From positions 1-58,914 of the IMG/VR virus record IMGVR_UViG_3300037247_000395: 58,914 nucleotides of DNA; one strand, written 5' to 3'. The translations under genes were made by a program, and so were the position numbers. The DNA is from a virus. Shown here piece after piece: positions 1-58,914 of the stretch. The notes beneath the pieces were generated by a model. It did no database searches, had not been told where the DNA came from, and worked only from the letters and a program-made list of their open reading frames with translations. Numbering within the stretch: position 1 is the stretch's first letter; every line of letters begins with the position of its first letter.

Positions 1-33
1 CCCTTTTTTTAGTCCGTACGGTGATTTAGGGAC

Positions 34-231
34 ATGACAATTAGCGTACAGGAGAAGCCCAGCGTGATCGGTAGGACGGAGGAAACCAAAGTGTCGTTCG
101 TGCGTTGTGTGGCGATAGAGACGTATTGCGCTCGGTGCCGCCACGAGATCAATGGCTGGTGGTGGCACCTGATCCGCCATCGCCATTGGCCGCGCCGGAG
201 CGAACCCCTGGTGCGAGTGAGTCATGGTTAG
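34..231 (+). CDS. Hypothetical small CxxC protein
   Basis: This is a 65-residue product with one CARC pair followed by a Trp/His-rich stretch. The family is not recognised. It overlaps the start of the terminase small subunit gene by 8 nt, which fits the tight packing seen throughout. It is the first gene after a T-run at positions 4-10. The ATG has only a weak purine-rich ribosome site, so the gene is plausible but not secure. Confidence 0.45.
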   Translation: MTISVQEKPSVIGRTEETKVSFVRCVAIETYCARCRHEINGWWWHLIRHRHWPRRSEPLVRVSHG

Positions 232-634
232 GGCCAAGTCCCCTGAGACGCGCCAGCGACGCAACAAGAGCGCGACGGCCGCGACGCTGGTGGCTGGCGC
301 CGGGGCGACCGAGGCGCCGAAGCTCCCAGCGGGAATCAAGCGGAAGGAAACGCGGGCGTGGTGGAAGGCCATCTGGGGATCGCCGATGGCGAAGGAATGG
401 CTGCCGTCGGACAGCGAGCCGCTGCTAAGGCTGGCCGTGTTGGTGGAGGACTTCTGGACGAAGCCGACGAAGGAGTTGGCCGCCGAGATCTCGAAGGCCG
501 AGGCGCGGTTCGGGCTGACGCCATACGACCGGCACCGAATGGACTGGAAGGTTGAGCAGCCTAGCGCGAAGCCAGCGGCGCGACCCGTTAGGAAAGGCAG
601 GGACCCGCGCGAGCTGTTGCGGGTAGTGAGATGA
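224..634 (+). CDS. terS: Terminase small subunit (probable)
   Basis: The predicted DNA-recognition subunit of the packaging motor has 136 residues. A basic N-terminus (about 1-45) is followed by a helical region with Trp-rich segments. Near residues 90-103 is the signature FGLTPYDRHRMDWKVE, which resembles the 'LTP-x-DR-x-x-L-x-W' stretch common in P27-like and actinophage small terminases. The gene lies just upstream of the large subunit, with two minigenes between them, the usual place for this function. The call rests on the motif plus context; sequence divergence is high. Confidence 0.72.
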   Translation: MVRAKSPETRQRRNKSATAATLVAGAGATEAPKLPAGIKRKETRAWWKAIWGSPMAKEWLPSDSEPLLRLAVLVEDFWTKPTKELAAEISKAEARFGLTPYDRHRMDWKVEQPSAKPAARPVRKGRDPRELLRVVR

Positions 635-644
635 AGGAGGACAG

Positions 645-956
645 ATGAGAACGCTGCGATGGTATCTGAGACGAGAAGTGATCATGGAGCGGCTCTGGGA
701 GCCCGTTCGCCGTAGGCTTCACCGAGTCCGCCAGTTACGGATCGAACGCGACTACTATCAGGCGGCTGTGCACGATGATGGTGCTGCATATCGTGGGGCC
801 CTAAGGCGCATCATGCACGAACTCGGCGTACCTGGTGAGGGCTATCCAGCGCCCATCGCGAATGCTTGGTACATCGCTGACGCTGCGCTGAACGGTCATC
901 GTTTCGCGGTGGGCGACGAAGAACATGCGAGCAACGCCGTAGCCGTGGCTCGGTGA
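645..956 (+). CDS. Hypothetical protein
   Basis: The 103-residue product is Arg-rich at its N-terminus (about 1-40), and I recognise no domain. A strong GAAGGAGG ribosome site lies 6-8 nt before the ATG. The stop overlaps the GTG of the next minigene. It sits between the terminase subunits, so a packaging accessory role is possible but unproven. Confidence 0.6.
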   Translation: MRTLRWYLRREVIMERLWEPVRRRLHRVRQLRIERDYYQAAVHDDGAAYRGALRRIMHELGVPGEGYPAPIANAWYIADAALNGHRFAVGDEEHASNAVAVAR

Positions 957-1105
957 CTACGCTGATCGTCCCAGCGCTACCTAAGATTATCGTCGAGAAG
1001 GGGAAGGCGTCTGTTTGGCATGTGATTGGTTTGGATGGTATCTGTAAGACGCCGCGCCCAGAAGCCATCTGCTCATGTGGTCGCCTCGCATTGGAGTGGC
1101 TATGA
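953..1105 (+). CDS. 50-residue minigene with CxCG motif
   Basis: A GTG start gives a 50-residue product ending in a CSCG motif. It overlaps the upstream stop by 4 nt, and its TGA shares ATGA with the large terminase start at 1102. Its first eight residues, MTTLIVPA, are identical to the first eight of the large terminase, and the underlying DNA is nearly identical too. This suggests a local duplication of the terminase start. Function is unknown. Confidence 0.6.
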   Translation: MTTLIVPALPKIIVEKGKASVWHVIGLDGICKTPRPEAICSCGRLALEWL

Positions 1106-2751
1106 CCACCCTGATCGTCCCGGCGATGGAAGCCGAAGGCGAAGAGTGGCCCAGCCTCGGCTTCCAGGTATGCCAGTTCATAGAGCAGAACCTTGTGTTT
1201 GGCCCCGGCGACCTGCGGGGCCTACCTGCCAAGCTGGACAAAGAGAAAGAGTTGCTGATCTGGCGTGCGTATGAGGTGTATCCTCAGGGCCACCCCAAGG
1301 CTGGCCGGCGGCGCTTCCGGCGCGTCTGCTTCTCTCTCAGAAAAGGGGTGGCGAAAACAGAACTCATGGCGTGGATCGCTGCTGTCGAGTTGCATCACGA
1401 GGGGCCGGTGCGCTGCGACGGCTTCCGCGAGGGGCAGCCTGTCGGGCGACCCGTCACCGACCCCTACATCCCCCTGGTGGCCTACACAGAAGAACAGACC
1501 GAAGACCTGGCCTATCACGCCCTGTTTACAGTCATCACCGAGGGGCCGCTAGTGAATGACTTCGACGTGGGGCTAGAGCGCATCATGCGCGCGAAGGGCG
1601 ACGGTAAGGCGGTGGCACTGGCGGCTGCCCCCAACGCCCGCGACGGTGCCCGCACGACTTGGCAAGCCTTTGACGAGACTCATCATTGGACTTCGGCACG
1701 ACTCAAGAAGGCGCACTCCACGATGATGGCCAACTTGCCTAAGCGGTTCGCGTCCGACGCTTGGGCGCTGGAGACCACGACGGCATTCGCTATCGGTGAG
1801 AACAGCGTCGCCGAGGATACCATGAGCTATGCGCGGCAGATAGACGAGGGCAAGATCAAGGATCCTCAGCTCTTCTACTTTCACCGGCAGGCGTCGCCCG
1901 ATCTCGACATCACTGAGCCCGAGCAGTTGCGGACTGCCGTCAACGAAGCGTCGGGGCCGACGGCGGAGTGGTCAGACCTTGATGGTATCTTCGCTCAGTT
2001 CCAGGACCCGACCGCAGACCTGCCCTTGCTGGAACGCCTGTGGCTGAACCGTCCGATAGCGGGCGGCGGCCGCGCCTTCCCGGCTGGTCGCTGGGCCGAG
2101 CTCGTGAACGGCTGGGCCATTTGGACGGGCCGAAAAGAGCCGGCGGAGGGTAGGCTGATCACGCTTGGCTTTGACGGCTCACGCTTCGGTGACGCCACGG
2201 CCATCATCGGCACCGACGTCATGACGGGCTACCAATGGGTCGTGGGCATGTGGGAGCCCCCACCGACGCCGAAGGATGGCGGAGAGCGGTGGACGGTTCA
2301 GGTAGAGGACGTGAACGCCGCTGTGGCCGACGCCTTCACCCGCTGGCAGGTCTATCGGTTCTACTGCGACCCGCCGCTCTGGGGGAGCGAGATTGCGGCA
2401 TGGGCTGGGGAGTACAATGCGGATGATAAGGTGGTGGTAGAATGGTGGACGAACCAGTACCGCAAGATGGCTTACGCCCTCCAGGACTACCGGACGGCGA
2501 TGATCGACGGCGCGGTATCGCACGACGGCAACGAGGCGTTCGCCCGGCATGTCGCCAACGCCTGTAGGCAGGAGACGAACTTTCGTAACGAGGATACCGA
2601 CGAGTTCATGTGGATCATCAGGAAGGATCGCAAGGACTCGCCGTTCAAGATCGATGGGGGAATGGCTGGGTGCCTGAGCTGGCAGGCGCGTGACGATGCG
2701 ATAGCATTAGGGGTAGAGGCCGAGGAGCCTGCGGGTGTGTTCTTTGCGTAG
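1102..2751 (+). CDS. terL: Terminase large subunit
   Basis: This ATPase-nuclease packages DNA into the prohead. The 549-residue product has an N-terminal ATPase domain with a Walker A-like loop (RKGVAKTE, about residues 80-87) and an acidic DETHH stretch about residue 190 that fits Walker B. The C-terminal RNase H-like nuclease domain carries a GFDGS strand (about residue 355) followed by further acidic residues. I place the start at 1102 because it makes an ATGA overlap with the preceding minigene and has a GGAGTGG ribosome site; an in-frame ATG at 1075 is less well placed. Length is normal for the family. Confidence 0.95.
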   Translation: MTTLIVPAMEAEGEEWPSLGFQVCQFIEQNLVFGPGDLRGLPAKLDKEKELLIWRAYEVYPQGHPKAGRRRFRRVCFSLRKGVAKTELMAWIAAVELHHEGPVRCDGFREGQPVGRPVTDPYIPLVAYTEEQTEDLAYHALFTVITEGPLVNDFDVGLERIMRAKGDGKAVALAAAPNARDGARTTWQAFDETHHWTSARLKKAHSTMMANLPKRFASDAWALETTTAFAIGENSVAEDTMSYARQIDEGKIKDPQLFYFHRQASPDLDITEPEQLRTAVNEASGPTAEWSDLDGIFAQFQDPTADLPLLERLWLNRPIAGGGRAFPAGRWAELVNGWAIWTGRKEPAEGRLITLGFDGSRFGDATAIIGTDVMTGYQWVVGMWEPPPTPKDGGERWTVQVEDVNAAVADAFTRWQVYRFYCDPPLWGSEIAAWAGEYNADDKVVVEWWTNQYRKMAYALQDYRTAMIDGAVSHDGNEAFARHVANACRQETNFRNEDTDEFMWIIRKDRKDSPFKIDGGMAGCLSWQARDDAIALGVEAEEPAGVFFA

Positions 2752-3172
2752 TACGTTGCAATGTGGCAAGTGCGAGGCGGTGATTATCGCAGACTGGTGT
2801 CCTTGTGGTTTGGCGCAAGAGACGTTAGCGACGCCGTACGCCCCACCGCTACCGCCCAGAGGGACTAAGATAGACCAGATGCTCTTTGGCGCGCAGCGAA
2901 CGTCGGACGTGTCGAGCATCCCAGTCGGCGTGAAGTGTCATCTACAACTACCGGACTATGCGCCATGGGATGATGAGAAGTGGGGCTGGCCTATGCACCC
3001 TGGCGCTCGCCCCCCTGAAGTGCCGATGACAGATGAGGAGCGCCATCGATTCGCACTAGACGCGCGAGTTCGCAAGCTAGAGGGCCAAGCGCGCAGGCTG
3101 ATGAGAGAAGTAGCGGCGGTTGACGAAGAGCGGAGGTTAATGCATGAAGCTACCGCAACTGATGGACGCTGA
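2735..3172 (+). CDS. Zinc-ribbon protein with coiled C-terminus
   Basis: The 145-residue product has an N-terminal zinc-binding motif, CGKC then CPCG (about residues 10-25), a Pro-rich linker, and a charged helix-forming C-terminus (about 95-140). The GTG start overlaps the large terminase by 17 nt. Function is unknown. Similar short zinc-ribbon proteins recur along this genome. Confidence 0.68.
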   Translation: MCSLRSTLQCGKCEAVIIADWCPCGLAQETLATPYAPPLPPRGTKIDQMLFGAQRTSDVSSIPVGVKCHLQLPDYAPWDDEKWGWPMHPGARPPEVPMTDEERHRFALDARVRKLEGQARRLMREVAAVDEERRLMHEATATDGR

Positions 3173-3296
3173 TGACTATCTTATCCTGGCACGGGGCGGC
3201 ATACTCTGTGTGCTGGCTCTCAGCCTACTAGTGGCCCTCGCGGCTGCCGTGGGCCTGGCCTGGCTGGTGTTCCAGTGGGCGGCGGGGGGGCTGTGA
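3144..3296 (+). CDS. Small single-pass membrane protein
   Basis: The 50-residue product has one long hydrophobic segment (about residues 20-45) after a short charged N-terminus. It overlaps the 3' end of the upstream gene and shares ATGA-type coupling with the downstream gene. It could be a membrane accessory protein; its position in the packaging region does not suggest a holin. Confidence 0.58.
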   Translation: MKLPQLMDADDYLILARGGILCVLALSLLVALAAAVGLAWLVFQWAAGGL

Positions 3297-3517
3297 TGAT
3301 AGAGCTTATCGAGCCGCTGAGTGTCGACGTGGACGTTAGGGTGCGTTGTCCCTGTGGCGCTAAGGCTGGCGGCCCAAGAGCAGACATCATACACCTTGAG
3401 GAGATATGGGGTATGCCGGGCTACGAGAAGATCACGCAGGAAGCGTCGCTCGGCGTAGACTGTCACTATTGTCACCGCACGTTTCGGCTGATCTGCCGGG
3501 TAGAGGCTGAGAAGTGA
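3296..3517 (+). CDS. Zinc-ribbon minigene product
   Basis: The 73-residue product has two knuckles, CPCG (about residue 18) and CHYC (about residue 57), spaced as in a zinc ribbon. I chose the start at 3296 because it overlaps the previous TGA; the longer in-frame start upstream has no ribosome site. Function is unknown. Confidence 0.72.
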   Translation: MIELIEPLSVDVDVRVRCPCGAKAGGPRADIIHLEEIWGMPGYEKITQEASLGVDCHYCHRTFRLICRVEAEK

Positions 3518-3711
3518 TCGGCCTCGACCACTTGGACGCCCCGACATCCGGCACCATCTTGGTTGGCCCTGAGATAGTGCAGCCGACGAATTGCCCGGTG
3601 TGCGGTCTCTGGCTAGCGTTCAAGCGCAACACGCCAGAGGGTTGGCTGACGTACTGCATCAATGGCTGCAACGGAAGGCGGCTGGGCGTCAAGGGCCTGG
3701 TGACGGCATGA
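3514..3711 (+). CDS. Zinc-ribbon minigene product
   Basis: A GTG start overlaps the previous stop (GTGA). The 65-residue product has CPVC and C-x3-C (CINGC) motifs about 20 residues apart, which predicts one bound zinc ion. It resembles short zinc-ribbon proteins that recognise nucleic acid or partner proteins, but no role is assigned. Confidence 0.72.
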   Translation: MIGLDHLDAPTSGTILVGPEIVQPTNCPVCGLWLAFKRNTPEGWLTYCINGCNGRRLGVKGLVTA

Positions 3712-3854
3712 AGTACGCTGAGGCCGCTAACGCTTTCGCGCTAGCCGTTGCAACATACTGGCCGTCGGCCAATCCGATACGCCAGCGGGGCTGGCGGAAT
3801 ACCCTGATCTGGGAGCGGCTGCGCGGGATCGCGTGGGAAGGATGGGCAGCGTGA
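3708..3854 (+). CDS. Hypothetical 48-residue protein
   Basis: This short Trp- and Ala-rich product sits between two coupled genes, overlapping its neighbours by 4 nt on each side. No domain is recognised. The coupling is the main reason to accept it. Confidence 0.52.
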   Translation: MKYAEAANAFALAVATYWPSANPIRQRGWRNTLIWERLRGIAWEGWAA

Positions 3855-4060
3855 TCACCCTCAATGCCCAAGTCGAAGTAAGCCCCGAAACCGCTGCGGC
3901 AATAGAGCGCTTTGGCTTATCGCGGTTCGGCGAGATGATCCACGAGCAGACGATCAAGATAGTGGGCGAGGCGATGCTTTTGGAGGCGCTCTATGGCTTG
4001 ACCACCGAGCAGGCCATGCAAGCCGCGATGTGCTTGGGGATGCGGGGCGATACGGCGTGA
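3851..4060 (+). CDS. Hypothetical 69-residue helical protein
   Basis: A GTG start overlaps the previous stop. The product is mostly predicted helix, with a central ERFGLSRFGEMIHEQ segment and an Ala/Met-rich C-terminus. No family is recognised. It is coupled to both neighbours. Confidence 0.6.
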   Translation: MITLNAQVEVSPETAAAIERFGLSRFGEMIHEQTIKIVGEAMLLEALYGLTTEQAMQAAMCLGMRGDTA

Positions 4061-4206
4061 CCTATATCGGCCAATCTCGCCGCTTGCGCCGGGCCGTGCT
4101 CATACTGCGCGAGCATATCCGGCGCGACATGATCAAGCGCCCCTGGCTGTACGTGGGGCTGGCGCTGGCGTACATTCCGATTCGGCTCCTAGTGGAGGTG
4201 CTGTAG
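4057..4206 (+). CDS. Small basic membrane-associated protein
   Basis: The 49-residue product has a strongly basic first half (repeated RR and IRRD segments) and a hydrophobic segment (about residues 30-48). The GTG start overlaps the previous stop, and the stop lies 1 nt before the portal start. Function is unknown. Confidence 0.55.
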   Translation: MTYIGQSRRLRRAVLILREHIRRDMIKRPWLYVGLALAYIPIRLLVEVL

Positions 4207-4207
4207 C

Positions 4208-5809
4208 ATGACGACCCTATTCAAGAACCCGTTCGCCCCTACCAACCGGGCACCCTTCCAAGAGTTTCCGGTGTCTCACGGCACAGCGCTGCCTAGCCAG
4301 TACGGCAACTACGCCCGCGCCTACTCGGGGAATGAGATCGTCTTCGCTTGCATTAAGATGCTCGCAGACTCAGTAGGGGAGCCGCACATCGTGGGGCGGA
4401 AATTTCAGCGCAACAGCCCCGAGATCCGCAATGAGGAGAAACGGCTGCTTGATCGGGGCGTGTCCTTGCGCGACGCACAGGCCCGCATGATCCAGAATGG
4501 CTTCTTCAAGGACCTGCCTACACACCCGCTGATAAAGCTGCTCGACAACCCGAACCCGTGGATGTCGCGCGGCGATCAGTGGGGCCATGTCGTAATGGAC
4601 CGCGCCCTCGCTGGTAACGCTTATCTGCTCAAGGCGCGCTGGCCGGAAGGCCCACTGGCGGGCACGGTGGCCGAGCTCTGGCGCCTGCGGCCCGACCGCG
4701 TGAAGATCATCCCCAGCAAGACGGACTACATTGAGGCGTACGAGTACAACGCCGGGCGCGACACGGTGAAGTTCCCACCGGAAGACATCATCCACTTCAA
4801 GACACGCAATCCACACGACAACTATTACGGGATGCCAACGGTGCTACCCATCCTGAGCCGCGTGGCTATCGATGAGTACATGCGGGGATTCCTGCGAACG
4901 TTCTTCGAGCGCGGGGGTACCGGGCCTGGCGCTATCCTGACCGTCAAGCAGAAGGTCACGCCAGCAGACAAGGACGCAATACGCGAGCGCTTCGGGCGTC
5001 AGTTCGGGCTCCAGGGCGGCTTCCACGAGCTGATGGTGCTTGATCAGGCGGAGTCCAGCTATCAGAACCTCGGGCTTGACCGTGGACTACGCGACGCGCT
5101 GCCGAAGGAACTAGACGCAGTAACCGAGGCGCGCATCGCCATGGTATTCGGCATCCCTGGCAGCCTCGTGGGCCTGCTGATCGCCTACAATGCGGGCTCG
5201 GGCTTCGCCGGAAAACGATCCGACTGGCAGGTGTTCTGGAAGCTCACGATGACGCCGCTACTGGCGGACATGGCTGCCGATCTGAATCGCCAGCTTGTGC
5301 CGGACTTCGGAAACATTGACGAGGTGCTGTTCAACCTGGCCGACATCTGGGCGCTGCAAGAGGACGTTGACAAGCTGCACGAGCGGGCGCGGCAGGATTA
5401 TGCGGCCGGCGGCCTGGGCTTCAAGGAGTTCCGTGAGTTGATCGGCCGGAACCCGGCCCTCACAGATGACGTGCTCATGGTGCCGCGCCTGAGCGTGCCG
5501 ACGCCTGTTGAGCAACTGGGCGAGGTGTTGCTACCGGACGCGGCAGAGAGAGCGCCGAAGGTAGAGGTTGACGAAGAGGCCGAGCGGGTGCCCGAGGCGC
5601 AGGACTTCTTGGCCTCGCCGGTTCTTGCCGAGGTACATCACAAGTGCGGGCGCCTCATCGCCAAGGAGGTGATGGGCGACCCGGAACTCTATTGCGGCAA
5701 GTGCAAAGTTACCTTCAGGCCGCACGACGTAGAGCCGGGAACCGTCACTAAGAAGGTGCTGCGTGACGAAGAGGGCCGGATCGCTGAGGTAGTGGAGGTG
5801 AGATCATGA
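4208..5809 (+). CDS. Portal protein, HK97 family, with C-terminal zinc knuckle
   Basis: The portal forms the dodecameric ring at the head vertex through which DNA enters and leaves. The 533-residue product has the HK97-type core: a YSGNEIVFACIKMLADSVG helix near residue 40, a TRNPHDNYYGMP segment near 200, and the wing and crown regions up to about 440. Unusually, an extension (about 477-499) carries H-x2-C and C-x2-C pairs, consistent with a zinc ribbon not normally part of portals. It follows the minigene cluster and precedes another zinc-ribbon gene. Confidence 0.95.
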   Translation: MTTLFKNPFAPTNRAPFQEFPVSHGTALPSQYGNYARAYSGNEIVFACIKMLADSVGEPHIVGRKFQRNSPEIRNEEKRLLDRGVSLRDAQARMIQNGFFKDLPTHPLIKLLDNPNPWMSRGDQWGHVVMDRALAGNAYLLKARWPEGPLAGTVAELWRLRPDRVKIIPSKTDYIEAYEYNAGRDTVKFPPEDIIHFKTRNPHDNYYGMPTVLPILSRVAIDEYMRGFLRTFFERGGTGPGAILTVKQKVTPADKDAIRERFGRQFGLQGGFHELMVLDQAESSYQNLGLDRGLRDALPKELDAVTEARIAMVFGIPGSLVGLLIAYNAGSGFAGKRSDWQVFWKLTMTPLLADMAADLNRQLVPDFGNIDEVLFNLADIWALQEDVDKLHERARQDYAAGGLGFKEFRELIGRNPALTDDVLMVPRLSVPTPVEQLGEVLLPDAAERAPKVEVDEEAERVPEAQDFLASPVLAEVHHKCGRLIAKEVMGDPELYCGKCKVTFRPHDVEPGTVTKKVLRDEEGRIAEVVEVRS

Positions 5810-6090
5810 TCTTGGCACGGTTCAGGCGGAGGAAGCCCGCCGAGAGGCCAGCGCGGACGAAGGCGCGCCAGGCGGTAGAGAAGCTGCAAGCTGGCAGGCC
5901 TTACGAAATCTTTCCCGGTGCCAACGGAGGGGGAGATTACTGCCCATCCTGTGGTCACGAGCGCCAGTCACGCGGCGAAGAGTGGCGCTTGCTCTCGGGT
6001 GAATGCAGGGGCCGCAAGCATGTAGGCCGGTGTCTGGGCTGTGGGCACTGTCAGCCATTCACGGCAGACCAAGCACGGTTATGGGAGTAA
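5806..6090 (+). CDS. Zinc-ribbon protein, basic N-terminus
   Basis: The 94-residue product has a highly basic N-terminal tail (about 1-35), then CPSC, a lone Cys, and a CLGCGHC cluster. The start overlaps the portal stop by 4 nt (ATGA). Because the portal itself ends in a zinc knuckle, these two may share ancestry or act together; that is inference. Confidence 0.75.
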   Translation: MILARFRRRKPAERPARTKARQAVEKLQAGRPYEIFPGANGGGDYCPSCGHERQSRGEEWRLLSGECRGRKHVGRCLGCGHCQPFTADQARLWE

Positions 6091-6094
6091 CATC

Positions 6095-6454
6095 ATGACG
6101 CTGATAAATGGTTTCGCAGCGGAAGTAAGAGACGGATGGCTCGCTGGCCTCTCAGGGCGCGGCCTGTTCCTGGGCCTCTTCGATGGGGAGGACGAACTGA
6201 ACGACCCGGAGTATGAGCGGCAGCCTATTGAGTTCGGGCCACCGCAGACTACGGAAGGCGATGTGCGGTTTGTGGCAAACGTGAACGAGGCTACCTTTCG
6301 GAAGATGGGAAGCGAACAGTCTATTGATGGCTGGGGCGTCTTCGATGAACGAGGGGAACACCTTGGGGGCGGGAGGCTCGAAGAGGCCCGCACGATTCTT
6401 GCGGGGGATCGCATCTTCTTCAACCCGGACTTCTTCACTCTCGGACTCCCGTAG
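6095..6454 (+). CDS. Putative virion protein
   Basis: The 119-residue product has a pattern seen in small phage head or tail decoration proteins: an N-terminal helix (FAAEVRDGWLAGL), alternating beta strands, and a C-terminal 'GDRIFFNPDFF' strand. I start it at 6095, just after the previous stop; a longer in-frame start overlaps the neighbour without a ribosome site. The exact role is unknown. Confidence 0.68.
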   Translation: MTLINGFAAEVRDGWLAGLSGRGLFLGLFDGEDELNDPEYERQPIEFGPPQTTEGDVRFVANVNEATFRKMGSEQSIDGWGVFDERGEHLGGGRLEEARTILAGDRIFFNPDFFTLGLP

Positions 6455-7212
6455 TGGCCACAGGCTGCGGCTTCTCGTCGGGCTTCGACCGTGGCTTTTG
6501 TGCCCCCGTCGCCGAGGAGGAGCGCCCGCCTAGTGGTGGTGGTGGCACAGGCGGCGGTGTAGCCCTACGCCGACGACGCCTTCGCCGAATCGAGATCAGG
6601 GGTGCGGCCCTCCAGTTCACGATAACGATAGGCCGCGTCCGCCTTCAGCAAAGGGTGGCCGGGGCGCTCATTGCGGGCATCGCAACGACGGGGCGCGTTG
6701 GTGTCCTACAGCGTCTCACTGGCGCGGCGGACTCGACAGCGAGCATAACGGGGCGGGCGGCTGTCGAGGCGCAGGTAGGCGGCGTAAGTCTAGCGCCAGC
6801 GCCGGCGGCGGTTGGGCGGGCGGCTGTTCAGGTCCAGGTAGGCGGCGTAAGTCTAGCGCCAGCGCCGGCGGCGGTCGGGCGGGTAGCAGTCCGAGCCGAA
6901 GTCAGCGGCGCAGTTGTCGCCCGTGCGCTAGTAGCGGGCAGGCTGGGCGTCCGCCCGGCGGTACAGCGGCGGGTCGCCATTGCGGGCGTGCTGCTGGCCG
7001 ATACCCCCGTCGCCTTCGGTGAGGTCCAGCGGGCTTTGGGTGTCGCTGGTAAGGCTTACGCAGTGCGTGCGGTCATGGCGGGCCAGGTCGGCGCGGTGTG
7101 CTCTGTGGCGGGCGGCGTAGCGCTCGTGCCTATGGTGATGGGGCGGGTTGAGGTAGATGACGAAGAGACAGCGTTGGCCATTCTGGGGCTGCCGAGCGAT
7201 GTTGTACTGTAG
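6454..7212 (+). CDS. Ala/Val/Gly-rich tandem-repeat protein
   Basis: The 252-residue product starts with GTG, overlapping the previous stop. After a Gly-rich linker (about 27-36) it consists of repeats of about 21 residues with the pattern 'GRxAVxxQVxGxxLAxAPAAV', which predicts a repetitive beta structure. Two units (DNA 6773-6812 and 6836-6875) are identical over 40 bp, so the array may expand or contract. It could be a head fibre or surface protein. No family is recognised. Confidence 0.7.
   Translation: MATGCGFSSGFDRGFCAPVAEEERPPSGGGGTGGGVALRRRRLRRIEIRGAALQFTITIGRVRLQQRVAGALIAGIATTGRVGVLQRLTGAADSTASITGRAAVEAQVGGVSLAPAPAAVGRAAVQVQVGGVSLAPAPAAVGRVAVRAEVSGAVVARALVAGRLGVRPAVQRRVAIAGVLLADTPVAFGEVQRALGVAGKAYAVRAVMAGQVGAVCSVAGGVALVPMVMGRVEVDDEETALAILGLPSDVVL
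6773..6875 (+). repeat. 63-bp tandem direct repeat
   Basis: Positions 6773-6812 and 6836-6875 are identical over 40 bp, with a period of 63 bp (21 codons), and the sequence between them is also similar. The repeat is in frame within the Ala/Val-rich gene. Confidence 0.9.
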
Positions 7213-7213
7213 A

Positions 7214-7226
7214 TGGTAGAATAGAG
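7214..7226 (+). promoter_or_regulatory. Extended -10-like motif before the tRNA cluster
   Basis: TGGTAGAATAGAG begins 18 nt before tRNA-Ser. It has the TGnTAnnAT layout of an extended -10 element. A nearly identical motif precedes the tRNA-like element at 36342, and a related one lies at 36241. No good -35 is visible. Confidence 0.45.
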
Positions 7227-7231
7227 GTCGT

Positions 7232-7317
7232 GGAGACGCTAACATCGGTGTGTGTAGCGCTCTCGAAAAGCGTAGCCCGTAACAGGGTTGGGAGTTCGAA
7301 TCTCTCCGTCTCCGCCA
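7232..7317 (+). tRNA. tRNA-Ser (anticodon CGA)
   Basis: The acceptor GGAGACG pairs with CGTCTCC, followed by G73 and an encoded CCA. The anticodon loop CTCGAAA is closed by CGCT/AGCG. A long variable arm (AGCCCG...GGGTT) marks a class II tRNA, as expected for serine. The T-arm loop is TTCGAAT. It would read UCG codons. Confidence 0.9.
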
Positions 7318-7324
7318 GCAGATT

Positions 7325-7401
7325 AGGGGCGTAGCCCAAATGGAAGAGGCGCTCGGTTTAAGCCCAGTCCAGTGCAGGTTCGAGCCCTGTCGCCCCTACC
7401 A
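7325..7401 (+). tRNA. tRNA, anticodon TAA (Leu-like), atypical
   Basis: The acceptor AGGGGCG pairs with CGCCCCT, then A73 and an encoded CCA; the T-arm is GCAGG-TTCGAGC-CCTGT. Standard numbering puts TAA at 34-36 in the loop TTTAAGC. The anticodon stem CTCGG/CCAGT pairs poorly, and the variable loop is short (5 nt, class I), whereas cellular leucine tRNAs are class II. The identity is therefore tentative. Confidence 0.6.
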
Positions 7402-7405
7402 TCGT

Positions 7406-7482
7406 AGCGCCGTAGCCCAACAGGTAGAGGCAGCGGTGTCAAGTCCCGTCCAGTGAGAGTTCGAATCTCTCCGGCGCTACCA
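7406..7482 (+). tRNA. tRNA, anticodon CAA (Leu-like), class I
   Basis: The acceptor AGCGCCG pairs with CGGCGCT, followed by A73 and CCA. The T-arm is GAGAG-TTCGAAT-CTCTC. The loop GTCAAGT places CAA at the anticodon; the stem GCGGT/CCCGT has one mismatch at 31-39. D-arm and variable loop closely match the previous tRNA, so the two are probably paralogues. Confidence 0.68.
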
Positions 7483-7485
7483 CGC

Positions 7486-7571
7486 GGAAATGATCCGGCT
7501 GGATGAGGAGCCTGGTTGCTAACCGGGTGGCTGTAAAAGGTTTGCAGGTTCGAGTCCTGCCGTTTCCGCCA
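7486..7571 (+). tRNA. tRNA-Ser (anticodon GCT)
   Basis: The acceptor GGAAATG pairs with CGTTTCC (one G-U), then G73 and CCA. The anticodon arm CCTGG-TTGCTAA-CCGGG gives GCT for AGC/AGU codons. A long variable arm and the T-arm GCAGG-TTCGAGT-CCTGC complete a normal class II serine tRNA. Confidence 0.9.
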
Positions 7572-7585
7572 AGCCCCTCCACCTA

Positions 7586-7614
7586 TTGACATACCAGCTC
7601 GGCGGTTGTACCTT
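7586..7614 (+). promoter_or_regulatory. Sigma70-type promoter upstream of the MT-A70 gene
   Basis: A perfect -35 TTGACA (7586-7591), a 17-nt spacer and TACCTT (7609-7614) lie in the gap after the tRNAs. An inverted repeat GTACC-ttcta-GGTAC (7608-7622) overlaps the -10 and could be an operator. The rest of the gap to 7737 holds no convincing gene; a 32-codon ATG frame (7629-7727) is possible but unsupported. Confidence 0.55.
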
Positions 7615-7737
7615 CTAGGTACGACGATATGGCTACCCTCACACCGCTTTCAACTCGGGTTCCCGTCCCTGCCCTACCGCCATGTCGTCGCATCAACGTA
7701 GGCGGGGGCGGGGACCACTGTTTCTAAGGAGTAGCGC

Positions 7738-8607
7738 ATGGCCGACTGGGAAACATTAGTCAACGAGGGCATCGAGGCCCGCAAGCTGGGCGATCAGAGT
7801 GCCTGGCGACTGGGGGATCTGGCGGGCGACGTGCAGACCAGCTATGGCGAGGGCGACCTAGAGAAGTACGCGGCACGGGTCGGCGTCGTTGCGAAGACGC
7901 TGTATGACTACAAGCGGGTCGCCGCCAGATTTTCCGAACGTTCGGAAAATCTCACTTGGGGCCATCACCAGGTAGTTGCCGCCCAGCAAGGCGCTGAGGC
8001 GTGGCTGAGCCGTGCTGAGCTTGAGGGCTGGACAGTTGAGCAACTACGGCAGGCGATCCAGCCCCAGCCGGGCGAGGCTGGTCCGCTGCCAGCTGGCACG
8101 TATCAGGTTCTCTATGCTGATCCGCCTTGGGCTTACGACAACAGCGGATTCGAAACGAGCGCTGCCCAGCACTACCGGACTCTTACGCCAGACGAGATCG
8201 CCGAACTCAAAGACGACGACGGGCGCGGAGTGGCTACCATCGCGGCTGATTCCGCTGTCCTGTTCATGTGGGTGACGAATCCTCATCTGGAGGATATGTT
8301 CGTAGTCTTTCGCGGCTGGGGCTTCGTGTACAAAACCAACTTCGTCTGGGTGAAGACCCAGCAGGTGGCAGGCTTCTACAACTACGGGGCGCACGAGTTG
8401 CTGTGCGTGGCGACGAAGGGTTCATGCCTGCCCATCGAAGGCAGCCTTGTGCGGTCGGTCATTGAAGCGAAGCGCCGCGAGCACTCGCGCAAGCCTGATG
8501 AGGTGTATGCCTTGATCGAGGCGATGTACGATGGCCCGTACGTTGAGCTGTTCGCGCGCAACGAGCGGACAGGCTGGGCCTCGTGGGGTGACGAAATTGA
8601 TAGTTAA
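7738..8607 (+). CDS. MT-A70-family DNA adenine-N6 methyltransferase
   Basis: This enzyme would transfer a methyl group from S-adenosylmethionine to adenine N6. The 289-residue product has an N-terminal helical region (about 1-105) with a helix-turn-helix-like stretch (YAARVGVVAKTLYDYKRVA). The MT-A70 catalytic domain follows, with the DPPW motif near residue 128, and later VLFMWVTNPHLEDM and WVKTQQ segments. The strong GGAG ribosome site and upstream promoter suggest its own transcription. It probably protects phage DNA from host restriction. It is one of three DNA methyltransferases in the window. Confidence 0.92.
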   Translation: MADWETLVNEGIEARKLGDQSAWRLGDLAGDVQTSYGEGDLEKYAARVGVVAKTLYDYKRVAARFSERSENLTWGHHQVVAAQQGAEAWLSRAELEGWTVEQLRQAIQPQPGEAGPLPAGTYQVLYADPPWAYDNSGFETSAAQHYRTLTPDEIAELKDDDGRGVATIAADSAVLFMWVTNPHLEDMFVVFRGWGFVYKTNFVWVKTQQVAGFYNYGAHELLCVATKGSCLPIEGSLVRSVIEAKRREHSRKPDEVYALIEAMYDGPYVELFARNERTGWASWGDEIDS

Positions 8608-8962
8608 GCCGGAGGAAATCACCTTTTACGCGAAGGGCGACGGCATGTATTGGGTGAGCGTCGCGTTCACCAATAGGGCAACCTGGGCTCCGGGCTTTGA
8701 GGATATCTGCCGAATGATTGTCGGGATCGGTGCCTGTGAGGATGCGAGGTATCCCGAGTCATGGCAAAAGGGGCGGAAGTTTATGGGGCCGTTGTTTGAA
8801 GCAGTGCTCCAGAAGCCGTTTAGGCAAGAGGCGACTTCATTGAACGGTGCTCAGTGGGATGCCTACTGGGCACCGATTGCGAAACGCTTCAACCTGAAGT
8901 ACAGGGAGAGCGGGGTGGCGGTGCCCGTTCAGGCGAAGCTGGATATAGGTATCCCCTCTTGA
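8588..8962 (+). CDS. Hypothetical protein
   Basis: The 124-residue product starts at GTG, overlapping the methyltransferase by 20 nt. It has a beta-rich N-terminus and an AYWAPIAKRFNLKY segment near residue 100. No family is recognised. Confidence 0.62.
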   Translation: MTKLIVKPEEITFYAKGDGMYWVSVAFTNRATWAPGFEDICRMIVGIGACEDARYPESWQKGRKFMGPLFEAVLQKPFRQEATSLNGAQWDAYWAPIAKRFNLKYRESGVAVPVQAKLDIGIPS

Positions 8963-8987
8963 CAATCCCCCAGGACACCGTTAGCAT
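8959..8987 (+). promoter_or_regulatory. Sigma70-type promoter of the capsid operon leader
   Basis: TTGACA (8959-8964), a 17-nt spacer and TAGCAT (8982-8987) make a good promoter. The predicted transcript begins near 8994 and meets a terminator about 100 nt later, before the protease gene. Confidence 0.65.
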
Positions 8988-9004
8988 GTAGGCGACAACT
9001 GAAT

Positions 9005-9037
9005 ATGAGCGTTCTCGCGCTGCTCGCCAGCCAATGA
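9005..9037 (+). other. Possible 10-codon leader peptide
   Basis: ATG-TGA encodes MSVLALLASQ just after the predicted transcription start. A second mini-ORF (9034-9060, 8 codons) overlaps it by ATGA. The GCGCTG inside it (9017-9022) could pair with CAGCGC in the 5' arm of the terminator at 9075, an arrangement typical of attenuators. No strong ribosome site is visible, so this is speculative. Confidence 0.35.
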
Positions 9038-9075
9038 GCGCCAGTTCCAGCGGGCCGTAGCGCCTTCAGCAGGCC

Positions 9076-9103
9076 AGCGCCCCTCAGGAGTGGGCGCTTT
9101 TTT
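9076..9103 (+). terminator. Rho-independent terminator
   Basis: AGCGCCC pairs with GGGCGCT around a 9-nt loop and is followed by a run of six T (9098-9103). It lies only about 20 nt before the protease start, so it could act as an attenuator of the head operon as well as end the upstream transcript. Confidence 0.85.
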
Positions 9104-9124
9104 CGTGCCTGCTGGGAGAGGCGT

Positions 9125-9919
9125 ATGAGCCTAAAGAGTTTCACAAGCCTGCGGCCGACGGCGGATCTCCCGCAACTGCTGGCGATACTAGGAACGAAGC
9201 GGGAGACACGAGGCCAGAAGCCTGGCGCGGGCTGGTACACCATCAGCAACGTCACCGAAGCCGAAGCCGAAATCTACATCTACGATGAGATCGGCGACCG
9301 GGGCGTATCCGCCAGCGACTTCGCCAGCGAGCTGCGCGAGATCAAGGCGAAGAAGATCGCGCTGCACATCAACAGCCTCGGCGGCAACGTCTGGGATGGC
9401 ATCGCTATCTTCAATGCGTTGCGGAGTCACCCGGCAGAGATCACCGTTTGGATCGACGGCATGGCCGGTTCGGCGGCCAGCTTCATTGCGATGGCTGGCA
9501 ACGAGATCATCATGGCGCCTCACAGCACGATGATGATCCACGAGGCTAGCGGGCTCTGCATGGGTCCCGCCGACGAGATGGCGCGGATGGCGGGGATGCT
9601 GAACCAGGCAAGTGACAACATCGCCGGCTTCTACGCCAAGCGAGCTGGCGGCACCATCCCTGAGTGGCGCGAGCGCATGAAGGCCGAGACGTTCTTCTCT
9701 GATCACGAGGCAGTCGCCATCGGGCTAGCTGACCGCGTAGACGGAGAGGACGAAGAGGACGTGGCAGCCAGGGCGGCTGAGCGCATCCAGAACAGTGATA
9801 CACCGATCCCCTTCGCTGTCCTGGACGCAGTACGCGCGAGCACCAGCGACGTCGTACGAAAGCAGGCGATCCCTCAGTTCGACCTCCTTGAAGCAATCAA
9901 GGAGGGGGTCGCTGCATAA
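9125..9919 (+). CDS. Prohead maturation protease, ClpP-like (S14)
   Basis: This serine protease cleaves scaffold and capsid N-terminal delta segments during head maturation. In 264 residues it shows the ClpP fold: HINSLGGNV near 81-89, nucleophile Ser116 in GMAGSAAS, and His139 in TMMIHEAS. An acidic residue in the DRVDGE region is the likely third catalytic member. A GGGAGAGG ribosome site precedes the ATG. It lies immediately upstream of the major capsid gene, as in HK97-type phages with ClpP-type proteases. Confidence 0.93.
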   Translation: MSLKSFTSLRPTADLPQLLAILGTKRETRGQKPGAGWYTISNVTEAEAEIYIYDEIGDRGVSASDFASELREIKAKKIALHINSLGGNVWDGIAIFNALRSHPAEITVWIDGMAGSAASFIAMAGNEIIMAPHSTMMIHEASGLCMGPADEMARMAGMLNQASDNIAGFYAKRAGGTIPEWRERMKAETFFSDHEAVAIGLADRVDGEDEEDVAARAAERIQNSDTPIPFAVLDAVRASTSDVVRKQAIPQFDLLEAIKEGVAA

Positions 9920-9984
9920 GTAGGAAGCGCCCTAGGCCGGAACAAGTGGGCTGGCGCAGGGCTGAAGGTAAGAAGGAGAGACAC

Positions 9985-11544
9985 ATGAACCCATTGATGA
10001 CAGTACTAGTGGCCATGACCACAAGGCCGTACCGGGTACTTTCCAACCCCATGATCCAAGCATGGGCGCGCTTCAAGGCGAAGTGGCCGCGAAGCAGGGT
10101 GCTCCGCCTACTCGCGAGTGAGTACGGCGCGCTCAAGCTTGGCGACGGCAAGAAGATTGAGATCCCCGAGGGGGTCGACGAGCTCGAAGAGCTGATGAAC
10201 GATCAAGGCAAGGTGGGCGAGATACAGGCTGCCGGTCAGTTCCCTGCGCTGATCAAGGCGTATGCGAAGGCCACCGATGACCGGGGCTCCATCGCCGATC
10301 AGGTGGCGGAACAGGTGAAGGCTAACCTCGCTGGACAGGAGCAGATCGGCGCAAGCATCAAGGCCCAGGTCAAGGACGCGTTCGGGGAGTTCATGACCGA
10401 CCACGGCGTACCGAAGCGACCGCCGATGCTGGGGCCGGGCGATGCACCGAGTGGCGGACCTAGTGGCGCGGCAGCCAACGCTGCCTATAACCCGACGGCA
10501 CCGGGCATCGCAATGAACGATCTCGGATTCGTCAACATAGGCGACTTCGCCAAGACCATCTGGCACAAGAATCCCGCGCCCGATATGGAGAAGCTCAACA
10601 AGGTCAAGGAAGTTCAGAACGCCTACAGCTCCATCGATCCGGCGCTGGGCGGCTTCCTGATTCCCGAAGAGCAGCGCTCCGAAATCCTGCAACTCGCGCT
10701 AGAGAAGTCGATTGTGCGGCCTTTGGCGACGGTCATCACGATGAGTTCGCTCACTCAGTTGATGCCGTTCGTGGACTCGACCACCAACGTCGGCTCCGTT
10801 ATGGGCGGCATGATCTTCTACTGGACAGACGAGGCGGAAGAGCTGATTGCCACCGAGGCGAAGTTCGGGCGCGTCAAGCTGGAGGCCAACAAGCTGACGG
10901 GGCTCGCAGCTATTCCGAACGAACTCTGGGCCGACGCCCCCGCGCTCTCCAGCTTCCTCATGCAGGCCGTCCCGAAGGGGCTTGCCTTCTACGAGGATAC
11001 CGCCTTCATCAGCGGCACCGGCACGGGGGAGCCCCTAGGCTTCCTGAACTCGCCGGCCATCATCGCGATAACGAAGGAGAGCGAGCAGCTCGCCGACACC
11101 ATCGTGCTAAACAACGTGCTGAACATGTTCGCGCGGATGATACCCGGCTCGCACGACCGGGCAGTCTGGATTACGAACCAGAACACCTTCAAGGAGCTGA
11201 TGACGCTCTCGATTCCCGTCGGCACCGGCGGCGCCCCCGTGGCGTTGGTGGACATCAGGAGCGCGCCGCTGATGACGATGCTGGGCCGCCCGCTGATCAT
11301 CAGCGAGAAGGTGCCAACCCTCGGCGACCAGGGCGACCTCGTGTTCGTGGACCTGAGCTACTACCTGATCGGCGACCGCCAGGCGGTAAGCCTGGAGACC
11401 TCCGAGCACGTTTACTTCACGACCGACCGAACGGCCCTACGCGTCAAAGAGCGTGTGGATGGAAGGCCCTGGATTCAGTCGGCCTTCCAGCCCGCCAATG
11501 GTGACACCGTAAGCCCGTTCGTCGCGATTGAAGCTCGGACGTAG
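9985..11544 (+). CDS. Major capsid protein, HK97 fold, with N-terminal delta domain
   Basis: The main shell protein has 519 residues. An N-terminal charged helical region (about 1-165) probably acts as scaffold and is removed by the upstream protease. The linker GGPSGAAANA is followed by the HK97 fold, with SSIDPALGGFLIPEEQRSEI (about 215-235), the E-loop and spine helix, and the P-domain to the C-terminus. I start at 9985 because AGAAGGAGAG precedes it; a longer in-frame start has no such site. Two hairpins follow the stop. Confidence 0.93.
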   Translation: MNPLMTVLVAMTTRPYRVLSNPMIQAWARFKAKWPRSRVLRLLASEYGALKLGDGKKIEIPEGVDELEELMNDQGKVGEIQAAGQFPALIKAYAKATDDRGSIADQVAEQVKANLAGQEQIGASIKAQVKDAFGEFMTDHGVPKRPPMLGPGDAPSGGPSGAAANAAYNPTAPGIAMNDLGFVNIGDFAKTIWHKNPAPDMEKLNKVKEVQNAYSSIDPALGGFLIPEEQRSEILQLALEKSIVRPLATVITMSSLTQLMPFVDSTTNVGSVMGGMIFYWTDEAEELIATEAKFGRVKLEANKLTGLAAIPNELWADAPALSSFLMQAVPKGLAFYEDTAFISGTGTGEPLGFLNSPAIIAITKESEQLADTIVLNNVLNMFARMIPGSHDRAVWITNQNTFKELMTLSIPVGTGGAPVALVDIRSAPLMTMLGRPLIISEKVPTLGDQGDLVFVDLSYYLIGDRQAVSLETSEHVYFTTDRTALRVKERVDGRPWIQSAFQPANGDTVSPFVAIEART

Positions 11545-11559
11545 TAGGAAAGCAAGCCA

Positions 11560-11622
11560 GCCGGGGCGAGCAATGAACCCCTCGCCCCGGCCATTCAACC
11601 GCAGGCAATAAACCCCCTGCGG
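11560..11622 (+). promoter_or_regulatory. Two tandem hairpins after the capsid gene
   Basis: GCCGGGGCGAG (11560-11570) pairs perfectly with CTCGCCCCGGC (11581-11591). CCGCAGG (11599-11605) pairs with CCTGCGG (11616-11622). No T-run follows. The second stem takes in the first bases of the GGAGGAGG ribosome site of the next gene. The elements may stabilise capsid mRNA or lower downstream translation. Confidence 0.65.
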
Positions 11623-11636
11623 AGGAGGAAAAGGAA

Positions 11637-12071
11637 ATGAAAGCACTAGGAAGAGTCATCAACGTCATCCCGCTTGCATCGGGCATTCATATCTCGCTGA
11701 AGAATGCGAGCGGCGTTACCTTCGTTCTCTACGAGAACGGCGGCGCGCAGTCAACCGACTTCAAGGAAAGCGTCGCTGGGGCGGACGAGCAGGCGCTCAC
11801 TGTCCTGAACAATTACCACGCTGGTGACGGTATAGGCGGGGTCTGGACGGCTGAGACGGACGATGCGGGCGGAACGCTGGATGATGACAGTAACTTCGTG
11901 AAGCTGGACACCACACCGTTCGACTGTGCCGTTATCTACATCGGGGCGAGTGAACTGTCGGATGGCTTCGACAGCGTAGAAGCCACTAGCGATGCGCCTC
12001 AGTGTACCGCCATTGTCCACGATCTGCTGGTGCAGCGGGCGCCGGAGAACCTCCCGGCATCGGGCGTCTAA
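11637..12071 (+). CDS. Putative head decoration/structural protein
   Basis: The 144-residue product follows the capsid gene and has a strong GGAGGAGGAAAAGGAA ribosome site. The sequence is beta-rich, with Asp/Gly turns and an 'LYENGGAQSTDFKE' segment. I recognise no family, but position and likely high expression suggest a virion component. Confidence 0.68.
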   Translation: MKALGRVINVIPLASGIHISLKNASGVTFVLYENGGAQSTDFKESVAGADEQALTVLNNYHAGDGIGGVWTAETDDAGGTLDDDSNFVKLDTTPFDCAVIYIGASELSDGFDSVEATSDAPQCTAIVHDLLVQRAPENLPASGV

Positions 12072-12337
12072 TGGCTGACGTAAAAGCGGCGCAAGCAGCA
12101 CTCGACCGAATCGAGGGGATTCTGCGGAGACGCTATCACTACCCTCACCCGATCTTCGAGCATGTGGCGGCTGCTCGGGCGGCGCTAGAGGCGGCGGCCC
12201 CGAAGGCGAAGGTCGCGGAGGAACCGGCAGCGCCAGAGCCCGTGGCGACGACATCGGCGGGGCCGACCGGCAGCAGCGCTACCACGAGTGACGCTGGGCC
12301 TGCGAAGCAGGCGCAAGGGAAGAGAGGTAGCGCATGA
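12071..12337 (+). CDS. Hypothetical protein with Pro/Ala-rich tail
   Basis: The 88-residue product has a helical N-terminal half (about 1-50) and a low-complexity Ala/Pro/Thr/Ser-rich C-terminus. The start overlaps the previous stop (TAATG). It is coupled to the structural genes around it. Function is unknown. Confidence 0.6.
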   Translation: MADVKAAQAALDRIEGILRRRYHYPHPIFEHVAAARAALEAAAPKAKVAEEPAAPEPVATTSAGPTGSSATTSDAGPAKQAQGKRGSA

Positions 12338-12813
12338 GCAACCCATCACAAGACGACGCAGTGCGGGCTCAGACGCTCGGGCGTCGCGTGGAGAAGCTTC
12401 TCGCTGCGGCGGCGGATGCGAACATCTTCACGACGTTTGGGCAGGTTCTTATAACCCTGCTCTATGGCCAGGTGACGGTGGCAGAGGCATCAGGCGCGAC
12501 GACCATCAAGCTGGTGAAGGAAACCGGCACGATTGACCTCTGTGCCGCGACGACAGTCACGACCGACCCGATTGGCACGCTGTACTTCCTGACCGGCGAA
12601 AGGGCCGTCATCCTGAACGGCACGGCTCACGTTCCTATCATCGATGTCGGTGCGAACAAGACAGGCATGCCGTCATCGCCGGTCATTCTCGGCCGCACAG
12701 CGACAGCAGACGCCATCGAACTTGCCCAGACCGGGACATCGGCAACGCTGGTCATTCTGTGGTCGGTGTTCTACATCCCGCTCGAAGAGGGCGCCTACAT
12801 TGAGGCCGCGTAA
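12334..12813 (+). CDS. Structural protein, paralogue A
   Basis: The 159-residue product is closely related to the next gene: both have NIFTT(F/Y)G, ATTIKL, IDLCAATT, GTLYFLTGE and AVILNGT segments at matching positions and the same length. The fold looks all-beta, with an N-terminal helix. A head decoration or fibre role is likely from context. It overlaps the preceding stop by 4 nt. Confidence 0.72.
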   Translation: MSNPSQDDAVRAQTLGRRVEKLLAAAADANIFTTFGQVLITLLYGQVTVAEASGATTIKLVKETGTIDLCAATTVTTDPIGTLYFLTGERAVILNGTAHVPIIDVGANKTGMPSSPVILGRTATADAIELAQTGTSATLVILWSVFYIPLEEGAYIEAA

Positions 12814-12827
12814 AGGAGGCAGATGAC

Positions 12828-13307
12828 ATGGCAAATCTAATTCCAGGCGTGGCCCTGCGGGAGACGAACCTCGGGATTCGCGTGGAGAAGCTCCTCGCTA
12901 CAGAATTCAGCGCGAACATCTTCACGACCTATGGCCGCAACCTGATCAAGTTGCTCTTCGGGCAGATCACGAACGTGTCCGACGCTGGCGCAACTACCAT
13001 CAAGCTACAGACCGAGACGAATACCATCGACCTGTGCGCGGCTACGACTATTGATGTCGATGCTGTCGGCACACTCTACTTCCTGACGGGCGAAGTCGCG
13101 GTGATTCTGAACGGCACCGGCAACGATCCCATCATTGACGTAGGCGCTAACTTCACGGGTATGCCGTCCTCGCCGATCATCTTTGGGCGGAAGGCGACAG
13201 CCGACGCCATTCAGCTTGTCCAGACCGGCGACGATGGAACTGGCGTGATTAGGTGGGTGGTGTTCTACGTCCCGCTCGATGACGGGTCGTACATCGAGGC
13301 CGCGTAA
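12828..13307 (+). CDS. Structural protein, paralogue B
   Basis: This is the second copy of the pair, also 159 residues and ending in the same YIEAA. An AGGAGGCAG ribosome site precedes the ATG. The pair arose by tandem duplication and has since diverged clearly at the N-terminus. Two related subunits may form a hetero-oligomer on the head. Confidence 0.75.
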   Translation: MANLIPGVALRETNLGIRVEKLLATEFSANIFTTYGRNLIKLLFGQITNVSDAGATTIKLQTETNTIDLCAATTIDVDAVGTLYFLTGEVAVILNGTGNDPIIDVGANFTGMPSSPIIFGRKATADAIQLVQTGDDGTGVIRWVVFYVPLDDGSYIEAA

Positions 13308-13319
13308 GGGAGCGAGTTC

Positions 13320-14099
13320 ATGAGCGAATACAATCCTGGCCTTGTGGCCAAGCTGAATTCGATTATGACGATCCTCGGGACGACCAAGGCCTCCCTGTGG
13401 CCGTTCTGGGAGAAGACGGGTACGCTAGTCAGTGGCATCGGTGTCGGTGACTTGATCCCTTCGGAGACTGCGGCGGCAGCAGAGGCGTTGGAGGATGACT
13501 TCGCGCCTTTGCTGCTGCCCGGCGGTCTCTACAGCTACCACTTCCACCCGACGGGGGACCACCACCTGGCCGGTATTGATGACACAGCGTACTCGTTCGG
13601 GGCCGGCGCGGCTGACGAGGCGTTTTCGGTGGGTTGTTGGATACGGCCCAACGCCATCGTGTCGAACACGCTCCTGTCCAAGTATTCCGCAACCGTGCGG
13701 GAGTGGCGGTTCTGGATCGACGCGAGCAGCCTGCTCAACCTAGAGCTCTTTGACGAGAGCGTGGACAAGACGGAGATTGCCGTCAGCGATAACGCGCTCA
13801 CGATCAATCAGTGGCAGTGGGTGGTCGCCACCTATGATGGCACCATCGCAACCCCGCAGGTCTTCCTGTACGTGAACGGGGTGGCGGTGAACGACGGCAC
13901 TACGGTCGAGGTCTCCGACTATGCGGGTATGGAGAACACAGCTACGCCGTTGCTCGTCGGCTCCTCAGGGGTTTCGGCCACGCCCGTCAACGAGTTCCAC
14001 GGACGGATGGCCTTGCCGTTCATCTGCGGAAAGGAATTGACTGCGGCTGAGGTGGTGACTCTCCGGGACATCATGCGCCCGATGGTGGGCATCTCGTGA
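13320..14099 (+). CDS. LamG/concanavalin A-like domain protein
   Basis: The 259-residue product has a LamG-type jelly roll in its second half (about 85-245), with the typical strands FSVGCWIRPN, WRFWIDASSLLNLELFD, WQWVVATYDG, VFLYVNGV and HGRMALPFI. Such domains often bind carbohydrate. Its position among head genes suggests a surface-exposed decoration that could stick to host glycans or mucus. Confidence 0.82.
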   Translation: MSEYNPGLVAKLNSIMTILGTTKASLWPFWEKTGTLVSGIGVGDLIPSETAAAAEALEDDFAPLLLPGGLYSYHFHPTGDHHLAGIDDTAYSFGAGAADEAFSVGCWIRPNAIVSNTLLSKYSATVREWRFWIDASSLLNLELFDESVDKTEIAVSDNALTINQWQWVVATYDGTIATPQVFLYVNGVAVNDGTTVEVSDYAGMENTATPLLVGSSGVSATPVNEFHGRMALPFICGKELTAAEVVTLRDIMRPMVGIS

Positions 14100-14287
14100 G
14101 CTGGACCGACTTCCTCGCGATTCGGGAGGAACAGCGCCAGTTGGCGGAGGATGAACGCACCGCGCCGCTGGTGGACTGCCCTATCGACGGGGAGAGGCTG
14201 GTCGAGCGGAATGGGGTGTTCAACTGTCCTTTGGGGAACTTCAGGACAAGGAACCCGTTGCGCCATCAGGCTGCCGTGAGGAGCTAG
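14096..14287 (+). CDS. Small CxxxG-type zinc-binding protein
   Basis: The 63-residue product starts at GTG overlapping the LamG stop. It has CPIDG and CPLG knuckles about 18 residues apart. Short proteins of this form are common beside head genes in actinophages; their function is not known. Confidence 0.65.
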   Translation: MSWTDFLAIREEQRQLAEDERTAPLVDCPIDGERLVERNGVFNCPLGNFRTRNPLRHQAAVRS

Positions 14288-15373
14288 ATGTCATCGGGAA
14301 ATGCGACTCGCTGGTACACGACCCGCGAAGCCGTGAAAGCGGCCGTCGGCATCTCAGGGCCGGATCTTAACGCTCTGATCGACGGTTACATTGAGGCGGG
14401 CTCGGAGGACGTTGAGGAGATTCTAAACCGCCGCTTCATTCCCGAGACGGCGATCAAGTATTTCCGCTGGCCTCAGCGTATAGGCAATGCCCTGGTGCTC
14501 ACGTTCCCAGACGAAGACCTGATTGCCGTGACGCTGCTACAGGCGGCGGCGCAGGACGATACGCCGACCACCATCGTGGCGGCCGACTACTTCGTGGAGC
14601 CAGTGAACCAGGGACCGCCATTCACCAGCATTGAGATCGACCTGTCTTCCTCGGCCGCCTTCGCGTCAGGAGAGACGCCACAGCGTTCAATCGCGGTCAC
14701 TGGACGTTGGGGCCTCCGTGAAGACACGATAGCCGCTGGCGCGGTGGTGGGTGCGGTGAACGATAGCCAGGTTACGTTGGCCGTGACGGATTCAGCCCTG
14801 ATCGGCGTGGGCAACACCGTCCTGATCGCGCCTGGCGCTGCTGCGGCTGCCGGCTCTGTGGCTGAGGCGATGTTCGTCTCCGCGAAGGCGCTGCTCGATA
14901 CTGGAACGAACACGAATGGAGCGCTGAATCCTAATAAGGCCGAAACCACGGTAACGGTGGTAGACGGCACAGCGGTGAAGCAGGGCGAGGTTATTACTAT
15001 CAACTCCGAGCGAATGCTAGTTGAGGACATCGCGGGCGACAACCTGATTGTGGCGCGTGCCTACGATGCCTCAGTGCTGGCAGCACATGATGACGTCCAG
15101 GACATCTATGCGCCACGGACGCTGACGCTGACGCGCGGCGAGAACGGCACCACGGCAACGGTTCACGATACCGCCACGGTGATTAACAAGTACACCCCGC
15201 CTGGGGACATCGCAGAGTACGTCACGGCCTACGCCATCGCACACCGGGAGCAAGGGCGGTCGGGCTGGACAGGCGTGGTAGGTGGCGACATGGGCAGCGT
15301 CGAAACCAAGATGTTCGGCCTGTGGGCACTACGCGAAGCGCTCAAGGTCAAGTATGGAAAGGTCAGCTTGTGA
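14288..15373 (+). CDS. Head-tail connector/adaptor protein
   Basis: The 361-residue product has an N-terminal helical segment (about 8-50, TTREAVKAAVGISGPDLNALIDGYIEAGSEDVEEILNRR split over two helices) typical of gp6/gp15-like head completion adaptors that sit under the portal. A long beta-rich region follows (about 80-300), including a TLTRGENGTTATVHDTAT segment. Most adaptors are much shorter, so an inserted domain is likely. Position after the head genes supports the call. Confidence 0.72.
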   Translation: MSSGNATRWYTTREAVKAAVGISGPDLNALIDGYIEAGSEDVEEILNRRFIPETAIKYFRWPQRIGNALVLTFPDEDLIAVTLLQAAAQDDTPTTIVAADYFVEPVNQGPPFTSIEIDLSSSAAFASGETPQRSIAVTGRWGLREDTIAAGAVVGAVNDSQVTLAVTDSALIGVGNTVLIAPGAAAAAGSVAEAMFVSAKALLDTGTNTNGALNPNKAETTVTVVDGTAVKQGEVITINSERMLVEDIAGDNLIVARAYDASVLAAHDDVQDIYAPRTLTLTRGENGTTATVHDTATVINKYTPPGDIAEYVTAYAIAHREQGRSGWTGVVGGDMGSVETKMFGLWALREALKVKYGKVSL

Positions 15374-15543
15374 ATCTCGCTACTGAGGGGATCGTCTTCG
15401 GCCCGGATTGTCAGCACTGCCCGCATCCGGCCCACGGCACGGTGCGGTGCCCAACGTGGACTGCTAAGGCGTACGGCGGGTACCCCCGCCGAACCCTCGG
15501 CTCCTCGAAGCAGTGTACGTGTAGCGGGAAGGTGTCGCTCTAG
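15370..15543 (+). CDS. Small Cys-rich zinc-binding protein
   Basis: The 57-residue product starts at GTG overlapping the connector stop. It has CQHC, a lone Cys and a C-terminal CTC, with several His residues between. It probably binds zinc; its role is unknown. Confidence 0.6.
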   Translation: MNLATEGIVFGPDCQHCPHPAHGTVRCPTWTAKAYGGYPRRTLGSSKQCTCSGKVSL

Positions 15544-15544
15544 G

Positions 15545-15895
15545 ATGGCTACGTTCGGGCGAGCTGATGATCCCGTACGCGTCAGCATCACTGGACCGAT
15601 GTTTGAGAAGCGTATCGACAGAGTGATGCAGCAATCGATTATCGAGCAGGCGATGCCGAAGTTTGAGAAGAGGCTACGCCGCAAGGGCCGCCGGATCGGT
15701 AGGCGAAACAACCCCATCCGCCCCGGTGAGTTGACGCTCGGGGGCGGTGTGACGCTGGTGATGACGAGCAGCTTGCACCATCCACGTAGGACTGGCCGCA
15801 GTTGGCAGGGGAAGAATGTCGCCATCGTCAAGGCGATGGCACCGAGGGTGCTGCGTTCGCTAGGGCGCAAGATGGTCGCGGAGTTGGGTGGCTGA
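15545..15895 (+). CDS. Putative head-tail joining/neck protein
   Basis: The 116-residue basic product starts 1 nt after the previous stop. It contains an Arg/Lys-rich centre (KFEKRLRRKGRRIGRR) and a C-terminal helix. Position between adaptor and tail terminator suggests an HK97 gp10-like neck protein, but sequence evidence is weak. Confidence 0.58.
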   Translation: MATFGRADDPVRVSITGPMFEKRIDRVMQQSIIEQAMPKFEKRLRRKGRRIGRRNNPIRPGELTLGGGVTLVMTSSLHHPRRTGRSWQGKNVAIVKAMAPRVLRSLGRKMVAELGG

Positions 15896-15900
15896 CAGAC

Positions 15901-16179
15901 ATGAAAACAGCACGAACATGGCTGGCCGGGGAGCTTCGTCAGTTGGCCACGGATATTGAGCTAAAGCGCGTGTTGGCCTTCAGTTGGAGCCAGCCCCACG
16001 AGATTGTAGAGGTGACGCCAGAAGAGGGCGACACCGGCGTGCGCCGGGCCTTCACGGGCGTGCGTAGCCTCTTCGTCACCTACACGAAACACCCCTTGGT
16101 CACCGACCGCGTAGATCCGTACCTCGATGGTTTCCTATTAGGCCCGGAACGCCTAGAAGGGGAAGCTGATGGTGACTAG
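15901..16179 (+). CDS. Hypothetical protein
   Basis: The 92-residue product lies in the neck region. It has an N-terminal helix and mixed strands. I place the start at the ATG after the previous stop. No domain is recognised. Confidence 0.55.
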   Translation: MKTARTWLAGELRQLATDIELKRVLAFSWSQPHEIVEVTPEEGDTGVRRAFTGVRSLFVTYTKHPLVTDRVDPYLDGFLLGPERLEGEADGD

Positions 16180-16378
16180 TGACATGACGGTTAGTGTCAA
16201 GGCGCGGATCCGTGGCCTGTGGCGCGTCAAGGTCGCCACCTTCGTGGCGCGCTGGGTGAGGCCGAAGCGGTTGGCTGCTTGGCTTGTGTGCTGGTTGGTC
16301 GATGGCAAGTTCGGCGCTGACGTGAAGGTGGGCGATGGTGAGTGGCAGCGCGGTCCCCGCGCAAAGGTGATGCGCTGA
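16169..16378 (+). CDS. Hypothetical basic protein
   Basis: The 69-residue product is rich in Arg, Lys and Trp, with a central hydrophobic stretch (AAWLVCWLV). It overlaps both neighbours, by 11 nt and 1 nt. Function is unknown. Confidence 0.5.
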   Translation: MVTSDMTVSVKARIRGLWRVKVATFVARWVRPKRLAAWLVCWLVDGKFGADVKVGDGEWQRGPRAKVMR

Positions 16379-16812
16379 TGGCTGTATCGGACAAGGCCGC
16401 CTGGCAGACGATGCAATCAAAGCTAATGGCTACAGGCTACACGCCCAACGCCATCATTGGCGAACCGCGCTCCAAGATGCAGAGCGGCACGGTGGCGATC
16501 ATCCCTAACGATGGCAACATAGATGAGACGACGCTGGTAGGTCCACGCGAAATACACCGCGTCAATCTGCGAATGTACCGGACCTGGCTAGAGGAATCCC
16601 AAGAGGAGATCGAGTTCCTACTTGACCAGTTTCGCGCCGACATCGCGGAGGACTTCTTCGGGGACTTTAACCTTGGGGGCAACGTGGCCTACGCGCTGCC
16701 GGTGGAGCTCGCTTGGCACTTTGACGAGGCCACGATTGAAAACACAGTGTACCGCTTCCTGAATATCGAAGTTGGGTACCGCATTGACGACAACGCAACC
16801 TTTGTGGAATGA
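16378..16812 (+). CDS. Putative tail terminator/completion protein
   Basis: The 144-residue product has an alpha/beta pattern: an N-terminal helix, a strand, a long central helix (ESQEEIEFLLDQFRADIAED) and C-terminal strands ending in VYRFLNIEVGYRID. Size and place, just before the tube genes, fit a tail terminator. The start overlaps the previous stop (TGATG). Confidence 0.65.
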   Translation: MAVSDKAAWQTMQSKLMATGYTPNAIIGEPRSKMQSGTVAIIPNDGNIDETTLVGPREIHRVNLRMYRTWLEESQEEIEFLLDQFRADIAEDFFGDFNLGGNVAYALPVELAWHFDEATIENTVYRFLNIEVGYRIDDNATFVE

Positions 16813-16816
16813 GGTG

Positions 16817-17065
16817 ATGCCCATGCCCAAGAAGTACCGAGTCATGAATCCGCGCCGCACTCCTACCGGCGCTCTCGCTTGCCCGTCTGGGCGCGACCTG
16901 ATGATCCTGGACGGCGTGAAGTACAGCGAGGGCGACGAGTATGAGCCGCCGCCTGGCAAGGACATCGAGCACTTCGTCGCGCGCGGCTTCCTCAAGGAAG
17001 TGGGGGCGGGTAGCAAGCGCACTGCCAGGCCGAAAGTGGTCGAAGGGAAGGGGGTGACGGCGTGA
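16817..17065 (+). CDS. Hypothetical small tail-region protein
   Basis: The 82-residue product has a pattern common in short phage proteins before the tail tube: 'KYRVM', 'YSEGDEYEPPPGKDIEHFVARGFLKEV' split over residues about 35-62. This resembles small proteins with a final '(V/A)ARGFL' strand-helix. The exact start may be 16817 or 16823. It ends inside the GTG of the next gene. Confidence 0.62.
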   Translation: MPMPKKYRVMNPRRTPTGALACPSGRDLMILDGVKYSEGDEYEPPPGKDIEHFVARGFLKEVGAGSKRTARPKVVEGKGVTA

Positions 17066-17817
17066 GCAAGCAGACGGGAATGGCGCAGGCGCTATACGTT
17101 GGCGGGTTCGACCTCTCCGGCGATACAGGGGCAATCAACACGGCCAGAATGGGCCGCGCATTGCAGGAGGATACGGGTATCGACAAGAGCGCGATGGAGC
17201 GCATCTGCTTGCTAGCGGACGGGGAGCTTTCGTACAACTGCTTCTTCAACGATGCCACCGATAAGGCCCATGACGCCCACAAGGACTTGCCCATCACCGA
17301 TCGGCTGATGACGTGGCTGACGGGCTTGACCCTCGGGGACTCGGTGCTCTGCTTGCTGGCTAAGCAGATCGATTACAACTGGACTCGCCCCGCCGATGGG
17401 TCGCTGCTGGGCACGGTACAGGGCCTCGGATCGGGCTTCGGTCTGGAAGACGCCATACTCCTGATGGCGAAAGCTCAGCACACCGGGGCCACCGATGAGA
17501 CGGGTATTCAGGACGCGGCCGCTCAGACCGCCAATGGAGGCATCGGCTTCCTACAGCACTTTGTCGCTACCGGGAACACCGTCGAGTACGACATCTACGA
17601 TTCGGCGAATAGCACAACCGGCGATGATGGCGACTGGGTGAAGCTGATCGAGTTCAACGACGTCGCGACGCCCTGGGCGCAGATAGCGCAGCGCTTGGAA
17701 GTCACCGGCCCCGTAGACAAGTGGGTGCGGATCAGCACGGGCGGCGCCTTCACGACCGCCACGCTAGCCTGCGCCTTCCGGCGTGGCCTTGCCGTAGACG
17801 ATATTGATCGGACATAG
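17062..17817 (+). CDS. Tail tube-type protein 1 (probable major tail protein)
   Basis: The 251-residue product starts at GTG. Residues about 36-75 (DTGIDKSAMERICLLADGELSY, then FFNDA) match the two later genes at 18210 and 18633, so the three are homologous. The longest member keeps an extra domain. Such beta-rich proteins build the hexameric tail tube. Being first and longest, it is the best candidate for the main tube protein. Confidence 0.72.
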   Translation: MSKQTGMAQALYVGGFDLSGDTGAINTARMGRALQEDTGIDKSAMERICLLADGELSYNCFFNDATDKAHDAHKDLPITDRLMTWLTGLTLGDSVLCLLAKQIDYNWTRPADGSLLGTVQGLGSGFGLEDAILLMAKAQHTGATDETGIQDAAAQTANGGIGFLQHFVATGNTVEYDIYDSANSTTGDDGDWVKLIEFNDVATPWAQIAQRLEVTGPVDKWVRISTGGAFTTATLACAFRRGLAVDDIDRT

Positions 17818-17827
17818 GAGGTAGCCG

Positions 17828-18220
17828 ATGCCAGAGATACAGCAGCAACGCTTCAGGGCGATCATGCCCTACGCGACGCACAGGCGTGAGGCGACTTGTG
17901 AGGAGGTGGACTGTACTCACTACCTCGGCGGCTGGAAAACGGTCGTGGGCACGGAGACCCAGCAGGCACTCTACATCCGCAAAGAGAGCGGGCGCGAGTT
18001 CACCGAGATGATTGAGGGTAGCCTCGTGAGCTTCATCTTTCCGCCGGGGCAGAAGTGCTTCCGCCCGCACAGCTTTCCGACAGGCCGGCCTCCGGTCTAC
18101 AAGCGCGAACGGACGGGCGAGTCGCCCTTTATCCACCAGCGCGGGGAGGACTGGATGGAGGACTTCGGCACGGAGTTGGAACGGGCAGAGCGGATGAGGG
18201 AGGTGGTCCGTGGCAAGTAA
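17828..18220 (+). CDS. Hypothetical tail-region protein
   Basis: The 130-residue product sits between tube paralogues. It contains an N-terminal CEEVDC pair and a central beta region (ESGREFTEMIEGSLVSFIFP). Similar proteins occur beside tail tube genes in other siphophages, but no function is assigned here. An AGGAGG ribosome site precedes the ATG. Confidence 0.62.
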   Translation: MPEIQQQRFRAIMPYATHRREATCEEVDCTHYLGGWKTVVGTETQQALYIRKESGREFTEMIEGSLVSFIFPPGQKCFRPHSFPTGRPPVYKRERTGESPFIHQRGEDWMEDFGTELERAERMREVVRGK

Positions 18221-18617
18221 AGAGAGCGGCATGGGGATGGCGGTGGCGGTCGATGATGATGGGGGCAACGCCCGCACGATCTCCAACGACATCACCAACC
18301 TCGCCTGGGGCACACCTCGCGGCGTACAGGATGTCACGGGGCTCGATAAGTCGGCGATGGAACGGCTGTTGTTGCTGGCGGACTTCAGTTGCGATCTGAA
18401 CGGCGTCTTCAACGACGCCGATGACATGAGCTTCGACGTGTTCAAGAGCCTGTGCAGCACGAGTGTAATTCGTACCGTCACGATCACCATCAGCGCGAAG
18501 GTACTTGCCGCTGAGGCGCGGTTCTCAGAGTTCGTGATGGTGCGAGCCCAGACGGCCGAACACACATGGAGCGCAAACGGACAGCTCGGGAACGGCACTG
18601 CCGCCGCCTGGGCATAG
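18210..18617 (+). CDS. Tail tube-type protein 2 (paralogue)
   Basis: The 135-residue product starts at GTG overlapping the previous gene by 11 nt. It begins MASKESGMGM like the next gene, and shares TNLxWGTPRGVQD and LDKSAMERLLLLAD. All-beta content is predicted. It is probably a tube or tube-associated protein. Confidence 0.72.
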   Translation: MASKESGMGMAVAVDDDGGNARTISNDITNLAWGTPRGVQDVTGLDKSAMERLLLLADFSCDLNGVFNDADDMSFDVFKSLCSTSVIRTVTITISAKVLAAEARFSEFVMVRAQTAEHTWSANGQLGNGTAAAWA

Positions 18618-18632
18618 GAAAGGAGATAGACC

Positions 18633-19058
18633 ATGGCTAGTAAAGAGAGCGGCATGGGGATGACCGTCAGTGTGGACGATGCGACGCCTACGCTACAGGA
18701 CCTCTCCAACGACATCACGAATCTGACCTGGGGCACGCCCCGAGGCGTGCAAGATACGACGGGAGTGGACAAGAGCGCGATGGAGCGTCTGCTCTTGCTG
18801 GCGGATTACAGCGTGGGGCTCAACGGCGTCTTCAATGATGCGGCGACTCAGAGCCACTTGGTATTCGAGTCTGTCGGTGACCCCGCGAACGATGCGACGC
18901 AACAGCGGACTGTGACCATTCTGATCAGCGGGCAGCAGGTTACGGGGGATTGCGTCTTCCCCGATTACCCGCTCACCCGCGCGGCCTCCGGTGAGGCCAC
19001 CTGGGCCGTAACCGGGCAGCTCGCCAGTGGTACGGCGGCCGTCTGGTCTACCCCGTAA
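18633..19058 (+). CDS. Tail tube-type protein 3 (paralogue)
   Basis: The 141-residue product is a clear tandem duplicate of the previous gene: identical first ten residues, the same TWGTPRGVQD block, the VDKSAMERLLLLADYS block, and a matching C-terminal GQLASGTAA strand. An AAGGAGAT ribosome site precedes it. The tube may contain more than one subunit type, or one copy may be a tube cap or decoration. Confidence 0.75.
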   Translation: MASKESGMGMTVSVDDATPTLQDLSNDITNLTWGTPRGVQDTTGVDKSAMERLLLLADYSVGLNGVFNDAATQSHLVFESVGDPANDATQQRTVTILISGQQVTGDCVFPDYPLTRAASGEATWAVTGQLASGTAAVWSTP

Positions 19059-19067
19059 GGAGGGCAC

Positions 19068-19481
19068 ATGGGATATCAAGTACCGCGCAAAACAGCACGG
19101 CTGTCTTTCGAGGGCGAGGAGTACCAGGGCTTGGCCATCGAGGCTGCTATGGATCTCACCTTCGAGGCCCAGGAGCACTTCGAGAAGTTGCAGCGCGCAG
19201 AGGGCGAGGACAAGGGCAATCAGGCGATAGACTTCTTCGTTGAGAATTGCATCACCTCGTGGAACCTAGAAGACGAGAAGGGCGAGCCCCGGCCACTCAC
19301 CGGCGCAGCGCTTCGCAAGGAGCCTACCTGGTTCGCTGTACTCGTCATGAATACCTACACGGCGGCGGTGCGAAAGCTGTCCGAGGTGGACGCCCCTTTA
19401 GACGAGAAATCGCCGAATGGAAGCACGTCGATGGAAGCGCCGACGGCTGTCCCGGAGAACTCGCCCACGCCCGCTCTATAG
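19068..19481 (+). CDS. Tail assembly chaperone, short form (G)
   Basis: The 137-residue product lies between the tube and tape measure genes. Its fold resembles lambda gpG-type chaperones that coat the tape measure protein during tail assembly. The reading frame contains a canonical -1 slip site (CCCTTTA at 19394-19400), beyond which a second frame continues to 19621. Confidence 0.82.
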   Translation: MGYQVPRKTARLSFEGEEYQGLAIEAAMDLTFEAQEHFEKLQRAEGEDKGNQAIDFFVENCITSWNLEDEKGEPRPLTGAALRKEPTWFAVLVMNTYTAAVRKLSEVDAPLDEKSPNGSTSMEAPTAVPENSPTPAL

Positions 19482-19621
19482 ACAATCTCTGTCGGCGCTG
19501 GTCGTGTCCGCCTAGCGTCGTGCTCCAGCAGGACATGCCCTCGGTTACGAGGATGCTGACCCTGATCGAACTGGGAAAGCCAACGGAGTCGGAAGAAGAA
19601 GATGGCCAGAAATACCGTTGA
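19068..19621 (+). CDS. Tail assembly chaperone, -1 frameshift product (GT)
   Basis: The predicted fusion is read from 19068 to 19400 in the first frame and from 19400 to 19621 in the -1 frame, about 184 residues. The T part has an LCRRWSCPPSVVLQQD segment followed by TRMLTLIELGK, the usual form of the second chaperone domain. It overlaps the tape measure start by 20 nt. The T part alone has no good start codon, which supports frameshifting rather than a separate gene. Confidence 0.8.
19394..19400 (+). other. -1 ribosomal slip site CCCTTTA
   Basis: The heptamer reads C CCT TTA in the chaperone frame, the X XXY YYZ pattern. A -1 shift re-pairs as CCC TTT. A possible stimulatory stem lies downstream (CGTCG pairing with CGACG at about 19426-19445). 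Confidence 0.78.
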
Positions 19622-22598
19622 CATTCTGATCACGGCCAAGGATCAGGCCAGCGCCAAGCTCGACAAGATCAGCGGCAAGCTGAAGAAGCAGATGCCATTG
19701 GCGGCGGCGGCGGGCGCGGCTGCTATCGCGGGCATCGGTATCGCGGCTGTCAAGATGGCGTCGGACTTCGAGACGGCCTTCGCGGAGGTTACGACTCTCT
19801 TCGATGCACCCAAGGCCCAGGTAGACGAGCTACGCGCGGGCGTCCTTGATCTCTCAAAGGAGATGGGCGTAGATGCCACCGAGGCGACGCGGGCACTCTA
19901 CCAGGCCATTTCGGCCGGCGTTGCGCCGGACAACGCACTCGCCTTCCTGAATGAGAACGTCAAGCTGGCGGTCGGCGGCGTAACGGATCTAGCGACTGCG
20001 GTAGACCTCACCACCACGGTCATGAACGCTTTCGGACTAGCCGAAACTGAACTAACACGTATCAACGATGTCCTATTCGCTGGCGTTGTGGCGGGCAAGA
20101 CAACGATCGATGAGTTGGGGGCATCCATATTCAATGTGGCACCCGTCGCGGCTGCGGCTGGCGTAAGTATTGAAGGGGTTGTATCAGCGCTAGCAACATT
20201 AGCTGCCAGTGGTATGCCTACCAGTGTTGCTGCCACATCGCTGCGGACGGCTGTCGCTGAGTTGGGCAAGGAAGGCACAAAGGCCAATAAGGCGTTTACG
20301 GATATTGCTGGTGAGGGCTTCCGCGACTTCACTGCTGCGGGAGGCGATCTTGTGCAGGCCATGGAGTTGCTGAAGCAGAAGGCACAAGAGGAGAATAAAG
20401 CGGTTAGTGATTTGTTTGGCAGCTTAGAAGCTGGCGTAGCCATACAAGTGCTGGCGGGAGAAGGATTGCAAGCCTTCGGTACAAACCTCGATACTGCGCG
20501 TAACTCGGCGGGGATGAGTCAGGATGCCTTCGAGAAGATGAACGCCACCTTTGCGCGGCAGTTTGACATTCTGAAGGCCCAGGTGAACGTGGCCATGATC
20601 GAGTTGGGCAGTAGGATACTCCCAGCGCTGACGGACGCGATGCAGTTCCTCAGCGGAACGGCTGCACCAGCTGTGCGGGACATCTTCGAGGAATGGTTGC
20701 CGGTGCTGCGGCAAGCGGGCGAGGACATTCAGACCGTCGGCGACGCGGTGAAGGATTTCGGCAATTACGTTCTCGGGAATCAGTCAGCCATCATTGCCGC
20801 CATCGCTGCCATCGGGCTCGCCTTCGCCTGGGCGCTTCCTGGTCCGACAGGCGTGCTATTCGCCATTGGTGCCGTAGGGGCGGCAATCTTGCTTCTGCGT
20901 GCCAATGTTGAGGATCTTAGTCCTGCGATACTAGAACTTGAGCGAGCACTCCTTAAGAACATCGAGACTCTGGCCCAGTGGGCTCGCATTGGTGCTGGGG
21001 CTGCCGCTGTGGCCCTTGCGTTTACAGGGAACCTGACGGGTGCGGCGAAAGCGATTGCCTTGATGGTGGGTGCAAAAGTAGCGCTCGACGCCGCCAGTGA
21101 CCGATTAGATGATGTGAACACTGCGCTCTTTAAGGCGAATGCGCGGGCGGCTGCGGCTGACCTGTCCTTTATGGGTCTTAGTGAGGCTCTGGCCGACACA
21201 TCCGACAGCATGATCGCCGTCAATACGAGTGCGGGTGACTTTCCAGTCTTCATGTCACGGGCGGAGGCGAGCTTGACAGCTATATCGCTCGCTATGGACG
21301 AAGTCGCCAACAAGGGGCCGCAGGCCAGCGCAGCGCTGGAGCTCATGGCTGCTGTTGCGATAGCATCTGGGCAATCGTTCCGAAGCATGTCGATAGAAAT
21401 GCTCAGGACATCTGCTGTCATGAATGAAATGGCGCAGCAGTGGACATCGGTGAACGCTTCAATCCAGGGCTTCGGTACGCCGACAGACATTCAGGCTGCT
21501 ATCAACAGAATCATGGCTATCACACTGCCGAGCGCGACTGGTGGCGGCGGCGGAGGCGGGGGAGGCGGCGGCGGGGGGCTCGGCAGTAGCCTCGGCGTGG
21601 CCATCGGCGACAACATCATCGACGGTATCGAGACAGCCTTCCTAGACCGCCCGGCGGTCGGCCCGGAAGAGCTCAAGCGCATCATGGAGTTTCTGCTGGC
21701 GGCGGACTTCACCACTGTCGGTGATCAGCTCCGCTTCGTGCAGGCGCTAGCCGACCAGGCGGCGGCGGCGTTTGGCAATGCAGTGGATGCCCTAGCGCGG
21801 CTCTCAGGCATAAGCACGCGTGAACTTGAGCTACGTCTTGGCCTTCGTGACGAACTCGAAGAGGTGAACACTGCCCTCGCTATCGTGGCTGACCAACTGG
21901 GCATGACCGAAGCCGAAGTGCTGGCGTTGCTGGGGCCGACGCAGCAACTCACAGAGGCGGAAGACGAACTGGCAGAGGCTACCAACCGGGTGACGCGCAG
22001 CCTTGGTGAGCAAGTCTCAATTTACGAGCTTTTCGACGCTGCATTCGAAGAGCACCGCCGGCAGCTCGCTGCCCTTATACCGCCTATCAATGATGTGATC
22101 GGTGGCTTCTCCAGGTTCTTCGACTTGACGCGAGAGCAAGTAGAGGAATTCCTGCACTCATTTCCTCAGCTTGGCGACGCGATGGATGCCGCTTTCCTGC
22201 GAGGCATCGAAGACCTACGCGACATGCTCAAGTTCTGGGGGCTCAACAAGGACGCAATCGATCTGATCATAGAGGGGCTGACCGATATGGAGGCCGCTGC
22301 TAATGCTGACGCTGACGCAGTGGCGCGGATCAACGACGAACTCAACAATCTCACGAGTATCCTCGGCGGCTTGGAGCGGTTCTCTATGGGCGCATCCTTG
22401 CTTCTCCTTGAGCAGCTTGGCTTCAGCAGGCCGGGCACTGGTGAGGCGGGCGCGCTAGAGGTACCCAATCCTGTAGCGGCTCGTGCCCTGGCAGCGGGCA
22501 ACCCGGCCTCGACCATCGTCAACGTGTTCCCAGATCAGATCATCATTCAGGGCGATCCCCAGGCGGGGCTAGATGCACTAGGTGCCAGCTTTGTCTGA
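19602..22598 (+). CDS. Tape measure protein
   Basis: The 998-residue product sets tail length; by the usual rule of about 1.5 angstroms per residue the tail would be near 150 nm. The N-terminal half matches the phage tape measure core (about 45-340): FETAFAEVTTLFDA, ALYQAISAG, LTTTVMNAFGL and ASIFNVAPVAAAAGVS. A hydrophobic stretch (about 390-430) may be membrane-active during DNA ejection. A Gly run (about 647-659) forms a flexible linker before a helical C-terminal region. It starts inside the chaperone T frame. Confidence 0.93.
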   Translation: MARNTVDILITAKDQASAKLDKISGKLKKQMPLAAAAGAAAIAGIGIAAVKMASDFETAFAEVTTLFDAPKAQVDELRAGVLDLSKEMGVDATEATRALYQAISAGVAPDNALAFLNENVKLAVGGVTDLATAVDLTTTVMNAFGLAETELTRINDVLFAGVVAGKTTIDELGASIFNVAPVAAAAGVSIEGVVSALATLAASGMPTSVAATSLRTAVAELGKEGTKANKAFTDIAGEGFRDFTAAGGDLVQAMELLKQKAQEENKAVSDLFGSLEAGVAIQVLAGEGLQAFGTNLDTARNSAGMSQDAFEKMNATFARQFDILKAQVNVAMIELGSRILPALTDAMQFLSGTAAPAVRDIFEEWLPVLRQAGEDIQTVGDAVKDFGNYVLGNQSAIIAAIAAIGLAFAWALPGPTGVLFAIGAVGAAILLLRANVEDLSPAILELERALLKNIETLAQWARIGAGAAAVALAFTGNLTGAAKAIALMVGAKVALDAASDRLDDVNTALFKANARAAAADLSFMGLSEALADTSDSMIAVNTSAGDFPVFMSRAEASLTAISLAMDEVANKGPQASAALELMAAVAIASGQSFRSMSIEMLRTSAVMNEMAQQWTSVNASIQGFGTPTDIQAAINRIMAITLPSATGGGGGGGGGGGGGLGSSLGVAIGDNIIDGIETAFLDRPAVGPEELKRIMEFLLAADFTTVGDQLRFVQALADQAAAAFGNAVDALARLSGISTRELELRLGLRDELEEVNTALAIVADQLGMTEAEVLALLGPTQQLTEAEDELAEATNRVTRSLGEQVSIYELFDAAFEEHRRQLAALIPPINDVIGGFSRFFDLTREQVEEFLHSFPQLGDAMDAAFLRGIEDLRDMLKFWGLNKDAIDLIIEGLTDMEAAANADADAVARINDELNNLTSILGGLERFSMGASLLLLEQLGFSRPGTGEAGALEVPNPVAARALAAGNPASTIVNVFPDQIIIQGDPQAGLDALGASFV

Positions 22599-25284
22599 GT
22601 ATACATACGCCCCACAGACGTTTGCTGGCGAAGACCTCACCGCCTCGCCGTTTACCGACGTCAAGTTTCGACCAGCCAACAGCCCCGTAACCTCGCGGCC
22701 CATGGCACCTGTCGGCGCGGCGGTTGTTTCACGTGGAACACAGGACGTTAGGGCGCAGCCTAGGCCGGCAGTCTGGGAATTGCACTGCATTCTCACGGGC
22801 AGTACCGACGCGCTCCTACTGGCCTTCCACAGGGTATTCAACGAGGATCGGGGCCTAGCTAACCTCGTGGCTAATGACGGCGATGGGAATGCTTGGAGGG
22901 TCGAGTGCCGCGTGATCGGCGTTGACCGCCACCCCGAAAACAGGGCGTACTTCATCGTCAGGCTCTACGTCCCCAATCCCGTCTGGGAGGAGAACGTCGC
23001 TGACACCGACACTGCGACGAACCCCATGACGGGCGACAGCGACACGATAGCCATCGTCAACTCAGGCAACCGCAAGGCGCGGCCCACCTTCACCCTCACG
23101 CCGCAGACGGTAAAGGACACGCTGGTCGATGACTTCGCCCTGTCGCTGCGCGGCTTCGTGGTGAACCGAAGTCCGTACCCCTTCAAGAACTATCCAGTGC
23201 AACTCTTCGCCACGGCGGACGGCGCAGGCGACTACGACACAGCGGCGCTGGTGAAGGTGGCCGCCGATACGGCGGCTCTGAATGGCAATATCAACGCCTC
23301 CATTACGAGCATCGCTTTCGATGGCGAGGCGGGCGCGGGGCTCGATAGCCCGGACGGCATGATCTTTATCGAAGACGAGCAAATCTATTACACGGGCAAT
23401 GACGGTAGTACGCTGACGGGCTGTGTTCGGGGTATCGGCGGCACCACGGCGGCGGGGCATACTGACCCCAACACAATCACCAGGAGCCGGATACTAGAGA
23501 ACGGCGACGACATCGTTGTGTGGATCAACGGCGTCCGAGTCGAGCGCTGGCTGCACGGCATGAACACCGCCAATACGAAACTCTGGGTCAACCTCTCTGG
23601 GCCTGCCCGCAAGAAGATGACAGCGCGGGCAGCCGTTGATGTAAAGGGCATCGAATCCAATGATCCTGCGGATGGTGGCACTTGGCGTGTTGAGGAAGAC
23701 ATTTCTGATATGCCCGAGAGCGGTCAGTTTGTTGTGGACGATGAACTGATCACCTACACGGGCCGCGACCTAGCGGGCAAGGGCTTCACCACAATCGAGC
23801 GCGGAGCCTGGGGTAGCACGGCGGCGGGCCACACGCCGGGCACCGATCCTGTCTACCGCTGCGACTACCTGTTCATCATCGGTGCGAGCATGGGCCGGGC
23901 TACGTTCTTCCCGCCGGAGGCGTCGATAGAGCGGCGACCCTGCATCCAGCTCGGAGCCAGCCTGCCCAACAAGTGGTACTACGGCGACGAGTCCGACGAT
24001 TCCGAGACGGCGTTCTTGGACAAGGCGCACCCGAACCGTAGCGCTCAATTCCGCGCCTTGAAGCAACAGGCCAGCGATGATCTCGCGCCCGCGTTGCGGC
24101 TTGAGCAATCCGAGGATCAGGTGGGCTTCAAGGATGCCGCCCCAGCTGCCGGCAAGCTCGACACCAACCAGCTCACGCTAAGCCTCGCCGTGCCGATTGA
24201 GGCGGCGGCGAACGCTATCACGTATGACGCGCAGCCGCGTCTCGCCACGCGCCTACTTATGAAGGCGCGGGACGAAGCTGGCCTAGAGGTCGATCTGGCA
24301 GACCTTCAGGACGTAGACGAAGGCCACCTAGCGGCTGAGCAGATCACCCCTGCGTCGCGGTTCCCGGAGCTGAGCCTTATGGCCGTGAGTGGCGTTATCA
24401 CCGGCAGCAAGACCGGCACTGACGCGCTTAGTATGGCGACGCCCGGCTATGCGATTCACCAGAAGTTTGTGCTGAATCAGGACAGCACTGTTACTGAGTT
24501 TCAACTCTCTCTACACCGAGCCAGTTCAGGTGATGACTTCACGTTTGATGTGGACTTAACGGACAATGCCGATCCAGATGATCCAGCTAATAATAATGTC
24601 TTGCTGAGCCTCGGGAGTGGCATTTCAGATGACACTCTGGAGGAGAGTCCTGCATACGCCTATGAGGGTTATCAGCCAGCAACCCCATTGCGCTTGGCTG
24701 CTGGCACATATGGGCTGCGGCTGACCTTGCTCAGCATCGTCAGCGGCACCCTCCGTTGGCGCACTGGTGTGGTGCATACGCCGAACGACCGTTGTTATTT
24801 CGAGGATGCCAGTCCCGCTTTTGAGGATGGCATAGCGGCCGTCTTCAACATCATCCACGACGGCACAGGCCCCGTCCAGGCGGAAGCTGAGAACCTTCGG
24901 CAAGAAACAGAAGCCGACTACGACAAGCTGATCCTCGACCTTGATGACGCGGCGGCGGACAACATGGTGCCCCAGGTGCGCCGCGAGGCCAGCTTCGGCG
25001 TTACGATGTACCACTTCAACGGCGTGCTCACCAACGACCTCAACTCCGACACCCTCACCTTCGACGTGTGGGTACCGCTCACGAAGGTGCTCACGATTGA
25101 CTGCGAGGATCAGGTGGTGACGCTGGTGGAGGGAAACCACTCCATGCAGCTCGCAGCGGCGGTGACGCCTACCGATATTACCGAGTGGGCCGCCGCAGAG
25201 CCCGGCACCAACACCTTCACCTGGACGGAAGCGGGCATGACGGATACTGATCTCGCGGCGTCGCACAGGGGGGTGAAGGTGTAG
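22582..25284 (+). CDS. Large distal tail/baseplate protein
   Basis: The 900-residue product starts at GTG overlapping the tape measure by 17 nt. The N-terminal part (about 1-170) has a Dit-like pattern with WELHCILTG and NPVWEENV. The central part holds two copies of a short module: 'FIEDEQIYYTG...TTAAGHT' (about 260-295) and 'FVVDDELITYTG...STAAGHT' (about 375-410). A jelly-roll-like region follows (about 600-770) and a final beta domain. It probably forms the tail tip hub with the next protein. Confidence 0.75.
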   Translation: MPALSEYTYAPQTFAGEDLTASPFTDVKFRPANSPVTSRPMAPVGAAVVSRGTQDVRAQPRPAVWELHCILTGSTDALLLAFHRVFNEDRGLANLVANDGDGNAWRVECRVIGVDRHPENRAYFIVRLYVPNPVWEENVADTDTATNPMTGDSDTIAIVNSGNRKARPTFTLTPQTVKDTLVDDFALSLRGFVVNRSPYPFKNYPVQLFATADGAGDYDTAALVKVAADTAALNGNINASITSIAFDGEAGAGLDSPDGMIFIEDEQIYYTGNDGSTLTGCVRGIGGTTAAGHTDPNTITRSRILENGDDIVVWINGVRVERWLHGMNTANTKLWVNLSGPARKKMTARAAVDVKGIESNDPADGGTWRVEEDISDMPESGQFVVDDELITYTGRDLAGKGFTTIERGAWGSTAAGHTPGTDPVYRCDYLFIIGASMGRATFFPPEASIERRPCIQLGASLPNKWYYGDESDDSETAFLDKAHPNRSAQFRALKQQASDDLAPALRLEQSEDQVGFKDAAPAAGKLDTNQLTLSLAVPIEAAANAITYDAQPRLATRLLMKARDEAGLEVDLADLQDVDEGHLAAEQITPASRFPELSLMAVSGVITGSKTGTDALSMATPGYAIHQKFVLNQDSTVTEFQLSLHRASSGDDFTFDVDLTDNADPDDPANNNVLLSLGSGISDDTLEESPAYAYEGYQPATPLRLAAGTYGLRLTLLSIVSGTLRWRTGVVHTPNDRCYFEDASPAFEDGIAAVFNIIHDGTGPVQAEAENLRQETEADYDKLILDLDDAAADNMVPQVRREASFGVTMYHFNGVLTNDLNSDTLTFDVWVPLTKVLTIDCEDQVVTLVEGNHSMQLAAAVTPTDITEWAAAEPGTNTFTWTEAGMTDTDLAASHRGVKV

Positions 25285-28200
25285 ATGGCCGACTGGCTTC
25301 CCGGCTATAACAAGCGACTTAGGCTTTCGGTTGATTCCAGCCTAGTATCGGCGGACGTTGCAGACTTCACATTGCATCTACGGCTCGCCTCCGATGCGGG
25401 TATCACTAGTGCAGACCTCACGACGATCTTCGATGATCTGAAGTACGTCACCGATGGTGAGTACAAGATCGCGGTAACGCTGGTAGATGGCACGACACAG
25501 ATCGCGGTCGAGATCGCCATGTGGGATTGGGCGAATGAGAAGGCACACCTTTGGGTTGGGCCGGTCGATCTAAGCGCGGGTTCCAGCGTCGCTCTCTATC
25601 TCTACTGGAACGCCTCTCGCTCAGCGAACACACTCTATGTGGGCGATGCCTGGAATAATGATCCGAGTGCACCCTGGGATGCTAGCTATCTAGGTGTCTG
25701 GCACATGGGCGATGGCCCCGCCCTTACCGAAAGAGCAGATGAGCTGAGCGGTCTGCCGACGGATGCCAGCGGTAGCGCAGTCTGGCAGGGCATCGCGGTC
25801 GATGAGGTTGGCGGTAGTTGGTACTTGATTTCAAGTGAGGGGCCTAGTGGCGCAGCAGGTGCCCCTTCGGCCAGCGATGAGAATGTACTACGAAAATATG
25901 GCATCGCTTCTAAGACGGAGCAGGAATACAATGATACTGCGTACACGCCCCAAGTAGATTTCAAATTCTCGACTGGCGCGGTGATTGACGGCAAGCTCTA
26001 CATCACAGTGCGGAGCAATTTGGGCGCGGAGCCAGAGACCTGGGCTCACGTCGCGTCATACAACTTGAGCACGTTAGCGCAGATTGATGATCAAGATGTT
26101 GCCTTCGGTAGCTATGCCTTCCCGGAGGGCGTGGCCAAGCATTCGATAGACGGTGCGACGACCTACTGGTGGGTGATGTTCGGCGGCAGAGGTTCTAGCG
26201 GCACCGCCGATGGTAAGAAATGTGTGTTGGTGCGCTACGACTACCCAGGCTGGGCAAATCCGGTCGCCTACGAGCTGTTCGACAGCATCCCCGCTAACAA
26301 GTTCGGCCTTCAGGATGTCAAATGGATTTCGGACACGGACTTCATCGGCACGATCCATGACTCCGGCCCGCCTCTGAGGCGTGGCTATGTCGAACAGTGG
26401 CATTGGAACGGGAGCGGCTTCGATCATGTCCGCCGCTGGGCAGTGCCGGTAGACTCTGGAGCCAATTTGCTCGGCCAGGGCTTGGTGGACTTGGCCGCTG
26501 ATGCTACTACGTGGTATCTCGCAGGCCGGCATTCGGATCGGCTTGTTGAATGCAAGATGGACCCCCACGTAACATTCGGTTCGCTGCACTGTCCCGACAC
26601 CTCTCCGAACACCGACAAGCCGGATGGACAGAGCTCGGCGGAAGCCACATCTCCGACGCAGCAGGCGGATGATAAGACGGGCTACGGGCAGGACTTCGAC
26701 TTTGCCGCTAGCGAGTACCTGGATTGCGGGCAGAGTTCCAACCTGAATCCTGCTGATGCCTTCACTATCGAGGTGGTGATCTCCGTTGACGCCTTCCAGG
26801 CAGCCGATGGTGGCAGGGATACACTAGTCTATCTGCAACGTGGCATCTATCTACAGGTGCGCGGTGACGGAGCTAACGCCAACAAGGTCGCTGTCTTTCT
26901 GACTGGCGCTGGGGACACGTATTGGTTTTCTAGCGCCCTAAGCACGAGCACGCGCTACACGATCAGGGTGACGTGGGATGGTACGACGGTGCGCCTCTAC
27001 ATCGATGGCGTTGAGGACACGGGCGGTGATTTCCCCGTAACGCAGTCGGGAACAATCAGCTACACGGGAACGGACAAGCATGGCATTGGGGCTGAATTGA
27101 TCCCGCCGAGTGCTCCGTATCGGTTCTTCGACGGTCAGCAAATGGAAGTGCGCGTCATGAATGAGGGGAGGTCCGATGCTGATGCGCTAGCGTCCTACCA
27201 CAACAATGAAGATACCCTGATCACGTGGGCGGCGCTTGAGATAGCACCAGTAATGCCAGGCGGCGGAGTCGTTATCAAGTTCCGCGACCCCTACTCGCCT
27301 CACCGCGAACTCGGCGAGGCCCGCGCCGTGGTAGGCTCTCTAGCCTACGGCTTCGTTCTAAACAGGGCAAGCAGGGCAACATTCAAGATCAGCCGTGGTG
27401 ATGCTCTGGTGAGTAGCAACCCTGACGCCCTGGCACTGGGCCGTATGGTCACGCTAGAGCGCTCAGATGGACTTCTGCCCTGGGTTGGCTACATCACACA
27501 GACGGATATGGATACCGCCGATCCAGAGGCGTCATTTATCTGTACCGATTGGGCGGGTACTCTCTTCGAGAGGGCGCGCACAGCTAAGGGCTGGGCAGCC
27601 CAAGAGCTATCATCGGGTGAGCTCATCAGGCGCGTCCATGAGGAGGCTGACGCTCGTGGCGAGCCGCCGCTACCCTGTGACCTCGATACTGAGGCAGGGC
27701 CGGCCGTTCCCTATACGCCCAAGATGGAAACCTTCTTAGCGTTTCTTCGGGACATGGCCGCGCGTACGGGCTGGGAATGGGCTATGCGTTACAGCGTGGG
27801 GGCGACAGTCGGCGCTACTCTAAAATGGACGGGCAGTATAGGCTTCGATCGAAGCGGCGAGGTGGCGTTTCAACAAGGGCGACACTTCCAGCGGGCAAGG
27901 CTCACGCGTAGCATAGAGGGCCACATCAGCGCAGCCGTGGCCGTGGGCGGCACAGGGGCATTCGGTGCTCGCCCAGCAGCGCAGGTGAACCAAGCGGGTC
28001 GACAGGACAGCGGCATCGCTGCACAGAAAAGCGGCTTCGGGCCTCCGAACTCGCCGGCGCTCGCTGGTACTCGGGTATTAGTGGACCCAGTTGTCACGAC
28101 TACGGATGCACTGCTAGCCTCAGCGCGAAGTACGTTTACCTCGCCGGATTACGTCAAGGAACGGCCAACCCTGTCCATTGTGGAATCCACCATCGACATG

Positions 28201-28341
28201 AAGAAGATCGAGCTGGGCAGCCGGTATAGCGTCAAGTTCACCAGCCTTGATCTGGGCCTGGGGTATGAGCGTGTCGTGCGCGTGGTGGCCATTGACCTCT
28301 CGGAATCGGGTATCATGCAGTTGGTTGTGGAGGTCCAGTGA
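25285..28341 (+). CDS. Multidomain tail-tip protein (DUF2341, propeller-like, LamG, Gp37-like)
   Basis: The 1018-residue product starts with a DUF2341-type domain (about 1-130: WLPGYNKRLRLSVDSS, WDASYLGVWHMGDG). A repeated-strand region resembling a beta-propeller follows (about 165-435), then a LamG/concanavalin-like domain (about 470-650). The C-terminal region (about 665-1018) matches ReqiPepy6 Gp37-like minor tail proteins: FRDPYSPHRELGEA, NRASRATFKISRGD and TDWAGTLFERA. The C-terminus likely anchors in the baseplate while the N-terminal domains bind the host surface. It abuts the previous gene without a gap. Confidence 0.82.
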   Translation: MADWLPGYNKRLRLSVDSSLVSADVADFTLHLRLASDAGITSADLTTIFDDLKYVTDGEYKIAVTLVDGTTQIAVEIAMWDWANEKAHLWVGPVDLSAGSSVALYLYWNASRSANTLYVGDAWNNDPSAPWDASYLGVWHMGDGPALTERADELSGLPTDASGSAVWQGIAVDEVGGSWYLISSEGPSGAAGAPSASDENVLRKYGIASKTEQEYNDTAYTPQVDFKFSTGAVIDGKLYITVRSNLGAEPETWAHVASYNLSTLAQIDDQDVAFGSYAFPEGVAKHSIDGATTYWWVMFGGRGSSGTADGKKCVLVRYDYPGWANPVAYELFDSIPANKFGLQDVKWISDTDFIGTIHDSGPPLRRGYVEQWHWNGSGFDHVRRWAVPVDSGANLLGQGLVDLAADATTWYLAGRHSDRLVECKMDPHVTFGSLHCPDTSPNTDKPDGQSSAEATSPTQQADDKTGYGQDFDFAASEYLDCGQSSNLNPADAFTIEVVISVDAFQAADGGRDTLVYLQRGIYLQVRGDGANANKVAVFLTGAGDTYWFSSALSTSTRYTIRVTWDGTTVRLYIDGVEDTGGDFPVTQSGTISYTGTDKHGIGAELIPPSAPYRFFDGQQMEVRVMNEGRSDADALASYHNNEDTLITWAALEIAPVMPGGGVVIKFRDPYSPHRELGEARAVVGSLAYGFVLNRASRATFKISRGDALVSSNPDALALGRMVTLERSDGLLPWVGYITQTDMDTADPEASFICTDWAGTLFERARTAKGWAAQELSSGELIRRVHEEADARGEPPLPCDLDTEAGPAVPYTPKMETFLAFLRDMAARTGWEWAMRYSVGATVGATLKWTGSIGFDRSGEVAFQQGRHFQRARLTRSIEGHISAAVAVGGTGAFGARPAAQVNQAGRQDSGIAAQKSGFGPPNSPALAGTRVLVDPVVTTTDALLASARSTFTSPDYVKERPTLSIVESTIDMKKIELGSRYSVKFTSLDLGLGYERVVRVVAIDLSESGIMQLVVEVQ

Positions 28342-28439
28342 TGCCGCCTGACCCGAACATGATCGCCAAGCCGGAGGGCTCGTTTCTGCGACTACTGGAG
28401 CGCCTGCGAGATGCTGCCCGAAAGGCTGAGCGCGAATGA
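28341..28439 (+). CDS. 32-residue helical minigene product
   Basis: The start overlaps the previous stop (TGATG). The product is mostly a charged helix (LRLLERLRDAARKAERE). No function is known, but coupling on both sides supports translation. Confidence 0.5.
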   Translation: MPPDPNMIAKPEGSFLRLLERLRDAARKAERE

Positions 28440-28579
28440 GCCCCGAGCGCCCGATTCGAGTGGTAACGCCTAGGCGGTGGATACAGGTTGACCCAGTGCT
28501 CATAGCGCGGCCCGAGGCGCGTGTTGTGCGAGAACTGGTGGCTATCGCCGAGACGCTGGACAGAACGGCGCGAGAGTAG
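28436..28579 (+). CDS. 47-residue minigene product
   Basis: It overlaps the previous stop by ATGA. The product is basic at the N-terminus with a C-terminal helix. Function is unknown; it lies among tail fibre genes. Confidence 0.5.
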   Translation: MSPERPIRVVTPRRWIQVDPVLIARPEARVVRELVAIAETLDRTARE

Positions 28580-29266
28580 ATGGTCGATACGGCTCGGACC
28601 CTTGCTGCGCTGCAAGCGCTCCTGGCTGACAACGTAACAGCCGATATCTCACCTCAGGATGTGCGAGACTTCCTCGCAAGTGTCTTCCCCCAGACCACCA
28701 AGGGAGACCTTCCGGGCATCGCCGCTACGGGTGTCATCGGGCGGCTCGGCATCGGTGCTAATGATACGATGCTGGTGGCGGACTCCGGGCAGGCGTTAGG
28801 GTTCAAGTGGGCGGCAATAGCGGTTTTGGTGGATGGCTCCCGGCCCCTCACAGGTGATTGGGATAACATCGGACGTAGGATTAGGAATACAGGTGTGGCG
28901 GAAGTGGCGGCGGCAGCCCCCGCGACCCCAGCTACAGGGCTGCTTTGGCTTGACACGGATGCTACTGGGACGGGGGGCCTCGGCGTCCTGAACGTCACGA
29001 CGATCACTTCAGACGACACGCTGACGACTTCTCAGACTGTCGTGTTGTGTGACGCCTCCTCTGGGGCTATCACGGTCACGCTGCCAGCGGCGTCCGGGAA
29101 CGATGGGCGGCACTACCACGTCAAGAAGATCGACTCCTCTGGGAACGCTGTCACGATAGACGGGAACGGGAGCGAGACGATAGATGGGGAGACAACACAA
29201 GTGATCACGATGCAATATAATTCCATCAACATCGTATGTGACGGAAGCGCTTGGTATATCTTATGA
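28580..29266 (+). CDS. Putative tail fibre protein
   Basis: The 228-residue product begins with a helical adaptor stretch (ITPQDVRDF-like: DISPQDVRDFLASVF) seen in tail fibres of several siphophages. It continues with a Gly/Thr-rich beta region and ends in a triple-strand-like repeat (SSGAITVTLPAASGNDGRHY, NAVTIDGNG). It starts directly after the previous stop. Confidence 0.68.
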   Translation: MVDTARTLAALQALLADNVTADISPQDVRDFLASVFPQTTKGDLPGIAATGVIGRLGIGANDTMLVADSGQALGFKWAAIAVLVDGSRPLTGDWDNIGRRIRNTGVAEVAAAAPATPATGLLWLDTDATGTGGLGVLNVTTITSDDTLTTSQTVVLCDASSGAITVTLPAASGNDGRHYHVKKIDSSGNAVTIDGNGSETIDGETTQVITMQYNSINIVCDGSAWYIL

Positions 29267-30735
29267 GCCATCTACTTGAACCCAACCTACAGAGAGCAGC
29301 TTTCGGTGAGTTGCTGGTAGCAGAGCCTTCACCAGTTATTCAAGTCCAATTCCCCTACAACATCAACAGCGACCTAATTGAGAGCCGGGAGAACAACGCG
29401 GGCACAATCACAGCGGCTGATGGCATGGCTGTTATTCAGAGCGGGGCGTCGGCCAACTCTGCGGCGCACATGCTCTCGATCGAGCCCTTGAAGTACGAGC
29501 CTGGGCAGGGAGCGCTAGTCAGGTTCACGGCGCTGTTCACTGCCGGGGTTGCCAACTCGACGCAACTTGCTGGGATTGGCGATGTAGGCGACGGGTTGTT
29601 CTTCGGCTTCAACGGCGATGCGTTCTCCATCCTTCGGCGAGAACTTGGTGGGCCGGAGGTTCAGACCGTCACCGTGACAAACGGGGCGACGACAACGAGC
29701 GGGAACATCACGATTACACTAGACGGTGAAACGCGGGTGGTAGCGGTTGTTGAAGATGATACGGCCCGCGAGGTGGCCGTGAAGATCGCAAACGCCGACT
29801 GGACAGACGTTGGTTTAGGCTGGACTGCCTACGTCAACAATGCGACGGTCATCCTGAAGTCGTGGAGCGATGGGGACAAATCAGGCAGCATGTCTTTCGC
29901 AGACACCGATACAACTGGAGTGGCGGCCAGCCTCGCTGAGACTCTGGCCGGTGCGTCCGTATCAAATGAATGGGTAGCACAAGCGTCATGGAACCTCGAC
30001 CTAGCCGACGGCACAGGTACTCTTCCATCCCTTGACCCGACAAAGGGGAACGTCTACCAGATTCAATATCAATGGCTGGGATTCGGCCTTCTGACGTTCG
30101 CCATCGAGAATCCCACTACGGGCAAGTTCATTGATGTCCACCAGATTCGCTATGCCAACGCTAATACCGTGCCGTCTTTGCAGAACCCCACGCTGCCGCT
30201 GCACATCATGGCGAAGAACACCTCGAACACATCGAACCTCACGGTTAAGACTAGCTCCATGGCTGGATTTGTGGAGGGAAAGATTGAGGAAGCTCCGCTT
30301 CACCGGGCTGCTACTGGCGTGAACGCAGCAGTAGCGACGACTGAGATACCCATTCTCTCAATCAGAAACGACGTTGTTCACCAGTCGAAGCTCAACCGTG
30401 TGCAGATAGAGGCAGAGGAACTCTCTGTGGCGACGGAGGGGACGAAGCCTATTATCCTTCGCGTCAGGCTCAATCCTACGCTCACGGGGACGCCCGCCTT
30501 CGCCGCGTATGATGCTGCTGTGTCTGTTGCGTCGGTTGATGTGGCTGCTAGCGGTATTGTTGGTGGTGAGGCCATTCTAACCTTCGCCTTGGGTAAGGCA
30601 GACTCGAAATTGATCAGCCTTAGTGCGCTAAAGGAGAGATTGCATCCAGGGAGCATGGTCACCCTTACCGCTGAAGCCACTAGCGGAAGCGGCCATGAGG
30701 TGGATGTCGCGCTAAGTTGGGGAGAGTTGTTCTAG
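29263..30735 (+). CDS. Baseplate/tail fibre protein
   Basis: The 490-residue product has an N-terminal beta domain resembling concanavalin-type folds ([18 protein letters not shown]), a central domain (about 140-235), and a C-terminal domain with '[19 protein letters not shown]'. Large fibre-like proteins of this type occur in many environmental phages. The start overlaps the previous stop by 4 nt. Receptor binding is possible but unproven. Confidence 0.68.
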
Positions 30736-30736
30736 T

Positions 30737-31657
30737 ATGGCTGTCCTGAAGCTGTGGGATGGAAGCACTTGGTTTGAGGTCCCAGTCGGACCTACCGGCG
30801 CGACCGGCCCTACAGGCCCCCAGGGCACGGCGGGGACGGCTGGTACGGGGCCTACGGGGCCGCAAGGCACAGCAGGCGCAACGGGAGCCCAGGGTCCTAC
30901 AGGGCCAACAGGTTCTCAGGGAACCGCAGGATCGCAGGGCACAATAGGAGCGACGGGCCCAACAGGGCCTACGGGTGCCCAAGGAACGGCTGGCGGGCAG
31001 GGAACTGCGGGGGCCACAGGAACCACCGGCCCCACCGGCGCACAGGGTACGGCAGGTAGTCAAGGAACGCAAGGCACCGCTGGTAGCACAGGTGCCACGG
31101 GGCCAACTGGCGCGCAAGGTACCGCCGGAGCGCAAGGGACTCAGGGAACGGCTGGTGCCACGGGTGGCACAGGGCCTACAGGAAGTCAAGGAAGCCAGGG
31201 AACCGCCGGCTCACAGGGCACCCAGGGAACTGCGGGGGCAACTGGCGCTGCTGGGCCAACTGGCCCTACCGGATCACAGGGAACGGCAGGCTCTAGCCAG
31301 CGCAAGATTCTCATCATGATGGATGGTGGCGGCGAGGTTCTTGCTACCGGCCCACGGCCAGCTATCGATATGCCAAACGTGGCGCTCACCTTGAAGCGTG
31401 GTCGGCTCCTGGCCGACGTGACTGGTAGTATCAAGGTGGACATCTTCGTTGATAGCTATGCCAACCATCCGCCCACCGATGCCGATTCAATCTGTGCCGG
31501 CCACGAACTGGAAATCTCCGGCGCCGACAAGGATGAGGACCAGACGCTCACAGGATGGACAACGACGATGGCGGCGCGTGCTGTCATGCGGATCAACGTG
31601 GATAGCGTTTCAACCATCACCCAATGCACCGTGACGCTGGAGGCCGACCCTACATAA
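30737..31657 (+). CDS. Collagen-like tail fibre protein
   Basis: The 306-residue product has a long Gly-X-Y region (about residues 16-190) with many GPT, GAT, GTA and GSQ triplets, so Thr is very common in the X and Y positions. This should form a stiff collagen-type triple helix. A short N-terminal anchor precedes it, and a beta-rich C-terminal head (about 192-306) probably trimerises. Thr-rich collagen stalks of Bacillus spores (BclA) are glycosylated on Thr. The next gene is a glycosyltransferase coupled by TAATG. Confidence 0.88.
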
Positions 31658-33261
31658 TGAAAGACGCCGCCTACTATGACAAGGTCTACCGGGGCGACTA
31701 CGCGGTGGATGAGCAGCGCGTCCAGTTCGTCGCCGAACTCTGCCGAGGTCGGGTGCTGGACATCGGATCCGGCGATGGAGCCTTGGCAGTGGCGCTGGGC
31801 GACGGGCGGCAAGACTTCTACGTGGGCCTAGACTTCTCACGAGAGGCGTGCCTTCGCGCCCAGAAGCGCGCTCCAGGCTTCCCATTCGATGTCCGCGACT
31901 TCCTAGGCAACCGAGGGCTGCCTACGCCGGATGGCCCGTGGGATACCATCGTCCTGGGCGAACTGCTGGAGCACCTAGACGACGCCGCTGAGACCAAGCT
32001 GCTCAAGAAGGTCAAGCGCGCACTGGCACCGGACGGTCGCCTGATCGTCACGACCCCCAACGGCGACGCGGTGCCGGACGCCGCGCACGTCCGCACCTTC
32101 CACCTGAACGGCATGAGCGAAAAGCTACAGCCTCTCGGTGAGGTGTGCGGCCACGCCTACTCGGAACGGTACGTGATCGCCTCGGCTCACCCAGCCGGCC
32201 GGCCCAAGCTCACCGTCGTACTCATCACGAAGAACGAAGAGGAGCTGTTAGGCCAATGCCTAGAGTCGCTACAGGGCGTCTGGGATGAACTCGTGGTCGT
32301 GGACACGGGCTCGACGGATAAGACTATAGAGATCGCCGAGTCCTTCGGTGCCAAGATTGGCCGCTTCCCCTGGATAGATGACTTTGCGGCGGCCCGCAAT
32401 TACGCCGAGAGCCTATGCTCGGGTCACTACCTCTACTGGCAGGACGCTGACGAGATCTTGCTAGAGGGCAAGGAGGCGATGCGGAGGATCGTTGAGGAGG
32501 GCAAGGAGGATGGCCTGTCGCCCAAGCTGATCTTCAAGCGTGACGCGGCTGGCAATGTCGAAACCGACTTCATTCGCCAAGAGCTGTTTCACAAGCATAA
32601 CGGGGCGTGGCGATGGCACGGTGCCGCTCACAACTGGCTGAGCGGGCCTATCAGAACAGCAGCGCCGCAAATCGTAGTCGAGCACCTGAACCGCCCCAGT
32701 GGCGACCGCCCGAACCATAAGGACATCTTCGTGGCGCTGCGAAGCAATCTGAGCAAGGAAGCGCCGGACGAACGGAACCTCTTCTACCTAGCGCGGGAAC
32801 ACCACAATAAGGGGCACCATCACGAGGCGATAGGACTGATCGGGCTCATGCTACAGACGCCTATATCCTGGCCCGTCCAGCGGGCGCGGGGTTGCGTTAT
32901 CGCTGGCATGTGCTGGCAGGCGCTCGGCGACCCAGATGCGGCGGCGCAGGCATACCTCAAAGCCATCGAGATATGCCCGACCGTGGTGGAAGGCTTCTAC
33001 TATCTAGGCAAGTTGCGTTACGAGCAACAGCGGTATGCGGAAGGAGCCACATGGTTCAAGGCCGCGACTATCCCCGAGCCGGGGGGCTTCTTCGTGGACC
33101 GGGACATCTACGAGTGGCGGCGGTACGATCTCCTGGCCGTCTGCCTTCACAAGATAGGGCGCTCAGGGGAGGCGCGGCTGTATGGGGCCAAGGCGCTTTC
33201 GGCCCGTCCGAATGACGAGCAGTTGAAGACAAACATGGCGTATTACGAGGGGGCAGCATGA
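31657..33261 (+). CDS. Methyltransferase-GT2 glycosyltransferase-TPR fusion
   Basis: The 534-residue product has three parts. Residues about 1-165 form a class I SAM methyltransferase, with DIGSGDG near 35-41 and a LGELLEHLDD segment. Residues about 185-370 form a GT-A fold family 2 glycosyltransferase, with LTVVLITKNEEE, VVDTGSTDKT and a catalytic DAD in WQDADEI near 262. Residues about 385-534 form TPR-like helical repeats. The start overlaps the collagen-like gene's stop, so the two are translated together. It may glycosylate and methylate that fibre or another phage protein; a host surface glycan is the alternative target. Confidence 0.88.
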   Translation: MKDAAYYDKVYRGDYAVDEQRVQFVAELCRGRVLDIGSGDGALAVALGDGRQDFYVGLDFSREACLRAQKRAPGFPFDVRDFLGNRGLPTPDGPWDTIVLGELLEHLDDAAETKLLKKVKRALAPDGRLIVTTPNGDAVPDAAHVRTFHLNGMSEKLQPLGEVCGHAYSERYVIASAHPAGRPKLTVVLITKNEEELLGQCLESLQGVWDELVVVDTGSTDKTIEIAESFGAKIGRFPWIDDFAAARNYAESLCSGHYLYWQDADEILLEGKEAMRRIVEEGKEDGLSPKLIFKRDAAGNVETDFIRQELFHKHNGAWRWHGAAHNWLSGPIRTAAPQIVVEHLNRPSGDRPNHKDIFVALRSNLSKEAPDERNLFYLAREHHNKGHHHEAIGLIGLMLQTPISWPVQRARGCVIAGMCWQALGDPDAAAQAYLKAIEICPTVVEGFYYLGKLRYEQQRYAEGATWFKAATIPEPGGFFVDRDIYEWRRYDLLAVCLHKIGRSGEARLYGAKALSARPNDEQLKTNMAYYEGAA

Positions 33262-33842
33262 TCCGCCGCCTACGCTTCGACCCTGAGCGCGAGGACGGCG
33301 GGCCTGATATTGTCATGGCCGCTCGGCTCATGGGCACCGTCCCCAACCCAGCTTACTACCCCGACGCAGTCAGCCTGGGGGCCTACCTTACCGACCCCAC
33401 CGTAAGTGTCTTCCTAGACGACGAGACAGAGCAGTTAGTGATACTGACGTTCCTAGAAAAGCGTAGAGAAGTGCGGCTTAGTCAGGGCCTACCGATACCC
33501 GCGAAGATCAACAGCGTAGGCGGGAAGCCTGTCGTCTCCCTGGCAACTACAGTAGCCGCTACGGCCTCTTTGACGGCGCTCAGGGCGGTTGCTAGGGCGG
33601 CTGAACTCGACATGCTAGCCAAGCACCTCGAGGCGCGAAATTGGCGCTACTGGGGCAAGTTCCAGATCACGAACGCGAACGGGGACACGGTCACCTCGGA
33701 CGGCGGGGAGGCGCTATGCCGTGGCTGGAAGTTGTACGGGTATCCAGACGTGCATATCGGCATAGGCAGCGACGGGCAATTTTCAATGTGGACAACCCTG
33801 GCAGAGGCCACGACCTCTGTGCTGCCGGGGGTGACGCCCTGA
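33258..33842 (+). CDS. Hypothetical tail-region protein
   Basis: The 194-residue product has a central Ala/Thr-rich segment (about 90-120) flanked by beta-rich parts. It overlaps both neighbours. No domain is recognised. Position suggests a fibre or chaperone component. Confidence 0.6.
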   Translation: MIRRLRFDPEREDGGPDIVMAARLMGTVPNPAYYPDAVSLGAYLTDPTVSVFLDDETEQLVILTFLEKRREVRLSQGLPIPAKINSVGGKPVVSLATTVAATASLTALRAVARAAELDMLAKHLEARNWRYWGKFQITNANGDTVTSDGGEALCRGWKLYGYPDVHIGIGSDGQFSMWTTLAEATTSVLPGVTP

Positions 33843-35023
33843 TGGCATACGTCGAGCGGGCTGGGTTGGGGCCGACGTTCCTGGAAGTGCAGATGCTCAA
33901 GAGCGATGCCCAGACTACGTCAGCCCTGATTGTGGCGACTACTGACGACGATGCCGAAGCACCTCCTGTAACCAACTGCTACTGGATTAAAGAAGCACCG
34001 GGCTTGGCTGCCCATGCGTTTACTGTAGGACCGGGGGCGCTGCCAGTGCCAACCCCTCTCAACTTTGAGTGGCCCGTCTGTGCGGCGCACCGGATCGAGG
34101 CGGTAGTAGATTTCGGGTTGGGGCCGGAGGAGAACGTTTGCAGATTTGACATGGATGGCGGGGGCGGCTTCTGCACCACAAAATACGACCCGCAAAGCAA
34201 CACCACATTCCGGTATCGGCTCACGCAGCAGGGCGGCAATAACGCTTACGGCTCAGCACGCGACACGAATGTAAGTCGCAGTCTCCGCTGGCAGTTCGAT
34301 GGAACCAACTACAAGCTCTGGGTAGATGGTGTCTTGGACATCTCGATTGGCGTCACTGATATGCCCCTCAACTTCCTCCATGTCGGCACCAACATTGTCA
34401 ACGCAAAGCAATACTGGTGCGGTCTTGGCTGGCGGGGTAGTGACGATGAAGCCGACCGGCCCAACACGACGCCAACAATCGAGGGCTCTAACCCGAAGGG
34501 CGACAACGAATCAGCCTCCTTCTCGGACGAGAACTGCAACGGCGCGGACGGGGCTGGTACTTGGCCGGACTGGGATGATGACGGGGCCGACGACAGCAAC
34601 ACCGCGATTGCTATGTGCGACGATGCCAACACGGCTGCGTCCGAGACCTCGGACATGGACGACATTGTAATGGACGACCCCGATCTTGTTGTCCTACGCC
34701 AGTTGGGCGCAGCAATCTTTGGTGGAAAGACTGGCGCAACCTTCGCTCGAATTATCAATGGCGATATGACGCCTAAAATCTCTGAGGCCGTGCACACCAA
34801 CGTCTCCAACACGAGCTTTCGTGGCTACTCTCGCGCGTTCCCGCTTGACGCGAACGGAGACGCCTGGACGAAGCTGCGGGTAAACGACACGAACGCGGGT
34901 ATCCGTGCCCTCGGTACTAACGACGAAAGCACCGCTTGGGCGATGAACCGGATGGAGACGTTCAAGTGGGGCGACGACCCGCCAGCAGTGGGCAAGCCAT
35001 CTACGCAGGCGTTGATAATCTGA
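33842..35023 (+). CDS. Putative lectin-like tail protein
   Basis: The 393-residue product has a jelly-roll-like half (about 30-205, with FRYRLTQQGGNNAYGS, WQFDGTNYKLWVDGV and HVGTNIVN), then an Asp/Ser-rich linker with two Cys, and a beta-rich C-terminal part. It may bind glycans on the host cell. It ends at the start of the lysis region. Confidence 0.65.
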   Translation: MAYVERAGLGPTFLEVQMLKSDAQTTSALIVATTDDDAEAPPVTNCYWIKEAPGLAAHAFTVGPGALPVPTPLNFEWPVCAAHRIEAVVDFGLGPEENVCRFDMDGGGGFCTTKYDPQSNTTFRYRLTQQGGNNAYGSARDTNVSRSLRWQFDGTNYKLWVDGVLDISIGVTDMPLNFLHVGTNIVNAKQYWCGLGWRGSDDEADRPNTTPTIEGSNPKGDNESASFSDENCNGADGAGTWPDWDDDGADDSNTAIAMCDDANTAASETSDMDDIVMDDPDLVVLRQLGAAIFGGKTGATFARIINGDMTPKISEAVHTNVSNTSFRGYSRAFPLDANGDAWTKLRVNDTNAGIRALGTNDESTAWAMNRMETFKWGDDPPAVGKPSTQALII

Positions 35024-35127
35024 TGACCTGGCGCGAGAAGGCGCTGCTATTTCTAACAGGGTTGGCCATTATGGCCGTACTCTTTGGCGCTGCCCTGGTA
35101 ATCGGGGTGCTGCTCTGGATAAGCTAG
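35023..35127 (+). CDS. Single-pass membrane protein, holin candidate
   Basis: The 34-residue product is almost wholly one transmembrane helix (about residues 8-33) after an MTWREK N-terminus. It overlaps the previous stop (TGATG) and lies just before the lysis genes. It may be a holin or pinholin. Confidence 0.58.
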   Translation: MTWREKALLFLTGLAIMAVLFGAALVIGVLLWIS

Positions 35128-35139
35128 GAAGGACGAAGC

Positions 35140-35403
35140 ATGGAGAATGAGATAATCGCCAGCCTCGGAACGATCATCGTCGCCCTCGGTGGTGCGCTAG
35201 GCTGGCAGCAGCGGCGCAACGGAAAGAACGGCAATCCAGGTATCGGTGCCCATCTCGCGCGGCTTGAAACCTTGGCAGAGCAACAGGTGAGAGCGACGGA
35301 GCAAGCCAGCATAGCTCTCACGGCCATCCAGGTGACGCTCGCCACGCTTGAGGCAACGGTGGGGACCTGCGGTGCGGTTCAGGTGAGACAGCGAGGAGGT
35401 TGA
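35140..35403 (+). CDS. Membrane-anchored helical protein, holin-like
   Basis: The 87-residue product has an N-terminal transmembrane helix (about 5-22), a basic stop-transfer patch (RRNGKNG) and a long amphipathic helix. This layout is common in small phage holins. A GGAAGGA ribosome site precedes the ATG. It is the best holin candidate by size and context. Confidence 0.62.
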   Translation: MENEIIASLGTIIVALGGALGWQQRRNGKNGNPGIGAHLARLETLAEQQVRATEQASIALTAIQVTLATLEATVGTCGAVQVRQRGG

Positions 35404-35405
35404 CC

Positions 35406-35483
35406 ATGCTGTGCTGGTGGATCGCGGTGGCCTACACAGTGATGATGCTCCTGCCTGAGCTGCTGGCGTGGGGGGTGCTGTGA
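35406..35483 (+). CDS. 25-residue membrane peptide
   Basis: ATG to TGA encodes a very hydrophobic peptide with three Trp residues. Its stop overlaps the GTG of the amidase. GAGGAGG lies just upstream. It may be a small lysis accessory or antiholin. Confidence 0.5.
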   Translation: MLCWWIAVAYTVMMLLPELLAWGVL

Positions 35484-35956
35484 AGCTACAGATCACACCG
35501 ACCCTGCTCTACATGGACCGGCGTGAGTGGGGCGCGGACGTGACGCTGCCCCGCCTGGGCTGGCCCGTCGCCCGCGACCGGCGCACTCACGCGATTCTAC
35601 ACCACACGGTTATCATCGACAATGACGCTACGCCGAACGTCTGGGAACACCTAGACGAGATCGAGGCGAAGATGCGCCAGCTACAAACGATCCGCCCGGA
35701 CCTTGGACTCGATGTGCCGTACAACGATGTGGGCTTCCTCATGGCAGGCGGCAAGCTCGTCGTCTGCGAGGGCCGAGGACAGGACAGGACGGGCGCCCAC
35801 ACTCACGGCCACAACACCGAGGGGTACGCGCTGGCGCTGGAAGGCAACTTCATGCTGGCCCGCGACATCCTGCCATGGGTACCGCCGCTCTCTCGCTACT
35901 GGGGCTGGCTGAAGTACGACAGAGGGATGCGTAACCTGGGGGTGGTGACGCCATGA
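35480..35956 (+). CDS. Endolysin part 1: N-acetylmuramoyl-L-alanine amidase (Amidase_2), N-terminal part
   Basis: This enzyme would cut the bond between muramic acid and L-Ala in peptidoglycan. The 158-residue product has REWGAD, then ILHHTV (first zinc-ligand His), YNDVGFLM, and AHTHGHNTEG segments typical of the family. It lacks the closing GH-x-D...ACPG block that carries the other two zinc ligands; that block begins the next gene, joined by ATGA. The gene starts at GTG overlapping the membrane peptide. Confidence 0.85.
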   Translation: MKLQITPTLLYMDRREWGADVTLPRLGWPVARDRRTHAILHHTVIIDNDATPNVWEHLDEIEAKMRQLQTIRPDLGLDVPYNDVGFLMAGGKLVVCEGRGQDRTGAHTHGHNTEGYALALEGNFMLARDILPWVPPLSRYWGWLKYDRGMRNLGVVTP

Positions 35957-36237
35957 GGGTGATCTTCGGGCACCAGGACTTCCGAGATCAAGACGACCGC
36001 CGGACTTGGACAGCCTGCCCTGGCACGCAGGTCATGGCCCGCATCGCGCTGATCACATTCGACAAGGGAGAGGAGGCCGACATGGTATCGCAGGCAGACT
36101 TCGACGCCTTCGTGAAACAGCAGAAGGCGATCAACGAGTTCCAGAACGAAATCCTGGTGGGGCAAAAAGCTGCCATCGACCTGCTGGCTGGAATCGCGGT
36201 CGACCACGAGGCGCGGATCAAGGCGCTCGAGGGGTGA
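35953..36237 (+). CDS. Endolysin part 2: amidase C-terminal zinc-ligand block plus coiled coil
   Basis: The 94-residue product begins VIFGHQDF...TACPG (about residues 3-24), which matches the last active-site segment of Amidase_2 enzymes, with His and Cys as zinc ligands. A helical C-terminus follows (about 44-94). An internal ATG at 36082 has a very strong GGGAGAGGAGG ribosome site, so a separate 51-residue coiled-coil product may also be made. Together with the upstream gene it would make a split, two-chain amidase. Confidence 0.75.
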   Translation: MRVIFGHQDFRDQDDRRTWTACPGTQVMARIALITFDKGEEADMVSQADFDAFVKQQKAINEFQNEILVGQKAAIDLLAGIAVDHEARIKALEG

Positions 36238-36240
36238 GTG

Positions 36241-36253
36241 TGCTAGAATGGAG
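36241..36253 (+). promoter_or_regulatory. Extended -10-like motif (TGCTAGAATGGAG)
   Basis: This is the third member of a motif family also found at 7214 and 36342. It lies just after the lysis genes. No clear -35 is present. Confidence 0.35.
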
Positions 36254-36264
36254 ATGGATAGGAA

Positions 36265-36318
36265 CCTGAGCTATCTCAGGGGAGGATTCCAGCCTCGGCC
36301 CCCGGCAACGGGGGCTTT
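36265..36318 (+). terminator. Hairpin plus rho-independent terminator after the lysis genes
   Basis: CCTGAG-ctat-CTCAGG (36265-36280) is followed by GCCCCC (36298-36303) pairing with GGGGGC (36310-36315), then TTTCCCTTT. This marks the end of the late structural and lysis operon. Confidence 0.78.
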
Positions 36319-36341
36319 CCCTTTGCGGCACCCGCAATCCG

Positions 36342-36354
36342 TGGTAGGATAGAG
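36342..36354 (+). promoter_or_regulatory. Extended -10-like motif before the tRNA-like element
   Basis: TGGTAGGATAGAG differs by one base from the motif before tRNA-Ser at 7214. TTGCGG at 36323 lies 19 nt upstream of its TAGGAT and could be a weak -35. Confidence 0.45.
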
Positions 36355-36364
36355 ACTGTGCCTG

Positions 36365-36437
36365 GGGCCTGTAGCTCAGCGGTAGAGCGCCCGGCTTTAA
36401 CCGGGTGGGCGCAGGTTCGAATCCTGCCAGAGGCCCA
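36365..36437 (+). tRNA. tRNA-like element, Lys-like, anticodon loop one base short
   Basis: The acceptor GGGCCT pairs with AGGCCC. The D-arm GCTC...GAGC and T-arm GCAGG-TTCGAAT-CCTGC are perfect. The anticodon stem CCCGG/CCGGG encloses CTTTAA, six bases instead of seven, as if one T were lost from a CTTTTAA lysine loop. The 3' acceptor strand carries two extra bases, and no CCA is encoded. It may be a decayed tRNA or a tRNA mimic; opening the stem would expose TTA. Confidence 0.5.
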
Positions 36438-36453
36438 GGCGCTACCACCGTTA

Positions 36454-36512
36454 CCTCCCTAGTCGTCTCGATGGCTAGGAGGAGAGCCGCCGACGGGCGG
36501 CTTCTCCATTTC
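36454..36512 (+). terminator. Two hairpins, terminator-like
   Basis: CCTCCCTAG (36454-36462) pairs with CTAGGAGG (36475-36482) with one bulge. GGAGAGCCGCC (36481-36491) pairs with GGCGGCTTCTCC (36496-36507) with one bulge, followed by ATTTC. The weak T tail makes termination uncertain. They separate the tRNA-like element from the next promoter. Confidence 0.5.
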
Positions 36513-36542
36513 GGACGAGCCGAAAGGATTTCTGGCGGGGGG

Positions 36543-36573
36543 TTGACAAACCCTAGGGTACTATGCTAGGGTA
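36543..36573 (+). promoter_or_regulatory. Promoter with direct-repeat operator before the RHH gene
   Basis: TTGACA (36543-36548), an 18-nt spacer with TGC just before the -10, and TAGGGT (36567-36572) form a promoter. CTAGGGTA occurs twice (36553-36560 and 36566-36573), 13 bp apart, across the core promoter. This is the kind of site a ribbon-helix-helix dimer pair binds. The start codon is 8 nt after the -10, so the message may be leaderless. Confidence 0.68.
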
Positions 36574-36579
36574 GGTATC

Positions 36580-36732
36580 ATGCCTACGAAAACACTGCCC
36601 GACGGTAAGGTTCAAGCCAACTGGATCATCCTCCGGGAACTCAAGGAATGGGTGGATGCTGAGGCCCTGAAAGCGGGGCGTCGGCCGGCTCATGTCGTAG
36701 AGGATATCATCAAGGCGGTCAAAGGTGCCTAG
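36580..36732 (+). CDS. Ribbon-helix-helix (CopG-like) regulator
   Basis: The 50-residue product has an N-terminal strand (KVQANWIILR) followed by two helices (KEWVDAEALKAGRRPAHVV and EDIIKAVKG), the MetJ/Arc/CopG layout. It is the first gene of the second transcription unit and probably represses its own promoter through the CTAGGGTA repeats. There is no ribosome site, which fits leaderless translation. Confidence 0.72.
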   Translation: MPTKTLPDGKVQANWIILRELKEWVDAEALKAGRRPAHVVEDIIKAVKGA

Positions 36733-37045
36733 CCCCAACAGCCAGCGCGAGTGTGGCTGCCCGGCGTGGGCGAAGCCTTGCGTTCACTTCGATGGGCAAG
36801 TGCTCTGGTTGGTAGACAGGGACTTGGCCGAACAGGACGCAGCTATGGCAGCCTGTAGCAAGTCCCCTGGGGACGCGTATCTTATCGGCGTGGGCGAGCT
36901 CAGTACTTGTAGTGGCTGTGGCGCGCATCCCGTTTTGGCGTGTCCTGATTTTGCTTCGACTTCGCAGTTCTCCGCTCTCCCCGCCGCCGAAGCCGAGTTC
37001 GACCGCCGCAACGCCGCCATGCTAGGGCGGGAGGATAGCCCGTGA
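36725..37045 (+). CDS. Cys-rich zinc-binding protein
   Basis: The 106-residue product starts at GTG overlapping the regulator by 8 nt. It contains CGC and C (about residues 10-20), then CSGC and C (about 62-72). One or two zinc ions are likely. Function is unknown. Confidence 0.62.
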   Translation: MPSPNSQRECGCPAWAKPCVHFDGQVLWLVDRDLAEQDAAMAACSKSPGDAYLIGVGELSTCSGCGAHPVLACPDFASTSQFSALPAAEAEFDRRNAAMLGREDSP

Positions 37046-37275
37046 GTACCGAGCTGCTGCCCAGAGTCGCCGCGCCTACTTCCCCCGGGCTGCGCGACAA
37101 CGCCACCAGCCTGGGCAGCGGCTCCGTGTTCATGAGCGCCGTAGATCGCAGGCCAGGAGTTCCCGAGTCGCGTTTCCTTGCGTCACTTGGCCCCGTGCTC
37201 CTGGCTTGCGACCCGCGACGCTCGCATGGATGCAGGCAAGGATGGGGCATGGATGCCCCGTCGCGGGGCCAATAG
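37042..37275 (+). CDS. Doubtful 77-codon frame
   Basis: GTG overlaps the previous stop, but the product looks like low-information Arg/Ser/Gly sequence. The second half of the frame coincides with strongly paired RNA (37146-37267). I think it more likely that this stretch is an untranslated structured RNA than a protein gene. Confidence 0.25.
   Translation: MSTELLPRVAAPTSPGLRDNATSLGSGSVFMSAVDRRPGVPESRFLASLGPVLLACDPRRSHGCRQGWGMDAPSRGQ
37146..37267 (+). ncRNA. Candidate structured RNA, two stacked domains
   Basis: TCGCAGGCCAGGAG (37146-37159) pairs with CTCCTGGCTTGCGA (37198-37211), 14 pairs with one G-U. The next base opens a second stem, CCCGCGACG (37212-37220) with CGTCGCGGG (37259-37267). 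That stem encloses two hairpins sharing the core GCATGGATGC: 37224-37233 and GGGGCAT-gg-ATGCCCC (37244-37259). The layout is a hairpin domain stacked on a three-way junction, 30 nt before the next start codon. It could be a cis-acting leader or a processed RNA. I do not recognise a known class. Confidence 0.6.
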
Positions 37276-37297
37276 GGACTAGCGAAAGGAGAGAACG

Positions 37298-37489
37298 ATG
37301 TGTTGCCGAGACAAGCACGATTACCAGTATTGGCTACGCCAGCAGGGCCAGACGGTGAGGATCACGCGCGGGGCACTGGCGGGCACTTCAGGAAGGCTGA
37401 CCGGCATCTGCCATCAGTACGGCATGGTCTTCCTGGGTGAAAAGAAAACGGTCGATGTCGTGTGGGGCGACCTCGAAGTAACGCCCTAG
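37298..37489 (+). CDS. Small SH3-like/KOW-type protein
   Basis: The 63-residue product has a KOW-like core, 'GQTVRITRGALAGTSGRLTGI', split here as GQTVRITRG then ALAGTSGRLTGI, followed by strands ending in VVWGDLEV. It also has an N-terminal Cys pair. KOW/SH3 barrels of this size bind RNA or ribosomal and transcription partners. AAAGGAGAGAACG precedes the ATG. Its position right after the structured RNA is suggestive. Confidence 0.65.
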   Translation: MCCRDKHDYQYWLRQQGQTVRITRGALAGTSGRLTGICHQYGMVFLGEKKTVDVVWGDLEVTP

Positions 37490-37743
37490 CTTCAGCATGG
37501 AGACGGATCGGTGAGGTGTGATGTCTGGAGACGGCCCGCTAGCAGGGCTAGGCGTTCGACTCGGCCTATCCAAGTGCGCTGCCTCCCCGGTCCTTCCCCG
37601 TGCTGATAGCGCGGAAGACTGGAAGGGAGAATGTGGTGATGTTCTAGGATAGGAGCGCCAGCCCAAAAGCGCGCGGCCCCTCAAGCCGAGGTGGCCTGGG
37701 GGGCCGTGCAGGCCGATTGGAACGCAACTGAAAGGTACACGAA
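37490..37743 (+). other. Structured intergenic region
   Basis: These 254 bases hold no credible gene. GCGCGGCCCC (37671-37680) pairs with GGGGCCGTGC (37700-37709). A tRNA-like layout spans 37505-37572: GGATCGG opposite CCTATCC with one mismatch, a GCCC-gctagca-GGGC arm, and a TAGGC/GCCTA arm with GTTCGAC in its loop. It lacks T33 and a proper D-arm, so it is at best a remnant or mimic. Confidence 0.4.
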
Positions 37744-38151
37744 ATGAAGCAATACTACAAGGTGGTGAGGCCAGACGGGAAACGGCTGATGTCGGCGGTC
37801 ATGGGTAAGGGGATTGGCCGTTCTCTGGAGTGCGTCTACAGCACGACGCAGTGGACCGAGGGTGTAGAGGGAACGCCTGTTATAGCCTTCGAGGATCGAG
37901 CCAGTGCCGCCCATTGGGCACCGCCAGGATCGGAGACCTGGGAGGCGCAGGCCAAGCGGCCTCGCAAGATCAATCGACTTTCTTACTACGAGAATGGCAA
38001 GCAAACCCTGGTGGCCTTCTGGAAAAGCATCGAAGGGAAGCGTTGGTCTGCCCTTTCCTCTACCCATAAGGGTCAGCTGGCGCCACAGGGCACCGTCGCC
38101 TGCGAGGCCATCCGCCTAGTGCGGCGAGTCCCCACCCGGAGGCGGTCATGA
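37744..38151 (+). CDS. Hypothetical protein
   Basis: The 135-residue product begins MKQYYKVVRPDGKRLMS and has aromatic, beta-rich content with a basic C-terminus. Proteins of this type (an N-terminal 'YYKVV...G.S' strand pattern) are common in phage early regions, without a known function. GAAAGGTACACGAA precedes the ATG. Confidence 0.68.
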   Translation: MKQYYKVVRPDGKRLMSAVMGKGIGRSLECVYSTTQWTEGVEGTPVIAFEDRASAAHWAPPGSETWEAQAKRPRKINRLSYYENGKQTLVAFWKSIEGKRWSALSSTHKGQLAPQGTVACEAIRLVRRVPTRRRS

Positions 38152-38510
38152 TCGAGCCCCAAGCAAGCAAGGCAGAGCTACAGGTGCCGCCCGACAAGGA
38201 CGCGCTGGCGCTGGTGGAGGCGATCCGTAAGCAGGCGAAGTACGACGCAACGAGCCTTGACTGTCATTGGGCGCACCTCGCGACCAAGCTGGGCGTGATC
38301 GAGAGCGACGCCGAACGCCTGAAGGTGCTGCTGGCTGAGCGGGACGCGGAGCGCGAGGCTGGACGGGAGGCACTAGAGGCGCTTCTCGCCGTGATCGATG
38401 AGTCGGTGGGCGTCGAGGGCTGGCATCTCAACGGTGCCATCGCTGAGTGGGGCGAGTTTGAGTGGATAGAGGACTTGCGCGCCCTCGCCCGCGTGAAGGG
38501 AGACTCGTGA
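38148..38510 (+). CDS. Hypothetical helical protein
   Basis: The 120-residue product has a long charged helix (about 55-90, LKVLLAERDAEREAGREALEALL) likely to form a coiled coil. It overlaps the neighbours by ATGA and TGATG. Function is unknown. Confidence 0.65.
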   Translation: MIEPQASKAELQVPPDKDALALVEAIRKQAKYDATSLDCHWAHLATKLGVIESDAERLKVLLAERDAEREAGREALEALLAVIDESVGVEGWHLNGAIAEWGEFEWIEDLRALARVKGDS

Positions 38511-38734
38511 TGGAGTGCGTCTGCAAGATCGTCCGCCGTGGCAACGAGTTAGACATAGAGCACTGCCCCAAGCACGCGGAGGTGGACAACCTGCTGGCGG
38601 CGCTGGCGTGGGCGGTGCCCTACTTGGCTGAGGTACCTCTTCCGCCAGATAACCAGAGGCACCGAGACTGGTATGCCAAGAAGCTCGACGCAGCAGAGCA
38701 AGCAGTCCGCACCGCCTCGGGCTGCGCGGCATGA
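38510..38734 (+). CDS. Hypothetical Cys-containing protein
   Basis: The 74-residue product has MECVC, then C-x2-H (CPKH), giving a possible CxC...CxxH zinc site, and a helical rest. Its start overlaps the previous stop. Confidence 0.6.
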   Translation: MECVCKIVRRGNELDIEHCPKHAEVDNLLAALAWAVPYLAEVPLPPDNQRHRDWYAKKLDAAEQAVRTASGCAA

Positions 38735-38976
38735 GCGAGCACCAACGCCGTGCCTTCTACCGTGGCTACAAGACTGACCTTACTGATCTCGCCCGCGCCC
38801 TGTTGGGAGCCTACGAAGAAGACTGGATGCCCGAGGGTGACGAGTGGGAAGCCCAGGTGCAGGCGTTCGCTGACAAGCTGGACGGCGCTATCGAGGACCG
38901 CGTGCATGAGTGGCTAAAGACCCAGGAGCGGGAGCGGGCCGAGCGGGCGATGGCCGAAGCGATGATGCCGCGATGA
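38731..38976 (+). CDS. Hypothetical helical protein
   Basis: The 81-residue product is charged and helical throughout (LTDLARALLGAYEEDW; VHEWLKTQERERAERAMAEA). It overlaps both neighbours by 4 nt. No family is recognised. Confidence 0.6.
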   Translation: MSEHQRRAFYRGYKTDLTDLARALLGAYEEDWMPEGDEWEAQVQAFADKLDGAIEDRVHEWLKTQERERAERAMAEAMMPR

Positions 38977-39203
38977 CCTGTCCAGGTTGCGGGCACATCC
39001 ACCTCTACGCAAGCTGGTGTGGTGAGTTTCTGCTCGAGCCGGTGCACTACATGCAACGTGGAACTTGGCCGCGCTGTTGGTGTGGCCGCAAGGAGGCCCC
39101 TGATAACACCGCCAGGTTCGCCGTGTTGATGGCCGACATACAGGAGGAAACTCATGGAGATTCTGTGACCGACGCGGCGGCGCGCATGAGAGGAGAGAGG
39201 TAA
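38973..39203 (+). CDS. Zinc-ribbon protein
   Basis: The 76-residue product has CPGCGH at residues 3-8, a lone WCGEF, and CWCG near residue 39. The spacing fits a zinc ribbon. The start overlaps the previous stop (ATGA). Confidence 0.65.
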   Translation: MTCPGCGHIHLYASWCGEFLLEPVHYMQRGTWPRCWCGRKEAPDNTARFAVLMADIQEETHGDSVTDAAARMRGER

Positions 39204-39406
39204 TGGGCGAAGAGACGATATTCAACGCCTGCCTTGCAGCGCTGTTTGCGGCTGGCGCAATGGTGATGATGCACCACAACGAAGTGACGGTGATACTGCC
39301 GCCCGAGTCAGCCTTCAGCGATGACGATGACGAGGTAGTGGATATGAGCCTTGCCCATTTCAAGTTGCTGTGCTTCAAGACCTGCCAGGAAGTGGCCGCG
39401 TCATGA
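39203..39406 (+). CDS. Hypothetical protein with hydrophobic N-terminus
   Basis: The 67-residue product has a hydrophobic N-terminal helix (about 7-24, FNACLAALFAAGAMVMM), an acidic DDDDE run, and a C-terminal helix. It could be membrane-associated. Confidence 0.55.
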   Translation: MGEETIFNACLAALFAAGAMVMMHHNEVTVILPPESAFSDDDDEVVDMSLAHFKLLCFKTCQEVAAS

Positions 39407-39462
39407 CCATGCAGACCGAGCCCGTCGCTACCGAGCCGCGCCACCAGGAGGCGCAGTCATGA
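39403..39462 (+). CDS. 19-residue minigene (tentative)
   Basis: ATG to TGA encodes a short polar peptide. It overlaps the previous stop and the next start by ATGA. It may exist only to keep ribosomes moving between genes. Confidence 0.3.
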   Translation: MTMQTEPVATEPRHQEAQS

Positions 39463-39797
39463 GCGGGTTTGTCGAGACGCAGATGGATGATGCTGACCGC
39501 GCCGGGGTGGATTATTCACTCGCTACCGAGTGGGTGTCGCACGCCCACGGGCCCATGTACCCCGACAGCACGGCGTGCGGCCTGATGCGGTACGAGATGG
39601 AAGCGCGGCGCGAATACTACGTCGTCAGCGAGCGCGTGACGTGCCAGCCGTGCCTTGCAGCCGTCGAGCGCCGGCACCGAGAGCGGGAGCGTGAGGAGTT
39701 CTACGCGCTGGACCTAGAGCACGACCAGGGCGACCCCCTCTGGGGCGACCGAGGCTACCGCTGGGTCGCCCGCAAGCACCGGGAGACGATTGACTAA
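39459..39797 (+). CDS. Hypothetical protein with Cys pair
   Basis: The 112-residue product has a His-rich centre (HAHGPMYPDSTACG) and a CQPC knuckle near residue 63, followed by a charged helix. Together C42, the CQPC pair and nearby His could bind zinc. Confidence 0.62.
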   Translation: MSGFVETQMDDADRAGVDYSLATEWVSHAHGPMYPDSTACGLMRYEMEARREYYVVSERVTCQPCLAAVERRHREREREEFYALDLEHDQGDPLWGDRGYRWVARKHRETID

Positions 39798-39810
39798 GAC
39801 TGGAGGAACA

Positions 39811-40533
39811 ATGAACGACCCGCAAGGCATCCACGAGACTACACAGAACGCCGCAATCGCAATGGCCGAGATGGCCGTGAAACAAGACGACGAAATCAGC
39901 GTGGCGATCCTTTCAACGGCGGACAGCCTAGAGATCAAGAACGCCGAGGAGATGGCGGCCAGCGGCGTGATGCTACAGACCATCAAGGGCCGGCAGAAGG
40001 CACTCGCCGATGCGCGCCTATCGATCACGCGCCCGATGGACGCGGCCAAGAAGCGGGTCATGGAGCTATTCCAGCCCGCAGTGGACCGGCTGGCCAAGGC
40101 TGAGACGACCATCAAGGGCGCTGTGCTCACCTACACCCGAGAGCAGGAGCGCCTACGGCGGGAAGCGCAGGCAGAGCTCGATGCAGCGGCGGAACGCACG
40201 CGGACCCAACTCATTGAGCAAGCCGAGACGCACGACGAGACAGGGCGACATTCCCGCGCTGAGACGCTAAGGGAGCGCGCCGACACGGTGCAGGCGCCGA
40301 CCGTAGCGCCCGCAGAGGTACCGAGGGGTGCCGTCCATGTTCGCGTTACCTGGAAGGCCGAGGTGACAGATCTCCAAGCGCTGGCACGAGCCTACGCCGA
40401 GGGGCAGCGGTCAGTCGAGTTGATCCTGCCCAACATGCCTGTCTTGAACGAACTAGCGCGGACCCTGAAGGGCGACCTCACGATCCCCGGCGTCGAGGCG
40501 GTGGCGGAGGAAGGCGTAACGGCGAGAGCATGA
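39811..40533 (+). CDS. Coiled-coil protein associated with the annealing protein
   Basis: The 240-residue product is helical, with an 'ALADARLSITRPMDAAKKRVMELFQP' segment (about 65-90, here given in parts: ALADARLSITRP, MDAAKKRVMELF) and a long charged coil (about 110-165). Proteins with this layout lie directly before Erf/RecT/Rad52-like annealing genes in many phages. A GGAGGAAC ribosome site sets the start at 39811. A role with the recombinase is inferred from context. Confidence 0.72.
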   Translation: MNDPQGIHETTQNAAIAMAEMAVKQDDEISVAILSTADSLEIKNAEEMAASGVMLQTIKGRQKALADARLSITRPMDAAKKRVMELFQPAVDRLAKAETTIKGAVLTYTREQERLRREAQAELDAAAERTRTQLIEQAETHDETGRHSRAETLRERADTVQAPTVAPAEVPRGAVHVRVTWKAEVTDLQALARAYAEGQRSVELILPNMPVLNELARTLKGDLTIPGVEAVAEEGVTARA

Positions 40534-41231
40534 CAGAGAAGGCGGAGAAAGCCGCCAAGCCATTTGACCCTAGCAAGCACCTGACCGATATCGGCAACAA
40601 GCAATACCTGGAGGTCAAGTGGCGCCTAGTGTGGCTACGCGAGAAATACCCCAACGCCCAGCTCACGACGGAGATGCTTGAGCACAGCGACTCGCACGCC
40701 ATCTTCAAGGCCACCGTCTGCGTACCGGCTGAGCCGCCGGGGGGAATGGGCGCTCTGGCCACGGGCTACGGTAGCGAAACCGAGAGCGACTTCGTCGACT
40801 TCATTGAGAAGGCAGAGACGAAGGCCATAGGCCGTGCCTGCGCCGCGCTGGGTTTCGGCACCCAGTTCTGTGACGACTTCGCAGAAGGGGATAGCGTGAC
40901 GGACTCGCCCGTTAAGCGGCGGGCACCAGCGCAGCGTAAGCAACCGGCGACTCAGGCGCAACAGCCCGAGAGCTATGGCGGACGGCAGGCGGCGGCCGCA
41001 GCGACCACGGGCGCGCCCATGAGCGACAACCAGCGCATTGCCATCCGCGCCAGCATCGGCGATCTTTTCGGCCAGGACGAACGGGCCGCCTTCGAGTGGA
41101 TGCAGGCGATGCAGGCGAAGGCCGTCCAGGGCACGGCGATACATCTGACGGGGCTCTCCACCGCTGAGGCTGCTGGCATCATCCAGGCGGCGAAGAAAGC
41201 GATAGACGAGAGGGATCAGCGAGCGCCATGA
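40530..41231 (+). CDS. Single-strand DNA annealing protein, Rad52/Erf-like
   Basis: This protein would pair complementary single strands during phage recombination. In 233 residues, the N-terminal domain (about 15-125) has YLEVKWRLVWLREKYPNA and the signature FIEKAETKAIGRACAALGFG typical of Erf/Sak/Rad52-type annealing proteins. A low-complexity Gln/Ala linker follows (about 135-165), then a helical C-terminal domain. It overlaps the upstream coiled-coil gene by 4 nt. Confidence 0.8.
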   Translation: MTEKAEKAAKPFDPSKHLTDIGNKQYLEVKWRLVWLREKYPNAQLTTEMLEHSDSHAIFKATVCVPAEPPGGMGALATGYGSETESDFVDFIEKAETKAIGRACAALGFGTQFCDDFAEGDSVTDSPVKRRAPAQRKQPATQAQQPESYGGRQAAAAATTGAPMSDNQRIAIRASIGDLFGQDERAAFEWMQAMQAKAVQGTAIHLTGLSTAEAAGIIQAAKKAIDERDQRAP

Positions 41232-41377
41232 AGCCGAACCAGGGCTGTTATATCTGCGGCGAGCCCAGCACCGCGCCGCGTAGTAGAGTTAGTGGCGACT
41301 GGTTGTGTCACCGGAAAGACTGCCTAGAGGAGGCGCTGAAGAGGAAGGCCAAGGAGCCGAAGGAGCCGAAGGAATGA
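41228..41377 (+). CDS. Zinc-finger minigene product
   Basis: The 49-residue product has CYIC, then C-x4-C (CHRKDC), and a Lys/Glu-rich tail. One zinc site is likely. It overlaps both neighbours by 4 nt. It may act with the annealing protein upstream, but only position supports that. Confidence 0.65.
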   Translation: MKPNQGCYICGEPSTAPRSRVSGDWLCHRKDCLEEALKRKAKEPKEPKE

Positions 41378-41724
41378 GCAAGGTGCTGATCTGCGGCAAC
41401 CGCACGTGGACAGACTGGGAGCCCATCTACGAATACGTGCGGGCCTTATCTGAAGACACAATCGTAGTCCAGGGTGGTGCCCGAGGCGCGGATCACATCG
41501 CGGCAGCCCTTGCCCAAGACTTCGCTCTTGAGGTGCGGACTTACCCTGCCAACTGGAAGAAGTTCGGCAAGCGGGCGGGCGTTCTCCGCAACGCTGAGAT
41601 GCTAGAGAAAGAGCATCCCGATCTGGTAGTGGCCTTCACCCGGAACCTCGCAACCAGCAAGGGTACGCGCGATATGGTAGAGCGGGCGCGCCGTGCTGGC
41701 ATCCCCGTGGAGGTGCGCCCGTGA
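41374..41724 (+). CDS. SLOG-superfamily protein (DUF2493/YspA-like)
   Basis: The 116-residue product is a Rossmann-like domain: ICGNRTWTD near residue 6, VVQGGARGADHIAA near 35, a PANWKKFGKRAG segment near 63, and RNAEML. This matches the YspA/DUF2493 branch of the SLOG fold, which binds nucleotides or nucleotide-derived ligands. SLOG proteins can sense or process signal nucleotides, so a counter-defence or nucleotide role is possible. The start overlaps the zinc-finger gene by ATGA. Confidence 0.82.
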   Translation: MSKVLICGNRTWTDWEPIYEYVRALSEDTIVVQGGARGADHIAAALAQDFALEVRTYPANWKKFGKRAGVLRNAEMLEKEHPDLVVAFTRNLATSKGTRDMVERARRAGIPVEVRP

Positions 41725-42473
41725 CCGACGAGTCCGCCCCATGTCTACGCTGCTGGATGCCTGCGAAGCCCCAGGTCCACCACGGGCGGCCTGAGAACAC
41801 GGCTCAGGGCCGGGGGATGGGCGGTGACCCCACGGGCGTCCTTGATCATGAGCGGTACGACCTCTGCGAGCCGTGCCACACTGGCCCTGACGGAATCCAT
41901 GCCAAGCGGTGGACCTTCACGGTAGATGAGAACCGCTGGGTTGAGGGCGTCAACGCCAACGGCACGACGTTCAGCCACCCGCTGGTGATCGACAACGACT
42001 CGCCGAGCCCGGCGGCTTGGGATGATGCGAAGCTCGGCCTCTACTGGGAGAAGGCGGGTGCTGCGCTGATGGAAGACAGGGCTACCATCGCCAACATCTA
42101 CCAGCAGCGATGGGGCTGGGGCCAGGGCTGGGCCAAGAGGGCGGCTGACGCGATGGGCGGCGGGAAGGATGGCACCGGCCTGCAAATCAGCACCCGCAGC
42201 GTCCGCCGGGCAGCTAACCAGTGGGCCTTGTGGAAGGGCAACTGGGAGACGATGAAGAGGCTCGGTTCTCTCACGGTAGCCTACGCCATCGCCAGCGCAG
42301 ATGACGCCCCGGCGGCGCTTGTCATAGCCGAGAAAGAATTGGCCGACGGCAAAAAGGCGCATGAAGTCGTGCGGCTGATCGAGGGGAAACCGGCCAAGGT
42401 TGACCAAACTGAGCAGTGTGTCTGCGGCCAGGGCGAGGGCTGCGGGCACGTTCACACACGAAAGGAAGGCTGA
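41721..42473 (+). CDS. HNH-like zinc protein with helical C-terminus
   Basis: The 250-residue product starts at GTG. The first 65 residues hold CLRC, VHHG, a GRGMGG loop and CEPCHTGPDGIH, a layout like Cys-ligated HNH endonucleases (HH ... C-x2-CH ... H). The remaining part is helical, with a WALWKGNWETMKRLGSLT segment, and ends in a Cys-rich tail (CVCGQGEGCGH). Nuclease activity is possible but not certain. Confidence 0.6.
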   Translation: MTDESAPCLRCWMPAKPQVHHGRPENTAQGRGMGGDPTGVLDHERYDLCEPCHTGPDGIHAKRWTFTVDENRWVEGVNANGTTFSHPLVIDNDSPSPAAWDDAKLGLYWEKAGAALMEDRATIANIYQQRWGWGQGWAKRAADAMGGGKDGTGLQISTRSVRRAANQWALWKGNWETMKRLGSLTVAYAIASADDAPAALVIAEKELADGKKAHEVVRLIEGKPAKVDQTEQCVCGQGEGCGHVHTRKEG

Positions 42474-42477
42474 ACGC

Positions 42478-42894
42478 ATGGGTTACCGATGCACGAGTTG
42501 CAATCTGCTATGTGGCGTGGAGTTGGCGCAGCCTGAGGCGGGCTTTGATGTTGACGACCAGGGCGTGGTATCTGGCAGCCTAGAACTCCAACTGGACAGC
42601 GCGTGTTGCAGCGACCCTGTGGCCACAGCATACCTAGATGTCGAGTTGGACACGGGCCTGCAACACAAGGACGGGTGCAAAGAACCGAACGTGTTGCTCG
42701 ACAGTGAAAGCGCCGAGCCGACCGACTGGTATCAGGCTAAGGACCGGCACGGCAAGCCGATCAAGTCGATGCGCTACCAGAAGCACTTCTATGGAGCCGA
42801 CATCTCAGTCCAGGTGCGCTGCGAGAGTTGCGGCGCCGAGACGTCGGGTGACGAACAGGTGGGAGAGCAGGCCAGCTACTTTGAGCAATACTGA
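42478..42894 (+). CDS. Zinc-ribbon phage protein
   Basis: The 138-residue product has CTSC near residue 5, a CC pair near 40, and CESC near 118. Near 84 is the segment DWYQAKDRHGKPIKS; this 'WY..KDR.GKPIK' pattern, with a following YGADISVQV strand, recurs in phage early-region proteins. It is probably a beta-sandwich closed by a zinc knuckle. Function is unknown. Confidence 0.7.
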   Translation: MGYRCTSCNLLCGVELAQPEAGFDVDDQGVVSGSLELQLDSACCSDPVATAYLDVELDTGLQHKDGCKEPNVLLDSESAEPTDWYQAKDRHGKPIKSMRYQKHFYGADISVQVRCESCGAETSGDEQVGEQASYFEQY

Positions 42895-42933
42895 CCGCCC
42901 GGCGCGAGCGCCTAGCGGGGAGGGAGCCTGAGC

Positions 42934-43176
42934 ATGGCAAAGCGCATGAGCATCGGAAGGGTGGAGTTCTCGGCGGAGTATCACCGTTCCCGGCCCCGGT
43001 ACCCCCTGTGGGCAGCCTGCCAGCGAAGACTGCTATACGAGCGCGCATCGCCAGACGAGGCACGGCTGCTAGAGGAGCGCGGCCTGAAGCCGTGCCCGAA
43101 GTGTTGGCCGCCAGTACCAGAAGGCGTGATCGTGCGAGTCGATGGCCGCGCAACCGCCAGATCGAAAGGCGGCTAA
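42934..43176 (+). CDS. Small CxxC protein
   Basis: The 80-residue basic product has a single CPKC near residue 54. A GGGGAGGGAGCC ribosome site precedes the ATG. Function is unknown. Confidence 0.55.
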   Translation: MAKRMSIGRVEFSAEYHRSRPRYPLWAACQRRLLYERASPDEARLLEERGLKPCPKCWPPVPEGVIVRVDGRATARSKGG

Positions 43177-43234
43177 CCCCTGAAACGCGCTGCCCTTGCG
43201 GTCTTGGTGATCGCATTGGGCTTAGGAGGAGACG

Positions 43235-43498
43235 ATGGACTTTCTAGTAGTAGCGACAACGCTGGGAATCGTAGCGGCAGTATGGGGCGGGGTGTTAGTC
43301 CTGCTAATCGCATGGCGCGGGGTTGGCCGACGCCGGCCCGAGTGCATACACCCGTCGCTAGTCCGCCTCCTGGAGAGCGACGGGGCCTTCTCGGAGGTGG
43401 TGATGTGCCTGGCTTGCGAGGACGAGATGGTGGCGCCGCTGAATGGCGCGAGTTCGTCCGGGGCTACCGGGACTTCGGGGGACGTGAAGAATGGCTGA
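43235..43498 (+). CDS. Membrane-anchored CxxC protein
   Basis: The 87-residue product has an N-terminal transmembrane helix (about 4-26) followed by RGVGRRRP and a CLAC knuckle near residue 59. TTAGGAGGAGACG precedes the ATG. Its 3' part overlaps the lysozyme-like gene in another frame by 94 nt. Confidence 0.6.
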   Translation: MDFLVVATTLGIVAAVWGGVLVLLIAWRGVGRRRPECIHPSLVRLLESDGAFSEVVMCLACEDEMVAPLNGASSSGATGTSGDVKNG

Positions 43499-43746
43499 GG
43501 CACTTCGTTGAAGACATTCTACCGTGCGAATCTTCGTATTGGGGAGGATGGTATTCAAACGGGTACGTTTCTCGTGCCCAGTTCCATGTACTTTCCTGGG
43601 CCGCCGCTGTTGGGGCTACCCACCTTGACCGGCCCGATGACCCTTATTCAGTGGGCGCAAACGTCGCATGGTGGAGCAATGCTATCGAGCATCCTGGCGG
43701 AACTGGCGGGTGGCCGGGATGCTGGTGGGTAGGGAGGGTGCCATGA
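43405..43746 (+). CDS. Lysozyme-like cell-wall hydrolase
   Basis: The 113-residue product has a lysozyme/transglycosylase-like pattern: LPCESSYW with the likely catalytic Glu near residue 40, then GYVSRAQFHVLSWAAAV, DPYSVGANVAWW, and a final GWPGCWW. Similar patterns occur in Rpf and SLT-type domains. I choose GTG 43405 because GGAGGTG lies just upstream. It is read in a different frame from the membrane-anchored gene it overlaps. It may act on peptidoglycan apart from the late endolysin. Confidence 0.62.
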   Translation: MPGLRGRDGGAAEWREFVRGYRDFGGREEWLRHFVEDILPCESSYWGGWYSNGYVSRAQFHVLSWAAAVGATHLDRPDDPYSVGANVAWWSNAIEHPGGTGGWPGCWWVGRVP

Positions 43747-43967
43747 CCGCCCCCCAATGCGTAGTCCCCACCCCGCGACAGCGTTGCTCCGGCTGCCACA
43801 CGGCATTCGGCTACATCACCGAGGAGGACCCGGTGACGCAGTGCAAGTTCTGTGAGCGGTGGCTGCACGAGGACTGTCAAGGGCGCTACGTATGCCCCCA
43901 GCATATTCGCGCCGACGCCGCCAAGCTGGTTGCCTGGGAGCTGGCCTGCGCGGACGGGAGGAAGTGA
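43743..43967 (+). CDS. PHD/RING-like cross-brace zinc finger
   Basis: The 74-residue product has CSGC, CKFC, H-x2-C (LHEDC) and C-x2-H (CPQH) in order, eight ligands in the layout of a cross-brace finger. The WLHEDC segment is very like PHD and RING fingers, which are rare in phages. It may mediate protein contacts. It overlaps the previous stop by 4 nt. Confidence 0.65.
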   Translation: MTAPQCVVPTPRQRCSGCHTAFGYITEEDPVTQCKFCERWLHEDCQGRYVCPQHIRADAAKLVAWELACADGRK

Positions 43968-44167
43968 TGGTTAGGCCCAGCGCTGAGCGACGAGCACGCC
44001 AAGCAGTCTATGATCGGATATTCGACGAGATGGCGCATGCCTTCTACACCAGTCCGCCGACGAAAGGCGTTGTTGTCTGGCCGACCTTGGCCCAGGCCCT
44101 ACACTTCGGTCTTTGCTGGGGGCTACGGCTGAACGCAGAGCAGGAGAAGAAGCCGGAGGAGAAGTGA
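43967..44167 (+). CDS. Hypothetical helical protein
   Basis: The 66-residue product is basic at the start and has a hydrophobic centre (TLAQALHFGLCWGLRL). It overlaps both neighbours by 1 nt (TGATG). Confidence 0.55.
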   Translation: MVRPSAERRARQAVYDRIFDEMAHAFYTSPPTKGVVVWPTLAQALHFGLCWGLRLNAEQEKKPEEK

Positions 44168-44334
44168 TGGCTGACCTAACCGCAGAGCAGGAGAAGGCGC
44201 TCATCGAGGCCGTGACGCAACGGCTGAGCGGCTGGGTGGACGCCTGGGAGCGCGGCACCACCGACGAGGAGCGCGAGGAGTACGCCTACTACTTCCTCGC
44301 CGGGGTGCGCTGGGCGCAGAAGGAGAAGCGATGA
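44167..44334 (+). CDS. Hypothetical helical protein
   Basis: The 55-residue product is acidic and helical, ending in [13 protein letters not shown]. The upstream protein contains a similar 'LCWGLRLNAEQEKK' end, so the two may be related. It overlaps the methyltransferase start by 4 nt. Confidence 0.55.
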
Positions 44335-46277
44335 TCCTACAGGGCCACGTCCTGGACAAGCTGGCCGAAATGGAGGCCGAGTCGGTGTCGTGCTGCGCGA
44401 CCTCACCGCCCTACTGGTCGTTGAGGAAGTATGAGGCGGGCGACGTGGTGTGGGGAGGGAGAGCGGGCTGCGAGCATGAGTGGGGCACCGTTGCCAAGGG
44501 TGGCGCGGCTGTCGAGGGATACGCAGGCAAGAAGAAATGGCAGCACACCGTCAACGGGCGCGGCGAGGATCATCCCGAGGCGCGGCACCGGCTAGAAAAC
44601 CCCGACGACTGGACGCGCATCACCCGCGAGACGTCCACCTGTGCCCGTTGCGGCGCGTGGCGTGGCCAGTACGGCCTTGAGCCCACGCCCGAACTGTACG
44701 TCGAGCATACGCTGGACGTGCTGCGGGCCATACGCCGCGTGCTGCGCCCGGATGGCGTGGTGTGGTGGAATATCGGGGACGGGTATGCAGGGGGCAACGG
44801 CACAGGTGGCGGCCCAGGCGACAAACAGTTCACCAACGTCGGAAGTCGGGCTCCAGCGACAGGTCGCGTTGTCGGCCTCAAGCCCAAAGACCTCGTGCTC
44901 ATGCCGTCCCGCGTGGCGCTGGCGGCACAGGCCGACGGCTGGTGGGTGCGCTCGGTGATCGTCTGGTCGAAGCCCAATGCCATGCCGGAGAGCACAAAGG
45001 ACCGGCCCACGACAGCGCACGAGTACGTGCTCCAGTTAGTCAAGGGGCAATGGAGTACGCGAGTCATTCAAGCTGCGAACTTCCCTGACGAGCGCGTTCA
45101 TTTCGGCAAGGACTTCGGGCTTTCGGGTGCGGACTCGTGGTGCGGTCAGTTCTGTATTCGCCTTGCGACCGCGCTCTTTGATTTTGCGCAGCGCCAAGAG
45201 GAGTTCAGCCTGCCGCCGTTTTATGCGGAGGAGTGGCAAGAGTTTTCGGACAACGCCGACGGCGGCGCGGTTGCGTCTGTCCCAGCGGTAAAGCGGGCGG
45301 CGGCGCTCGCCTCTCGGCTGCTCACGGATGATGTTTCCACCAAAGAGTTTCTGTGCCAGATGCACAGCCTGTGGATCGCATTGGGTGACGCTGATGATTT
45401 CCTGAAACGCTGGCGAGCGTCCCTTGCGTTCACGCCATCGGTCTACAGCGATGGAGATACATCCGTCGCTGTCAACGACTCCGGCCAGATACGAAAGTTC
45501 GATCTGCTTCATAACCTAATAGTACATGAACGGCCCACTACTTGCAACTACTGGTACGACCAGGAGGCGGTGAGGGAGGCGCACGGTTCAACGGCATGGG
45601 CTCATCAGCTAGAAGTTTATGAGCGCCGACACGGAGCGGAAAAGCATACGGGCATGAAGCCGCCAGAGGAGGGCATGAAACGCTTCGGCACAACAACGGC
45701 TGAGCGCTACAACAACCCCGCTGGCCGCAACATGCGCTCCGTCTGGGAGTTCCCGACAGCGCAGACGCCGGAGGCACACTTCGCCACCTTCCCAGAGGAG
45801 CTGCCCCGACGCTGCATAGAGGCGTCGTGCCCCCGCGAGATATGCGCCAAGTGCGGAATGGCCAGGGTGAGGCTGGTGGAGAAGACAGACGAGCCCGATA
45901 CACGAGCGAAGGGTAGCCGCTTCGACTCGGGTAAGACAGGCGTGAACGGTGAGGGCCGCACACAGGGCGGTGAACGCTTCCTAGATAGCACTACCGGCTG
46001 GACCTCCTGCAGCTGCACCGAGCCCGACTACCAGCCCGGCATCGTACTGGATCCCTTCGCCGGCATCGGAACAACCGGCATCGTGGCCAAGCGCCTCGGC
46101 CGCCGCTTCGTCGGCATTGAGCTATCGGAGAAATACGCGGAGATGGCGCGGGCCAAGCTGGCCATGTGGTGGCGCCGGACGGAGATGGTTGCTAGCGAGA
46201 CGCAGGACGGGCAATCCGTGCTGCCGCTGGAGACTACGCCGCAGGAAGTCGCTGCCGCCACGCGAGAGGAGGAGTGA
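44331..46277 (+). CDS. N4/N6-type DNA methyltransferase carrying an antisense endonuclease gene
   Basis: The 648-residue product has the catalytic TSPPYW motif at residues 24-29, a GDGYAGGN segment near 155, and the SAM-binding block [10 protein letters not shown] near 572, so motif IV comes before motif I (beta class order). A CARCG knuckle lies near 104. Residues about 236-400 do not look like methyltransferase: their DNA carries a LAGLIDADG gene on the other strand (45036-45512), and the frame simply stays open through it. Without that insert the length would be about 482, normal for the family. Whether the long form is active is unknown. Confidence 0.88.
45036..45512 (-). CDS. LAGLIDADG homing endonuclease
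   Basis: This 158-residue minus-strand product has one LAGLIDADG helix ([14 protein letters not shown], about residues 8-21) with the catalytic Asp, then strands, a LFGGNI segment, YRWDRRN, and a helical region ([20 protein letters not shown]) typical of single-motif enzymes that act as dimers. It lies wholly inside the methyltransferase gene and probably marks a mobile insertion at a conserved methyltransferase sequence. It is one of only two minus-strand genes I accept. Confidence 0.85.
45519..45547 (-). promoter_or_regulatory. Promoter of the antisense endonuclease gene
   Basis: On the minus strand, TTGCAA (45542-45547), a 17-nt spacer and TACTAT (45519-45524) stand just before the endonuclease start at 45512. 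Only six bases separate the -10 from the ATG, so the transcript should be leaderless. Confidence 0.5.
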
Positions 46278-47290
46278 TGCCGATCAGCTACGCGCCCACG
46301 TCCTGGAATCCCGTGGTAGGCTGCACGCCCGTGAGCGAAGGGTGCAAGAACTGCTGGGCCATGAAGCTGCACAATCAGCGGCACGAGGCGAACGTCAAAC
46401 AGGCCAAGTTTTACTCTGGCCTAGCTGAGCCAGCAGGAAAGCGGCGTCTTCGCAGCTACGAGGGCTGGAGGGAATGGGTTACTCGCGTCGGGGCGCCGCC
46501 TGGTGGGTGGGCCGCACGAGCGCGGCAACTTGACGTTCGCCTGCCCATGCCGCCGCAGTACGACCAACCCTTCGAGGAGATCCAGCTCTTCCCCGATCGC
46601 CTCTCCGAGCCCCTACGCTGGCGCAAGCCGCGCACCGTGGCCGTCTGCTTCATGGGCGACCTGTGGCACCCCGAAGTACCGGACGCGTTCATTGACGAGG
46701 TGTTCGCCACCATGGCCCAGGCTGAACGGCATAAGTTCCTCGTGCTGACGAAGAGGGCGGAGCGCATGTATTCCTACCTGAGCAGTCAGACCCGCCGCGT
46801 GGATGTCGCGCTGACGATACAGATCAGAGCTCGCACAGGTGAGAACTCGTTAGTTCCCTGGCCTCTCCCCAACGTGTGGCTGGGCGTGACGGCGGAGAAC
46901 CAGCGCATGGCCGACGAGAGGATACCGCTGCTGCTGAAGACACCGGCCGCGCACCATTGGGTGAGCCTGGAGCCGATGCTGGGGCCGGTGGACCTAGCTC
47001 ACATTCCCCTGTCCGGCGAGACTGGACTTGATACGTTGCGGGGGCTTGGATACCACCATGAGCCGGGGGTGGGCACGAATCGCTGGCCCCACCTCGACTG
47101 GGTAGTGGTGGGCGGTGAGTCCGGGCCCGGGCATAGGCCGATGGACTTACAGTGGGCGGCGGATATCTACGCCCAGTGTCGGGCCGCCAACGTGCCGTGT
47201 TACTTTAAGCAACGCGCAGCATCCCGTCCGGGCCAGCCTTCGGGCGTGGCCGCGCTGGATACCGCCAAGGAGCTGCCATGGACACGATAG
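46277..47290 (+). CDS. Phage Gp37/Gp68 family protein (DUF5131)
   Basis: The 337-residue product has the family's opening WNPVVGC followed by C-x2-C (GCKNCWAM), then CFMGDLWHPEVPD, FLVLTKRAERM, NVWLGVTAENQ, WVSLEPMLGP, WVVVGGESGPGHRP and CYFKQ. These are the conserved blocks of phage Gp37/Gp68. The three Cys near the N-terminus resemble an iron-sulfur or zinc site; the biochemical function is not established. It directly follows the DNA methyltransferase, sharing TGATG. Confidence 0.9.
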   Translation: MPISYAPTSWNPVVGCTPVSEGCKNCWAMKLHNQRHEANVKQAKFYSGLAEPAGKRRLRSYEGWREWVTRVGAPPGGWAARARQLDVRLPMPPQYDQPFEEIQLFPDRLSEPLRWRKPRTVAVCFMGDLWHPEVPDAFIDEVFATMAQAERHKFLVLTKRAERMYSYLSSQTRRVDVALTIQIRARTGENSLVPWPLPNVWLGVTAENQRMADERIPLLLKTPAAHHWVSLEPMLGPVDLAHIPLSGETGLDTLRGLGYHHEPGVGTNRWPHLDWVVVGGESGPGHRPMDLQWAADIYAQCRAANVPCYFKQRAASRPGQPSGVAALDTAKELPWTR

Positions 47291-47511
47291 AGAAGGCGCA
47301 CGCTGAGGTGCGCGTCATGGTGGGGGCCGCGCTGGACCGGAGAGCGTTCACCGCCGAGGAGATCATGGAGTCCGTCCGCGACGCCATGCGGGTCGTCCAC
47401 ATCGAGGCTTGCTGGGACTGTGCTCCTGGACCGGAAGGCTGTCCAGATCGTGCCCGGATCGACGCCCTGGCCCAGGATGGCCGAGAGCAGGCGCAAGAGG
47501 AGGTTCCGTGA
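47278..47511 (+). CDS. Hypothetical helical protein
   Basis: The 77-residue product overlaps the previous gene by 13 nt. It has a helical core and a CWDC pair near residue 45. Function is unknown. Confidence 0.58.
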   Translation: MDTIEKAHAEVRVMVGAALDRRAFTAEEIMESVRDAMRVVHIEACWDCAPGPEGCPDRARIDALAQDGREQAQEEVP

Positions 47512-47672
47512 CCCCGATAGATGGACACTGCGGAAAAGCCTGGCCCCACAAGCCGCACGAGTGGCTGCCCGATTACCCACACGCCCTCTGGGAAAGCTGT
47601 CCTGGCAGTCCTGAGCCTGAGAAGCCCGAGCCCCAGGATGCCCGAGAGGCGCCGCAAGAGGAGGGGACATGA
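47508..47672 (+). CDS. Hypothetical small protein
   Basis: The 54-residue product starts at GTG overlapping the previous stop. It has CGKAWPHKPHEW and a single later Cys, with a Pro/Glu-rich tail. A Cys/His zinc site is possible. Confidence 0.5.
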   Translation: MTPIDGHCGKAWPHKPHEWLPDYPHALWESCPGSPEPEKPEPQDAREAPQEEGT

Positions 47673-48079
47673 CACCGCAAATGTCGCTGGCGTCCTACGC
47701 GAACACTGGCGTCCCGCCGGGGCGCTCTAAGGAACAGATCGAGGAGCTGCTGATCAAAGTCGGTGCGGTCGGGTTTCGCTGGTCGAGCCGCACGACGCTA
47801 CCAGGCGAGGAAGTCCTGGAGGCTGGGCTAGAGTGGCAGGGCCGCGAGGTCGCCTTCAGGCTGAAGGTCACCTATGAGGACGAGCGCGAACGCAAGCAGC
47901 GCCTTCGTGCTCTGTACTGGTATCTCAAGGCTAAGGTGGAAGCGATCATCTTCGGCTTAGTGGACTTGGAGCGTGAGTTCCTGCCGTACATGCTGACGGC
48001 ATCCGGCGAGACAGTCTTTGACCACCTTGGGGGCCAGAACATGCGGCTGCTGGCCGCGCCGGAGGTAGAAGAGGCATGA
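47669..48079 (+). CDS. Conserved phage protein of unknown function
   Basis: The 136-residue product matches a widely seen phage pattern: an N-terminal 'SKEQIEELLIKVGAVGFRW' helix-strand, then 'EWQGREVAFRLKV', a long helix (RALYWYLKAKVEAI), and 'EREFLPYMLTASGETVFD'. Such proteins are common in early regions of high-GC siphophages and have no known function. Confidence 0.75.
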   Translation: MTPQMSLASYANTGVPPGRSKEQIEELLIKVGAVGFRWSSRTTLPGEEVLEAGLEWQGREVAFRLKVTYEDERERKQRLRALYWYLKAKVEAIIFGLVDLEREFLPYMLTASGETVFDHLGGQNMRLLAAPEVEEA

Positions 48080-48273
48080 GCCGCCGTGATGGTGAACCGT
48101 GGGTTGAAACCGTCCGGATCGCGTTCCATGTATGCGATTCCTGTAGTCGCGCCATTCTCAGAGGTGCGAAGGCTAGAATGCGAGTCGAGGTAGTCGGCAA
48201 GCATGAGGGGCGACCGCTGGGCGTACTCCACATCGAACACCCGGCTTGCCCGCAGGAGGGAGATAGATGCTAG
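48076..48273 (+). CDS. Small CxxC protein
   Basis: The 65-residue product has CDSC near residue 20 and a C-terminal C...C pair (ACPQEGDRC), consistent with a split zinc site. It overlaps the previous stop by 4 nt. Confidence 0.6.
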   Translation: MSRRDGEPWVETVRIAFHVCDSCSRAILRGAKARMRVEVVGKHEGRPLGVLHIEHPACPQEGDRC

Positions 48274-48419
48274 GCAAGAGACGAACGTGCTCACACTGTA
48301 AGAAGCGCCGCAAGATCATCACGTTCTGGGAAGATACGCGGGTAAAGCTCTGCCGTGAATGTGCCCTGAGTGAGAGCGTGGCTTTCTTCTATAGCATTCG
48401 GGGAGGAGCGCAGCGATGA
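48267..48419 (+). CDS. Zinc-ribbon minigene product
   Basis: The 50-residue product has CSHC (residues 8-11) and CREC (about 29-32), a clean zinc-ribbon spacing, in a basic context. It overlaps its upstream neighbour by 7 nt. A nucleic-acid binding role is plausible. Confidence 0.65.
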   Translation: MLGKRRTCSHCKKRRKIITFWEDTRVKLCRECALSESVAFFYSIRGGAQR

Positions 48420-48466
48420 GCCTCACCATCCGCCTGCGCTGGCCGCTCAGGGAGCTGAGTCTATGA
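48416..48466 (+). CDS. 16-residue minigene (tentative)
   Basis: ATG to TGA encodes MSLTIRLRWPLRELSL. It overlaps both neighbours by 4 nt. It may be only a coupling peptide. Confidence 0.3.
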   Translation: MSLTIRLRWPLRELSL

Positions 48467-48669
48467 AGCTGGAGCGCTTGGGAGGCTACCCGCTTTGGGA
48501 GTGGGGCTGTAATGATTGTACTTCCCTCAGCTCTGGAGGGACTTTGCCCATCGTAGAAGAGGGGGGCGAAGCCCGCGCTGTCGTCGCGGCGGCGAGGCGC
48601 CACACGCGAACAACGGGACACGCCACATGGGTACACAACATCCTGATGTGGGACATCTGGGCACCATGA
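48463..48669 (+). CDS. CxxC...HxxxTGH zinc-finger protein
   Basis: The 68-residue product has CNDC near residue 16 and RRHTRTTGH near 48, an arrangement like short Cys2-His2 fingers seen in phage and actinobacterial proteins. A Trp-rich tail follows. It overlaps both neighbours by 4 nt. Confidence 0.62.
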   Translation: MKLERLGGYPLWEWGCNDCTSLSSGGTLPIVEEGGEARAVVAAARRHTRTTGHATWVHNILMWDIWAP

Positions 48670-48968
48670 CGCGCCGGCGCGAAGACGCCGACTTCCAGGC
48701 CAAGATACTCAAGCTGGCCAAGGCGACGGGATGGCTGTGTTATCACACCTACGATTCTCGGCGGTCCAAACCAGGCTTCCCAGACTTGGTGCTAGTTCGC
48801 GGCGCATCCATGCTGTTCCTGGAAGTGAAGTCCGAGGATGGCAAGGCGAAGCCTGAGCAGGAAGCGTGGATCGCTCGGCTGAAGCAAGTCAAGTTCGTGT
48901 CCGCCGCAATTTGCCGGCCCCAGAACTGGGACGAAATCGCTGAGATGCTGAAGGGAGCCGCCCGATGA
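48666..48968 (+). CDS. VRR-NUC domain nuclease
   Basis: The 100-residue product is a stand-alone VRR-NUC (PD-(D/E)xK-like) domain: GFPDLVLVRG near residue 35, LFLEVKSEDG near 49, and KPEQEAWI near 61. The Asp, Glu and Lys of these motifs form the metal site. Phage members are thought to resolve or trim branched DNA. It likely works with the annealing protein encoded upstream. Confidence 0.87.
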   Translation: MTRRREDADFQAKILKLAKATGWLCYHTYDSRRSKPGFPDLVLVRGASMLFLEVKSEDGKAKPEQEAWIARLKQVKFVSAAICRPQNWDEIAEMLKGAAR

Positions 48969-49147
48969 AACCGGACATTCGAGAACTAGCGCGAGCCAAC
49001 AAGGTGATGGTTGACGCCGACCGTGGCGATTGCGAGCGCTTTCGAGTTCGTGGTTTCCTCGGCACCTTCTACCAGTCCATGTCGAGGGAGGAAGTCCGCG
49101 AGGTTATAGCGGCGATAGAGTGCGACTGCCGGGGGTGCTGCCGATGA
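48965..49147 (+). CDS. Small Cys-rich protein
   Basis: The 60-residue product ends in CDCRGCCR, a possible metal-binding cluster, after a helical N-terminal part. It overlaps the nuclease stop by 4 nt. Confidence 0.58.
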   Translation: MKPDIRELARANKVMVDADRGDCERFRVRGFLGTFYQSMSREEVREVIAAIECDCRGCCR

Positions 49148-49329
49148 CCAACCGTATCAACGAGGATCGAGCCCAGGCCGTGCGCGAGCTGCTAGAGAAG
49201 CGCTTATGGGTGGGCCGAGACGATAGGCGCTGGGATAGCTACAGCGCCGAGAGAATGATCCGAGAGGCCCAGGAGGAGATGGCAGACGCGATGCTCTACC
49301 TCGAAGTCCTGAAGGACAAGTTGCGATGA
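49144..49329 (+). CDS. Hypothetical helical protein
   Basis: The 61-residue product is charged and helical, with the segment EEMADAMLYLEVLKDKL. This faintly recalls MazG-type 'EE-x-ADA' helices, but the protein is too short for that family. Confidence 0.55.
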   Translation: MTNRINEDRAQAVRELLEKRLWVGRDDRRWDSYSAERMIREAQEEMADAMLYLEVLKDKLR

Positions 49330-49625
49330 CGGACAAGCCTGACCAAACCGCCCTAGAGGCCGTGAGGGCGCTGGGGGAGCTGGCAAGCCCGAGGCCGTGG
49401 CCAGCCATACGGGAACGCTCTAGGCGCGGGACAGCAGACAGGGCCTACGCCGCCCTGGCCGTGAACAGCATCGACGCGGCGGTGGAGGCGTTGGAGTGGA
49501 TCGAAAGCAACTGCCGGTGGGGCCATGAGTCCATTAATGAGGCCTGGGACGATCTTCATACGATTGTTGCGATAGCCCGCGAAGTCCTTGCCGCCATCAA
49601 GGACGCCGCGCAGGAGGCGACGTGA
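49326..49625 (+). CDS. Hypothetical protein
   Basis: The 99-residue product is mostly helical, with an ASPRPWPAIRER segment (a short phage-wide 'TPRPW' motif) near residue 22. No function is assigned. Confidence 0.6.
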   Translation: MTDKPDQTALEAVRALGELASPRPWPAIRERSRRGTADRAYAALAVNSIDAAVEALEWIESNCRWGHESINEAWDDLHTIVAIAREVLAAIKDAAQEAT

Positions 49626-49822
49626 TGGACGCGAAGATGGTTCATCTCTCCACTGCTCAGGATGTGCTACGGGCCGCCAACAGGCGCATCGCCGAGCTGG
49701 AGGGGGTACTGAAGTACGCACTAGAGCACCTAGGCCCGCCTAGGGGCCATGTTGGGTGCTCTTGTACTGCGTGTATCGAGTGGAATGAGTTCAAGCACCG
49801 CGCCGCCCTGAGAGGAGAGTGA
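49625..49822 (+). CDS. Small protein with CxC/CxxC
   Basis: The 65-residue product has a helical start and CSCTAC near residue 45. GTG 49622 is an alternative start. Zinc binding is possible. Confidence 0.58.
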   Translation: MDAKMVHLSTAQDVLRAANRRIAELEGVLKYALEHLGPPRGHVGCSCTACIEWNEFKHRAALRGE

Positions 49823-49825
49823 ACG

Positions 49826-50086
49826 ATGGCTGCCCACCCTATCGAGGAAGCGTACGCGGCGCTATGCCAAGAGGGCCAGGATATTGCCCTGGGTGGAGTG
49901 TGGCCTCCGCCAACACCCGACAGCTTTGAGCAGAAGGCCCGCGCCCTGGCCTTGGCGGTGCTGGAGGAGGTGGAGGGGATGGCGGCTGGATTTGCCAGCG
50001 CCGAGGTCAACGAGGTGTTTGTGGAGGACTCAATCGTGCCGCTCCGCGCCGAGATCGAGAGGCTTGGACGTGAACGGGTTTCCTAA
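49826..50086 (+). CDS. Hypothetical helical protein
   Basis: The 86-residue product has two helices and a central 'GVWPPPTPDSFEQKARALA' segment. AGAGGAGAGTGAACG precedes the ATG. Similar segments occur at 53182, suggesting related small helical proteins. Confidence 0.58.
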   Translation: MAAHPIEEAYAALCQEGQDIALGGVWPPPTPDSFEQKARALALAVLEEVEGMAAGFASAEVNEVFVEDSIVPLRAEIERLGRERVS

Positions 50087-50327
50087 GGCTGGCTGGGGGA
50101 GCTGGGCGCAGTGGAGGCGGCGACACCTAGAAGCATACCGGCAGGGCCGAAGTCGGTTCGTTGCGGATTGCCGCCCTGACCACCGCCATGTACTCTTCTG
50201 CGAACTCTGCGACGTAGCGACGGACGAATGGGCTGATAGGCATAACCCATATCGCAGCAAAGAGGCAGAAAATCGAAGCAGGTATGAGACGATCAGCCAA
50301 ATCACACATGCAACGGCCAGCCGATGA
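50070..50327 (+). CDS. Hypothetical protein with CELC pair
   Basis: The 85-residue product starts at GTG overlapping the previous gene by 17 nt. It has an aromatic N-terminal helix and a CRPDHRHVLFCELC stretch near residue 37 that could bind zinc. Confidence 0.52.
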   Translation: MNGFPKAGWGSWAQWRRRHLEAYRQGRSRFVADCRPDHRHVLFCELCDVATDEWADRHNPYRSKEAENRSRYETISQITHATASR

Positions 50328-50518
50328 CCTGCCCGCCCCACCGCTGGATACTCAAAGCCCCCAACGGCCCGATTGTGCCGGGTATATGCCGGCGCTGCGG
50401 GGAACGCAGGAAGTGGCCGGCCTCACCCCTGTCAGGTGTTCTCGGCAAAGGAAAAGGGAAGGGCGCCGGCTGGATCAGGGCCGCCAAGGCGCGGCTAGCA
50501 GCAAAGGAGAAGGTGTGA
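50324..50518 (+). CDS. Zinc-binding phage protein
   Basis: The 64-residue product starts MTCPPHRW, followed by APNGP and then CRRCGERRKWP. This is a recurrent phage pattern in which 'H-W...PNG...C-x2-CG' forms a small zinc site. The C-terminus is Gly/Lys-rich. It overlaps the previous stop by 4 nt. Confidence 0.68.
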   Translation: MTCPPHRWILKAPNGPIVPGICRRCGERRKWPASPLSGVLGKGKGKGAGWIRAAKARLAAKEKV

Positions 50519-50706
50519 GAAGTCTGATCCGGTGGACAAGCGGTAGGACGCTGGTGCTTGGGCGGCAACATAGAATGCGCCGATGGTTGTTAGTTGACAC
50601 TTCGTTTGGGCCGGTCACGAAACTCTCGTTTATCTGGTACCGGCCGCTTGGTGTCACGCTGTCTGCCCTGATCGTGGGGAGGAGAATCAGCTATGTGCGC
50701 GACTAG
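50515..50706 (+). CDS. Hypothetical basic protein
   Basis: The 63-residue product starts at GTG overlapping the previous stop. It is basic, with a beta-like second half (LVDTSFGPVTKLSFIWYRPLG). Function is unknown. Confidence 0.52.
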   Translation: MRSLIRWTSGRTLVLGRQHRMRRWLLVDTSFGPVTKLSFIWYRPLGVTLSALIVGRRISYVRD

Positions 50707-51004
50707 CATGACCGCCACAGACCGAGCCCGCGCCCTGCTGCTGGCGGCGACGATACCGAAAGGATCAAGTGATCCGCAACAGTGGCGGGACTGGGCCAAG
50801 GCCAATCAGGAGCTAAACCGCCTCGGCTTCAACAAGCCCGCCACCCTGGCCGTGGCAGCTCAAGGCTTCGAGGCGCTGTACGTCGCGCATGACTTCTGCT
50901 GTGACTTCGAGGACGACCAGCCCTGCACCACGGAGAACTGCCAGGTGCAGAAGGCCCTCGCCGCCTGGGAGGCGCTTTTCAAGAAGGAGGAAACCAATGT
51001 GTGA
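50693..51004 (+). CDS. Hypothetical protein
   Basis: The 103-residue product is helical with four Cys (about 65-82: FCCDFEDDQPCTTENC), likely a metal or disulfide site. GGGGAGGAG precedes the ATG; a later ATG at 50708 is possible. Confidence 0.6.
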   Translation: MCATSMTATDRARALLLAATIPKGSSDPQQWRDWAKANQELNRLGFNKPATLAVAAQGFEALYVAHDFCCDFEDDQPCTTENCQVQKALAAWEALFKKEETNV

Positions 51005-51281
51005 GCAACAGCCCAAGTTTAAGGAAGGGGCGAAGGCCGAGCACCGGATCAGTGAAGATGTCTGGGAGCGAGTGGCCATTCTCTCGCTACCGCTCCGCCA
51101 TGCGGACCCACGCATTACGGTGGGCAACCTCTATCTCGTTGGCGACGGCAAGGTGCGGTTCCTCACGAATGAAAACAACCTCCGCCCCGTCGAGCGCTGG
51201 GTGAAATGCGACGGCAAGCACCGCTTTGCAGACCGGCCGGAGGGGGGGCAGCCGACCAACATGGAGCGGCTGGTGGAATGA
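50997..51281 (+). CDS. Hypothetical protein
   Basis: The 94-residue product is beta-rich in its centre (ISEDVWERVAILSLP, TVGNLYLVGDGKVRFL). AAGGAGGAAACC precedes the ATG. No family is recognised. Confidence 0.6.
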   Translation: MCEQQPKFKEGAKAEHRISEDVWERVAILSLPLRHADPRITVGNLYLVGDGKVRFLTNENNLRPVERWVKCDGKHRFADRPEGGQPTNMERLVE

Positions 51282-51624
51282 GCTGTACGATCTGTGGGCG
51301 TTTCGTGCCCTACGATTCTGATTCCGCAACGGACTTTGGCGACAGCTCCGATTATGAGCCGCCGGACCCGCGTTTCTACTACGCCACCTGTGCTGAAGCT
51401 GAGGAGCGGCGGGCGATTGAGACTGGCAGGTGTTGCCGTATCACTGGATACCGGCTGCCTGGGAGCGACGAGCGGCGAAGGCGCTGGGCTATGTGCGAGC
51501 GGGACCGAAGTCGGCAGCCTGGGGGCACTGGTACGCGCCGGACAAGCTGCCGGAGGGCTATGTTGTCCACGAAACACAACGGCCCAGCAACCGCAGGGTT
51601 GACAGGCCGAAGGCGGAACAGTAA
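51278..51624 (+). pseudogene. Frameshifted gene (zinc knuckle plus conserved tail)
   Basis: The frame from 51278 opens with CTICG and runs to about residue 50 (AEERRAIETGR), then becomes Arg/Ser-rich and stays open without sense. The -1 frame from about 51430 encodes a credible continuation: YHWIPAAWERRAAKALGYVR and WGHWYAPDKLP, ending at 51624. The two parts look like one protein interrupted by an extra base near 51420-51435. The cause may be a true mutation, an assembly error, or a GTG-started second gene at 51430. Confidence 0.55.
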
Positions 51625-51627
51625 GAT
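51599..51627 (+). promoter_or_regulatory. Strong sigma70-type promoter
   Basis: TTGACA (51599-51604), a 17-nt spacer and TAAGAT (51622-51627) form one of the best promoter matches in the window. It overlaps the end of the broken gene and directs transcription into a stretch with no credible long gene. Confidence 0.72.
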
Positions 51628-51633
51628 GTCCCT

Positions 51634-51975
51634 AAGATGCGTTACCCAGATTATAGCACACTGGCCGTTCTGGCGTACGCCTCTTCGAGAGGACAAGGCC
51701 ACCTCTATAAAAACTGACCCGTACCCGGAGGGAAGACCTGGGAGCGCGGGCGACGTAACCCCAGGAACGGGGAGCCGAAAGGCTATGCGCCGGCCACCAG
51801 CGTCATTGGGCCGCTGTGAACAAAGCGCGGTGCGGGAGGGGTTGGGCCACGGCCCGCACCCGCCGACAGAGGGAAGCTCCAGGTTCCATAGTCCCGACTG
51901 CTACCCTGGAGTTGGCCTTATCGGTGTCATGCCGGGATCTAAGATGGGGCAGGGCAACCTGCCGATGGCCCCCCG
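51634..51975 (+). ncRNA. Candidate structured non-coding RNA
   Basis: Downstream of the strong promoter, six stems pair perfectly. They are CCTGGG/CCCAGG (51737-51742 with 51760-51765); AGCC-GAAA-GGCT (51773-51784, GNRA loop); CAGCG/CGCTG (51798-51802 with 51812-51816); GTGCGGG/CCCGCAC (51830-51836 with 51853-51859); CTCCAGG/CCTGGAG (51877-51883 with 51905-51911); and GGCAGG-GCAA-CCTGCC (51948-51963, GNRA loop). No frame here looks like protein apart from a possible 26-codon start peptide. The RNA would end just before the AAAGGAGA of the next gene. The class is not recognised; exact ends are guesses. Confidence 0.62.
51637..51717 (+). CDS. Possible 26-residue leader peptide
   Basis: ATG 51637 lies 9 nt after the -10, close to the expected transcription start, and encodes a Tyr/Ala-rich peptide ending at TGA 51717. 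There is no ribosome site, so translation would have to be nearly leaderless. It may be chance. Confidence 0.25.
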   Translation: MRYPDYSTLAVLAYASSRGQGHLYKN

Positions 51976-51992
51976 CGCCCTGAAAGGAGACG

Positions 51993-52085
51993 ATGATGGA
52001 TAGGTACTATGTGGGAGTCTTACTCGGATTCTTGGTGACGTTCGTTGTGATGTACGCCTACGACTTGTTGTGGGGGCTAACGTAG
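51993..52085 (+). CDS. 30-residue membrane protein
   Basis: The product is one transmembrane helix (about residues 6-26) flanked by MMDRYY and a Trp-rich end. AAAGGAGACG precedes the start (51993 or 51996). It may be a phage-encoded membrane peptide acting on the host. Confidence 0.6.
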   Translation: MMDRYYVGVLLGFLVTFVVMYAYDLLWGLT

Positions 52086-52253
52086 ATGGCCCGGAAAGGT
52101 AAGTGGAAAATGGCTGCGACCCCCATCAGGGAGGCCCGGAGGTTCTGCCAGTGCGGCCACCACCTGATAAGCGGCGATGGAGCCTGCCTGTCATGTCCTA
52201 TTACAAGTGCAGGCCAGTCAGCGTGTACCCGGTTCGCCGAGGGCGCGGAGTAA
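52086..52253 (+). CDS. Zinc-ribbon minigene product
   Basis: The 55-residue product has a basic N-terminus, then CQCGHH and CLSC knuckles about 12 residues apart. It begins directly after the previous stop. After it, 86 bases without a gene include an ACGGGG...CCCCGT hairpin. Confidence 0.6.
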   Translation: MARKGKWKMAATPIREARRFCQCGHHLISGDGACLSCPITSAGQSACTRFAEGAE

Positions 52254-52339
52254 GTGGGGGTACGGGGGCTCGCTGTCCCCGTCTCACCACCCTGGTAAAT
52301 CCTGCGAGGCCCTGAAGTGAAGCGAAAGGAGCGCGTGAC

Positions 52340-52618
52340 ATGAAGTGGTTTGTAAGTAGCAAGAACATTGACGAGATAGTCGAGGCGGCTGATCGATGGG
52401 AAGCCTTCGATACTTTACGCAATCGTCCTGCTGACGATTTCGGCCTCATCGTCGAGGTTCAGCCCGTTCGGGAGACTCAGGAAGAGGCAGTAGCGATTCG
52501 CACGTCAGCCCTCTTTGGTAAGCGGTGGGGCAGACCGCAGATAGCGGAGCGCTTCATTGCTGCGGCGGTTGCCCAAGGATTAGGGGATACGACTGAAGAA
52601 GACTTGTGCCAAGGGTGA
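52340..52618 (+). CDS. Hypothetical protein
   Basis: The 92-residue product has a beta-alpha start (MKWFVSSKNIDEIVEAADRWEAFDTL) and a C-terminal helix. GCGAAAGGAGCG precedes the ATG. No family is recognised. Confidence 0.62.
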   Translation: MKWFVSSKNIDEIVEAADRWEAFDTLRNRPADDFGLIVEVQPVRETQEEAVAIRTSALFGKRWGRPQIAERFIAAAVAQGLGDTTEEDLCQG

Positions 52619-52663
52619 TCTCTGCCCAATCCGGATTGGTTCTTCAGGGAGAGGAGTGACGCG

Positions 52664-52945
52664 ATGGACAAAGTACACACGGTGCATGAGTTGAAGACAT
52701 GGCGTGCCCCGTTCAGGATGATCGTACGCGGCCACAAGCGTGCGGAACTGCGCTGGAATGATCGTGGCTTCAAGGCGTGGGACTACATGCTCCTGCAAGA
52801 GTGGGACGAGGGGAAAAACACCTACACCGAGAGCGCCGTCATGTGCCAAATCACCCATGTTGTGGGCGCGGCCACGGACTTTGGGGCTCTAGCCGATGGC
52901 TTCGTGATGCTCTCGTTCAATGTGCTGGAAACAAACACCAGCTGA
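52664..52945 (+). CDS. DUF3850/ASCH-like protein
   Basis: The 93-residue product has the family's opening HELKTWRAPFRMIVRGHKRAELRWNDR in separate blocks (HELKTWRAPF; GHKRAELRWNDR), then WDYMLLQEWDE, a beta hairpin and a final DGFVMLSF strand. DUF3850 is related to the ASCH/PUA-like fold and is thought to bind RNA or nucleotides. No phage function is proven. Confidence 0.82.
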   Translation: MDKVHTVHELKTWRAPFRMIVRGHKRAELRWNDRGFKAWDYMLLQEWDEGKNTYTESAVMCQITHVVGAATDFGALADGFVMLSFNVLETNTS

Positions 52946-52979
52946 GCCCCTAGCGGTTCCGGCAGTAAGGAGTGAAGCG

Positions 52980-53189
52980 ATGGCTAACGTAACCTGCGGC
53001 CTGTGTGGCGGTGACTTCAAGGAATGCAACACGGCTGGGGCCTTCCAGGCAGCAATGGAGAACGCGGCGAGGCCGGCAGGGATCACTATCCAGCACGGTG
53101 ATCTGCTCTGGCGTGTCGGCCTGGCCGCCTGGGAGGCCGCTGTGGAACACGCCATGGGCGGCCCGCCTAAGGAGGAACGCGATGACTGA
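52980..53189 (+). CDS. Small CxxC protein
   Basis: The 69-residue product has CGLCGGDFKEC at residues 6-16 and a helical rest with DLLWRVGLAAWEAAV. The start at 52980 follows AAGGAGTGAAGCG. Confidence 0.6.
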   Translation: MANVTCGLCGGDFKECNTAGAFQAAMENAARPAGITIQHGDLLWRVGLAAWEAAVEHAMGGPPKEERDD

Positions 53190-53415
53190 CGAATCTGCCA
53201 ACCCTGTCCAGGAAGCGTGGGAGCGGCTTGAGGCTGAATTGCTTGAGCTGATGGACGGGCAGGGGTCGTCTATTGACGCCGAGGATGCTGCCCGCGCCCT
53301 GGCTCTGGCCTCAGCGAAGGCGATGCTGCCACCACGAAGCCATCGTGGCGCTAAGACGGGGATCGAGCGCCGCTACTTGGCCCTCCGCGCCCAGATCGAG
53401 GGGCTGGGTCGGTGA
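53182..53415 (+). CDS. Hypothetical helical protein
   Basis: The 77-residue product is helical, with DAARALALASAKAML, and resembles the product of 49826. It overlaps the upstream gene by 8 nt. Confidence 0.55.
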   Translation: MTDESANPVQEAWERLEAELLELMDGQGSSIDAEDAARALALASAKAMLPPRSHRGAKTGIERRYLALRAQIEGLGR

Positions 53416-53570
53416 AGCCGCCTAAGTGCCGAGAGTTGCAGCACGATCCGCTCAAGGAGTGCGTCAAGCCTGCCGGCCACCCGCCGCCGCACGAGTTCGT
53501 TAGGATACGCCCATGGGCCGGCAACTCGGCATCGACTGAGACGCGCTACCACCTGGGAGAGCGTCGGTGA
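53412..53570 (+). CDS. Small Cys/His protein
   Basis: The 52-residue product starts at GTG and has two Cys (about 6 and 17) with HPPPHEF, a possible zinc site. It overlaps both neighbours by 4 nt. Confidence 0.52.
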   Translation: MKPPKCRELQHDPLKECVKPAGHPPPHEFVRIRPWAGNSASTETRYHLGERR

Positions 53571-53890
53571 TCACCTGCCGTGACTGCGGCAAGAAGCGCC
53601 TCGTCTGGGTGACGACAGACAACGGGGAGGACGTGCTCTATGAGCTGGGGGCGCCGCACTTCGTCCACTGCCCGGCCACGCGGAAGAACGGGGCGAAGGC
53701 CCCGCGACAGCCCCGAAAGTCCGGCGACAGCCCGGCGACGGAGGCGCACGAGCTGGCCGTGGCTGGGCTCATGGCCTTGCGGTACAAGGTGACGGAGGCG
53801 CGGGACATGCTCAAGGACATACCAGAAGGCGAACCGGCCGAGATGGTGAAGCGCGCCCTACAGAAGATGGGCGCCGATGCGCCTTCTTGA
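53567..53890 (+). CDS. Zinc knuckle plus RuvA-C-like domain protein
   Basis: The 107-residue product starts at GTG. It has CRDC at residues 4-7 and HFVHC near 32 as a likely zinc site, then a Lys/Pro linker, and a C-terminal three-helix segment (LMALRYKVTEARDML, AEMVKRALQKMG). That segment resembles the UBA-like domain III of RuvA. It may bind DNA-processing partners. It overlaps the C5 methyltransferase by 14 nt. Confidence 0.65.
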   Translation: MITCRDCGKKRLVWVTTDNGEDVLYELGAPHFVHCPATRKNGAKAPRQPRKSGDSPATEAHELAVAGLMALRYKVTEARDMLKDIPEGEPAEMVKRALQKMGADAPS

Positions 53891-54506
53891 TCTGTTCTGT
53901 GGCGCTGGTGGGGCAGGGATGGGCTACCACCGTGCGGGCTTCGAGGTGGTGGGCGTCGATCATGTTGCCCAGCCGCGGTATCCCTTCGAGTTCCACCAGG
54001 CCGACGCCATGACGTACTCGCTGGAAGGCTTCGACGTGATCCACGCGAGCCCGCCATGCCAGGCGTACTCGTCACTGAGGGCTCTAGCGCCTCGGAAGCT
54101 ATACCCGGACCTGCTTGCGCCCACCAGGGATCGCCTGGGCGCCACAGCGATGACGTGGGTTATCGAGAACGTGCCTGGAGCCCCGCTGCACCATTGGTTC
54201 TTTCTCTGCGGCGGGATGTTCGGCCTTCGGACCTACCGGCACCGCCGCTTCGAGAGTTCGGTGATGCTCATGCAACCCCACCACCCGCAGCATGTGGCCC
54301 TCACCAGCACCAAGAAGCGCAGGCGGGACTTCGACGCGGGGATGCACATCAGTATCACGGGTGACGTGGGCTCATGGCTAGGTCCAGCCTGCATGGGCAT
54401 CGACTGGATGACGGGCAACGAGCTATCCCAGGCCATCCCGCCAGCCTACACGGAACTGATCGGACGCGCCCTCATGGCCGCCCTACAGAAGATGGGAGAG
54501 GACTGA
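53877..54506 (+). CDS. DNA cytosine-5 methyltransferase (short)
   Basis: This enzyme would methylate cytosine C5 using SAM. The 209-residue product has motif I (LLDLFCGAGGAGMG, residues 3-16), the catalytic Cys in SPPCQ (residue 61), and motif VI ENV in WVIENVPGA. Motif VIII-like and C-terminal blocks follow, but the target recognition domain is very small, so it is near the minimum for the family. It probably shields phage DNA from restriction or alters its expression. Confidence 0.9.
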   Translation: MRLLDLFCGAGGAGMGYHRAGFEVVGVDHVAQPRYPFEFHQADAMTYSLEGFDVIHASPPCQAYSSLRALAPRKLYPDLLAPTRDRLGATAMTWVIENVPGAPLHHWFFLCGGMFGLRTYRHRRFESSVMLMQPHHPQHVALTSTKKRRRDFDAGMHISITGDVGSWLGPACMGIDWMTGNELSQAIPPAYTELIGRALMAALQKMGED

Positions 54507-55030
54507 TGCGAAAGCTAGAGACGACGAAAGAGGAGCGGGCAGAATCGCTACGGCTACTAGAGGCACTGCCCAACCTGGGCTATTGTGTGGAGCCGGACTT
54601 TACCGCCCGTGTCATCCGCGACGTGGACACGGCGGTGGCGCTGCTACAGGACGGGGTGCTCTCGCTGGACCCCAACGAAGAGACGGCGTGGGCCAAGGCG
54701 GTTCGTGAGCTATTGCAAGATCCGCCCAGACGGGCGGGCGCCGGCCCGCAAGCGGCCTCCGCCCAGGCCGACGCTGGCGTTACCGTCAGTGTTGCACCGG
54801 GTAAGGCCAAGGTGGATGGCGTAGAGGTAGAGGAAGCGCCACCGCCCGTCGCGGCGACATGCCGGGACTGCGGCTGGAAGTTCAAGGAGCGCGCTGATCC
54901 GCCGTATTCCTGGCTGGTCGTTAGCTGCGAACCCGAACACCATTTGCTGCGTCTCTTCCATGGTTCGTTGGGCTCAGGTGCCCCAGGCGTGCCGGTCGCC
55001 TCTGTCGCCATCGACAAGGTGGCATCATGA
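54506..55030 (+). CDS. Hypothetical protein with zinc knuckle
   Basis: The 174-residue product has a helical first half, an Ala/Pro-rich linker, then CRDCGW near residue 117 and CEPEHH near 141, giving a Cys/His site. Its start overlaps the methyltransferase stop. Confidence 0.62.
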   Translation: MRKLETTKEERAESLRLLEALPNLGYCVEPDFTARVIRDVDTAVALLQDGVLSLDPNEETAWAKAVRELLQDPPRRAGAGPQAASAQADAGVTVSVAPGKAKVDGVEVEEAPPPVAATCRDCGWKFKERADPPYSWLVVSCEPEHHLLRLFHGSLGSGAPGVPVASVAIDKVAS

Positions 55031-55185
55031 GCATCACAGGCTGGCTGTTCCGCCTCGCTCGCCTAAGCGCCGACGTGGGGGCCCTGAAGTCGGGGAAGCC
55101 CAAACGCATCACCCGAAGGGTGAAGAACAAACTCACAGGCCGCGTGCTCAGCCGGACAGGCTTCTGGGCAAGGCTCTGGAAATGA
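55027..55185 (+). CDS. Conserved small basic phage protein
   Basis: The 52-residue product has the pattern 'FRLARLSADVGALKSG' followed by 'RITRRVKNKLTGRVLSR' and 'GFWARLW'. Similar short basic proteins are conserved in many high-GC siphophages, without known function. It overlaps the previous stop by 4 nt. Confidence 0.68.
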   Translation: MSITGWLFRLARLSADVGALKSGKPKRITRRVKNKLTGRVLSRTGFWARLWK

Positions 55186-55194
55186 AGATCGCGC

Positions 55195-55383
55195 ATGGCT
55201 AGAAAGAACAAGATGCATCCCGCGACATGGCCCTGCCACGATTGCGAGGAGAACATACTTGAGCCGCCTCTGTTCTGTGTACCAGCAACATCAGCGGAGC
55301 TCAACGCACTGGCTCAGGGCCTACACATACCGTTGTCGCGTCTATGCTATCGCTGTTGGGCCAAACGAACGCATCCGGTGTAG
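55195..55383 (+). CDS. Zinc-ribbon minigene product
   Basis: The 62-residue product has CHDC (about residue 14) and CYRC (about 51) with another Cys between. It is basic at both ends. Function is unknown. Confidence 0.62.
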   Translation: MARKNKMHPATWPCHDCEENILEPPLFCVPATSAELNALAQGLHIPLSRLCYRCWAKRTHPV

Positions 55384-55397
55384 TGAAAGGAGATCTC

Positions 55398-55586
55398 ATG
55401 GCCAAGAAGAGCGAGCATAATCAGGTGACGATCAAGCTGGACCCCGAGGACTACAAGAGCCTCTGCAAGTTCGCCGAGGATGGCGACCGGAGCACGTCGG
55501 CTCAGGGCCGGCGCATGTTGAGGCGGGCCATCGAGGAACGGCGAGCGGCAGAGCCAGCTCTGCCGGAGGGCGACGCGGCGCCTTGA
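55398..55586 (+). CDS. Ribbon-helix-helix protein
   Basis: The 62-residue product has the strand NQVTIKLDPEDYKSL and a helix pair (FAEDGDRSTSAQGRRML, AIEER), a CopG/Arc layout. AAAGGAGAT precedes the ATG. It may regulate genes in this end of the genome. Confidence 0.68.
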   Translation: MAKKSEHNQVTIKLDPEDYKSLCKFAEDGDRSTSAQGRRMLRRAIEERRAAEPALPEGDAAP

Positions 55587-55620
55587 CAGAGAAGTCCGCC
55601 AAGAAGGGAGAAGGAGAGAG

Positions 55621-55794
55621 ATGCCGAAACCGAAGAAGCCGCTAATTCACCATCGTAACAGAGGGGTTCAATTCACAGCCTGTGGAATGGACACGCAAGG
55701 AGAAGCACGGGAAGCAAGGCGATCCCCTAGGCGCATTAAGGCGACGTGTCCGGCGTGTGTCGCCGTTTTGCAGGCCAGGGGGCTTCTGGGCTAG
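55621..55794 (+). CDS. Small basic zinc-binding protein
   Basis: The 57-residue product has a Lys/Arg-rich body, a lone Cys near residue 21, and CPAC near 43. AAGGGAGAAGGAG precedes the ATG. Its TAG overlaps the stop of the minus-strand gene inside a CTAG. Confidence 0.6.
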   Translation: MPKPKKPLIHHRNRGVQFTACGMDTQGEAREARRSPRRIKATCPACVAVLQARGLLG

Positions 55795-55946
55795 CGCTCG
55801 TGCCTCACGTCGTCCAGCAGTCGCGTCAGCGCCTCATCGACGGCGCGACAGGTACAGAAGGCTGGATGCACCCCACAGTGGCAGACCACCATCGCCTTGA
55901 GGACGATCACGGGCCGGCCGCATTTGCAGAACTGGTCTGGCTTCAT
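55791..55946 (-). CDS. Minus-strand zinc-ribbon protein
   Basis: The 51-residue product has CKCG, CHCG and CTC motifs, then a helical tail (DEALTRLLDDVRHE). On the minus strand GAAGGGAG lies 7 nt before the ATG. It is convergent with the 55621 gene. The plus-strand alternative here reads like random sequence. It is one of only two minus-strand genes. Confidence 0.65.
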   Translation of the reverse strand: MKPDQFCKCGRPVIVLKAMVVCHCGVHPAFCTCRAVDEALTRLLDDVRHER

Positions 55947-56008
55947 GCTCACGCTCCCTTCTATGTCTGTTATCGGCCAGTGGGGTAGCATTCTGAAGGG
56001 GAGTCGCC

Positions 56009-56037
56009 TTGACAGCTCTCATATCTAGGAGTAGCCT
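56009..56037 (+). promoter_or_regulatory. Sigma70-type promoter, leaderless gene
   Basis: TTGACA (56009-56014), a 17-nt spacer and TAGCCT (56032-56037) are followed after six bases by GTG 56044, so the mRNA likely starts at the start codon. It restarts + strand transcription after the minus-strand gene. Confidence 0.62.
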
Positions 56038-56043
56038 GTAGGC

Positions 56044-56223
56044 GTGATGAATCGGTTCACATACCGCCTCTGCCACCAGCACGACACCTATTACGTGGTG
56101 GAATGTCCGGCGTGCTTCCTCGCATACTTCAGGCAGCGGGAACGTCAGACGGGCGAGGCCGAAATCGTGCCGCTACAGCATGTCGCCTACCTGGCTAGTA
56201 CGAGCTACCCCGTGGTGCCGTGA
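56044..56223 (+). CDS. Small Cys/His protein, probably leaderless
   Basis: The product (59 residues from GTG 56044, or 58 from ATG 56047) has CHQH near residue 10 and CPAC near 21, a compact C-x2-H/C-x2-C zinc site. It is the first gene after the promoter. No ribosome site is present. Confidence 0.65.
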   Translation: MMNRFTYRLCHQHDTYYVVECPACFLAYFRQRERQTGEAEIVPLQHVAYLASTSYPVVP

Positions 56224-56456
56224 TGGTGAGGGTGAAGCGCCCCAGGCACACTCAATACGAACGCAACGGCCTATCACCCGAGGAGACTCTGGCGGCGGTT
56301 GTCGTCAAGGGTGGCCTACGAGCGTGGGGCTCGAGGTACGCCCTATCGCCGAATGGCCGGTGGTGGCTGGGCATCATGGGGCTAGAGCCACATGCAGTTC
56401 GAGATCAGGCCGTGCGGGAGCGGCAAGAGAAAGCCGCGTTGATGGAGGTTTCATGA
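56223..56456 (+). CDS. Hypothetical protein
   Basis: The 77-residue product has a basic start and an alpha/beta pattern (SPEETLAAVVVKGGLRAWG, RWWLGIMG). It shares TGATG with the previous gene. Function is unknown. Confidence 0.58.
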   Translation: MVRVKRPRHTQYERNGLSPEETLAAVVVKGGLRAWGSRYALSPNGRWWLGIMGLEPHAVRDQAVRERQEKAALMEVS

Positions 56457-56725
56457 GGGATGATGATGCGCTTTGCGAACAGCGTGCCCGTGAGGCGCCA
56501 GCTGCGTTGCGTGACTACTGGAAACTAGAGGGGTGGACGCCGTTCAGCCCTGAGCAGTTCTATGTTACTTGGGGCGGGCTCTGGCGATACGCCGCGTCGC
56601 TACTGATCTGCGAGTTCCTGGGCCACAAGTGGAGCGACTCGGGTTACTGCCTGAGCGGCGAACCTAGCGATTACCGCGACTGTGAGCGCTGCAACAGGAA
56701 TGAGGTGCTAAGGGAGGCTCAATGA
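56453..56725 (+). CDS. Zinc-binding phage protein
   Basis: The 90-residue product has a helical N-terminal half and a C-terminal 'CEFLGHKWSDSGYC...CERCNR' block in which Cys, His and CxxC resemble a common phage zinc motif (C-x3-GHKW...C-x2-C). It overlaps the previous stop by 4 nt. Confidence 0.66.
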   Translation: MRDDDALCEQRAREAPAALRDYWKLEGWTPFSPEQFYVTWGGLWRYAASLLICEFLGHKWSDSGYCLSGEPSDYRDCERCNRNEVLREAQ

Positions 56726-56750
56726 CGAACAGCAAGCAGGAGGAAAGCGT

Positions 56751-56981
56751 ATGAAAGAGTTACTAAAGCGTCTATTCGGACGTAGCGAGCGTTGCCCGAA
56801 GGCCAGGCTTGCTGCTGAAAGCATGTGGCGAGAACTCCAAGGGGAGAACGATACCGAGATCGCGGCTATCATCGTTGGTTCAGATGGCACATGGGGAACG
56901 CCCATAGATATGCCGCCGCCTGGTGCCGGTAGGGATGAGCTGATGGCGGAGCTCACCGCTATCAGGGTTGCGGGGCATTAG
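56751..56981 (+). CDS. Hypothetical protein
   Basis: The 76-residue product has a basic N-terminal helix (MKELLKRLFGRSER) and a short alpha/beta region. CAGGAGGAAAGCGT precedes the ATG. No family is recognised. Confidence 0.57.
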   Translation: MKELLKRLFGRSERCPKARLAAESMWRELQGENDTEIAAIIVGSDGTWGTPIDMPPPGAGRDELMAELTAIRVAGH

Positions 56982-56983
56982 CC

Positions 56984-57265
56984 GTGCCTGAGAAGCCCCT
57001 AAAGCACTATACCTATTTCGCCCGGAACGAGCAGGGCCAGGTCCAGCAGCTTCCGATCTCAGGCTGGGGGCCGACACCCCCAACACCCGAGATGGTCGAG
57101 CAGATGTACCAGGCGATGTGTCAGCAGGCGGCCGCGAAAGGGAACTTTAACGTGCCGCGCCCTACGCACGTCAAGGTGGACGTGCTGCACGAGCTTCCGC
57201 CGGCGAAGGACGCACCGAAGCACCCCCTGATCGTCGTCCCGCGTGGCCGGAACGGGGCGAAGTGA
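56984..57265 (+). CDS. Hypothetical protein
   Basis: The 93-residue product starts at GTG and is Pro/Gln-rich, with KHYTYFARNEQGQVQ at the start. No domain is recognised. Confidence 0.57.
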   Translation: MPEKPLKHYTYFARNEQGQVQQLPISGWGPTPPTPEMVEQMYQAMCQQAAAKGNFNVPRPTHVKVDVLHELPPAKDAPKHPLIVVPRGRNGAK

Positions 57266-57456
57266 TGGCTGACTCCGAAGACATGAGTCGCTTCGTGAGT
57301 GACCAAGAGATTGAACTGACGCCAGAGGCCGTAGAGAACCTGTTCGTGGATGGTCGTAGGGTCACGCTGGCCGGCACCTTCGACGACACGCCACCCACCC
57401 GGCAAGAGCGCATCCGCCGGTACTACACTGGCTGGGCCAAGGCCCGGAGGAACTAG
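57265..57456 (+). CDS. Hypothetical acidic protein
   Basis: The 63-residue product begins MADSEDMSRFVSDQEIELTPE and ends with a basic RIRRYYTGWAKARRN. GTG 57262 is an alternative start. It shares TGATG with the previous gene. Confidence 0.57.
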   Translation: MADSEDMSRFVSDQEIELTPEAVENLFVDGRRVTLAGTFDDTPPTRQERIRRYYTGWAKARRN

Positions 57457-57465
57457 GAGGAAGTG

Positions 57466-57681
57466 ATGCGGTGTGAGGTGCGAGATGGCGCTACCACCGT
57501 GGCCCAATGGCGCGACGGGGACATCAGGCCGGGGCTGACGGTAAAGCCCCTGGTGTGGCCTATCGTCATGGTGGGTGACTTCCCCTACCAAGTGAAGGCC
57601 GAGAAGCTCGTCTACTATGAGGACGGTGAGGCGATATTCGACATGGGCCGCGAGACGACTATCACGCTGGGGGGGCGATGA
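57466..57681 (+). CDS. Hypothetical beta-rich protein
   Basis: The 71-residue product has several short strands (VRDGATTVAQW, PIVMVGDFPYQVKAEKLVYY). AACTAGGAGGAAGTG precedes the ATG. It overlaps the HNH gene by 4 nt. Confidence 0.58.
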   Translation: MRCEVRDGATTVAQWRDGDIRPGLTVKPLVWPIVMVGDFPYQVKAEKLVYYEDGEAIFDMGRETTITLGGR

Positions 57682-58046
57682 CTCAGCCCGTCCGTCTTTG
57701 CCCGACGCCGCGCTGCCCGAACCTACAGCGATGCGCTGACCACCCGCGCATACCGTTCGCCAACGCGAGGCGGTCCACCACTCTCTACAGCACGGCACGC
57801 TGGAAGCACGAGTCCCGGGCGTTCCTGATAGCCAACCCATTCTGCGTGGAGCGGCAATGGGGCACATTCGTGTCGCCGGAATGTGGCGCCGTGGCCACCG
57901 TGGTCGACCACCGCATACCCCACCGAGGTAACGAGGCGGCGTTCTGGGATCGCGGCAACTGGGCTGCCCTTTGTAAGCCACACCATCAGGCGAAGACGGG
58001 GCGGGAGGTACGCTACCGCAAAGGAGGGCTGAAACGGGTGCGCTGA
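57678..58046 (+). CDS. HNH endonuclease, terminase-associated type
   Basis: The 122-residue product has the phage HNH layout: C pairs near the N-terminus (CPTPRCPN), YSTARWKHESRAFLIANPFC, then VVDHRIPHRGNEAAFWDRGNWAALCKPHHQAKTG, given here in parts (VVDHRIPHRGNE; NWAALCKPHH). The HNH catalytic His is in VVDHRIPH. Enzymes like this sit beside small terminase genes and are needed for DNA packaging in HK97-type phages. Here the terminase lies at the other end of the window, which suggests the ends adjoin. Confidence 0.9.
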   Translation: MTQPVRLCPTPRCPNLQRCADHPRIPFANARRSTTLYSTARWKHESRAFLIANPFCVERQWGTFVSPECGAVATVVDHRIPHRGNEAAFWDRGNWAALCKPHHQAKTGREVRYRKGGLKRVR

Positions 58047-58062
58047 AGGCGTTAACACACCA

Positions 58063-58878
58063 ATGACTGCACCAACTATGGCCCCACTAATGCACGAGCT
58101 CACCTGCAAGGGGTGTAGCAAGGCGTTCGACGCTGAGCGCCGAAGGGCGTACTGCGTTCCCGATTGTCGCCTAGGACAATACGATGCTTGCTTGGACTGT
58201 GGTACGCGGATTACCAGGGTTCACTCGAACAACAAGGGGCGATGTAAGGCGTGTGCGGGGTATGGCCCCCGGCAATCCCGCGCCTGCCGTCGGTGTGGGG
58301 CGATATTCATGAGGCGTGGTCATGCCCGGCAAGGGTATTGCTCGCGCGCTTGCGTCGGGATACCAGAGGGTCAGCGGGCTAATCGCGGGAAGCGCCGGGA
58401 TATGCCAATCGACAAGATCGGCGCGCGGGACAACTGGCGTTGCCACCTATGCAAGAAGAAGGTTGTTAGGCGGCAGGCCAGCGTGGATCACCTGATACCA
58501 TTCGCTATGGGTGGGTCCGACAACGAGACGAATCTAGCGCTCGCGCATAAGCGCTGCAACTTCTCTCGTGGTGCCGGTCGCCTTCCAGCCCAACTACGGC
58601 TGGGTGCCACGGATGTGAAAGTGATGATGATCGCGATATGCCGCTACTGCGGAGAGGGGTTCACGAAGGCAGGTCGGCGAGGCTACTGTGACGCTGAGTG
58701 CGCACGGGCAGCCCAGCGCGTGGCGAGTCGGAGCGCCCAGCACGCAAGCTATGCGCTAGTGATGGCCATCCACCGATGGGAGCGCAGGGCGAAGGGCGGG
58801 AGTCGTACATGGTGGCGGAATGTGACGACAGAGGGATGGGCAAGGGCAAAGGGCGGCTTCTCGCGGGCCTCGGCATGA
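58063..58878 (+). CDS. HNH endonuclease with several zinc fingers
   Basis: The 271-residue product begins with a tandem series of Cys pairs (CKGC, CVPDC, CLDC, CKAC, CRRC, CSRAC; residues about 15-97). An HNH core follows (about 125-175: RDNWRCHLCKKK, VDHLIPFAMGG, NLALAHKRCNFSRG), then a further CRYC...CDAEC finger near 195-215 and a basic tail. It may be a free-standing homing-type nuclease. It is the last gene; the remaining 36 nt hold an AATTCT-c-AGAATT inverted repeat (58878-58890). Confidence 0.85.
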   Translation: MTAPTMAPLMHELTCKGCSKAFDAERRRAYCVPDCRLGQYDACLDCGTRITRVHSNNKGRCKACAGYGPRQSRACRRCGAIFMRRGHARQGYCSRACVGIPEGQRANRGKRRDMPIDKIGARDNWRCHLCKKKVVRRQASVDHLIPFAMGGSDNETNLALAHKRCNFSRGAGRLPAQLRLGATDVKVMMIAICRYCGEGFTKAGRRGYCDAECARAAQRVASRSAQHASYALVMAIHRWERRAKGGSRTWWRNVTTEGWARAKGGFSRASA

Positions 58879-58914
58879 ATTCTCAGAATTTTGACGCCGC
58901 CGAAGCTTTGGAAT

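Follow-up and report, generated by a model that had tools for sequence, protein, structure and literature searches.

Only in a few places, the early leaders of phages among them, is a short RNA known to reprogram a polymerase or a host. The locus studied here raises the question of whether a protein-free stretch behind a near-consensus promoter encodes such an RNA, and on what the RNA would act. The window, i.e., the whole stretch of DNA analysed, comprises the 58,914 bases of a virus record, and its terminase is closest to those of phages of Gordonia, Mycobacterium and other actinobacteria. A preliminary description, made from the letters of the window, had proposed a heavily paired non-coding RNA of no known class: a host-targeting RNA, a decoy, or a long leader for a small membrane protein. 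The comparison with a second phage described below supports a putative functional non-coding element behind the promoter.

Promoter and predicted leader in two phages

To find relatives of the locus, 2.9 million viral contigs were searched for an exact 22-mer, and one other record, IMGVR_UViG_3300037247_000506, was obtained. Its locus is designated L003, and the whole record G001. The genes further out are collinear in both phages at roughly 62–85% nucleotide identity, and therefore the two places were taken as orthologous. The DNA between and around the two conserved stretches described below is unrelated in the window and L003. L003 was the sole match in four DNA-pattern scans of viral contigs. 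Relatives sought through the flanking genes at 50997 and 52340 were not found, and one phage without the element was obtained. The features of the window up to the ribosome-binding site are as follows.

51599–51627, plus strand: sigma-70-type promoter TTGACA-17-TAAGAT; counterpart TTGACC-18-TAAGGT in L003
51634–51639, plus strand: predicted transcription start AAGATG
51637–51717, plus strand: possible near-leaderless upstream ORF, MRYPDYSTLAVLAYASSRGQGHLYKN (speculative)
51640–51781, plus strand: variable 5' part of the leader, with a GAAA hairpin inside
51782–51817, plus strand: half-conserved shoulder
51818–51993, plus strand: hyperconserved non-coding core
51983–51989, plus strand: Shine-Dalgarno sequence AAAGGAG, identical in both phages

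The promoter lies exactly where it had been described, and is the sole exact instance of TTGACA-(15–19)-TAAGAT in the window, while 0.01 instances are expected by chance from shuffled sequences. Sites with 10 of 12 matches numbered two, at 51599 and 8959, when 1–45,000 and 45,000–58,914 were scanned. L003 keeps CAGGG(G)TTGAC-18-TAAGGT, and its own letters upstream of the leader read CAGGGGTTGACC-18-TAAGGT. AAGATG follows with identical letters and at an equal distance from the −10 box, and then GT(T/C)ACCC, in both phages. From the predicted start, an untranslated leader would extend over 51634–51995, roughly 360 nt in the window and about 320 nt in L003.

Just upstream of the promoter, each phage has a hairpin that resembles a terminator for the opposite strand, at 51579–51594 in the window and 9912–9937 in L003. 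The L003 hairpin overlaps the −35 box, takes the form of a long inverted repeat, and could also be an operator.

The 5' part of the leader appears free to vary. Region 51640–51781 is unconserved except for ACCC near its start, and is about 35–40 nt longer than that of L003; the stretch from the start to the core measures 184 nt in the window versus 146 nt in L003, and its sequence differs too. The GAAA hairpin and the other 5' stems are absent from the part conserved in the second phage. Both phages have an ATG 3 nt downstream of the predicted start, and at the place of the upstream ORF L003 has an unrelated ORF of 22 aa.

Conservation of the 3' part of the leader

The 3' part behaves differently. 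Window 51782–52000 aligned with L003 without a gap over 219 nt at 94.5% identity, and the conservation rises gradually at the left edge, from 29 of 36 positions in the shoulder to 172 of 176 (97.7%, gapless) in the core. The right edge lies just past the start codon, ATGGA, and the core runs unbroken into a Shine-Dalgarno sequence and start codon common to both phages. In nine orthologous genes of the same pair, identity was 51% at the four-fold degenerate sites (178/349) and 51% at third codon positions, and the synonymous divergence is, by this measure, saturated. The runner-up among ungapped 176-nt blocks across both genomes was 77.8% identical. Even with a generous per-site identity of 0.78, the binomial probability of 172/176 is 3e-14. 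These 176 bases, the best-conserved block of the highly diverged pair, are non-coding. The near-identity of 51782–52000, and of a second element at 52256–52306, between the diverged phages was not part of the preliminary description.

The 12 substitutions in the 219 nt are distributed across all codon phases, and in a six-frame test every frame had 8–10 non-synonymous versus 1–4 synonymous changed codons. Since all six frames show this excess, the conserved block is, judging from its substitutions, not protein-coding. In addition, no ORF with a family match was found in the approximately 360 bases behind the promoter, and the substitution test agrees with the earlier statement that this stretch is protein-free. 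An open frame at 51206–52003 was considered as a gene and rejected by the same test; its openness seems incidental, because the changes in all frames are mostly non-synonymous and spread over the phases.

Predicted folding of the leader

The folding energies were compared with those of dinucleotide-shuffled sequences. Region 51636–51975 gave −139.7 kcal/mol versus −138.0 kcal/mol for the shuffles (z −0.30, 34/100), and 51780–51999 gave z +0.13. The leader region is simply G+C-rich and pairs as its base composition gives. Therefore, the description of the RNA as heavily paired has no support beyond base composition; an energy no better than that of shuffled sequence was the outcome that the description itself had held to count against its proposal. 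The sub-hairpin at 51858–51930 is the only clearly unusual part (z −2.54, 4/200). The functional non-coding RNA that had been proposed thus gains support from its conservation in the second phage, not from its folding energy.

A consensus fold was computed from two sequences, the window and L003, and contains five helices with 52–54 pairs. Its predicted parts are as follows.

51829–51836, plus strand: P1 5' strand, GGUGCGGG; pairs with 51972–51979 (long-range) or 51853–51860 (local), both possible in L003
51840–51860: hairpin
51861–51926, plus strand: P3, a long hairpin with interruptions, which encloses a small one around CCCG (z −2.54 versus shuffles)
51931–51969: final arm, tipped by GGCAGG-GCAA-CCUGCC
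51948–51963, plus strand: the GGCAGG-GCAA-CCUGCC hairpin, invariant in both phages
51972–51979, plus strand: P1 3' strand, CCCGCGCC; CCUGCGCC in L003, which turns G-C into G-U

P1 is a long-range helix that would close the domain and end before the Shine-Dalgarno sequence. In full-length folds, its probability was 0.70–0.75 in the window versus 0.05 in L003, where this helix is not favoured. The individual hairpins pointed out earlier do exist, including AGCC-GAAA-GGCT, GGCAGG-GCAA-CCTGCC and 51829–51836/51853–51860; the GAAA hairpin and the 5' stems among them are not conserved in L003. Three of the four changes in the core are one-sided exchanges between G-C and G-U that keep the pairing, and one is an unpaired A/C change; no pair is broken. 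The changes are compatible with a single five-helix fold and do not prove it, because three of the four are C/T transitions, which facing G keep the pairing anyway, and only two sequences were compared; with no double-sided compensatory change among the four, the covariation amounts to close to no evidence. No terminator-like site was found at the end of the conserved domain.

Genes behind the leader and a second conserved element

Behind the leader, the following features were identified in the window.

51996–52085, plus strand: first gene, a membrane-like peptide of 29–30 aa, with a second ATG at 51993
52086–52253, plus strand: 55-aa ORF with cysteines, no family match
52256–52306, plus strand: second conserved non-coding element, 50/51 (98%) identical to 14320–14370 of G001
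52340–52618, plus strand: gene of 92 aa following the second element, without a family; a different gene in L003

From the aligned start codon, L003 encodes an unrelated 70-aa protein as its first gene. Of the three functions suggested at the outset, a long leader fits best, because the conserved block runs into the shared Shine-Dalgarno sequence and start codon while the genes behind are unrelated. A leader dedicated to the small membrane protein is not supported, since the first gene of L003 is another one. A free host-targeting RNA or a decoy draws no direct support from the results.

The second element folds as a GC-rich hairpin (z −2.67 for the window). In both phages, it is located directly after a stop codon and before the Shine-Dalgarno sequence of the next gene, and the genes behind it differ. 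It may be independent of the leader core. Mutual pairing of the two elements through the inverted repeats I3 and I4 was considered and rejected, as by inspection it is not kept in L003. Behind the second element, L003 encodes a protein with a helix-turn-helix and repeated zinc-ribbon-like parts (8527–9281, minus strand), which by eye resembles HNH/homing-type proteins and has no counterpart at that place in the window.

Searches for known RNA classes and further copies

A search against the 4227 families of Rfam 15, which include group I and II introns, GOLLD, ROOL, OLE, HEARO and riboswitches, gave no match at the gathering threshold or at permissive ones (E up to 5 with the window part, up to 1 with the L003 part). 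One miRNA match with E 3.8 lies outside the element and was rejected as chance. The statement that the RNA belongs to no known class, for which this search had been proposed as a check, was thus borne out. GOLLD, ROOL, OLE and group I introns resemble the window element as long, conserved and structured phage RNAs without a protein. However, the window core is far shorter, adjoins a start codon and has no Rfam match.

The search for further copies was extended to other collections. Phage and plasmid collections gave no match or chance scraps by blastn, and no real counterpart holding 19 specified bases was present in a collection of genomes from 84,980 species. A pattern scan of genome contigs returned 11 matches, which were all rejected as chance, most of them lying within one protein-coding motif. 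By blastn, nhmmer or a covariance model, 24 loci with a neighbouring VRR-NUC gene yielded no further copy; the complete records of 19 viral loci, the end of D29 and Gordonia phage GAL1 gave none either. The intergenic gaps of GAL1 have no comparable promoter, and region 45500–49127 of D29 was unmatched by the covariance model R1.

Possible functions of the leader

We give roughly even credence to the reading that the leader is a structured RNA with a cis-acting role in a probably early operon of exchangeable genes, with a put-like action as the first guess. We infer the transcription of the leader, its early timing, its fold, its action in cis and its target. In its 3' part, 51818–51993, the leader would form a compact RNA domain under sequence constraint, with a strong ribosome-binding site directly after it. 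Since the leader is shared by the phages and the first genes are not, this domain would act on any gene placed behind it, and the second hairpin element, 52256–52306, may mark the next gene boundary. As a first guess, the nascent RNA may act on the transcription machinery, by put-like anti-pausing or antitermination, or may shield the 5' end of the transcript, and the outcome would be efficient read-through of an operon of small exchangeable genes. An action on the polymerase would best explain both the indifference to the downstream genes and the near-frozen letters, because the RNA would then have a conserved host machine as its partner.

The put RNA of phage HK022 alone suppresses pausing and termination of the early genes (PMC9378689). 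Like put, the window element would be a cis element in a promoter-proximal leader that is indifferent to the genes following; the window leader does lie directly behind its promoter, independent of the downstream gene. The likeness proposed here is functional only. The put RNA, which has a two-hairpin fold, acts on the E. coli RNA polymerase; the window element is larger, and has no Rfam hit. No terminator or pausing site for the leader to overcome was identified. Also weighing against the reading in cis are the ordinary fold energy, the low probability of P1 in L003, and the chance that recombination made the two places alike.

The chief rival, which we consider rather unlikely, is a stable and abundant non-coding RNA acting in trans, for example as a host-toxic RNA or a decoy, which would be made from the early promoter and processed from the leader, with the gene behind being read at a low level. 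It has precedents in actinobacteriophages. In L5, D29 and StarStuff, a region of about 500 nt separates the early promoter Pleft from the first gene and gives rise to a non-coding transcript that exceeds all others in abundance; the region is toxic, and a part of it could not be removed (PMC5712189). Three abundant non-coding RNAs are made by Rhodococcus phage WC1 (PMC10986025), and phages of Gordonia, Mycobacterium and Rhodococcus are those to which the window terminase is closest. The window shares with these cluster A phages a siphovirus-type genome with a related terminase, and with the Pleft RNA a non-coding stretch of several hundred nt with a sigma-70-like promoter before it and small genes after it. 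P1 can also close off the domain as a unit that ends before the Shine-Dalgarno sequence. On the other hand, this end carries nothing resembling a terminator, and the conservation continues past the domain into the Shine-Dalgarno sequence and the start codon. Neither sequence nor covariance model matched the right end of D29, and blastn gave no significant phage match. Moreover, relatives of D29 and L5 are rather dissimilar in their region, while the phages compared here are much further apart and yet have 97.7% identity in the core.

Two further readings, a regulatory switch and a cassette border at the level of the DNA, have a lower probability. A riboswitch-like or attenuator leader, which we regard as quite unlikely, would use the exchange between the local hairpin 51829–51836/51853–51860 and P1 to switch translation or transcription of the next genes, and the upstream ORF at 51637 might be read by ribosomes. 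Such a switch is possible according to the models: both pairings are kept in both phages, and enforcing either of them costs at most 2.5–3.1 kcal/mol in either phage. The domain immediately precedes the ribosome-binding site, and the ATG close to the predicted start is present in both phages. However, G+C-rich RNA commonly has alternative pairings. The Shine-Dalgarno sequence is sequestered in neither of the two near-isoenergetic folds in either phage: its first bases, AAAG, are predicted to be mostly open (the first three positions 0.75–0.98 unpaired), and GGAG about half open, in both; this openness also fits the leader acting in cis. Furthermore, the two upstream peptides are unrelated, and the controlled genes differ between the phages, which is unusual for a ligand-specific switch.

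The least likely reading is that the element works as DNA, either as homology for the swapping of gene cassettes or as another DNA site, and that the likeness is partly due to recent recombination: both conserved elements flank unrelated genes as crossover points would, and the near-perfect match, which extends to helix positions, could stem from recent exchange or gene conversion, but both elements occupy orthologous positions within a collinear gene order, the tracts end at functional borders (start codon, stop codon and Shine-Dalgarno sequence), the left edge fades (29/36, then 172/176) instead of ending abruptly, and no direct-repeat array of the origin type is present.

To return to the leader acting in cis, it may tentatively be regarded as representing a new class of phage leader RNA, in which a near-frozen domain of about 150 nt would work with conserved host machinery (RNA polymerase or ribosome) in the expression of a series of swappable genes, and a further short element would mark where the next gene begins. 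If the core works on the polymerase or the ribosome, the class would be new; its functional kin, the phage early leaders and the abundant early non-coding RNAs, are already known. The position of the core before freely swapped genes points to an unrecognised interaction with a conserved host component, and offers a small, defined target for expression tests. The comparison of promoter-proximal non-coding stretches across diverged relatives can reveal RNAs that fold energy alone misses.

Other features of the window genome

A tRNA cluster is located right after the portal region, at 7232–7568, and consists of Ser-CGA, Leu-TAA and Leu-CAA by ARAGORN; a weak fourth tRNA match was given by Rfam at 7486–7568. 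Another tRNA-like sequence at 36367–36435 scored 51.8 bits by Rfam and was not called by ARAGORN. Its anticodon loop is CTTTAA, 6 nt between CCCGG and CCGGG, and it is possibly a degenerate tRNA. In the tail and lysis part, 31624–33261 encodes a methyltransferase fused to a family 2 glycosyltransferase, with TPR repeats.
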